From Clostridia bacterium (GTDB lineage: Bacteria; Bacillota; DTU025): a DNA stretch of 32,358 bases. The position numbers and the translations under genes are program-made. Of this stretch, positions 1 to 32,358 are shown in pieces. The stretch lies in assembly GCA_034926675.1 (NCBI GenBank), contig JAYFQW010000044.1, positions 1-32,358 on the forward strand, read 5' to 3'. Each line of letters opens with the position of its first letter. The stretch's first letter is position 1. Below the pieces are notes generated by a model, which searched no databases, was not told the origin of the DNA, and saw only the letters and a program-made list of their open reading frames with translations.

Positions 1-679
1 CGTCGAACCTGCCGCAGGCCACATTGCACATGTCGAGCGCAGCAGAGCCCAGCCTTCTCACTGCCTGAGCCCTCTTCACGAAGTGCGAGAAATGGTCGAG
101 GTTGTCGTTTTCTGTTGTCGCCACATCGTACGCGAAACCGGTGACCAACATCGAATGCAGAAGAGTGTTGGTACTGGAGACATGGATTCGCCGTCCGTTC
201 AAGTACGCCCCTGAACCAGCCTCCGCCCAGAAGAGCTCGTCCCTGCTTGGATCGTACACCACGCCCACGGTGGGCGCCCCTCCACGGGCGAGGGCTATCG
301 ATACGGAGAAGATCCCAAGCCCATGTGCAAAGTTCGTGGTGCCATCAAGTGGATCCACGATCCACATGGCCTCGGGCCCATCCGGCGCTTTCGCTTCTCT
401 CGCACTGGCATCGGGAAGCTCCCTGGCTCGCCCCACGCTCCGCTCTAGGCCGACAGGGGCAACAACTCCGGATTCCTCCGCCAGGATGCCATACTGTGGA
501 AAGGCCTCCCGAAGAGCGGATATTATCATCCTCTCCGATTCCTTATCGGCCTCGGTAACGAGGTCACGAGTTCCCTTGAACTGAATATCCTCCACATGAT
601 CGAGCTTGCATCTGAGATACTGACCCGCTCTGACCGCAGCATCACGGGCAGCGTCTATCTCGCGCGCCACAAAACGCAA
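1..679 (-). CDS. Inositol monophosphatase family protein (3' end outside window)
   Basis: This is a partial gene whose C-terminus runs off the left edge. The minus strand reads as a Mg-dependent sugar-phosphatase of the IMPase/FIG superfamily. Near residue 105 it has the metal-binding signature WIVDPLDGTTNFAHG, followed by a segment ending in GVVYDP and an early VTEADKESE segment, all hallmarks of the family. The family dephosphorylates inositol-1-phosphate or related sugar phosphates in the cytoplasm. I chose the TTG at 679 because GGAGGT lies 9 bases upstream (689-694). No ATG sits suitably near the beginning of the homology, so an ATG-only search would miss this gene. It diverges from the ECF sigma gene across a 313-bp spacer. 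The substrate cannot be assigned, because inositol-1-P, fructose-1,6-bisP and 3'-phosphoadenosine phosphatases share these motifs. Confidence 0.88.
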   Translation of the reverse strand, partial: MRFVAREIDAARDAAVRAGQYLRCKLDHVEDIQFKGTRDLVTEADKESERMIISALREAFPQYGILAEESGVVAPVGLERSVGRARELPDASAREAKAPDGPEAMWIVDPLDGTTNFAHGLGIFSVSIALARGGAPTVGVVYDPSRDELFWAEAGSGAYLNGRRIHVSSTNTLLHSMLVTGFAYDVATTENDNLDHFSHFVKRAQAVRRLGSAALDMCNVACGRFD

Positions 680-754
680 TCGTATCCTACCTCCGTAATG
701 GACTGTGAGTCCGTCAGATCGGGTCAGGTTTCGTCGTCATGCAACGGAATCCTG

Positions 755-823
755 CTGTTCGCCCCATTGCTCCACTTGTTTCCTCATTCTGTTCTGCCCC
801 ATTGTTCCACTTGTTTCCTTATT
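755..823. repeat. Two direct repeats, about 35-bp period, in the divergent spacer
   Basis: The spacer between the phosphatase and sigma genes carries two near-identical copies of a 28-bp unit, at 761-788 and 796-823. Both begin GCCCCATTG and continue YTCCACTTGTTTCCT. They differ at two positions, both C/T, and each is preceded by CTGTTC. They lie just upstream of a possible ECF promoter. They could be regulator-binding direct repeats or a simple tandem duplication. The rest of the 680-992 spacer holds no convincing gene. Confidence 0.75.
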
Positions 824-832
824 GCATCCCAT

Positions 833-857
833 GGAACCCGCAGAGGTTGCCGGCGTC
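833..857 (+). promoter_or_regulatory. Candidate ECF-sigma autoregulatory promoter
   Basis: GGAACC at 833-838 and CGTC at 854-857 are separated by 15 bases, which resembles the -35/-10 pattern (GGAAC...CGTC) recognised by many ECF sigma factors, including those that drive their own gene. It would give a leader of about 130 nt before the chosen start at 993. The assignment is by pattern only. Confidence 0.4.
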
Positions 858-992
858 ATACCATGCAGCAGACTACTCTCTGGAGCCAAATCCCTCTCCC
901 GCCACAGTCTACCCAGTACTGGCATGGAGGATTGCGGAGGGTTGTGCCGTAGTACTACGGAAGGCGCGTACGGCGACGGAGGGGTGAGCCAG

Positions 993-1586
993 GTGCTTTC
1001 GGAATTCACAGACGAGCAGTTGATCGAGCTCCACCTATCGGGCAATCCCGAGGGAATGGAGATCATATACGACCGGTACTTCGACCGTGTCTTTCGCTTG
1101 GCCTACGCGAAACTGAGGAACAGTGCTGATGCGGAGGACGCGGCATCGGCAGTTTTCTTGAAACTGTGCAGGTCGCTCGATTCTTTCCGTGGAGAGGCGA
1201 AATTCTCGACCTGGGTATACACTGTGGCCAACAACACGATAACCGATCTGGTTCGGCGCAGGCGCCAGCACGTCTCGTTGGACCAGGAGCTGCGCACCGA
1301 CGATGGCGATTCCATCCGCAGGGAGATCGAGGATGACTCGCCCAGCCCAGAGGAGCAGGCATGTGATGAGGATTTCGCCAGATATGTATATGGCAAGCTC
1401 GATTTCCTCCCAGCTCAGCAGCGTTCTGTGATCGAGCTGAGGTATGTGATGGAGCTTAGTTACCAGGAGATAGCTGATAAGCTCGGCGTGGAACTTGGAA
1501 CTGTGAAATCCCGGCTTAACCGAGCCATTGCTGCGCTTAGAGCGAAGTGCTCGACAGAAGAGGTGAGAGCAGATGCGGTCAAGTAA
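993..1586 (+). CDS. ECF-type RNA polymerase sigma factor
   Basis: This protein of about 197 residues has the two-domain layout of group IV sigma factors. Region 2 includes IYDRYFDRVFRLAYAKL, then DAEDAASAVFLKL, then FSTWVYTVANNTITDLVRR for -10 recognition and melting. Region 4 includes LPAQQRSVIELRYVMELSYQEIADKLG and GTVKSRLNRAIAALR, a helix-turn-helix for -35 recognition. The reading frame is open back to 705, but GGAGGGG at 978-984 lies 8 bases before the GTG at 993 and the homology begins there, so I used that start. The next gene overlaps its end by 14 bases, the usual arrangement of an ECF factor and its membrane anti-sigma factor. The regulon and inducing stress are not visible. Confidence 0.9.
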   Translation: MLSEFTDEQLIELHLSGNPEGMEIIYDRYFDRVFRLAYAKLRNSADAEDAASAVFLKLCRSLDSFRGEAKFSTWVYTVANNTITDLVRRRRQHVSLDQELRTDDGDSIRREIEDDSPSPEEQACDEDFARYVYGKLDFLPAQQRSVIELRYVMELSYQEIADKLGVELGTVKSRLNRAIAALRAKCSTEEVRADAVK

Positions 1587-2388
1587 TTTCGAGCGCGATA
1601 TAGACAACGATCAGGATCGTGCTTTTGTGCGTGCGTTGAGGTTCGCTCCCTCCCCGAGGCCCGAGTTCAGGGAGGCCCTGAGGGAGGAGTTCGTCGCACA
1701 AGCCCGATCCGATGCGCAGAGGCGTTCTGCATATAGGAGGTCGCTATTCAGCCTACCTGGGATGACACTGAGCTTCGCAGCGCTAGGAGCAATCGCGGCG
1801 GCGATCATCCTCGTTGTGTCGGCAGGATCCTGGTTCAGGCTCCCTCGCCCGGATGCCCCATTCAGTGTGGCCGATGCTCCACGAGCACTCCTAGGTCCGG
1901 CGTCTTCGAAGCCCTCACAGCCATCGCCGCTGTCGTTGAATGCAGTGCCGAAGGCAGCGGTTGAACCCATCCAGGAAGCTGGGGCCACTGAGCCGCTGGG
2001 GGGTGCGTACGGAGCCATGCTCGGCGCCTCCAGGAGCCAGGCGCTAGGTTTCGGACCCTGGGAGATCGGAGGCGAATCCAACGTCTATGTCGTCTCGCGC
2101 CTTCCGTTCTCCGATGAGGCAGAGGCTGAGTTGAAACGCATAGCAGCGGAAACTGGGGGATCCATCACCGTGGATCATGTGGGCTCGAAAGAGGCTGAGA
2201 CGTCCGGCGCTGCGAGCACTGCGGGCACTGCGAGCGCTGCGGGAACCGCGGTGTCTATGACAATTCCCGGCAACGTCCTAGATCACGTGCTGACTAGGCT
2301 TGAAGTGGTGCACCCCGCGGAAATCAGCAGGCCGGTCCAGGTGACCACCGACACTGTTGTTGTGATCGTGAGGTTCAGCCTGAACTAG
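1573..2388 (+). CDS. Single-pass membrane protein, probable anti-sigma factor
   Basis: This 271-residue protein has a charged cytoplasmic N-terminus of about 60 residues, one strong transmembrane helix at about residues 64-86 (SFAALGAIAAAIILVVSAG), a Pro/Ser/Ala-rich linker and an extracytoplasmic domain from about residue 155. That domain is interrupted by a low-complexity Ala/Gly/Ser/Thr stretch near 214-225. The start overlaps the sigma gene and has GAGGTGAG just upstream, implying translational coupling. Topology and position point to an anti-sigma factor. I see no HxxxCxxC zinc motif, so it is not a classical zinc anti-sigma protein. I do not recognise the outer domain, and a sigma-linked sensor of another type is possible. 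Confidence 0.7.
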   Translation: MRSSNFERDIDNDQDRAFVRALRFAPSPRPEFREALREEFVAQARSDAQRRSAYRRSLFSLPGMTLSFAALGAIAAAIILVVSAGSWFRLPRPDAPFSVADAPRALLGPASSKPSQPSPLSLNAVPKAAVEPIQEAGATEPLGGAYGAMLGASRSQALGFGPWEIGGESNVYVVSRLPFSDEAEAELKRIAAETGGSITVDHVGSKEAETSGAASTAGTASAAGTAVSMTIPGNVLDHVLTRLEVVHPAEISRPVQVTTDTVVVIVRFSLN

Positions 2389-2414
2389 CATACTCACCAC
2401 AGAGAGGCGATGCC

Positions 2415-4307
2415 TCAGTTGAGGGAGACACCCGCCACGCGCCACTCGCCATCCTCGAGCACGAGGGTGAGCCGGGTGGCGTTGCTTGTCATGGGCAGTC
2501 CGCCGAGGCTGAGTGCCGAGGAGAACGTGACAGTCGCCAGGGTTGGACTGTATACGTCGCACTTCGCGTTCCATACCCGAAGCCGACCTCTCCGTCCGCT
2601 CATGAACCTCGCCCAGCCGATGGCCTCCAGCGTTCCGCCTTGATCATCGCCCGCCCGATCACTATCTTGAACCGCGTTATCGCCGATGAGACCGAACCTG
2701 CCGTAGACGACTGGCGTACGGTCCAGTGGCCCTCGGGAGTAAGTTGCGAGATGGTCGGAGAACCGGCCGACCGCTGTGTCGCGCCACCTCTTCGCAGCCG
2801 CCAGCACGTCACTGGCAAGAGCCTGCGTGTTCTCCATACCATTTCCTTGATCAGGCGCAGCATCTGCATATGGTCGTGGAACGCGTAAACCATCCGGAAC
2901 GCTATTCCATTCGGGAGAGGTCAGCCTGATACCCCGATTGACCGGGAGCGCTTGCGCCACTATGGGCTTCCAGATCCCGTCCTGCTTGGCAAGCCAGACG
3001 CGCCCACACACCACACCGGGAGTCCCGGCAGTGCCGCGGCCGAAGGTTGTATCCACGGCCACGTCCACTGCACACAGGGTATCCGCAAAGAAGGCCACGC
3101 GACCCACTAGCTGCCCGCGCATCCCATATGGCCAACTGGGGCCGAGCCACCCAGATGTCCTCATTTCGAATTCCGTGTCGCCAACCACCTGCGTAAGCCT
3201 CTTGCAGGCATCGGCGACTGCTCCCAGTCCGGGCGCAGTCCACACCACATCGACGTTTGGAGCAGCAGCAGCCATCGCCGTCCACACCGCCGTTCGGGCA
3301 ACCTCCACCGGGTGGAATGCATAGATCCACGCAGGGCTCTCCATTGCGTTGAGCAGATCCCTCACGCCCGCAATTCTGTCGGAGACGGTGGGATGGCTGG
3401 TGACGGGCATCGCGGGAAGTCGAGTGAGAGCGCGGTACATTCTCTGTCCCTCAAAGCCGCACAAGGACGCCAGCAGCACGCCGCTGGCGTCTGACTCAAA
3501 CTCCTGCTGATAGGAGGTGGAGGCGTTTCCGGCAAAAGCCACAACACCCGCATGATACAGGGCCTGAGAGGCCTCTGCCTGCGAGTCGTGAGCGGATCGA
3601 GATCCGCGTCCGTCCAGGCCGAGCCAACCGACCCAGTGCCCCGATCGTATGTGATGCATCTCGTGGGCAACAACGAGGGCGATCTCGTCATCAGTTGAGG
3701 TGGTTACTAGCCCTCGCGTAATGTAGATGCAGCCATCGGCAGTAGATACAGCGTTTATCCGGGAATCGTCGAGCATAGTGACCCGGTATGCGGATGGCGA
3801 ATCTTCGGACACTTCGGCAAGCGCGCCAAGGATCCTTGCTATCCTGCGCGCATGGAGTTCGGCGTTCCACTCGCCGCCGTTTTCCCGCAGGATCATCTGA
3901 TGGGCCTGCTTCGCGAGCGCCGCCTCAGATGATTGCCCTGATTGCCCTCCTGTACCAGCGACCTTCCGTCCATCGCGGCTAGCATCGTCAGTTTGGACAC
4001 CGCTCTGCTCTGCATACGCGATGCGCCTCATCTGCTCAAGGGGAAGGTCGAAGAGATTCATGGATGAGCATCTCTGTATGTATGAACCGAGCGCTGCCAG
4101 GGCTTCGCCACTCAACTCCTGCCGTGTGCTCGCCTCTGCACGCGCCAGGGCGCAAACAATCGGCGCGGGCACGCGCAGTTCCAGCAGCAGAGCAGCAGCA
4201 ACTATTCCGATAATCACAACGCAGGCTGCAATGATTCGTTGTGCCTCTCCAGTAACGCCCACAGCAGCGTGCCCGCCACTATTTCCTAGCGTCGCCGGAT
4301 AGGACAT
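2415..4307 (-). CDS. M48-type zinc metallopeptidase, membrane anchored
   Basis: The 630-residue protein has a hydrophobic helix at about residues 25-45 and a gluzincin core. The zinc motif HEMHH is at residues 215-219, and the third ligand lies in QEFESD (E269, with D273 in the ExxxD pattern). This matches M48/HtpX-like and BepA-like peptidases, which degrade misfolded or envelope proteins. The segment after about residue 300 has no family I recognise and makes the protein about twice the length of a minimal M48 domain. A GCGGGGGC stretch precedes the ATG. It starts 14 bases after the nitroreductase gene and is probably co-transcribed with it. It converges with the probable anti-sigma gene, only 26 bases away and with no visible terminator. 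A role in envelope-stress signalling with that sigma pair is possible but unproven. Confidence 0.85.
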   Translation of the reverse strand: MSYPATLGNSGGHAAVGVTGEAQRIIAACVVIIGIVAAALLLELRVPAPIVCALARAEASTRQELSGEALAALGSYIQRCSSMNLFDLPLEQMRRIAYAEQSGVQTDDASRDGRKVAGTGGQSGQSSEAALAKQAHQMILRENGGEWNAELHARRIARILGALAEVSEDSPSAYRVTMLDDSRINAVSTADGCIYITRGLVTTSTDDEIALVVAHEMHHIRSGHWVGWLGLDGRGSRSAHDSQAEASQALYHAGVVAFAGNASTSYQQEFESDASGVLLASLCGFEGQRMYRALTRLPAMPVTSHPTVSDRIAGVRDLLNAMESPAWIYAFHPVEVARTAVWTAMAAAAPNVDVVWTAPGLGAVADACKRLTQVVGDTEFEMRTSGWLGPSWPYGMRGQLVGRVAFFADTLCAVDVAVDTTFGRGTAGTPGVVCGRVWLAKQDGIWKPIVAQALPVNRGIRLTSPEWNSVPDGLRVPRPYADAAPDQGNGMENTQALASDVLAAAKRWRDTAVGRFSDHLATYSRGPLDRTPVVYGRFGLIGDNAVQDSDRAGDDQGGTLEAIGWARFMSGRRGRLRVWNAKCDVYSPTLATVTFSSALSLGGLPMTSNATRLTLVLEDGEWRVAGVSLN

Positions 4308-4321
4308 GCCCCCGCGTGGCC

Positions 4322-4813
4322 TCAGTACTCCTCCCAGTGAATAACCTCCTCGAGGCTGCGCTTGTATGCGGTAGGCCGATCAGTTGAATAGCCCAATGGA
4401 GTGAGCGCGACCAGCCCATGGGAGGCTGGAGCGCCACATATCCTCGCGATCTCGGCGCCATATGCGGTATTCGCACCTGCGATCCAGCATGTTCCGAGCC
4501 CGTGGGTGTGGGCCGCGATTAGCATGTTCTCCATAGCAGCCGAACCATCCTCCAGGAAATGGCGGGTATTCCTGGCAAACACCAGGAGACATACTGGAGC
4601 ATCTGCAATGAACTTGCCGTAGGTCGCAGCCGCTGCAATGGCCTCCCTCTTCTCCTGCCCCGTGACTACGACAAACTCCCAGGGCTGATCGTTGTTTGCG
4701 CTTGGCGCCAGCCTTCCGCAGTCCACAATCTCCTCGATTATCTCCTTGGGCACTGGTTTCGGAAGGTACTGCCTTACACTCCTGCGCGTCTTGATGGCCT
4801 CTATCGCTTCCAT
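4322..4813 (-). CDS. Nitroreductase-family flavoprotein
   Basis: This 163-residue protein matches small NfsA/NfsB/FRP-type FMN oxidoreductases. RRSVRQY at residues 10-16 is the flavin phosphate-binding segment, followed by APSANNDQPWEFVVV and, late in the protein, GLGTCWIAGANT. These enzymes act as cytoplasmic NAD(P)H-dependent dimers on quinones, nitro compounds or flavins, and some have specialised roles. At 163 residues it is at the short end of the family. AGGGAGG lies 7 bases before the ATG. It sits between psuG and the peptidase gene on the same strand, with a 69-bp gap after psuG. The context does not reveal its substrate. Confidence 0.88.
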   Translation of the reverse strand: MEAIEAIKTRRSVRQYLPKPVPKEIIEEIVDCGRLAPSANNDQPWEFVVVTGQEKREAIAAAATYGKFIADAPVCLLVFARNTRHFLEDGSAAMENMLIAAHTHGLGTCWIAGANTAYGAEIARICGAPASHGLVALTPLGYSTDRPTAYKRSLEEVIHWEEY

Positions 4814-4882
4814 ATGCTTGCCTCCCTATCAGCGTCTGCTTCGATCCGCCCCACAAGTCGGCCTCCCGGCGGCGATACGCAG

Positions 4883-5839
4883 CTAGCTGTGATGTTGATG
4901 ATGTCCCGCGACAGCCACTGCGATTCCGGCGCCCACTCGTGCGTTGTTCTCCAGCAGAGCGAGATTGGTATCGATGGAACGGCCTTCGGTGATCTCCGCC
5001 AGCCTGGCAAGGAGAAATGGAGTCACGCCCTTGCCTCGCACCCCGCGCTCAGCTGCTTCGGAAAGCGCGCGCTCGATCGCCTCATTCACTGAGGAAGCAG
5101 GAAATTCGCTCTCCTCCGGCACAGGCGCTGCCACGAGGATTCCGCCTTCAAGGCCCAATTGCTCACGAACAGCGAACACGCGGGCAATCTCGCCGACCGA
5201 GTCGGCTCGATAGTCCAGTGGGATTCCAGAGTCGCGATAGTAGAATGCCGGAAAGCGCGAAGTGCGGTAGCCGATCACACACACGCCTGATGTCTCCAGA
5301 TACTCCAACGTCTTGGGCAGATCAAGGATAGCTTTGGCGCCGGCGCACACCGTGATGACTCTGGATCTGGCCAGGCTCTGAAGATCGTGAGAGATGTCGA
5401 AGGTTTCATCCGCACCCCTGTGCACGCCCCCGATCCCGCCAGTCGCAAACACGTGAATCCCTGCGCGCTCGGCGATAGCCAGGGTGCCGGACACCGTCGT
5501 TCCTGCGGAACGGCCAGATGCCACGATGAAAGGCAAGTCGAACCCTGAGGCCTTGAACGCACTCCCGCCAGAGGCGAGCGCGTCGATCTCATCCGGGCTC
5601 ATGCCGACATGAATCACGCCATCTAGGATACCGATGGTAGCCGGCACACACCCTTCTTCGCGGGCGATGGCCTCCACCCTGAGAGCGAGCTCGCGGCTTT
5701 CCGGATACGGAAGCCCGTGAGTCAGGACCGTGGATTCGAAGGCAACGACAGGTTTCCGTCTCTCAATGGCCCTAAGAACCTCATCCCTGACAACCCACGA
5801 CATGTTGCAGCAATCCAATACCAACAGCTCCTTGGACAT
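4883..5839 (-). CDS. psuG: Pseudouridine-5'-phosphate glycosidase
   Basis: PsuG reversibly cleaves pseudouridine-5'-phosphate to uracil and ribose-5-phosphate. The 318-residue sequence carries the family blocks: PVVAFESTVLTHGLPYP (catalytic Glu about residue 35), SGGSAFKASGFDLP (Lys about 96), FATGGIGGVHRGADETFDIS, VCAGAKAILDLPKTLEYLET (Lys about 169) and a late NNARVGAGIAVA segment with the conserved Asn. Length is normal apart from a short N-terminal addition (MSKELLVLDCCNMSW) and a His-rich C-terminus. No strong ribosome site precedes the ATG at 5839 (only GGAGA directly adjacent), so an internal start at 5803 is conceivable. No PsuK kinase is adjacent, although a ribokinase-family gene lies 9 kb upstream. 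Its product would feed the ribose-phosphate side of the microcompartment locus. Confidence 0.93.
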   Translation of the reverse strand: MSKELLVLDCCNMSWVVRDEVLRAIERRKPVVAFESTVLTHGLPYPESRELALRVEAIAREEGCVPATIGILDGVIHVGMSPDEIDALASGGSAFKASGFDLPFIVASGRSAGTTVSGTLAIAERAGIHVFATGGIGGVHRGADETFDISHDLQSLARSRVITVCAGAKAILDLPKTLEYLETSGVCVIGYRTSRFPAFYYRDSGIPLDYRADSVGEIARVFAVREQLGLEGGILVAAPVPEESEFPASSVNEAIERALSEAAERGVRGKGVTPFLLARLAEITEGRSIDTNLALLENNARVGAGIAVAVAGHHQHHS

Positions 5840-5933
5840 TCTCCATGTGCAGCACCGCCGCGCTACGCAATATCATTCCACAGACGGAACAGGAGTCCTT
5901 CACTGCACGCCCGGGGCGCGAACTCACCCCAGG

Positions 5934-6047
5934 AGCCGCGCTGGGCTGGGCCGCGCTGAACTGGCTGCACCGCGCTGAGCTGTGCTTGGCTGCATTGAGT
6001 TGGGCTGGGCCGCGCTATGCTGCAGGTGCTGCGCTGTTGGCGTTGTG
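5934..6047. repeat. Degenerate tandem repeat, about 20-bp unit
   Basis: About six imperfect units of 18-20 bp follow one another. Most begin CCGCGCTGAG or CTGCGCTG and continue with CTGG/GCTGGG-like sequence. Two units share GGGCTGGGCCGCGCT exactly (about 5943 and 6002). The array lies between psuG and the palindrome quartet. The overlapping open frames here have no family resemblance, so I regard it as non-coding. Confidence 0.6.
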
Positions 6048-6145
6048 CTTTTCCGCCCCACGCTGCATCGTGCCATGGCGTGCCGTGGTGCTGCGCCAAC
6101 CGAAACCCGGACAAGATTCCCGAGGCAGGCTTCATGGAGCGACCT

Positions 6146-6193
6146 GTACGGAATTCGTACTGCCAACACCGGATGCCAGTACGGATTCCGTAC
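6146..6193. promoter_or_regulatory. Palindrome pair A, likely regulator-binding sites
   Basis: Two 15-bp dyads, GTACGGAATTCGTAC (6146-6160) and GTACGGATTCCGTAC (6179-6193), are separated by 18 bases and so repeat every 33 bp, close to three DNA turns. The second is a perfect inverted repeat with 7-bp arms around a central T. They lie about 310-355 bp upstream of psuG and belong with pair B at 6347-6394. Length and symmetry suit a dimeric DNA-binding protein. Which regulator binds is unknown. Confidence 0.65.
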
Positions 6194-6246
6194 AACGCTG
6201 AAGGTAAAACCGTCGGACGATCCTCAAAAGCTGCTCAACGCTTTCA

Positions 6247-6283
6247 AAATATGGCATATTTGCAGGCATTATGAACATATGTT
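6247..6283. promoter_or_regulatory. AT-rich segment with two palindromes between the operator pairs
   Basis: AAATATGGCATATTT (6247-6261) is an inverted repeat with 6-bp arms, and AACATATGTT (6274-6283) is a perfect 10-bp palindrome. They form the most AT-rich island of the psuG upstream region and sit centrally between the two GTACG palindrome pairs, where a promoter would be expected. I could not pick out a confident -35/-10 pair. Confidence 0.35.
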
Positions 6284-6346
6284 GCCGTTATGTAGGTGTT
6301 GCCGCGCTCTCTCGATCCCGGTTTTCGACGGATGAGGTCTGGGGTC

Positions 6347-6394
6347 GTACGAATTCCGTACTGGTTGCACGGCGAACCTGTACGAATTCCGTAC
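6347..6394. promoter_or_regulatory. Palindrome pair B, likely regulator-binding sites
   Basis: Two identical 15-bp dyads, GTACGAATTCCGTAC, occur at 6347-6361 and 6380-6394. As in pair A, the gap is 18 bases and the period 33 bp. Each is the exact reverse complement of the first site of pair A. The spacer between the two dyads (TGGTTGCACGGCGAACCT) differs from that of pair A, so only the dyads and their spacing are conserved, as expected for protein-binding sites. The pair ends 52 bp from the stop codon of the preceding small BMC gene. Confidence 0.65.
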
Positions 6395-6446
6395 TACACA
6401 CAGGATTGGCTGTGGGAATGATGATATGACTTTGGATGCCAAGGAC

Positions 6447-6776
6447 TCAGGGCGCCAGATGCGCCTCCGTGCGCGCGCGCTCTACCACAGCTCGGACGAG
6501 TGCGATGGCCTCGTCGCGTGTTGGAACCCGCCCCAGCTCAGCACGGAGCTGCCCAACTATGGTTTTCACAATGCGCGAGGCGATTTCGTCCGCCTCGCTC
6601 GCGCACGCATGGCCAACCATCACGAGGCCACCATCAGCTACGATGATCGAGATGGAATGCTCATGCGCGTAGTCCCAGGCGCTAGGAGTGACAATAGTTC
6701 CTTTGGCCACATCGACCCGGTCTCCTGCCTTCTTTCCGGCGAGATCCGCTGCGGTAATCAGTGCGGGGTTCGGCAT
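6447..6776 (-). CDS. Small BMC-associated protein with EutQ/EutT-like N-terminal motif
   Basis: The 109-residue protein opens with ALITAADLAGKKAGDRV followed by KGTIVTPSAWDYAHEHSI. This resembles the conserved start of EutQ and EutT proteins (an LIT-x-DV segment, then IITP-x-A-x-D), known from ethanolamine microcompartments. The second half (about residues 60-109) is predicted to be helical and is unfamiliar to me. GGAGGTGAGCGT precedes the ATG. It follows the PduT-like gene by 92 bp and is the last gene of the BMC run before the 607-bp spacer. The same motif occurs at the end of the PduL homologue here, so it is probably a BMC adaptor or interaction module. It has no known catalytic role. 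Confidence 0.7.
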   Translation of the reverse strand: MPNPALITAADLAGKKAGDRVDVAKGTIVTPSAWDYAHEHSISIIVADGGLVMVGHACASEADEIASRIVKTIVGQLRAELGRVPTRDEAIALVRAVVERARTEAHLAP

Positions 6777-6868
6777 ACGCTCACCTCCATGTAGCGCTCC
6801 AATATCCCAGGCTCAGACGGAGCAATCCAACAGCCCTGATTCATATGCGATAATCTGCCGCCAATGGT

Positions 6869-7414
6869 TCATATTGGGAACTCCAGTAGCCCACGGGCTG
6901 GCGCTGGGATGACCACGCTCTCGGTGAGAAGGCCTCGTGCTGATGCAGCTGCCCGAGCGGCCTCAACTGCCGCCTGCACTGCGCCGACCTCTCCAGTCAC
7001 CATCGAAAAGGCCTTCCCGCCGAGGCCGAGAGCTAGCCTCACCTCCACAAGATCGACTGCAGCGGCCTTCACAGCAGCATCAGCCGCAAGCACCGTAGAG
7101 GCGATGGAATAGGTCTCAACCACGCCCAGCGACTCTATGGAAGGCGGCGCCGCCACCCCCATGATCGTGGGCCAAACCGATGGGTGAATATTCGCAATGA
7201 CAAGCTGGTCTACAACGAACTGCCCGCCCGCATCCACCCCTGCGGCGACGGAGCTTTGAACCTCAGCGACACTCCCATACACCAGCACAGCGAACTTCCC
7301 CGGACACACAGGCTTCGCAGCATGGAGCTCCACGGAAGCAGCCTTCAGCATGGCATCCGCTGCAGCGTATCCTCGAGCGATGCTGATGAGTTCCACGATA
7401 CCTATTGCGTTCAC
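6869..7414 (-). CDS. pduT: PduT-like BMC-T trimeric shell protein with Fe-S cysteine
   Basis: The 181-residue protein has two tandem BMC domains: about residues 1-88, beginning IGIVELISIARGYAAADAML, and about 95-181, beginning LGVVETYSIASTVLAADAAVK. Such proteins form pseudohexameric shell tiles. Near residue 37 it has KPVCPGKFAVL, matching the PduT segment whose cysteine, one per subunit, holds a [4Fe-4S] cluster at the trimer pore. The following VDQLVIANIHPSVWPTI block is also PduT-like. The gene overlaps the PduS-like gene by 4 bases (ATGA), so the known electron-transfer partners are translationally coupled. The likely role is to pass electrons or an Fe-S centre across the shell. Confidence 0.92.
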   Translation of the reverse strand: MNAIGIVELISIARGYAAADAMLKAASVELHAAKPVCPGKFAVLVYGSVAEVQSSVAAGVDAGGQFVVDQLVIANIHPSVWPTIMGVAAPPSIESLGVVETYSIASTVLAADAAVKAAAVDLVEVRLALGLGGKAFSMVTGEVGAVQAAVEAARAAASARGLLTESVVIPAPARGLLEFPI

Positions 7415-8742
7415 AGCTCTATCAGCTCCTCATCGGCGCCGAACGCGCCATCAGCAGCGCCCCGCCCAGTTCCATAGCCATGCGCATTCCCGTGAGCGTC
7501 CCGAACGCACCCTGAGAGCCCAAGCCGAGCCACGAGCCTTGCCGACGGGATCAGTCGTCCCTTTCGCGCGGGGTGCACAACCTCGCCGCCGGAGGCGCCC
7601 CGCCACCTCACCTTGACCTGTGCCATCGCCTGCTTGATCTGCCCATTCACGCGACGCGGCGACAGCCCCATCGGACACACGAGGCTGCATACTCCACACT
7701 CGGTGCATAGCCCCGCCATGAGCAGGTCGGGGTAGCGGTCGAGATCATCGGGGAGGCTGGGTCGCCGGTAACCGAGGGTCCTCATTATGATATGTGGCCG
7801 CAGCGCGTGGCCCAACAGGAATCTGGGGCACGCATCAGTGCATTGCGTGCACTGTATGCACGCGGACTGGGCAAGCCTGACCTGATGGTCGATGGACTGC
7901 CTGCGCTCTGTGAGAATCGGATGCCCCCGTGGAACGAGTATAACCCCTGACGTGGTCTTGGTGACCACCACCGCCTCAAGGCTCCGCTCTGGCGGAATGA
8001 TAGTCCCCATCATGGGGCCATCTGCAAGCGCCTCATAGATGCGTTGGGGCTCAATCTGCCCTCCCGCCCGCGCAGCGCCCACAGTTCCGAACGTGCCGAG
8101 CCCGGCCTCACTGTGCCCATCCCTGGATGGCATGGGCCTGTAGCCGCCCGCAGCGTCGATCACCCGCGCGAAGCTAGTCCCCAGTGGCACACGATAGGTC
8201 CCCGGACGTGCCACCGCACCCCCAAGGGTAACGAACTTGTGAGTGACTGGCGATCCGTCGTCCACTGCACGCGCAACGTTCAGAAGCGTTTCCACGTTAT
8301 TCACAACTGCGCCAACATGAAGAGGGATTCCGCCCGCAGGCACGATTCGCCCAGTGAGCTCGTACACAAGAACGTGCTCGTCCCCTGCTGGGTAGAAATC
8401 GTCGAGCTCCCGGACAGCGAGACTTATGCCACTGATCGAATCCATCTTCGCAACGGCGGCCTTCATGGCCTCAACTTCGCGGGTGTTCTTGCGCTTGATG
8501 GCGATGACGCCCTTCTCGGCATTCACCGACTTCATCATGGCAACGAGCCCCGCAACGATCTGCCCGGGGTAGGCCCGCATCAATGCTTTGTCCTTGCCCA
8601 GGATCGGCTCGCACTCTGCGCCGTTTGCGATGACTATCTCAGCAGTTCCCTGGGCCTTGACATGGGTAGGGAACCCCGCGCCGCCAGCACCCACAACACC
8701 TGCGGCTTCGATTCTTCCTGCGTAAGATGGATAATCGCTCAA
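7411..8742 (-). CDS. pduS: PduS/RnfC-like flavin and iron-sulfur electron-transfer protein
   Basis: The 443-residue protein has the RnfC/Nqo1-like NADH- and flavin-binding fold, with a glycine-rich GVVGAGGAGFPTH at residues 15-27 and IANGAECEPILGKDKALM after it. A beta-grasp SLBB region follows (VTLGGAVARPGTY). Two ferredoxin-type [4Fe-4S] motifs come next: CIQCTQCTDACP (Cys 295, 298, 301, 305) and CTECGVCSLVCP (Cys 346, 349, 352, 356). This order matches PduS, described as a cobalamin reductase that binds PduT. No B12 enzyme occurs in this window, so a general NADH-oxidising electron conduit is the better reading here. Both ends overlap neighbours by 4 bases (pduL-like upstream, pduT-like downstream). 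Confidence 0.92.
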   Translation of the reverse strand: MSDYPSYAGRIEAAGVVGAGGAGFPTHVKAQGTAEIVIANGAECEPILGKDKALMRAYPGQIVAGLVAMMKSVNAEKGVIAIKRKNTREVEAMKAAVAKMDSISGISLAVRELDDFYPAGDEHVLVYELTGRIVPAGGIPLHVGAVVNNVETLLNVARAVDDGSPVTHKFVTLGGAVARPGTYRVPLGTSFARVIDAAGGYRPMPSRDGHSEAGLGTFGTVGAARAGGQIEPQRIYEALADGPMMGTIIPPERSLEAVVVTKTTSGVILVPRGHPILTERRQSIDHQVRLAQSACIQCTQCTDACPRFLLGHALRPHIIMRTLGYRRPSLPDDLDRYPDLLMAGLCTECGVCSLVCPMGLSPRRVNGQIKQAMAQVKVRWRGASGGEVVHPARKGRLIPSARLVARLGLSGCVRDAHGNAHGYGTGRGAADGAFGADEELIEL

Positions 8743-9764
8743 GCCGTAATCAGCTCCACTCCCCGCTGCCTCTTAGCATCCTGGGCAAGAGGTGTGATGA
8801 TAGCGCCCCTGCGAATCCTCACCGCACAGCCAGCGCGCCATGCCGTCAGGATGTCGTCCTCCGTAATCAGGCTGCGGAAGGTCAAGTCCATGGCCTGTGT
8901 TCGTGCTGGTGCGCCTGCGCCCCCGGTTTCACCGGCCCCAGCGACCCCGGCAGTCGCGCCAGCCGCAGCGGCCCGCGTGTCCGCCATTCCAGCTCGCGTG
9001 TCCGCCATTCCAGCTCGCGTGTCTGCCATTCCGGACCGTGCGTCTGCCATTCCGGCCCGCGTGTCCGCCATTCCGGCCTGGCCTGCTGGTGCGTGCGTCG
9101 GCAGTACGCCAGGCACAGCCCGTGCACCAACAGCCGCTCTGAGATCCATGATCCAGCCCATGTCACCGTTTGTGCATGCCGCGGCGTTGGCCTCATCGGT
9201 GTCGATATGGAATTCCAGACGATATGAACCGCTGACTCGGCAGAGCACGCCGTCGAACACAGTGCAGCGCCGGCCAGTGCCAGCAAGCACCGAAGCTAAG
9301 TCACCATCGGATAGGCCGAGCACCGTAGCGTCCAGCGGAGTCAGGTGCAGGTGCCTCGATGCAATGATCACGCCCTCTGACAAGGCCACTGAACCCTTCG
9401 GCCCAACCAGCACTGCGCCTGGAGAGCCGTGAACATCGCCAGAATCGCGAACCGGCGCTTGGATCCCGATGGCGATGCAGTCCGTGCCCGCAAGCTCGAC
9501 CTGGGTCACGCCCCGGGAAGGCCCGAGCACGCGAACCTGCGCTAACGCTCCTCGGGGACCCGCCACGACGACGATTTCCTCCGCAGCGAACTGCCCAGGC
9601 TGGGATAGTCCCTTTCTCGGCTGGAGTGCGTGGCCCGGTCCAAACAAAGCGGCAACATGCTCAGCCGAGAGGTGCACATGCCTCGCTGAAACACCGATCG
9701 GAACCGGTGCGCCACAGGCCGCGTCGAGAGCCGCCGCGGCCCTTCCGTTCTCGTAGCCCATCAT
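8739..9764 (-). CDS. pduL: PduL phosphotransacylase fused through a repeat linker to an EutQ-like motif
   Basis: PduL moves an acyl group between CoA and phosphate (here probably acetyl-CoA to acetyl-phosphate), recycling CoA inside the compartment. Residues about 20-197 hold the full PduL fold, with zinc-ligand histidines in SARHVHL (H29, H31) and ASRHLHLTP, and the late DTDEANA segment. An Ala/Gly/Thr-rich linker follows that contains five 7-residue units (GMADTRA, residues 231-265). Residues 299-339 form an EutQ/EutT-like module, LITEDDILTAWRAG then GAIITPLAQDAKRQRGV. At 341 residues it is over 100 longer than a normal PduL. I chose the ATG at 9764, because GGGGGG lies 7 bases upstream, over the TTG at 9779. 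It lies 24 bases after the BMC-H gene. Confidence 0.9.
   Translation of the reverse strand: MMGYENGRAAAALDAACGAPVPIGVSARHVHLSAEHVAALFGPGHALQPRKGLSQPGQFAAEEIVVVAGPRGALAQVRVLGPSRGVTQVELAGTDCIAIGIQAPVRDSGDVHGSPGAVLVGPKGSVALSEGVIIASRHLHLTPLDATVLGLSDGDLASVLAGTGRRCTVFDGVLCRVSGSYRLEFHIDTDEANAAACTNGDMGWIMDLRAAVGARAVPGVLPTHAPAGQAGMADTRAGMADARSGMADTRAGMADTRAGMADTRAAAAGATAGVAGAGETGGAGAPARTQAMDLTFRSLITEDDILTAWRAGCAVRIRRGAIITPLAQDAKRQRGVELITA
8970..9074. repeat. Five in-frame 21-bp repeats in the PduL linker
   Basis: Five consecutive 21-bp units encode GMADTRA, with one copy altered to GMADARS. On the plus strand the core reads GTGTCCGCCATTCCAGCTC with small changes. The copies are very similar at DNA level, implying recent slippage or duplication, and the copy number probably varies between strains. 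The product is a flexible tether between the PduL domain and the EutQ-like module. Confidence 0.9.
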
Positions 9765-9788
9765 GGGAGAGCCCCCCAAACGTCAGCC

Positions 9789-10082
9789 TTACTCCGCGTC
9801 CGAGCGCTGCCCCTTGTTGGGCAGGATCATCTCTACGTCTCCGTGTGGTCTCGGAATCACGTGGACCGACTTCAGCTCTCCAACCTTGGCTGCCGCTGCC
9901 GCTCCGGCCTCAACCGCTGCCTTCACTGCGCCGACATCTCCGCGGACCATGACTGTGACGAACCCTCCGCCAATCTGCTCCTTGCCAATCAGTCGAACGT
10001 TTGCCGCCTTCACCATGGCATCTGCCGCCTCGATGGCGCCAACCAGGCCGCGGGTCTCGATCATTCCCAATGCGATCTCCAT
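9789..10082 (-). CDS. BMC-H hexameric shell protein
   Basis: This 97-residue single BMC-domain protein starts [23 protein letters not shown]. It continues through [34 protein letters not shown] and ends in [16 protein letters not shown], the canonical sequence of the main hexagonal shell tile (PduA/EutM class). The residues around IGGGF would line the central pore that admits substrate. It is the only BMC-H gene in the window. AGGAGG, 7 bases before the ATG, is one of the strongest ribosome sites here, consistent with the most abundant shell component. It sits between the aldehyde dehydrogenase and pduL genes. Confidence 0.95.
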
Positions 10083-10193
10083 TACTCTTCCTCCTCTTGA
10101 TGCGCACCGCCGGACCGAATCCGCCCGGTGCTGTGTCTCGATGAAACCAACCCTCTAGAACCAGGCGGAATCAGTGATGAGCCATGCGATAGG

Positions 10194-11789
10194 CTACAGC
10201 ATCCCGGCAAGTGCCGCGTCAACCAGACGCGCGATTGTCGCATCGTCTAGGCGCCGCAAAGCCTCGCGTTCTGCCGCCGTCGCCTGCAACACCCTGCCGC
10301 GCCCAGTCGCAGATCCAGTCGCAAACCCAGGCACAGGCTCACGCCCAGTCGCAGATCCAGTCGCAAACCCAGGCACAGGCACAGGCCTAGGCGCATTCCA
10401 ACCTGGAACCATGGTGCTCGCGGTCTGCGGAACTACTTCGATACCTCCAAGGTGGTATGCCAGGCGCTTCTTGTTTATCAGGTGCAGCGGTCCCACGTTG
10501 TCCGATGTGATGTTTCCGCCCCACGAACCGCAGCCTAAGGTGAGCGATGGGTCGAGCCCTGTGGATAAGCCTATGCCTCCCATGGAGGATGGGGTGTTCA
10601 CGAGGATCCGGTTCACCGGCTTCTTCAGTGCGAACTCCCTGATCACTCCCTCGTTTCGGGAATGTATGACCAGGGAATGGCCCAGGCCTCCGTAATTGAG
10701 CAGCTCAATGCAGCGCTCACATGCAGCCTCCCAGGTGGCCTCAGTGTAGAAGCCCAACACCGGGCAGAGCTTCTCCGCTGATAGTGGGTGCTCCCTGCCC
10801 ACTCCTGAGCATCTGGCAATGAGCACTCTGGCGCCATCCGGCACGGTGATCCCGGCGAGTCTCCCGATGAAAGCCGCGCTCTTCCCCACCACCGCAGCGC
10901 TCATGCCGCCGTTCGGCATCATAACAGTACGCTCCAAGGCCGCCTTCTCCCGCTCATCACAGATGTAGGCGCCCTGCGCGGAGAGCTCCCGAAGGACTTC
11001 AGCCTCGACCGCGATTTCCGCGACTATTGCCTGCTCCGACGCACATATCGTTCCATTATCGAAACTCTTGCTTGCCAGGATGTTCGCCACTGCCTGCCTA
11101 ACATCGGCAGTCCGCTCGATGAACGCCGGCACATTGCCGGGGCCGACGCCGAACGCAGGCTTGCCCGAACTGTAGGCAGCGCGCACCATCGCAGTTCCGC
11201 CTGTGGCCAGGATTGCAGCCACGAGCTTGTGGTGCATGAGCTCGTCGGTGGCCTCCATAGTGGGTCTCTCGATGCAGTTCACCAGGCCATCTGGCGCTCC
11301 CGCCTCGATGGCGGCGGCGCTCATGATCCGGGCCGCTTCAAACGTACACTTGGCGGCCCGCGGATGCGGGCTGAAGACTATTGCGTTCCTCGACTTGACC
11401 GCGATCAGAGCCTTGAAGATCGCAGTGGATGTAGGGTTTGTAGTGGGAAGAAGGCCTGCGATTACCCCTAGCGGGACGGCTATCTCCGCCACCTTCCTGT
11501 TCCGATCCTCGGAGATGAACCCCACGGTTCGAAGAGGCTTGATATGCTCCCACACGGTCTTGGAGGCGAACTCGTTCTTGGTGACCTTGTCCCGAACGAC
11601 TCCGATCCCGGTCTCCTCAACCGCCATCGCCGCAAGCTTGCCCGCGTTTTCGAAACCGGCTCGGGCCATCCGCTCGCACACACGGTCGATGTCCGCCTGC
11701 GTGAAATCGAGCAATCGCGCCTGGGCCTTGCTTGCCTTCTCCACAAGAGCCCGTGCCTCTTCAATGGAAGCGAGATCCTGGTCGGCCAT
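10194..11789 (-). CDS. CoA-acylating aldehyde dehydrogenase with C-terminal encapsulation helix
   Basis: This enzyme of the PduP/EutE class oxidises an aldehyde (here probably acetaldehyde from DeoC) with NAD+ and CoA to acyl-CoA. Visible blocks are [23 protein letters not shown] (about 106-128), [13 protein letters not shown] (about 213-225) and [15 protein letters not shown] with the catalytic Cys at 249. After the catalytic domain (about residue 460) there is a Pro/Gly/Thr linker with two 14-residue repeats (471-497), then an amphipathic helix, [20 protein letters not shown], to residue 531. Such a linker plus helix is typical of the peptide that targets cargo to a BMC lumen. The gene follows deoC by 6 bases and precedes the BMC-H gene by 111 bp. 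Confidence 0.93.
10299..10379. repeat. 42-bp in-frame duplication in the aldehyde dehydrogenase linker
   Basis: Two almost identical units encode [13 protein letters not shown](E). On the plus strand both copies contain GCCCAGTCGCAGATCCAGTC followed by GCAAACCCAGGCACAGGC, starting at 10301 and 10343. The duplication lengthens the tether between the catalytic domain and the terminal encapsulation helix. Confidence 0.9.
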
Positions 11790-11795
11790 GGCTCG

Positions 11796-12737
11796 TCAGT
11801 ACCCCTTCCCATCCTGGGCTACACCCTTGACAATGCTGACACTCGCACTCGCCCCCACCCTCGACGCCCCGGCTGCAACCATCTTCTGAGCGGTCTGAGT
11901 GTCGCGGATGCCGCCGGCTGCTTTCACACCCATGCTCACGCCGACTGTCTTCCGCATGAGCTCGACATCATGGACAGTGGCGCCGCCTGGTCCGAAGCCG
12001 GTGGAGGTCTTCACGAAATCCGCTCCTGCATACTTGGCGATGAGGCAGGCCTTGACTTTCTCCTCATCTGAAAGAAGGGCCGTCTCAAGGATCACCTTGG
12101 TCATGGCTTTTCCGGCGGCAGCATCCACCACGGCCTGGATATCCCGCTTCACCAGATCGTAGTTGCCGGATTTCACCGCTCCCACGTTGATGACCATGTC
12201 GACCTCCTGAGCTCCGTTCGCTATGGCGTCGCGGGTCTCGACAGCCTTCGCGGTCGGCGTTGTCGCTCCGAGCGGGAACCCAATCACCGTGCAAACCTTA
12301 ACACGCGACCCTCGCAGCATGGCTGCGCATTGGGCCACGTTGGTCGGATTCACGCATACGGAGGCAAACCCGTACTCCAGGGCCTCCTCGCACAACTTCT
12401 TCACCTGCGACTCAGTTGCATCAGGCTTGAGAAGCGTGTGGTCGATCATGGCCGCGAGACCCGCGCCGACCTTGGGCGTTCCCGGGTGCGCACTTATTCT
12501 GGCGGCGCCTGCATCCATCACCTGCCCGACAGCCAGAGGGTTCTTGCCCACGCACATCCCACACCCAGTGCATTCCCCTGATGCACCCTCGCACGATGGG
12601 CCGTGCGGGCCGTCCGAAGAGCGGCCTGAGCCCGAACCCATTTCAGCCCCTGCCCCGGCAGCGCTCCGCGACGACGCCGAGAGCATTGGCAGCATCTCTC
12701 GGGTAATTCGAGATATCAGTTCATCAAGATCCACCAC
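11796..12737 (-). CDS. deoC: Deoxyribose-5-phosphate aldolase with encapsulation helix and four-cysteine N-terminal extension
   Basis: DeoC cleaves 2-deoxyribose-5-phosphate to acetaldehyde and glyceraldehyde-3-phosphate. The catalytic domain (about 91-313) is complete: [36 protein letters not shown] (Asp180), the Schiff-base lysine in [15 protein letters not shown] (Lys243), and [10 protein letters not shown] (Lys272). Unlike ordinary DeoC of about 220 residues, it has about 90 extra N-terminal residues. These comprise an amphipathic helix, [18 protein letters not shown], a Gly/Ser linker and a cysteine cluster CX6CX2CX2C (Cys 49, 56, 59, 62). The helix looks like a BMC encapsulation peptide. 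The cysteines could bind Zn or an Fe-S cluster. The start is GTG at 12737 (or 12734), with GGAGGTG upstream. A perfect hairpin precedes the ribosome site. It is the presumed signature enzyme of the compartment. Confidence 0.95.
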
Positions 12738-12757
12738 ACAGCACCTCCAAGAGAGAC

Positions 12758-12780
12758 CGCGCCGATCAAATCGGCGCGGA
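12758..12780 (-). promoter_or_regulatory. Intercistronic hairpin before deoC
   Basis: CCGCGCCGAT and ATCGGCGCGG form a perfect 10-bp stem around a 3-base loop, in the 56-bp gap between the third pentamer gene and deoC, about 10 bases before the deoC ribosome site. There is no U-run, so a full terminator is unlikely. It may stabilise or cleave the mRNA, or set the ratio of vertex proteins (upstream) to enzymes and shell (downstream). Confidence 0.7.
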
Positions 12781-12793
12781 ACAGACCAGCGGC

Positions 12794-13084
12794 TTACAAC
12801 ACCTTCATGGTGCGGCCAGCCGCATCGACTCTATCTACAATCCCAACAATGGTTGCGTCAATCGGAGCATCCGCGCTCCTCATCGCCTGCCGTGAGGAGT
12901 TGCCCTCCGATACGACCACCACGTAGTCGCCCGCGCCCGCTCCGACTGTATCGACGGCCACGACCTCAGAGCCTGAGAGCGTTCCATCAGGCGAGCACAC
13001 GTCGCATATGAGGAGCTTCGAGCCTACGAAGTGGTCATTCTTCTGAGTGGCCACCACGGTTCCCACCACCATAGCCAGGTTCAC
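12794..13084 (-). CDS. EutN/CcmL-type BMC-P pentameric vertex protein (third copy)
   Basis: This protein of about 96 residues has the pentamer fold signature [24 protein letters not shown], then [27 protein letters not shown] and a final [13 protein letters not shown]. EutN/CcmL proteins close the twelve vertices of the shell. The frame opens at a GTG at 13099 that overlaps the previous stop, but I prefer the GTG at 13084. GAGGTG lies 7 bases before it, and the protein then begins at the usual family position. It is the third pentamer gene in under 1.5 kb. Confidence 0.92.
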
Positions 13085-13095
13085 CCTTCCGCACC

Positions 13096-13374
13096 TCACA
13101 CGTTCCGCACTACACGGCTCATGGTGTCGATGATACCTACCGCAGCCGCATCCACCGGCGCCATGGGAGCTGGAAGAGGCATCCCAGCCTCGCGGCCCCG
13201 AACGATGGTCACGAACTCATCGGCGCCAGCGCCGATCGTGTCCACAGCCACATGGGGTTTCCCAATAGGCCTGCCCGTCGAATCTACCTGCACCACAACA
13301 AGGAGTTTCGTCCCCGACAGGTTCGGGTCCTTCTGTGTCGCAACAACGTGCCCGATAACCTTAGCCGTGTACAC
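13096..13374 (-). CDS. EutN/CcmL-type BMC-P pentameric vertex protein (second copy)
   Basis: This 92-residue pentamer protein starts MYTAKVIGHVVATQKDPNLSGTKLLVVVQVD. It has HVAVDTIGAGADEFVTIVRGREA and ends in APVDAAAVGIIDTM. It begins with a GTG preceded by AAGGAG at 9 bases and lies 6 bases after the rpiB-like gene. It differs from the other two copies in the loop after the strand carrying the VRG motif (GMPLPAP) and lacks the SSARQ/SSRQA segment found in both others. Having three diverged pentamers may give vertices or cargo contacts of different types. Confidence 0.92.
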   Translation of the reverse strand: MYTAKVIGHVVATQKDPNLSGTKLLVVVQVDSTGRPIGKPHVAVDTIGAGADEFVTIVRGREAGMPLPAPMAPVDAAAVGIIDTMSRVVRNV

Positions 13375-13380
13375 AGGCCT

Positions 13381-13842
13381 TCACTCCTTGGGCGCAAAGC
13401 GCCGGCGCTCGAAATCGATGATCTTCGTCACCCTGCGCATGTGCCTCCCGCCCTCGAACTCTGTGGAAAGCCAGGTCCGAACGATCTCGCGGGCAAGGCC
13501 CCCTCCGATCACTCTCGCCCCGAGGGTGAGGACGTTCGAGTCATTATGCGCGCGGCTCATCATGGCAGTGAACGTATCTGAACACGACGCCGCTCTGATC
13601 CCCGCCACCTTGTTGGCGACAATAGCGGAAGCAGCGCCGATTCCGTCGATCATGATGCCCCTATCGCATACTCCTGCAGCTACAGCCTCTGCGACCAGAA
13701 ACGCGAAGTCGGGGTAGTCAACAGGATCTTGGCTGTGAGCACCGTAGTCGGCCACATCGTGTCCAAGCTCAGCGATGTATTTCTTGAGCTCCTCCTTGAG
13801 TGTAAACCCGCCGTGATCGGATGCGATGACAACCTTCATCAT
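13381..13842 (-). CDS. RpiB/LacAB-family sugar-phosphate isomerase lacking the catalytic cysteine
   Basis: This 153-residue protein of the RpiB family normally interconverts ribose-5-P and ribulose-5-P. Numbering lines up with E. coli RpiB without gaps through the active site. Asp9 and His10 (ASDHGG), His99 (SRAHNDSNVL), Arg133 and Arg137 are present. The family motif CGTGIG at 66-71 is replaced by DGIGAA, so the usual base Cys66 is Asp and Thr68 is Ile. ANKVAGIRAA follows normally. The start is ATG at 13842, overlapping the previous stop (ATGA), with AGGGAGG 6 bases before it. It sits between two pentamer genes in the BMC run. It may use Asp66 as base, act on a different sugar phosphate, or be non-catalytic. 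I therefore give no firm symbol. Confidence 0.9.
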   Translation of the reverse strand: MMKVVIASDHGGFTLKEELKKYIAELGHDVADYGAHSQDPVDYPDFAFLVAEAVAAGVCDRGIMIDGIGAASAIVANKVAGIRAASCSDTFTAMMSRAHNDSNVLTLGARVIGGGLAREIVRTWLSTEFEGGRHMRRVTKIIDFERRRFAPKE

Positions 13843-14201
13843 CGGCTGCCTCCCTGAACCCCAACACCATGAGCGCTGGTGGAGCCGCCGACGTCCGCCG
13901 AATCCTCCCGACCTTTGCGGAAGATCCACCTTCCCGCAAGCTCAATGGAATCGACAATAGCCATAATCGTTGCATCAGTTGGGGTATTCTGCGTCCGACC
14001 TGTCTGCCTAGCAGAGCTTCCTGCCACCACCAGGACTACCTCTCCCTGCCCCGCGCCAACAGAATCGATTGCCACCAGTGGCTTCCCATCGTCCGACATG
14101 TCGGTCATGTTCACTGGCTGCACCACAAGGATTTTCATCCCGATGAGCTTCTCGTCCTTCCGAGTGCATACTACAGTCCCAGTAACCCTCGCAGCGATCA
14201 A
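13839..14201 (-). CDS. EutN/CcmL-type BMC-P pentameric vertex protein (first copy, extended C-terminus)
   Basis: This 120-residue pentamer protein begins IAARVTGTVVCTRKDEKLIGMKILVVQPVN, then has LVAIDSVGAGQGEVVLVVAGSSARQT and PTDATIMAIVDSIE, which completes the fold near residue 90. About 30 further residues (RWIFRKGREDSADVGG onward) are not part of the family and could be a tail on one face of the vertex. The start is TTG at 14201, with an AGGGGGTGA-like ribosome site upstream. The gene lies 86 bp after the kinase and overlaps the isomerase by 4 bases. It is the first BMC shell gene of the operon. Confidence 0.9.
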   Translation of the reverse strand: MIAARVTGTVVCTRKDEKLIGMKILVVQPVNMTDMSDDGKPLVAIDSVGAGQGEVVLVVAGSSARQTGRTQNTPTDATIMAIVDSIELAGRWIFRKGREDSADVGGSTSAHGVGVQGGSR

Positions 14202-14287
14202 GAGCCTGTCACCCCCTGCCAGTACCTTATACTCTCAGATCAGAGACAGGGCGTCAAGCAGCGCATACGCCCCGCTGCAGCGCCATG

Positions 14288-15256
14288 TCACGGTCGGCCT
14301 GCGAGGAAGGCCTCCACCTCATCGCGATGAGCGGTCGCAACGGATGTGCCGATCCTCGTGACCGATATCGCCGCCGCAGCGCACGCCCAGCGTGCAGCAT
14401 CGCGCATGCCCAAGCCCTCTGCAAGAGCCGCTGCGAGGGCGCCGTTGAACGCATCGCCCGCCCCAGTTGTGTCCACAACATCCACCTTGAATCCAGGCAC
14501 ATGCTGAGCACCGTTTGCATCCACTACCAGCACTCCGAGCCCACCCATGGTCACGATCACTGTCGGGCATCCTCTGCGGACTAGCGCCTTTCCAGCTAGC
14601 TCGGCAGTTGCCAGATCAGTCACCGTGATGCCGCTCACTATGCTGGCCTCAGTCTCGTTAGGAGTCAGCACATCCACAGCGCGTAGGAGCTCATCAGAAA
14701 GTGGTCTGCCTGGAGCCGGGTTCAGGATCACCTTGACTCCGCTAGCATGGGCGAGTTTCGCAGTGTATTCCACAGTCTCGAGCGGGATCTCCAGCTGCAT
14801 CAGGACATAGTCCGAGTCAAGGATCACTTGTATCCCCTTGTCCACATCGTCCGCACCTAGAGCGCTATTCGAGCCTGGGGCGACGACTATCATGTTCTCG
14901 CCCTTCGCATCATCCACTATGATGAGGGCGGCCCCAGTGCTCATGCCCTCCACGCGTTTCACGAACTCGACTCCTATGCCCTCTCTTAGCAGGTTGTTGT
15001 AGGCGAAGTCGCCGAACTGATCCTTCCCAAGCGAAACCAGAATGTTCACATCAGAGCCGAGCCTCGCCGCGGCCACAGCCTGGTTCGCGCCTTTCCCACC
15101 CGGCCCCATCTGGAACGGCCCGCCCATCACGGTCTCTCCCGGAACCGGGAGATGGGGTGAGCGGGACATCAGGTCAGTCATGAAGCTCCCCACTATGGTG
15201 ATCCTGGGCCTGCGTTCGGCTGTCCCAGGGTTCAACGATCCTCGTTCAACTGGCAT
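14288..15256 (-). CDS. Ribokinase/PfkB-family pentose kinase
   Basis: The 322-residue protein shows the PfkB layout: PRITIVGSFMTDLM near residue 20, GETVMGGPFQMGPGGKGANQAVAAARLG (first signature), NPAPGRPLSDE, LTPNETEA and VVDTTGAGDAFNGALAAAL, which holds the anion hole and catalytic Asp. It resembles ribokinase (ribose to ribose-5-P) and deoxyribokinase. With DeoC and an importer in the same operon, 2-deoxyribose or a related pentose is a reasonable substrate, but specificity cannot be read from sequence by eye. PsuK is a less likely alternative. AAGGAG precedes the ATG, and a small hairpin lies between it and the permease gene. A truncated relative lies at 23251-23493. Confidence 0.9.
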   Translation of the reverse strand: MPVERGSLNPGTAERRPRITIVGSFMTDLMSRSPHLPVPGETVMGGPFQMGPGGKGANQAVAAARLGSDVNILVSLGKDQFGDFAYNNLLREGIGVEFVKRVEGMSTGAALIIVDDAKGENMIVVAPGSNSALGADDVDKGIQVILDSDYVLMQLEIPLETVEYTAKLAHASGVKVILNPAPGRPLSDELLRAVDVLTPNETEASIVSGITVTDLATAELAGKALVRRGCPTVIVTMGGLGVLVVDANGAQHVPGFKVDVVDTTGAGDAFNGALAAALAEGLGMRDAARWACAAAAISVTRIGTSVATAHRDEVEAFLAGRP

Positions 15257-15275
15257 ATGCTCGCCTCTTCTCCTT

Positions 15276-15291
15276 GCAGCCGCCAGGCTGC
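15276..15291 (-). promoter_or_regulatory. Intercistronic hairpin before the kinase gene
   Basis: GCAGCC and GGCTGC form a 6-bp stem with a 4-base loop in the 50-bp gap between permease and kinase. On the transcribed strand it is followed directly by the AAGGAG ribosome site of the kinase. Its position resembles the longer hairpin before deoC. There is no U-run, so it is more likely an mRNA stability or initiation element than a terminator. Confidence 0.45.
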
Positions 15292-15306
15292 GGTCTATGG
15301 CAGTCG

Positions 15307-16152
15307 CTATCCTCTCATGGCGCCGAAGGTCAGCCCGCGCACCAGGTACTTCTGGAGGAGCATTGCAAGGATGGTGACTGGCAGCGATGTAAGCACCGAC
15401 AGAGCCGAGATCTCACCCCACATGATCTCGTGTCCGCCAACCATTCCGGATATGATGACTGGAAGGGTGACAGCTTTGGATCTTGTGAGGACCAACGAGA
15501 AGAGGAACTCATTCCATGAGAAGATGAAACAGAACAGCCCAGTGACGATCAGTGCCGGAACGGCCAGGGGAAGGGCCACGCGCCAGAACACCTGAAGCCG
15601 GTTGAAGCCGTCCACCAGGGCCGCGCCTTCGATGTCCGCTGGGATATCCTCGAAGAAACCCTTAGTGAGCCATACCGCAAACGGCAGGTTGAAGAGGAAA
15701 TACGCCAGTATCAGGGCCGCATGCTTATCCAGCAGACGCGCGTACCGCATTATCATGAAGACCGGTATGATCCCTGCAATGGGCGGCGCCATTCGGATAG
15801 AGAGAATCCAGAAGGAAAGCCCGTCTCCGCCAGTTTTGTACCTCGCTATTGAGTAGGCCGCAAGTGAACCCAGGACTACCGAGAGCACAGCTCCCGTGCC
15901 AGCCACAATCAGGCTGTTTCGTATTCCGCGGGCGCCGCCCCTATTTAGGGCGCTGGTGAAATTTGACCACTGCAGCTTCTTGGGGAAGAACACAGGAGGA
16001 TTAGTGTACACCTCTGATCGGGCCTTGAGAGAGCCGATGAACATCCAGTACACTGGGAACAAGTTTATGATCAGCAGGACGGCTATCGCAGCATATACAA
16101 GAACGTTCGTCGACTTCCTGCGCTTTCTCGTCTCGATTGTATTCATGCTCAT
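15307..16152 (-). CDS. Sugar ABC transporter permease, MalG-like (CUT1)
   Basis: This 281-residue inner-membrane protein has about six hydrophobic helices, the first at VLVYAAIAVLLIINLFPVYWMFI. It has the EAA loop that docks on the ATPase, DIEGAALVDGFNRLQVFWRVALPLAVPAL, as in MalG/UgpE-type permeases. The C-terminus, LLQKYLVRGLTFGAMRG, is typical of the family. Its start overlaps the partner permease by 4 bases. It forms the heterodimeric channel with the next upstream gene for import of the sugar used by the BMC pathway. Confidence 0.93.
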   Translation of the reverse strand: MSMNTIETRKRRKSTNVLVYAAIAVLLIINLFPVYWMFIGSLKARSEVYTNPPVFFPKKLQWSNFTSALNRGGARGIRNSLIVAGTGAVLSVVLGSLAAYSIARYKTGGDGLSFWILSIRMAPPIAGIIPVFMIMRYARLLDKHAALILAYFLFNLPFAVWLTKGFFEDIPADIEGAALVDGFNRLQVFWRVALPLAVPALIVTGLFCFIFSWNEFLFSLVLTRSKAVTLPVIISGMVGGHEIMWGEISALSVLTSLPVTILAMLLQKYLVRGLTFGAMRG

Positions 16153-17063
16153 GCCCTCCCTGGGGTCATCATCTTGACGAGTCTCTTGGATATGACAGTG
16201 ACTATCATCAGCTGGATGACCGCTAGTGCCGTGGCGTAGCCCATGCTGAAGTATCTGAACCCAGTGATATAGGTGTAGAGGCTCACCGACTCAGATGACG
16301 ACCCCGGGCCGCCTCCTGTAAGCAGAAACACCAGGTCGAAGATTTTGAACACGTCCATTACCCGAAAGAGCGTAACAATGATAATCGTAGGCTTCAGCAG
16401 AGGCAGAGTCACGCGCCAGAACACCTTCATTGGAGACGCGCCGTCCACGTTGGCGGCCTCGTACACCCTCGGGGAGATCGACTGCAGGCCAGCTAGGAGA
16501 ACAACCGTGACGAACGGTGTCCACTGCCAGACCTCAGCGATCAGGATCGACAGGAGAGCAGTGGAGGTGTCAGCAAGCCATGCCCTCCCGTTGCCAAGAT
16601 GCAGAAGCCTGATGATGTAGTTCAGAGGACCAAAGGACTCGTGGTAGATTACCCGCCACTGGAACCCGACAACAACAGGGGCGATGGTGATCGGTATCAG
16701 GAACAAAGACGTGACTAGCTTCTTCAATCGAAACTCCCTGTTGAGCAGCAGGGCCGTGATCAGCCCGAACAGCAGCTGCAGCCCGACTCCACCTACGAGG
16801 AGGATCAGTGTGTTCTTCATGGAATTCCAGAACCTAGCATCAGTGAGAACCTGTATGTAGTTGGCAAGCCATGCGAACTTCGGCGGGGCCGCCGACACTA
16901 ATTCCCAGTTGGTAAGGCTCACGCCGAACGTGAATAAGAGAGGTCCAATCGCCAAGACCAGCAGGATGATGACCGTCGGCGCAATGAAAAGCACTGGAAG
17001 CCGCTTGTCGATCCAGAGGCCGGAGTCGCTTTGTCCGCTTGCAGCAGCGGTCCCTCGGTTCAT
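16149..17063 (-). CDS. Sugar ABC transporter permease, MalF/UgpA-like (CUT1)
   Basis: This protein of about 304 residues has hydrophobic helices beginning with LPVLFIAPTVIILLVLAIGPLLF, and the EAA motif VYEAANVDGASPMKVFWRVTLPLLKP. The frame extends to a GTG at 17096, but AAGGAG lies inside that extension, 10 bases before the ATG at 17063, and the family homology begins after it, so I used 17063. The stop overlaps the second permease start (ATGA). The gap to the binding-protein gene upstream is 107 bp. Confidence 0.92.
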   Translation of the reverse strand: MNRGTAAASGQSDSGLWIDKRLPVLFIAPTVIILLVLAIGPLLFTFGVSLTNWELVSAAPPKFAWLANYIQVLTDARFWNSMKNTLILLVGGVGLQLLFGLITALLLNREFRLKKLVTSLFLIPITIAPVVVGFQWRVIYHESFGPLNYIIRLLHLGNGRAWLADTSTALLSILIAEVWQWTPFVTVVLLAGLQSISPRVYEAANVDGASPMKVFWRVTLPLLKPTIIIVTLFRVMDVFKIFDLVFLLTGGGPGSSSESVSLYTYITGFRYFSMGYATALAVIQLMIVTVISKRLVKMMTPGRA

Positions 17064-17170
17064 GATTGGGAGTCTCCTTTCCGCTGACTGATTCACACGT
17101 ACTCTAGGATGGGGCGAGGCGGCCTGCCCAGGTTGGTCGCAAACCGCCCCGCAGCAGCGCTAGGCGGCTG

Positions 17171-18619
17171 TTACCAGATGCCCAGTGCCTTCCATGTCTC
17201 GACTGTCTTCTGATAGAGTTCCTTCTGCTTCTCGGCGCCGAGCTTCTTGGTGATCTGCTCCCACTCCTTGGCTGCGGCGTCGAGCGCGGCCTTGGACGAC
17301 ATCTCGCCACTCAGAGCCTTGTTGATGTACAGGTCAAGGACATCCTGGTAATTGCCTGCTCCGGGCAGGTTGATCTCTGGGAATGCATTCTCTAGGTTCT
17401 CGCCGACCACCGCAAGGTAATCCTTCGCGGCTTCCTCGGTACCGAGGAGGGCAGCGAAAGCCTTCGGGTTGGCCACGTGGGACTTACGGTACGGGTCGAG
17501 GCCAGTCTCTGAGGTGGATACGTCGTGGAGGCTCGTCTCAACCGAGAGATACCTGGCGACAGCGTACGCAGCCTCTGGGTTTCTGGCGCTCTTAGGAACA
17601 GCCAGGACGCGGCCGACCGGCATCGGGGCGCTCCTTACGATCTTATCGCCAGTCTTGATGCCAGGCATCAGGGCGATGCCCGACTTGTTCACGATCTTGG
17701 ACTCGGCAGGGTCCTGCGCCTTCTTCTGAACGTCGGACCACTGCACCATCATCGCGACCTTGCCATCGAGATAGGCGTTCTTGAGCTCCTCATAACCGTA
17801 AGCCATCACGTCCGGCGGTGAGTACTTGATGCTCGTCTTCATGAGATCAAGGGCCTTCACGCCCTTGTCCGTGTTGATCATGGGCTTCATGTTCTCATCG
17901 AAATACACGCCGCCCAGGCTTCCGAACCTTGCCAGCCACCAGGCGTAGGAGAAACCGCGGGCCGCGAGCTCGGCAGAGCCGTAGAAGTCCTCCTTCAGAG
18001 CCTGACCGGCAAGGGTCTCACCCTTCTTGCGGGTGAAGAACTTAGCGATGTCGTTGAACTGATCCCAAGTATCGGGGACCTTCAGCTCGTAGCCGAACTG
18101 CTTCTTGAAGTTCGCCTTCTCAGTCGCGTTGACAAATAGATCCTTGCGGTAGTACAGGTTCAGGACGTCGCCGTCGTACGGAAGCGCGTAAAGCTTGCCG
18201 CCGTACTTGCAGTTGAGTTCGCGCACTCCAGTCGAGATGTCGTCGAGCTTGGGATCGTACTTCTTCGCATATGTATCGAGCTGGGTTAGGTATCCGAGCC
18301 CTGCGAACTCTCCGAGGAATGCGGGGTAGAATATGACCAGGTCATACGCGCCAGTCTGTCCGATGAACTCCGTCTTCAGTTTCTCGTAGACGCTGGTGAA
18401 GGGGACTCCCACCACCTCGTCGATGATGATCCCGAACTCGTTCTTGATGTTGTCCTTGTACCAGTCGAAGGGCTTGAGGTTATGTCCGGCATCACCGAAC
18501 ACCGTTATCTTAACGTTGTTGAACGGCTTGGCAGGAGCGCTCAGGGCGGCGGTTCCGCCGGTCATAAGCGCCACAGCGAGAACAACCAGCACCAGGAGCA
18601 TTAACCTGTTCTTCTTCAT
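17171..18619 (-). CDS. Extracellular sugar-binding protein of ABC transporter (family 1)
   Basis: The 482-residue protein begins with a Sec signal peptide (MKKNRLMLLVLVVLAVALMTGG, then AALSA). The mature part resembles family 1 solute-binding proteins: KITVFGDAGHNLKPFDWYKDNI, YDLVIFYPAFLGEFAGLGYLTQLD, YALPYDGDVLNLYYRKDLF and a late MPVGRVLAVPKSARNPEAAYAVARYLS. I see no lipobox cysteine, so its attachment to the cell surface is unclear. It captures the sugar outside the membrane. GGAGGT lies 10 bases before the ATG. The 202-bp gap upstream, the longest inside the operon, may hold an extra promoter. Confidence 0.92.
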   Translation of the reverse strand: MKKNRLMLLVLVVLAVALMTGGTAALSAPAKPFNNVKITVFGDAGHNLKPFDWYKDNIKNEFGIIIDEVVGVPFTSVYEKLKTEFIGQTGAYDLVIFYPAFLGEFAGLGYLTQLDTYAKKYDPKLDDISTGVRELNCKYGGKLYALPYDGDVLNLYYRKDLFVNATEKANFKKQFGYELKVPDTWDQFNDIAKFFTRKKGETLAGQALKEDFYGSAELAARGFSYAWWLARFGSLGGVYFDENMKPMINTDKGVKALDLMKTSIKYSPPDVMAYGYEELKNAYLDGKVAMMVQWSDVQKKAQDPAESKIVNKSGIALMPGIKTGDKIVRSAPMPVGRVLAVPKSARNPEAAYAVARYLSVETSLHDVSTSETGLDPYRKSHVANPKAFAALLGTEEAAKDYLAVVGENLENAFPEINLPGAGNYQDVLDLYINKALSGEMSSKAALDAAAKEWEQITKKLGAEKQKELYQKTVETWKALGIW

Positions 18620-18690
18620 GATTTGGCTGACCTCCTCGGCAATGACTTAGTCTCGCATCAGTCAACTCAGACCCACAGCGATTTCCTCTA

Positions 18691-18704
18691 CGCGTCTGGA
18701 CGCG
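18691..18704 (-). promoter_or_regulatory. Small hairpin in the 202-bp gap between ATPase and binding-protein genes
   Basis: CGCGTC and GACGCG flank two bases (6-bp arms). A second short dyad, GGCC with five bases then GGCC, lies near 18783-18795. The gap 18620-18821 has no open frame with homology. The dyads may act as mRNA processing elements that raise binding-protein expression, but the pattern alone is weak. Confidence 0.3.
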
Positions 18705-18821
18705 ACTCTCCCTGTTCCCCTCCTCACCTCCCCACGGTAATCAATCGCGCGAAGGGACTAGCGGTTGGTCCGCGCACAGGCTGGCCTCGACGGCCGAACC
18801 GCGAGCACGCTCATGCATCTA

Positions 18822-19919
18822 TCAGCAGAACATGTTGACGCCGGTCTCTTGATCGAACAGATGCATATGGCGGGGATCGATCTTGAGGCCAAGATCCTCG
18901 CCTGGGTTCGCAGAATCATCAGGGGTTGTCTCGACCCTCACCATTGAACCGTTGAGTTGAAGCGTGATGATGGCCGTATCTCCTAGGCCTTCAAACGCCA
19001 GCACTCTGGCCGTGAGGTCTCCACACGATTGGCCTGCCCTCTCAGACTGCACGTGCATTGGCCTGACTCCAAACACCGCTCGAGATCCGATAGCCCGGGA
19101 AGCAGCATCCGCGAGACGCTTATCGGAGATTCTAATTGCGAACCCGCTGCCTTTCAGGGCCACGCCGCTCCCGTCTCGTTCAACATTCACGTCAAGGAGG
19201 TTCATGGGCGGCTCCCCAACAAAGTCAGCAACGAAGAGGTTCGCCGGCTTGCTGAAGACCTCTCGGGGAGTTGCGACCTGCTGGAGCACGCCTTTGTTCA
19301 TGACCGCTATTCTGTCGGCCATTGCCATGGCCTCGATCTGATCGTGGGTGACGAAAATGATGGTGAGCCCCTTCAGCTGATGCAGCCTCTTCAGCTCGCT
19401 TCTGAGCTGGCTTCGCTGCTTCGCATCCAGGTGAGACAGGGGTTCATCCATCAGATACACCCGTGCTGGCCTCACCATGGCACGCGCGAACGAAATCCTC
19501 TGCTGCTGCCCGCCACTTAGGTTCCGTGGCAGGCTTGTCAGGGCATCGGAGATGCTCAGCATGTCGGTGATTTCCCGCACATGCTTGTCGACTTCTGAAT
19601 TCGACATCCCGCGGATTCTCAGCGGGAAGGCGATGTTCTCGTATGCTGTAAGGTGAGGGTAGAGCGCGTACGACTCGAACGCCATGGCGATATCTCGATG
19701 CCTTGGCTCGAGATCGTTCACAACCTCCCCATCGATTGTGATGACGCCCTGGGTCGCCTTCTCCAAGCCTGCGATCATACGGAGCGTCGAGCTCTTGCCG
19801 CACCCTGACGGGCCGAGGAGCGCCAGAAACTCGCCCTCGTTGCATGTGAGGTTGAGATCCTTGACCGCCTCGACGTTTCCGTAGTGCTTCCACACATTCC
19901 GAAGAACCACAGTTCCCAT
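18822..19919 (-). CDS. Sugar ABC transporter ATP-binding protein (second)
   Basis: This 365-residue ATPase has Walker A GPSGCGKSST, the signature NLSGGQQQRISFARAM, Walker B RVYLMDEPLSHLDA and switch histidine IIFVTHDQIEAMAMADR, followed by a C-terminal regulatory OB domain (about 235-365), as in MalK/UgpC proteins. The start is ATG at 19919, with AAGGGAGAG close upstream; the TTG at 19925 is less suitable. Together with the preceding ATPase gene it implies a heterodimeric motor, as in the two-ATPase glycerol-type CUT1 systems, rather than the common single-ATPase arrangement. Confidence 0.94.
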   Translation of the reverse strand: MGTVVLRNVWKHYGNVEAVKDLNLTCNEGEFLALLGPSGCGKSSTLRMIAGLEKATQGVITIDGEVVNDLEPRHRDIAMAFESYALYPHLTAYENIAFPLRIRGMSNSEVDKHVREITDMLSISDALTSLPRNLSGGQQQRISFARAMVRPARVYLMDEPLSHLDAKQRSQLRSELKRLHQLKGLTIIFVTHDQIEAMAMADRIAVMNKGVLQQVATPREVFSKPANLFVADFVGEPPMNLLDVNVERDGSGVALKGSGFAIRISDKRLADAASRAIGSRAVFGVRPMHVQSERAGQSCGDLTARVLAFEGLGDTAIITLQLNGSMVRVETTPDDSANPGEDLGLKIDPRHMHLFDQETGVNMFC

Positions 19920-19951
19920 AGACAACTCTCCCTTGCGGCAACAGTCGTCGG

Positions 19952-21046
19952 CTAGATGATCCTGAGGCCCGACGCCGCGTCGAAAACATGGAGCCTATCC
20001 TGGGCCAGCTCAATCCATACGACATCCCCGATATTGGCGGTGTATTCATCGGAGACCCTGATCTTCCATAGACTCCCGCCGATCTTGACGGTGAGCACCG
20101 CAACTCCGCCGAGGGGTTCCAGAACGTACACCTCTGCCCTGAAGCCTCGGCCCTTCGCCGGCTCGTTTGTCACTCTTATGTCGCCTGGGCGTATGCCGAT
20201 ATGCACCTCTCCAGAGTTCGGCATGCGGCCAATGGCTGGCAGAATCGACTCTGGCACAGGCATCGAGAACCACTGCGAATCGAAGTGGACGCCGCCATCC
20301 TTGTGAACCAGAGAACACGGCAGCAGGTTCATGGGAGGTTCGCCGATCAAATCGGCAACTCTCTCGTTCGCCGGTTCATAGTAGATCTGCGACGGAGTTC
20401 CGACCTGCTGGACCTCGCCCTTCATCAGCACCAGCATTCTGTCGGCGAGGGCCATGGCCTCGCGGAAGTCGTGCGTCACATACAGCGTCGACGTTCCCAA
20501 CTCACTGTGCATCCTGCGGAGTTCACGCCTCATCTCGTGACGCAGCTTGGCGTCGAGGTGAGTGAGGGGTTCATCCATCAGGTACACGTCGGCTTGCTTG
20601 ATTAGGGCTCGTCCGAACGACACTCTCTGCTGTTGACCGCCGCTGAGGTTCGCGGGTTTCCTATCGAGATACTGATCGATCTGGAGCATACCAGCTACCT
20701 GCTTCACTCGCTTGTCCAGCTCAGCCTGTGGCACGCGAGCGGCTCTGAGGGGCGATGCGATGTTCTCGTACACAGTCGCCTGAGGATAGAGAGCGTAATT
20801 CTCGAACACCATAGCCACGCGCCTCTGGCGCGGTTCGAGCTGGTTCACTTCCCTGCCACCGATGAAGACCTGTCCGGCTGTGATCTTCTCAAGCCCGGCG
20901 ATCATCTTCAGTGTGGTCGTCTTCCCAGCCCCCGATGGACCTAGGATCACTACGAACTCTCCGTCCTTGCAGTCAAGGCTCAGATTCTTGACCGCTTCCA
21001 GCTGACCGTATTTCTTGCTCACATTCTTGAGGACGACCTCAGCCAT
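19952..21046 (-). CDS. Sugar ABC transporter ATP-binding protein (first)
   Basis: This 364-residue MalK-like ATPase has Walker A GPSGAGKTTT at 36-45, the signature NLSGGQQQRVSFGRAL, Walker B VYLMDEPLTHLDAKL and STLYVTHDFREAMALADR, and a C-terminal OB-type domain with EVHIGIRPGDIRV. AGGAG lies 9 bases before the ATG at 21046. It is clearly diverged from the adjacent second ATPase, though both share the VGEPPMNLL/IGEPPMNLL segment after the nucleotide-binding domain. Two non-identical ATPases suggest a heterodimer. The gene lies 76 bp after the AllA-like gene. Confidence 0.94.
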   Translation of the reverse strand: MAEVVLKNVSKKYGQLEAVKNLSLDCKDGEFVVILGPSGAGKTTTLKMIAGLEKITAGQVFIGGREVNQLEPRQRRVAMVFENYALYPQATVYENIASPLRAARVPQAELDKRVKQVAGMLQIDQYLDRKPANLSGGQQQRVSFGRALIKQADVYLMDEPLTHLDAKLRHEMRRELRRMHSELGTSTLYVTHDFREAMALADRMLVLMKGEVQQVGTPSQIYYEPANERVADLIGEPPMNLLPCSLVHKDGGVHFDSQWFSMPVPESILPAIGRMPNSGEVHIGIRPGDIRVTNEPAKGRGFRAEVYVLEPLGGVAVLTVKIGGSLWKIRVSDEYTANIGDVVWIELAQDRLHVFDAASGLRII

Positions 21047-21122
21047 CAATCCCAACTCCTATCAGAGCATCTCCTCAAGGGACCAACTGCGCTGTCCGAT
21101 GTGTTGCCGTGGGGCATGGGCA

Positions 21123-21647
21123 TCAGAGAGCGATCTTGAATGTAACGCCGAGCTTCTCAGAGAAATTGAACATGTCGATATCTTCCGCCGGAGTTCCCCT
21201 GCGGAGTGCTAGGACAAGGTTGATCCTGTCTGCGAGCGGGAACGGCGCCCAGTGCCACACACCGACATTCAGATTCACTCCGAACGATCCATCGATGATG
21301 AAGGCCACGACTTTGGAAGGATCGGGCATGGCAGACGGATCAGCAGGGTCGCATGCTGGAGCGAGAGCGAAGATGAAGGCCTTGTTCTCCAGCGGGATGA
21401 ACGCCTCATCGCTGTGGACGTGCCGCTCCATCTCGCAGAAATCGAACGGGCGGAACATCGTGGTCAGGAACCCCAGCTCGGGCTGACATTTCCCGTGGTT
21501 GAGGTTCGCCACTTCGTCCCAGTAGTTGAGCACCCCGGGAATGTCGACAGACGGCGCCACACGCGGGGCCTTCAGTATGGCGCCGAAGGGTTTGAAGTTC
21601 TCTGGGGTAGGCTTGAACACCGGTACGATGATCTCCTTGGTCGCCAT
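21123..21647 (-). CDS. Ureidoglycolate lyase (AllA)-family cupin-like protein
   Basis: The 174-residue protein matches the AllA family: FKPTPENFKPFGAILKAP near the start, MERHVHSDEAFIPLENKAFIFALAP with the conserved H-x-x-S/D-E-A-F-x-P pattern, and VAFIIDGSFGVNLNVGVWHWAPFPL. AllA proper releases urea from ureidoglycolate in allantoin breakdown, but no other allantoin gene is present here. Between lacI and a sugar importer it may instead act on a sugar or sugar acid as an isomerase, epimerase or lyase. That is inference from position. GGAGGT lies 8 bases before the ATG. It starts 33 bp after the lacI gene and is the first structural gene of the operon. Confidence 0.82.
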   Translation of the reverse strand: MATKEIIVPVFKPTPENFKPFGAILKAPRVAPSVDIPGVLNYWDEVANLNHGKCQPELGFLTTMFRPFDFCEMERHVHSDEAFIPLENKAFIFALAPACDPADPSAMPDPSKVVAFIIDGSFGVNLNVGVWHWAPFPLADRINLVLALRRGTPAEDIDMFNFSEKLGVTFKIAL

Positions 21648-21680
21648 GACACTGCACCTCCAGAACGTAATTGTCGCACG

Positions 21681-22697
21681 CTAGGAGCCTACAATGTTCC
21701 TGCACGAGTTGCGTATCTTGAGCTTCGTAGGCAGAACCACCTTACGCACAGCGCTCTGATCGCGCTTCTCAACACGTGAGAGCAGCAGGTCCGCAGCTAT
21801 TCGTCCCATGTCGCACGTGGGCCTATCCACAACAGTTATTGCGGGGGTAAGGTTCGCAGCAAGGGGAAAATCATCGAATCCGATAAGCGAAACTTGATCT
21901 GGAATACTGACGGCCATGTCGTTCAGGCGCTGGAATATGCCCATGGTCATCAGGTTGTTGCCGCCTATGATGGCAGTGGGAGGGACGGGGAGAGACATGA
22001 GGCGTCCAGCCAACTCATAACCGGACCTGATCCGGAAATCGCCCTCAGCTACATACTCTTCAACGTGGGGAATGCCAGCGGCCTTCATGGCCTTCCTATA
22101 GCCCTTCAAACGTCCTAGGCCAGGCGTGGTGCCAACCGGGCCGTGGATGATCGAGATCCTGGAATGGCCCAGACCCACTAAGTGCTCAACAGCCTGTGCC
22201 ACACCTGCCTCATTGTCGATCACTACTGAGTCATACCGAAATCTCTCGATGTGCCTGTCGATGAAGACTATTGGAAGATCTGGATCGGCGCCGAGAAGCG
22301 CCTGCGATAGCGTGCCTCCGGATTCATCCACCAGGATCATCAGTAGGCCGTCAGCCCGTTGCTGCCTCAGGCTCCTGACGACCTTCTCCTCAGTGGCGAT
22401 GTCCTCATTTGTGTTGCCGAGGATGATGTTGTAGCCATAGCCTGCACACACCGCTTCGGCGCCGTTCAGCACTTCAGGGAAAAACGGGTTTGATATGTCG
22501 GGAACAACAAATCCGATGGTCTTGGTCTGCCCAATTCTCAGACTCTTGGCGATCGTATCGGGGACGTACCCTTGCTTTTCAATGATCTTGAGCACTTTCT
22601 GGTACGTATCGGGGGAGACCGGGCCGCTCTGGTTTATCACCCTCGACACAGTCGCAGTAGACACACCGGCCATCTGCGCGATATCTTTCAGGTTCAT
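21681..22697 (-). CDS. LacI-family transcriptional repressor
   Basis: The 338-residue protein has an N-terminal helix-turn-helix, MNLKDIAQMAGVSTATVSRVINQSG, and hinge YVPDTIAKSLR, then a periplasmic-binding-protein-like sugar domain beginning TKTIGFVVPDISNPFFPEVLNGAE. The frame continues upstream to 22847, but the start at 22697 fits the family and has GGAGG at about 8 bases. It leads the transporter-BMC operon and should sense its sugar or a phosphorylated intermediate. A palindrome in its own leader (22712-22727) suggests autoregulation, so the whole operon may be controlled from this one promoter. Confidence 0.93.
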   Translation of the reverse strand: MNLKDIAQMAGVSTATVSRVINQSGPVSPDTYQKVLKIIEKQGYVPDTIAKSLRIGQTKTIGFVVPDISNPFFPEVLNGAEAVCAGYGYNIILGNTNEDIATEEKVVRSLRQQRADGLLMILVDESGGTLSQALLGADPDLPIVFIDRHIERFRYDSVVIDNEAGVAQAVEHLVGLGHSRISIIHGPVGTTPGLGRLKGYRKAMKAAGIPHVEEYVAEGDFRIRSGYELAGRLMSLPVPPTAIIGGNNLMTMGIFQRLNDMAVSIPDQVSLIGFDDFPLAANLTPAITVVDRPTCDMGRIAADLLLSRVEKRDQSAVRKVVLPTKLKIRNSCRNIVGS

Positions 22698-22711
22698 ACT
22701 GTGATCCTCCG

Positions 22712-22727
22712 ATTCGTGTAAACGAAT
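22712..22727 (-). promoter_or_regulatory. Candidate LacI-family operator in the lacI leader
   Basis: ATTCGTGTAAACGAAT has 6-bp inverted arms (ATTCGT/ACGAAT) around four bases. It ends 15 bases before the lacI start, just upstream of the ribosome site. Size and symmetry suit a LacI-family dimer. I found no second copy elsewhere in the operon. A promoter should lie just upstream (about 22728-22860), but no -35/-10 pair is convincing. Confidence 0.55.
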
Positions 22728-23250
22728 ACAGACTTGGGAGGCCAATAAGTCGATAATCCAGGAGCTATACGGCGTTTTGTAGGAACAAATCCACTTGGTA
22801 CAGGTATTATGCTGTGGCAAGCGATATCGGACACCCACACAGGTCATGTATTCGATTACATTTTACCGGCGTGTTCTGTCACTGTCAAGCCCCGATTTGA
22901 GCCTTGAGCCTTGAATCCCGAATTTTGAGTGAATTCCTGCGCGAGGCGTGACCGAATCCCGGACCGACAATGCCGACGGATCCAGCAGTGAGACGAGTTC
23001 AATGTCGATGGAACCGACGTTGAAACGGCGGCAGTGTCGATAGATTGGACATTGAGGCCCTGCGGGTGTGCGGCCCGGCAAGATGGACGATTGGGAGTTT
23101 GCTTGGGCCGGCATGTGGGGGAAAATGGAATGCACGAATCAGTGCTAGACGCGGTTTCCCAACTGACCCCGCCGAACGATGGAAGTTACGGGAACCGCGG
23201 TCACGGACAACGAATCGTCAATGTCAACGAATTGGACACTGACCCCACGG
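22728..23250. other. Non-coding stretch upstream of lacI
   Basis: About 520 bp without a supportable gene. Open frames here have no family resemblance. There are loose internal echoes: GTCGATGGAACC at about 23005 and, outside the stretch, TTTCATCGACATTGAG at about 23293, plus several ATTGGAC words (about 23044 and 23231). These suggest a decayed, rearranged sequence next to the broken kinase gene. The lacI-proximal part probably holds the operon promoter. Confidence 0.5.
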
Positions 23251-23493
23251 TCAAGGTCCAATTGAGTCGCATTGATCGCACGACAGTGCTGGTTTCATCG
23301 ACATTGAGAGTTGGCAGAACCAGAAGCAGACGGTTGCCGCCGATTTCGCCCGGAGGCGCACCGGGTGCGTGCCGTTTTCGAGGTCGAATCCTGTGCCTAT
23401 GAGGGTCTCACCCTTGGCAGGCCTGCGAGGCGCCCGGACCACCGGGCCCATCATGAAGCTCCCAACAACTGCTGCGCGTGGTTTCCTGTCCAT
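23251..23493 (-). pseudogene. Truncated ribokinase/PfkB-family kinase remnant
   Basis: The frame starts MDRKPRAAVVGSFMMGPVVRAPRRPAKGETLIGTGFDLENG, which is the first 40 or so residues of a ribokinase-type kinase and resembles the intact kinase at 14288-15256 (TIVGSFMTDLMSR, PGETVMGGPFQM). Where GGKGANQA should follow, the sequence turns to unrelated residues (THPVRLRAK) and soon stops. About 270 residues, including the catalytic Asp region, are missing. It begins 38 bases after the SIS isomerase gene, so the pair was probably once an isomerase-kinase operon. Confidence 0.75.
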
Positions 23494-23531
23494 TGCCGTT
23501 CGGTACTCCCTTCTCGATGCGAGAGGCAAGG

Positions 23532-24209
23532 TCATCTCTGCGAACGTGTGCCCCACTCTGCCAGCAGCTTCTTTCCCAAGCTTCCGCCTGGGTGGTATCT
23601 TGCGAAGTCTTCCGGACGAAACCCCTTGATTGTCATGAGTGCAACTGCAAGGGCATCTCCCATGGCGATAGCGGCAGTAGAGCTGTTTGTGGGGGCCAGG
23701 TTCAGTGGATCAGCCTCCCGCTCCACGGCGCACACAAGCCGCGCGTCGCTCGCCTGGGCGAGAGAAGATTCCGGGTTGCCCGTCATGGCAACGATCTTCG
23801 CGCCTATAATCCTGAGAGATGGGATCAGTCTGACGACTTCTTCAGTCTCGCCGCTGTTGCTTATGGCGATCACCAGATCATCCGCCGTCACCATCCCTAG
23901 GTCGCCATGGACTGCCTCAGCAGAATGCACAAAGAAGGCCGGGGTCCCTGTGCTGGACAGAGTCGCGGCGATCTTCCTGCCAACGAGGCCCGATTTTCCT
24001 ACCCCAGTCACGATCACGCGGCCACGGCACGAAAGCGCAAGTTCAACAGCACACCGGAAACCATCATCAAGCCCATGTGCGAGTTCGGCAAGGATGGCCG
24101 ACTCACTCATGAGCACGCGGCGTCCGATCTCGACGAGATCAGCCTTCTCCGAGCTACCCCACTCTGAGGCATCAGTCCCGGTCTGTGTTTGAAGATCCTC
24201 CTGCCCCAT
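23532..24209 (-). CDS. SIS-domain sugar-phosphate isomerase (KdsD/GutQ-like, no CBS domains)
   Basis: This protein of about 225 residues has a SIS fold: GRVIVTGVGKSGLVGRKIAATLSSTGTPAFFVHSAEAVHGDLGM, then DLVIAISNSGETEEVVRLIPSLR, then NLAPTNSSTAAIAMGDALAVALM and FARYHPGGSLGKKL. These blocks match arabinose-5-phosphate isomerases, which interconvert ribulose-5-P and arabinose-5-P. The usual C-terminal CBS pair is absent, as in short sugar-isomerase forms. The frame extends upstream to 24353, but GGAGGAGAGGGAT directly precedes the ATG at 24209 and the extension overlaps a pseudogene end, so I chose 24209. A broken kinase follows. It may be a stand-alone survivor of a lost pathway. Confidence 0.88.
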   Translation of the reverse strand: MGQEDLQTQTGTDASEWGSSEKADLVEIGRRVLMSESAILAELAHGLDDGFRCAVELALSCRGRVIVTGVGKSGLVGRKIAATLSSTGTPAFFVHSAEAVHGDLGMVTADDLVIAISNSGETEEVVRLIPSLRIIGAKIVAMTGNPESSLAQASDARLVCAVEREADPLNLAPTNSSTAAIAMGDALAVALMTIKGFRPEDFARYHPGGSLGKKLLAEWGTRSQR

Positions 24210-24345
24210 ATCCCTCTCCTCCATAACGCTTGCACGTGGCGTCCTCAATTCCGTGTGCGACAGCTTCCCTCTCCTACTTTCCTGCCCGCCGCCGACAGCC
24301 CATTCATGGCATTGAAGTACATGGCACATATCGCCAGTGGAAGTC

Positions 24346-24713
24346 CTAGCCACGCGCGTCGCCAGTGATATTGACTTGAGGCTCTCCAGTGATGATATGC
24401 CCTGTGATCCCGCCGCTCCCGACTATGTTGACTGAGGCCTTCTGTGCAAACACCGACCCACGGAACTTCGTGTCCCCTTCTACGGAGATCGCATCGGTTC
24501 CAGAGTAGTACATGTGCAACTGCTTCTCGGACCCGCTTTCGTTCACCTTTGAGCCGCCGAGAGGTTCCCGGGGTTATCCACAATGTATGATGCAAGGGCA
24601 TCAGCCCCGGACCTGGCGACGTAGTACGCCTTAGCATGGGCCTCATCTTCCCCCGCACTATCATTGGATACTTGGTTTTCTGCGCGCTTATAGGGAATCC
24701 TGCAGACAATCAT
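24346..24713 (-). pseudogene. Broken type IV pilus PilX-like gene
   Basis: Two fragments in different frames look like the ends of one pilus-assembly protein. 24543-24713 encodes EDEAHAKAYYVARSGADALASYIVDNPGNL, typical of the helix after the N-terminal membrane segment of PilX-like proteins, then a stop. 24346-24546 encodes LHMYYSGTDAISVEGDTKF followed by RGSVFAQKASVNIVGSGGI, the repetitive beta-structure common in the C-terminal half of such proteins. The membrane helix and a large middle part are missing, and the frames join at a GTGA. I read it as a deletion-and-frameshift relic. No other pilus gene is in the window. Confidence 0.65.
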
Positions 24714-24726
24714 CGCTGCATGTTCG

Positions 24727-24783
24727 CAGGCGCCGATTTCTCGCCTGGCTTAGCTGCCGTATTAGCTATCGGCAGACAAGCCA
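24727..24783 (-). ncRNA. Candidate structured leader: two adjacent hairpins upstream of the PilX relic
   Basis: On the minus strand a long hairpin (TGGCTT-gt-CTGCCG, 10-base loop, CGGCAG-ct-AAGCCA) is followed directly by CAGGCG, a 9-base loop and CGCCTG. Together they fill the region just before the PilX-like fragment. The loops are AT-rich and the stems perfect apart from a 2-base internal bulge. I could not match it to a known riboswitch; in particular, the conserved core of class I cyclic di-GMP riboswitches is not visible. On the plus strand the same sequence lies about 85 bases before the ROK gene and could belong to that leader instead. Confidence 0.35.
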
Positions 24784-24867
24784 AGCAGGAACAGCGATGA
24801 GAGTGGGGAATATCTCTTTGTTCAGCTTCTAAACATTGTGCTGAGAATCCTGAGGTGAGTCTGGAAG

Positions 24868-26244
24868 ATGGAACGAGCAGCGCACCCCCGTCGCCTTGCC
24901 AGCGGGGGAGCAAATGACACGCGGCTCCTCAAGAGTATCAATGTCCTGACTGTGCTTGATGTACTCCGGAACACACATGGGTTATCCCGGGCCGATATTG
25001 CGCGTGCGACTGGTTTGACACCTGCCACCGTGTCGAGCGTAGTCTCGATCTTGATCTCATCAGGGATAGCCCACGAGGTCGGCTACGGCGAATCGAGTGG
25101 CGGACGTCCCCCGGTCATACTGGAGTTCAACCCTCAAGCCTTCTACATCGCCGGGGTTGACCTCGGCGTCACCAAGGTGATCGCCGTCGTTGCTGACCTC
25201 GAAGGGACAGTGGTCTCCCGAACACGCCTGGAACTCGACGTTCAGGAGGGGCCGGCGGCCATCATCTCCAGGCTCATTGAGGCCACGCATGAAGCCATCG
25301 GCGCCGCAAGCACCGCATTCGGGGCGGAATCCGATGCTAGGCCAAGGATCGTCGGCATAGGGCTTTCCATGCCTGGCCTCATCGATGCTGAGCGCGGGAT
25401 ATCGCTGTTCGCTCCGAACATACCAGAATGGTCCGATATTCCCATCGTTGAGCTGTTCCACAAGGAGTTCTCCCTGCCATGCTGGGTTGAGAATGACGCG
25501 CGCGCCATGGCCCTGGGAGAGGCAATGTTCGGCGCGGGACGAGGCTATGAGGACATACTATGCGTGAACGTTGGCCGCGGCATCGGAGCTGGGATCATTG
25601 TGAATGGCGACATATACCGTGGCAGGCAGGGGAGCGCAGGTGAGCTCGGCCACATGACAGTCGATCCCAACGGGCCGATCTGCCCGTGCGGAAACCGGGG
25701 TTGCCTCGAGGTCATGGCGGCTGGTCCGGCCATAGCCGCGTCAGCTATCAGGGCAGTATCCACAGGCTCGAACACAAGGATACGTGAGATGGTCGGCGGG
25801 AGGATAGAGGCGATCACTGCCGAAGTCGTGTCGGAGGCCGCCAAGCAAGGAGATGCCCTGGCAGAAATGCTGGTGCGGGAAGCTGGTAGATACCTTGGAA
25901 TCGGGATTGCTAACGCCGTGAACTTGCTCAGCCCAGAACTCGTAGTGATTGGCGGGGGAGTCGCCAGAGCAGGGGATATCCTCTTCGACGAAGTGAGGAA
26001 GACAGTCCGGGAACGCGCGTTCACCACAATGGTGAACCTCCCGGAGATCGTGCCCTCAGCCCAGGGTGAAGACTCAAGCTCCATAGGCGCCGCGGCTCTG
26101 GTGTTCGAGGAGATGCTGGCTCTGGGCAAGATTGCAGACCTCGTCCGCGCTACTGGTGCAAGCTGCGGTGTGGACTCAGCAACCGAAACCGGCGCAAGCT
26201 GCGGCGCCGACTCAGCAACCGCAACCGGCGCAGATCAGGCGTGA
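24868..26244 (+). CDS. ROK-family transcriptional regulator (NagC/XylR type)
   Basis: The 458-residue protein has an N-terminal winged helix (about 20-75: LTVLDVLRNTHGLSRADIARATGLTPATVSSVVSILISSG), then a ROK domain: IAGVDLGVTKVIAVVADLEG, VENDARAMALGEAMFG, GELGHMTVDPNGPICPCGNRGCLEVMA with the zinc-site cysteines, and VVIGGGVARAGDIL. Such proteins repress sugar genes until the sugar binds. The tail (about 428-458) contains 12-residue repeats (ATGASCGVDSAT) that are not part of the family. GAGGTG lies about 10 bases before the ATG. It converges on a glycosidase-transporter operon and is its probable regulator. Confidence 0.93.
   Translation: MERAAHPRRLASGGANDTRLLKSINVLTVLDVLRNTHGLSRADIARATGLTPATVSSVVSILISSGIAHEVGYGESSGGRPPVILEFNPQAFYIAGVDLGVTKVIAVVADLEGTVVSRTRLELDVQEGPAAIISRLIEATHEAIGAASTAFGAESDARPRIVGIGLSMPGLIDAERGISLFAPNIPEWSDIPIVELFHKEFSLPCWVENDARAMALGEAMFGAGRGYEDILCVNVGRGIGAGIIVNGDIYRGRQGSAGELGHMTVDPNGPICPCGNRGCLEVMAAGPAIAASAIRAVSTGSNTRIREMVGGRIEAITAEVVSEAAKQGDALAEMLVREAGRYLGIGIANAVNLLSPELVVIGGGVARAGDILFDEVRKTVRERAFTTMVNLPEIVPSAQGEDSSSIGAAALVFEEMLALGKIADLVRATGASCGVDSATETGASCGADSATATGADQA
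26149..26240. repeat. 36-bp in-frame repeats at the ROK gene 3' end
   Basis: Two full units and one partial unit encode A/ETGASCG(V/A)DSAT, then ATGADQA. At DNA level, GGCGCAAGCTGCGG and GACTCAGCAACC recur with few changes. They add a low-complexity, cysteine-containing tail after the folded ROK domain. Confidence 0.85.
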
Positions 26245-26281
26245 GGTCAGGCAAGGGCCCACGACGAGCACATGCCTGACC
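26245..26281. terminator. Hairpin between convergent genes, possible bidirectional terminator
   Basis: GGTCAGGCA (26245-26253) pairs perfectly with TGCCTGACC (26273-26281) around a 19-base loop, starting right after the ROK stop codon and ending 17 bases from the end of the oppositely oriented glycosidase gene. The 9-bp stem is well placed, but there is no clear U-run on either side. Confidence 0.5.
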
Positions 26282-26298
26282 CTCGCGTTATTCATGGG

Positions 26299-29200
26299 TC
26301 ACCGTGTGAACACACGGATATGCCGTCGCCGCCACCCATCGTGGCCGTCGAACTCCACTGAGATGGCATGCTCGGCTGAATCGACGCGGCTGACCCGTGC
26401 GCCCACAACTCGTTCGATTCCACGGTCGCAGAGCACCGTCAGTTCCTCCGTGGCTCCCGCCAAGCCCTCCACCTCGATATCGACTTCACCGCGCCCCCCG
26501 CGGCTGACCTCAAGCACCCGGATGCTTCTTGAGCAATCGCCCGGATCGGGCCTGGGAACAGCGGGGACAACCCACAGATCCACGGAATACCGAAACTCAG
26601 CTACTGCACTGTCGATCAGCGGAAAGCGGCACGTCACGTGCGCCTCCTGGCCGTAGTCGCGCACATCGTAAGTAGTCTCGCGGCCATCAACCATTACACC
26701 TTTCACCGAATTCAGGCTTAGGATCCCCGGAGAAAGCTCAATATCAACGGCACGGCTCCGGTCTCCTTCACGCCTGAAAGCAAACAGAGCACCGGAGAGG
26801 GTCTGCTCTATCTCGATATCGACGATGCTATCGCCGAATGGTATACGCCTGATCGATAGCTTGCCCCAGTTGGGCGGCAGATGAGGGCAAACCTGGAGGC
26901 AGTTTCGCGGCACATCTCGCCTGATGCCAAGCAGGCCCTCAATCGCAGGATAAAGGACCATGGCCTCCGACCACGCCTGATGACGACATACCCCTGCAAA
27001 GCGGTACTCCTTGCCATGCAGAACCTCAGGAACACATCCCCTGGCTTCGTGCCTGTAGAGCAGGGTGTTGTTCATCAGGTGCACGAACCCCTGCAAAGGG
27101 CGGTGATACTCGTACTCTGCCCGCGCCACCCATCCAGTGAATAAAGGCCACACACTGCCCTGATGGTATCCTTCGGGATCGAAGTCCGCACTAGATTCCC
27201 CTATCAGCCTTACGCCCCAGTCTGCGCTGTATTCGTGGGTTCCGAGCGACGATAGCACCGGTAGAGCCTTCTCGGTGTCAATCAGGCCGAAACACATGGG
27301 AATGGAGGCGAGACAGGTCTTGCCAGAACAGTAGCTGCCATCCTCATTCTTCGCAAATGCGAACCACCTCGCTGCCGGGTCCCAGAACTCCGAATTCAGA
27401 GCAGTCCTCACCCGCTCGAAACTCGCGCGCCACTTCTCCGCAAGAGCCGCGTCACCCACTTCCCGTGCCAGCCTGCTTCCACACCGGAGCGCCTCCGCCC
27501 ACACGCCGGCCAGGTCGAAGGAGACGTATGTAGGCGATAGGGTTCCTCCCTCTATCCACCCGTGACCTACGCCCTTGTTCTCGATAAGTCCATCCTGATC
27601 GGTGTCGGTAGCGTAAAGAAAGTCCATGGCTCTCTTCACTCCATGCCAGTTGTCCCTGATGAACGAGACGTCTCCAGACGATCGGAGGTAGTGCTCCATC
27701 AGGACGACGAAGAGCGGAGTGCTGTCGGCCGCATCATAGTGGGCAACTCCCGAAGTGGTGATCTCATGGAATATCTTGCCGCTCGAGTGCTGATGGTCGA
27801 TGAGGAGCCTCAGATTCTCGCGCACCTTTTCGGTATCCCCGTACGCATCTACGGCAAGCGCCGTGTACTCTGAGTCACGACCGAAATACCAGGCGTACCC
27901 AGGACGGGCAATAGAGAACGCTGTCTCGCCAGTCGTACTGTACCCCGCGAGAAATCCGCTGCCAATGCCCGGAGTAGTGGCATAGAACTTGTCGACGCCG
28001 ACCTTCGCACACTGGTATCCTTCATTGAATGCCCCATCCGGACTGGATACGGAAGTCATTGTGTGCGCAAGGCAATCGTAGTAGCGTGCTGCTTGGCCCT
28101 GAAGATCACTTCCGTGCTCTATGAGAGCGTGAAGTACGCCCAGAACCTCCTCGCAGGAGCACTTGCCACCCGCAAACGCGCATAGTGCGGGTTCGCCCGG
28201 CTCAACGGTGCATGCTGCAGAGACTCTGAATCCATTCTCGTTCTCCCCATTGCCTCCAACGCCATCCTCAGTCGCCGCCGCAGCGCCCGCCCCAGCCATG
28301 CCGAACGCCATGGAGAACTCCCCGGTCCCATCTCTCACCAGGAGCACGTTTCGCCCATTGTTCATGCTCATGCAGAGCGAATTGAGGATGTGCAGTGGAT
28401 ACGGCCACATCACGCGGAGATCGGCCTCGAACTCAACTCGCACGCCCACGCTGACCGGGGTAGGCGAATCAACCGTAAAGCTCATGACAGCTCCCGGGGA
28501 ATCCGCAGCGGCGAAAATCGTCTGACGGACACAATGCCCCGCCACTGAGTGCTCTACGGTCACCGAATCGGGGTAGATGACGGTCCGCCGGGCGGTCTCA
28601 GTCACTGGATAGCTGCGACCCGACACCTCAAACACGACTGCGATCCGCTTCGCCAGTTGCACAGGGTGACCCCATATCTCGTCCACGCTGCCGTCGGTAT
28701 GCCCAAGAACTAGGCATCTTCTGCCGGCCAGATCAAAGAACTCGGCGGGGCCGCCGCTCAATGTGAAGCCAATGCCGCATCCAGTGGCAGCCAGCGCATC
28801 CGCTCGAGGAAGGCGAACATCTCCTAGGCCTCCATCGCCACAAGGGTCATCCGACCCGCAAGGTTTGATCCGGCGCACCGAAGCCGCCGGCCAGTATCTC
28901 GCCTCGCCATCGGTCGTCTGGCCCGCTACGTACGACAGAGCGTTCGCCGTGAACGACATCAGCTCCGGGTAGCGCGGTCCACCCTCTTCCGATAGGAATA
29001 GCAGCGATGAGATGGCAAGCACTCTTCCATTGCCACAGTGGTACTCCAGAATCTCCGGGACGTCGTGGGCTATGTGTATGAAGTTCTTTCGCACTGCCAC
29101 AACACTGCCCTGGTTTGGATAATGCCCAGTGTATCCGGCCCGATAGTATGCCTTGCCAGGTCCCGACTGCCAAGTGTAGGAGCAGGAATCCATTCCCCTG

Positions 29201-29598
29201 AAGAGAGGATGGCTTAAGGCGCACTGGAATCCTTTGCGACGGACGAAATCCCATTTCCAGCCGTACCTCTCTTCCTCATTCCAGGCGCCTGAATAGACTT
29301 CGTCGAATGGTCTAGATTCAATGCCCAGGAGTTGCACAAGCTCACACGCGAGAAGCGACAGGAGGAGTCCTCCACCTTCCTTCAGGTAGCCGCCAATGCT
29401 GTCCAGCACATCCGATTGGGCCCGCACCGACAGCTTCCGAGCTGCGTGCCACCATAGAGCCGAGAATCTACCCAGGTCCTCCCGGCCCAAGGCATCCATC
29501 GCCACCGGCACGAGAGTTGGGAATCTGCAGAGCGCAGACCTCACCTCATCCGACTCCTCGCTCACTATCAGGCCGATTCTCGCGTCCATCGAACCCAC
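26299..29598 (-). CDS. Large six-hairpin glycosidase, amylo-1,6-glucosidase-like, with N-terminal amidotransferase-like domain
   Basis: This 1099-residue protein has three visible parts. Residues about 1-230 resemble a class I glutamine-amidotransferase-like (ThuA-type) fold, with GGYLKEGGGLLLSLLACELVQLLG and YHCGNGRVLAISSLLF. About 280-540 is a beta-sandwich. About 590-930 is an alpha/alpha six-barrel, with RPGYAWYFGRDSEYTALAVDAYGD, HYDAADSTPLFVVLMEHYL, ENKGVGHGWIEGG and YHQGSVWPLFTGW. A beta-rich C-terminus follows. The barrel resembles glycogen-debranching-type and GH15-like glucosidases. No signal peptide is seen, so it should act in the cytoplasm on imported oligosaccharides. The GTG start at 29598 lies 3 bases after the previous stop, with GGGGGG upstream. 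The exact substrate is unknown. Confidence 0.85.
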   Translation of the reverse strand: MGSMDARIGLIVSEESDEVRSALCRFPTLVPVAMDALGREDLGRFSALWWHAARKLSVRAQSDVLDSIGGYLKEGGGLLLSLLACELVQLLGIESRPFDEVYSGAWNEEERYGWKWDFVRRKGFQCALSHPLFRGMDSCSYTWQSGPGKAYYRAGYTGHYPNQGSVVAVRKNFIHIAHDVPEILEYHCGNGRVLAISSLLFLSEEGGPRYPELMSFTANALSYVAGQTTDGEARYWPAASVRRIKPCGSDDPCGDGGLGDVRLPRADALAATGCGIGFTLSGGPAEFFDLAGRRCLVLGHTDGSVDEIWGHPVQLAKRIAVVFEVSGRSYPVTETARRTVIYPDSVTVEHSVAGHCVRQTIFAAADSPGAVMSFTVDSPTPVSVGVRVEFEADLRVMWPYPLHILNSLCMSMNNGRNVLLVRDGTGEFSMAFGMAGAGAAAATEDGVGGNGENENGFRVSAACTVEPGEPALCAFAGGKCSCEEVLGVLHALIEHGSDLQGQAARYYDCLAHTMTSVSSPDGAFNEGYQCAKVGVDKFYATTPGIGSGFLAGYSTTGETAFSIARPGYAWYFGRDSEYTALAVDAYGDTEKVRENLRLLIDHQHSSGKIFHEITTSGVAHYDAADSTPLFVVLMEHYLRSSGDVSFIRDNWHGVKRAMDFLYATDTDQDGLIENKGVGHGWIEGGTLSPTYVSFDLAGVWAEALRCGSRLAREVGDAALAEKWRASFERVRTALNSEFWDPAARWFAFAKNEDGSYCSGKTCLASIPMCFGLIDTEKALPVLSSLGTHEYSADWGVRLIGESSADFDPEGYHQGSVWPLFTGWVARAEYEYHRPLQGFVHLMNNTLLYRHEARGCVPEVLHGKEYRFAGVCRHQAWSEAMVLYPAIEGLLGIRRDVPRNCLQVCPHLPPNWGKLSIRRIPFGDSIVDIEIEQTLSGALFAFRREGDRSRAVDIELSPGILSLNSVKGVMVDGRETTYDVRDYGQEAHVTCRFPLIDSAVAEFRYSVDLWVVPAVPRPDPGDCSRSIRVLEVSRGGRGEVDIEVEGLAGATEELTVLCDRGIERVVGARVSRVDSAEHAISVEFDGHDGWRRRHIRVFTR

Positions 29599-29601
29599 GC
29601 C

Positions 29602-31869
29602 CTATATCCCCCCACCCGTAACAAGCACCGCAGGAAGGGCCTCCTCATTGAACGCACGTTCTTCTCCGTCCACTGAGACCATGTATTGATGCGCCAATGA
29701 AGAATCGTACCGCACTTCGATGCTGTGCCCGCGGTAATCGAGGTTCGTTAACTCAAACCGTTCGGCTCGGGGCGGAAGCGGAGCAAACCGCAAAGAGCCA
29801 TCAGACGCAGGCCTGAGCCCCACAATGTACTTGAGGATAAGGTCCACCACCCACGAGTGCTGATAGTCGTCGATTCCCCTGTATGAACACTCCTGCCCAG
29901 AGAATGGGTTGTAGTGCTCGAAGCAGTTCGGCCTTCTGTGATCACCGTCGTAGAACATCATTCTTATGAAGCGCTCTACGAACAATGCGGCTGCCCTCTG
30001 TAGCTCGACATCGCCGAATCTCTGTGCTGAGATTGCGAGCGCTTCGGCAATATGACTGTTAGTCATCGGCCATACCCGGCCGTTCCACGGACAGTTGTGT
30101 CTCTTGCCCTTCCAGTCAGCATACTCGCTCGACAAACAGTCCTTAAGGCTGAGCGACGGCGCGGGGAACGGAGTCCAGAACTCCTCCGGGTCAAGGAGGT
30201 TTCTCTTCAGTCCATGAAGGTGCTCTTCACTCACGATATCGGTGAAGTACGGATAGAAGCACGTCGCCGTCCTGACCTTTGTCCTCGCCAGGGTCCCGGG
30301 ATCCACGTCGTAGAACATCTCGTCCTCTGGATCCCACATCGTCTCCACAACAGCGTTCCTGATGCGGATACTCTCTCTCTCCCATTGCTCCGACTCGCTT
30401 GCGTTGCCCAGCATCAGCGCCATTTCGGACAAGGCCTTCTTGATGCTGTACACATAAACCGTCACGTCAACGCCCTTGAGCCGGAACTGCTGATCCATAC
30501 TTCCGCCATCTTTGTCCGCGTCCTGACACACAGCTGTGTACCTGCTCGAGTACTCCTGCCCCGTCTCATAGTGGTTGACAATGTCGTACAGGCCGGTGTT
30601 CTCACGGTCTCTATCCTTGTCCAGATAACGCACGTACCGGCTCAGGATCGAGTAGCTCTGCGCGATGAACTCCATATCGGGGTGGAGTTCGTCAACCCCC
30701 ATAGCTGCGGTTCCCCAATCCGCATGGTAAAAGAACGTGGTTGGCGACATCTTCACCGGGAACAGGTGCCCCCGGAAGCAGCCTTCATCGTTCTGATGCT
30801 CTCCGAAATTAAGCAGGCATCCGTGAGCTATCGATGGATCCCGCATCCAGCGAGTCTCGCGCATGTGGCACTGAGCGCTGTAGCTAATGGGCATGTGGAA
30901 GTAGTCAATCCCCTCACACACCGCCGGGAATTCGTAGTTAGGCCGACCTCCCTTGATGGTCATCAGCCTCAGCCCGTACCAACGGTACCAGTAGTAGTTC
31001 TGTATGTACGGATCGGAAATGGAGAGGTGCGGAAGCGCGTCAAAGTACCGCCTCCAATTCACCTCGCTTACTGTGATCGGATCTGAAGCGCTGTTCAGGC
31101 TGGCAAGAAGGGCTTCGTGAGCCTCAGCAACGCTTGGGCATACTGCCGCAGCAACGCATATGGAAGCCTCTCCTCCTGCCCGCACATGCACAGGGGTGTG
31201 GATGCCCATGTAGAGCAACCCTTCATCGCCCGCGCCGTTCGGCCTGGTCCCGTCGGAGAGGTCACCGGCCCTTCGCATTCTCTCGTAGAACGGCGTAAGG
31301 CGCCACTCGGGCAGATTCGCCGTACGCTGGCTCCAAACGCTGGCCCTCGACTGGATCTCCTTGTTGATGCCAAGGCAAACACCAGCTTGGAACTGGCTTG
31401 CTCCTTTCCTCCCCGTCCTCGCAGTCAGCGTAAAGGATAGTCCATTCTCAATTGGCGTCGCCTCTGTGACCGCTCTGCCGATATCGTGGTCCACTTCCTG
31501 AGCAGTCCAAGCAACCAGACTCAACGAGCGGTCCCTGTCGCCGGAATTGACAACCCTGATTCGGCAGGCCAACACGCCATTTTCCAGTACGGCCTTCTCC
31601 TCCACTACATCAAGCCCGTCAGCAGTGAATAGCTGCGTAAGAACGGCTGGGTTCCACCTTCTCGACGTGGCGTGAAGCCCGATCTCTCGGGACTCCTCAT
31701 CAAGAAACGCGTAGGTGAACACGGGTTCGATTGAGCAGTTGTAGAGGCTAGCCTTATCCCAGAAACCAGGCTTGTCGAGGTAAAGCGGAAACGGAGGAGC
31801 CCAGATAAGCTCACTCCCTCCGCCAAGATACCACTTGTCGGTTCGCTCTAGGTCCTTCAAAACGTCCAT
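29602..31869 (-). CDS. Six-hairpin glycoside hydrolase (GH63/trehalase/MGH-like clan)
   Basis: The 755-residue protein begins with a beta-sandwich-like region (about 1-260) and continues with an alpha/alpha-barrel: YYWYRWYGLRLMTIKGG, EGIDYFHMPISYSAQCHMRETRWMRDP, GSMDQQFRLKGVDVTVYVYSIKKAL, PWNGRVWPMTNSHIAEAL and YSYRGIDDYQHSWVVDLI-like segments. This pattern is seen in GH63, trehalase-like and mannosylglycerate-hydrolase-like enzymes. No signal peptide is present. GGGGGT precedes the ATG. It follows a sugar permease by 20 bp and precedes the larger glycosidase by 3 bp, forming one operon for uptake and cleavage of an oligosaccharide. Family-level certainty is good; the substrate is not known. 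Confidence 0.82.
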   Translation of the reverse strand: MDVLKDLERTDKWYLGGGSELIWAPPFPLYLDKPGFWDKASLYNCSIEPVFTYAFLDEESREIGLHATSRRWNPAVLTQLFTADGLDVVEEKAVLENGVLACRIRVVNSGDRDRSLSLVAWTAQEVDHDIGRAVTEATPIENGLSFTLTARTGRKGASQFQAGVCLGINKEIQSRASVWSQRTANLPEWRLTPFYERMRRAGDLSDGTRPNGAGDEGLLYMGIHTPVHVRAGGEASICVAAAVCPSVAEAHEALLASLNSASDPITVSEVNWRRYFDALPHLSISDPYIQNYYWYRWYGLRLMTIKGGRPNYEFPAVCEGIDYFHMPISYSAQCHMRETRWMRDPSIAHGCLLNFGEHQNDEGCFRGHLFPVKMSPTTFFYHADWGTAAMGVDELHPDMEFIAQSYSILSRYVRYLDKDRDRENTGLYDIVNHYETGQEYSSRYTAVCQDADKDGGSMDQQFRLKGVDVTVYVYSIKKALSEMALMLGNASESEQWERESIRIRNAVVETMWDPEDEMFYDVDPGTLARTKVRTATCFYPYFTDIVSEEHLHGLKRNLLDPEEFWTPFPAPSLSLKDCLSSEYADWKGKRHNCPWNGRVWPMTNSHIAEALAISAQRFGDVELQRAAALFVERFIRMMFYDGDHRRPNCFEHYNPFSGQECSYRGIDDYQHSWVVDLILKYIVGLRPASDGSLRFAPLPPRAERFELTNLDYRGHSIEVRYDSSLAHQYMVSVDGEERAFNEEALPAVLVTGGGI

Positions 31870-31889
31870 GTTGCTACCCCCGTTACTTG

Positions 31890-32358
31890 CTAGCGTTGAC
31901 CCCCGGTCAAATCGATGCCCTCAATGAGTGCTTGCTGGGCCAGGAAGAAGGCCACCAGCACAGGCAGCGCCACGATGGTCGCAGCCGCCATCTGATATGG
32001 AAGGTTCGAGCTATACTGGGAACTGAACATGGATACGCCAATCTCAACCGTCCTCATCTTCAGAGATCTGGTCACAATGAGGGGCCATTGGAACGCCTTC
32101 CACGAACTCATGAAGGTAAACACCATTACGGTGGTAAGCGCAGGTTTGGATAGGGGCAGTATGATTCGCGAATAGATTGTGAACTCCGAAGCGCCGTCTA
32201 GGCGCGCCGAATCCTCTACGCTCTCAGGAATTGTCATCATGTACTGACGGAGCAGGAACATGCCCCATATGTTGCCCAGAGACGGCACAATCAGAGCGTA
32301 GAAAGTGTCCACCCACCCAATAGAGTGCAGAATGAGAAAACCGGGTATCAACGTGACT
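31890..32358 (-). CDS. Sugar ABC transporter permease, MalG-like (5' part outside window)
   Basis: This is the C-terminal portion of a CUT1 permease whose start lies beyond the right edge. The EAA motif, ESVEDSARLDGASEFTIYSRIILPLSKPAL, is complete and is followed by membrane segments TTVMVFTFMSSWKAFQWPLIV and AAATIVALPVLVAFFLAQQ. The C-terminus, ALIEGIDLTGGQR, is typical of MalG-like proteins. It is distinct from the BMC-operon permease and heads the visible part of the glycosidase operon. Confidence 0.92.
   Translation of the reverse strand, partial: VTLIPGFLILHSIGWVDTFYALIVPSLGNIWGMFLLRQYMMTIPESVEDSARLDGASEFTIYSRIILPLSKPALTTVMVFTFMSSWKAFQWPLIVTRSLKMRTVEIGVSMFSSQYSSNLPYQMAAATIVALPVLVAFFLAQQALIEGIDLTGGQR

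Follow-up and report, generated by a model that had tools for sequence, protein, structure and literature searches.

Whether the iron-sulfur proteins PduS and PduT export electrons from bacterial microcompartments (BMCs) is a question that has stood since 2010. It is raised by a locus in a 32,358-nucleotide stretch of DNA (C44:1-32358; hereafter, the window) from the genome of a Clostridia bacterium (3.38 Mb, 97% complete, 90 contigs), in which the two proteins are encoded together with an acetylating acetaldehyde dehydrogenase and without an alcohol dehydrogenase (ADH). How, then, would NADH formed in the lumen of such a compartment be reoxidized? We put at roughly 0.6 the probability that the locus encodes a sugar-phosphate-utilising (SPU) metabolosome in which luminal NADH is most likely oxidized by PduS, with electrons leaving via PduT to a cytosolic acceptor.

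The BMC genes run along the minus strand, from 15256 to 6447, in the order ribokinase-family kinase, BMC-P, RpiB, BMC-P, BMC-P, DeoC, acetylating acetaldehyde dehydrogenase, BMC-H, PduL, PduS, PduT and a small EutQ-N-like protein (Table 1). Because this gene order recurs in the relatives G004, G005 and G008, the arrangement is not a matter of chance, and no BMC-domain genes were found outside the locus in the rest of the genome. The locus contains a DeoC-type PF01791 aldolase, an RpiB-type PF02502 isomerase, and an acetaldehyde dehydrogenase together with a PTAC, without an ADH. The combination of DeoC and RpiB with acetaldehyde dehydrogenase and PduL identifies it, by gene content, as an SPU metabolosome; a PDU metabolosome was not indicated, as the B12-dependent diol dehydratase and the ADH PduQ are absent from the window. 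The SPU type, a BMC for the degradation of deoxyribose phosphate, was named in 2014 (Axen et al. 2014, PMC4207490) and now comprises more than 280 loci from 26 phyla in seven subtypes (Sutter et al. 2021, PMC8217296). The missing ADH of SPU loci, and the presence of PduS in some members, had already been noted in 2014 (PMC4207490). The upstream stretch with the importer and LacI regulator is probably linked to the BMC.

Table 1 Features of the BMC locus and its upstream stretch, in minus-strand order (window positions).
Feature	Position	Strand	Basis
Sugar ABC importer: permeases, binding protein, two ATPases; upstream of locus	15307..22847	-	Pfam
Ureidoglycolate-lyase-like gene and LacI regulator, same upstream stretch	15307..22847	-	Pfam
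Ribokinase-family sugar kinase	14288..15256	-	TIGR02152 above cut-off; also upstream of locus in G004
BMC-P pentamer protein 1	13839..14201	-	PF03319
RpiB-type sugar-phosphate isomerase	13381..13842	-	PF02502
BMC-P pentamer protein 2	13096..13374	-	PF03319
BMC-P pentamer protein 3	12794..13099	-	PF03319
Deoxyribose-phosphate aldolase DeoC, N-terminal amphipathic helix and C-x6-C-x2-C-x2-C motif	11796..12737	-	TIGR00126 above cut-off
Acetaldehyde dehydrogenase (acetylating)	10194..11789	-	TIGR02518, 647 bits (cut-off 620)
BMC-H shell protein	9789..10082	-	PF00936
pduL-type phosphate acyltransferase, C-terminal EutQ-N-like extension	8739..9779	-	PF06130; NF011652 above cut-off; alignment with relatives
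pduS: FMN/NADH domain, SLBB, two [4Fe-4S] motifs	7411..8742	-	Pfam, model, tree, tail length
pduT: tandem BMC-domain shell protein (BMC-T), pore-loop VCPGKF	6869..7414	-	PF00936 x2; PDB sequence matches
Small EutQ-N-like protein, behind pduT	6447..6776	-	Conserved in order relatives; without Pfam match

Other features of the locus and its surroundings were also apparent. The linker of PduL holds GMADTRA repeats, and its C terminus (window 8739-9090) repeats the EutQ-N-like domain found by itself in the separate small protein. The C-terminal tail of the acetaldehyde dehydrogenase may be an encapsulation peptide, its hydrophobic moment being not above that of shuffles. The third BMC-P gene and deoC are separated by a gap with a strong 10-bp hairpin and a T-rich tail behind it (window 12757-12779), which may act as an attenuator or an RNA-processing site to set the shell:enzyme ratio; such sites were no commoner than in shuffles. 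Downstream of the locus, a PsuG-like (Indigoidine_A) pseudouridine-5'-phosphate glycosidase (window 4883-5839), with no match in L039, L040 or L041, could supply ribose-5-phosphate. One family relative has a second SPU locus, separate from the first (G005:C56 and G005:C212; L040 and L054).

We examined the two proteins of the proposed conduit, for which the initial annotation had the coordinates, the pduS/pduT overlap, both [4Fe-4S] motifs and the PduT cysteine all correct. PduS (443 aa) carries Complex1_51K, SLBB and Fer4_17 domains (Pfam), and both motifs of its 4Fe-4S dicluster, CIQCTQCTDACP and CTECGVCSLVCP, are intact. Its gene adjoins pduT in the BMC locus with an overlap of 4 bp (GTGA, 7411-7414), and pduL overlaps pduS in turn (TTGA, 8739-8742). 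The structure model of PduS (pLDDT 85.9) found its best fold matches in RnfC, then NuoF/HydB. That PduS is the RnfC of a split Rnf complex was ruled out by domain order, by the BMC locus and by the tree, in which it groups with BMC PduS, apart from RnfC (one row labelled RnfC, L018, is the PduS of G037). Against the RnfC definition (N-terminal RnfC_N, TIGR01945) it reached 195 bits, below the cut-off of 246, and a separate RnfC is encoded elsewhere in the genome, on C90. Among 29 PduS proteins, the window's included, 41 columns are invariant, and each of the eight cluster cysteines is among them, as is the FMN loop; the glycine loop of the window PduS lies near residue 16, not at 105-171. From these conserved residues, the window PduS is predicted to oxidize NADH and to bind FMN.

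PduT (181 aa), the sole PduT-type shell protein in the genome, consists of tandem PF00936 BMC domains with a pore cysteine. It aligns over its full length with the PduT crystal structures 3pac and 3n79, which are, together with 3nwg, among its best PDB sequence matches, and the cysteine of VCPGKF stands opposite that of ICPGKF in 3pac. Against NCBIfam TIGR02526 it scored 124 bits, below the curated cut-off of 250; its anatomy and linkage therefore make it PduT-type, but that model does not class it as an equivalog.

The window PduS is unusual at its C terminus. We found no Pfam match in it to the RnfC_N-like barrel (SBHM) that is C-terminal in the other PduS read. In four proteins of the window's order (G000, G004, G005, G008), 69-87 residues follow the second cluster motif, compared with at least 130 in all other PduS for which both motifs were parsed (around 90 rows). 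The barrel is replaced by a short tail (residues 416-443), which is disordered in the model, and the short tails end EELIEL/EELVEV. Assembly error was ruled out, because L039, L040 and L041 end alike, and the 4-bp overlap with pduT also leaves the domain no space. The C-terminal barrel has been lost, and this loss is specific to the lineage of the window's order (window 7411-7540; L039, L040, L041). The activity of Citrobacter PduS is therefore not simply transferable to the window PduS.

A draw of 398 genomes from the phylum contained a PduT-like protein in 89, and 96 PduT loci were read over around 10 kb on either side, less at contig ends. PduS was encoded in all 96 loci and the pore cysteine in at least 94. 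An Fe-ADH, called by a purpose-built HMM that also recovered known ADH controls, was present in at most 14, so that 82 of the 96 had none within the DNA read. The same loci included PduC in 3 cases, EutB in 18, a glycyl radical enzyme in 13 and DeoC in 10, and most were without PduC/EutB. The premise of the initial annotation that PduS and PduT belong to B12-dependent systems is outdated, because the pair also occurs in B12-free systems.

The annotation had also stated that the window lacks an ADH, a B12 enzyme and a reactivase, and a Pfam scan indeed found none of them in the window genes that it covered. To what extent does this bear on electron export? When 84,980 species were searched with a DeoC profile, 80 named loci were obtained, of which 27 had two or more shell genes; from the DeoC-profile loci and the phylum loci, we compared 39 SPU loci. 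PduS was present in 16 and absent from 23, and no Fe-ADH was found in the DNA examined for any of the 39, with or without PduS. The absence of an ADH is a property of the SPU type and no evidence for a conduit in particular: because an ADH is likewise missing from SPU loci that have no PduS, its absence alone implies no conduit, and PduS as a strict ADH replacement is unsupported. Luminal NADH oxidation with electron exit, as first proposed, explains the locus most economically, but 82 of the 96 PduT/PduS loci are likewise without an Fe-ADH within the DNA read, and the reading is thus not peculiar to the window locus. The combination of PduS/PduT with no ADH is ordinary, and the view of it as unusual is corrected by the window locus; it is not by itself proof of electron export, although export is its likeliest reading. 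Among the SPU loci, L061 (CP070760.1, titled Candidatus Heimdallarchaeota bin272) is complete and includes PduS and PduT; the record is filed as an Asgard archaeon, and the locus may either come from a mislabelled bin or be a genuine archaeal BMC.

In the mechanism that we favour, an imported pentose, probably 2-deoxyribose, would be phosphorylated by the ribokinase-family kinase. The acetaldehyde dehydrogenase would yield acetyl-CoA and NADH, and PduL would convert acetyl-CoA to acetyl-phosphate, freeing CoA; an acetate kinase encoded elsewhere in the genome (on C1), which can use acetyl-phosphate, would then form ATP. Since the locus has no ADH, luminal NADH would most likely be oxidized by PduS, through FMN and then the two [4Fe-4S] clusters, and PduS would hand single electrons to a [4Fe-4S] cluster in the PduT pore for transfer to a cytosolic acceptor. 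We infer the substrate, the direction of electron flow and the acceptor. The PduS of Citrobacter, a protein with FMN and two [4Fe-4S] clusters that purifies together with PduT, oxidizes NADH (PMC2982820); given these data and the conservation, fold and tree position of the window PduS, NADH oxidation with exit through PduT is the best reading. It has a thermodynamic gap, because the potential of Citrobacter PduT, the sole measured PduT value, is +99 mV, far above low-potential Rnf and hydrogenase sinks. These are the sinks visible in the genome (rnfCDG and hydABC, the latter a bifurcating hydrogenase, both on C90), and no cytosolic acceptor for PduT electrons was identifiable there. The further claim of a 'fully oxidative' compartment is not established, as the PduT potential is too high for such sinks. 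A nitroreductase gene adjoining the locus was ruled out as electron acceptor, with no match in L039, L040 or L041.

An unlikely, though substantial, alternative is that the NAD(H) pool is not closed: NADH and NAD+ would cross the shell and be recycled by the cytosolic bifurcating hydrogenase and Rnf, leaving PduS/PduT a lesser role, for example in maintaining the reduced state of a luminal Fe-S or thiol site. Consistent with this idea, the many SPU loci without an ADH and without PduS/PduT must handle NADH otherwise, and the HydABC and Rnf genes are at hand in this genome. However, PduS-less SPU loci mostly have the large gated pore protein BMC-T(dp) (for example, L071:13991-14617), which is absent from the window locus and from the whole genome. 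Moreover, the PduT cysteine is retained wherever PduS is retained; no pore cysteine was found in the BMC-T of PduS-less SPU loci (L135 has VQPGKY, and L075 and L133 are without a CPGK match).

Across the 39 SPU loci, 16 had PduS/PduT, 15 had the gated BMC-T(dp), none had both and 8 had neither, several of the last being short or broken contigs (Fisher p = 2.5e-5 for the exclusion). Within SPU loci, this exclusion may reflect one ancestral split and no functional rule, and in the DeoC tree the PduS-positive SPU loci form nearly one clade. A general rule is ruled against by this near-single clade, by L160, a non-SPU EutB locus with PduS, PduT and BMC-T(dp) together, and by L234 (G281), a locus outside the 96-locus set whose 16-kb contig encodes BMC-T(dp) and a PduT with the cysteine, but no PduS.

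The sole DeoC of the genome, encoded in the window, also has a distinctive N-terminal region. Residues 4-27 form a helix in the structure model, and the cysteine motif follows at residues 49-62 (window 12552-12593), between this encapsulation helix and the aldolase domain. Immediately before the aldolase domain, a stretch of 24 residues held at least four cysteines in 21 of 27 BMC-linked DeoC, compared with none of 27 short cytosolic DeoC, and in alignments the motif occurs across phyla. It is a possible Fe-S or zinc site, and a literature search found no report of such a motif in BMC-type DeoC. We entertain, as a doubtful generalization, a scheme in which SPU compartments, ADH-less as a rule, dispose of luminal NADH by one of two mutually exclusive routes, either an Fe-S wire (PduS and the cysteine-bearing PduT) or a gated, double-layer BMC-T(dp) pore passing NAD(H)/CoA, and in which, in both cases, the DeoC motif binds an Fe-S cluster or zinc for redox control or assembly.

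Inward electron flow is an improbable alternative to export through PduS and PduT. Here, the acetaldehyde dehydrogenase would run in reverse, DeoC would condense acetaldehyde into sugar phosphate as a store of carbon and redox equivalents, and PduT/PduS would supply NADH, as put forward for Atribacteria (Nobu et al. 2016, as cited in PMC6281690 and PMC6776118). By contrast, the adjoining sugar importer, sugar kinase and LacI-type regulator, together with PduL and acetate kinase, fit catabolism, and a pore cluster near +99 mV cannot reduce NAD+.

The initial annotation had called for a search for a BMC-targeted ADH elsewhere in the genome. We found two Fe-ADH (PF00465) matches, on C57 and C69, the former a reading frame without its C-terminal part, and six ADH_N matches that resemble sugar or threonine dehydrogenases. 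All eight lie on other contigs, and no Fe-ADH or ADH_N protein in the genome has an encapsulation-peptide-like terminal extension. Aldehyde dehydrogenase can recruit an ADH that has no targeting peptide (PMC6325248), and any of these proteins might thus enter the compartment bound to another cargo enzyme; given the shortened C57 frame, the resemblances of the ADH_N proteins and the lack of any candidate near the locus, we regard this as very improbable. That PduS and PduT are functionless relics of an ancestral pdu-like locus, a possibility raised in Axen 2014 (PMC4207490), is scarcely credible, because 29 divergent PduS share the same cofactor residues without exception and the pair occurs together in 96 of 96 loci.

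Taken together, the conduit interpretation is plausible, neither proven nor new. Electron exit had already been published (Axen 2014, Ferlez 2019, Burrichter 2021): a review has discussed PduS/PduT of B12-free GRM loci as a potential path for electrons (Ferlez et al. 2019, PMC6325248), and the hypothesis has been set out for an ADH-less, B12-free BMC in Bilophila (Burrichter et al. 2021, PMC8667426). PduS/PduT without an ADH is an arrangement known from the literature, and the window is one more lineage with it. The new details are the barrel loss in PduS, the DeoC cysteine motif and the non-co-occurrence of PduS/PduT and BMC-T(dp) in SPU loci. With a single BMC-T and without an ADH, a B12 enzyme or a glycyl radical enzyme, the competing roles of PduS/PduT (corrin reduction and activase reduction) are removed, and the SPU type is therefore a cleaner test bed than Pdu or GRM systems.

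Comparison with known systems places the window locus among them. RnfC (Rnf complexes 9eri, 8rbm and 7zc6) shares the fold and the NADH/FMN domain with the window PduS, but is a membrane complex subunit with an N-terminal barrel and forms a separate clade. The Citrobacter/Salmonella Pdu system (PMC2982820) shares the PduS domains (FMN, two [4Fe-4S]) and the PduT pore cysteine; unlike the window locus, it is B12-dependent and has the ADH PduQ, and its PduS is a corrin reductase. The isethionate GRM BMC of Bilophila wadsworthia (PMC8667426) resembles the window locus in having PduS and PduT while being B12-free and without an ADH, but its signature is a glycyl radical enzyme and its substrate is isethionate. 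Compared with SPU loci (PMC4207490, PMC8217296), the window locus differs in a PduS without the C-terminal barrel, a PduL with a C-terminal EutQ-N-like extension and the lack of BMC-T(dp). It shares with them the DeoC and RpiB signature, the acetaldehyde dehydrogenase, PduL, the BMC-P triplet and the absence of an ADH and, with the Atribacteria members, PduS.
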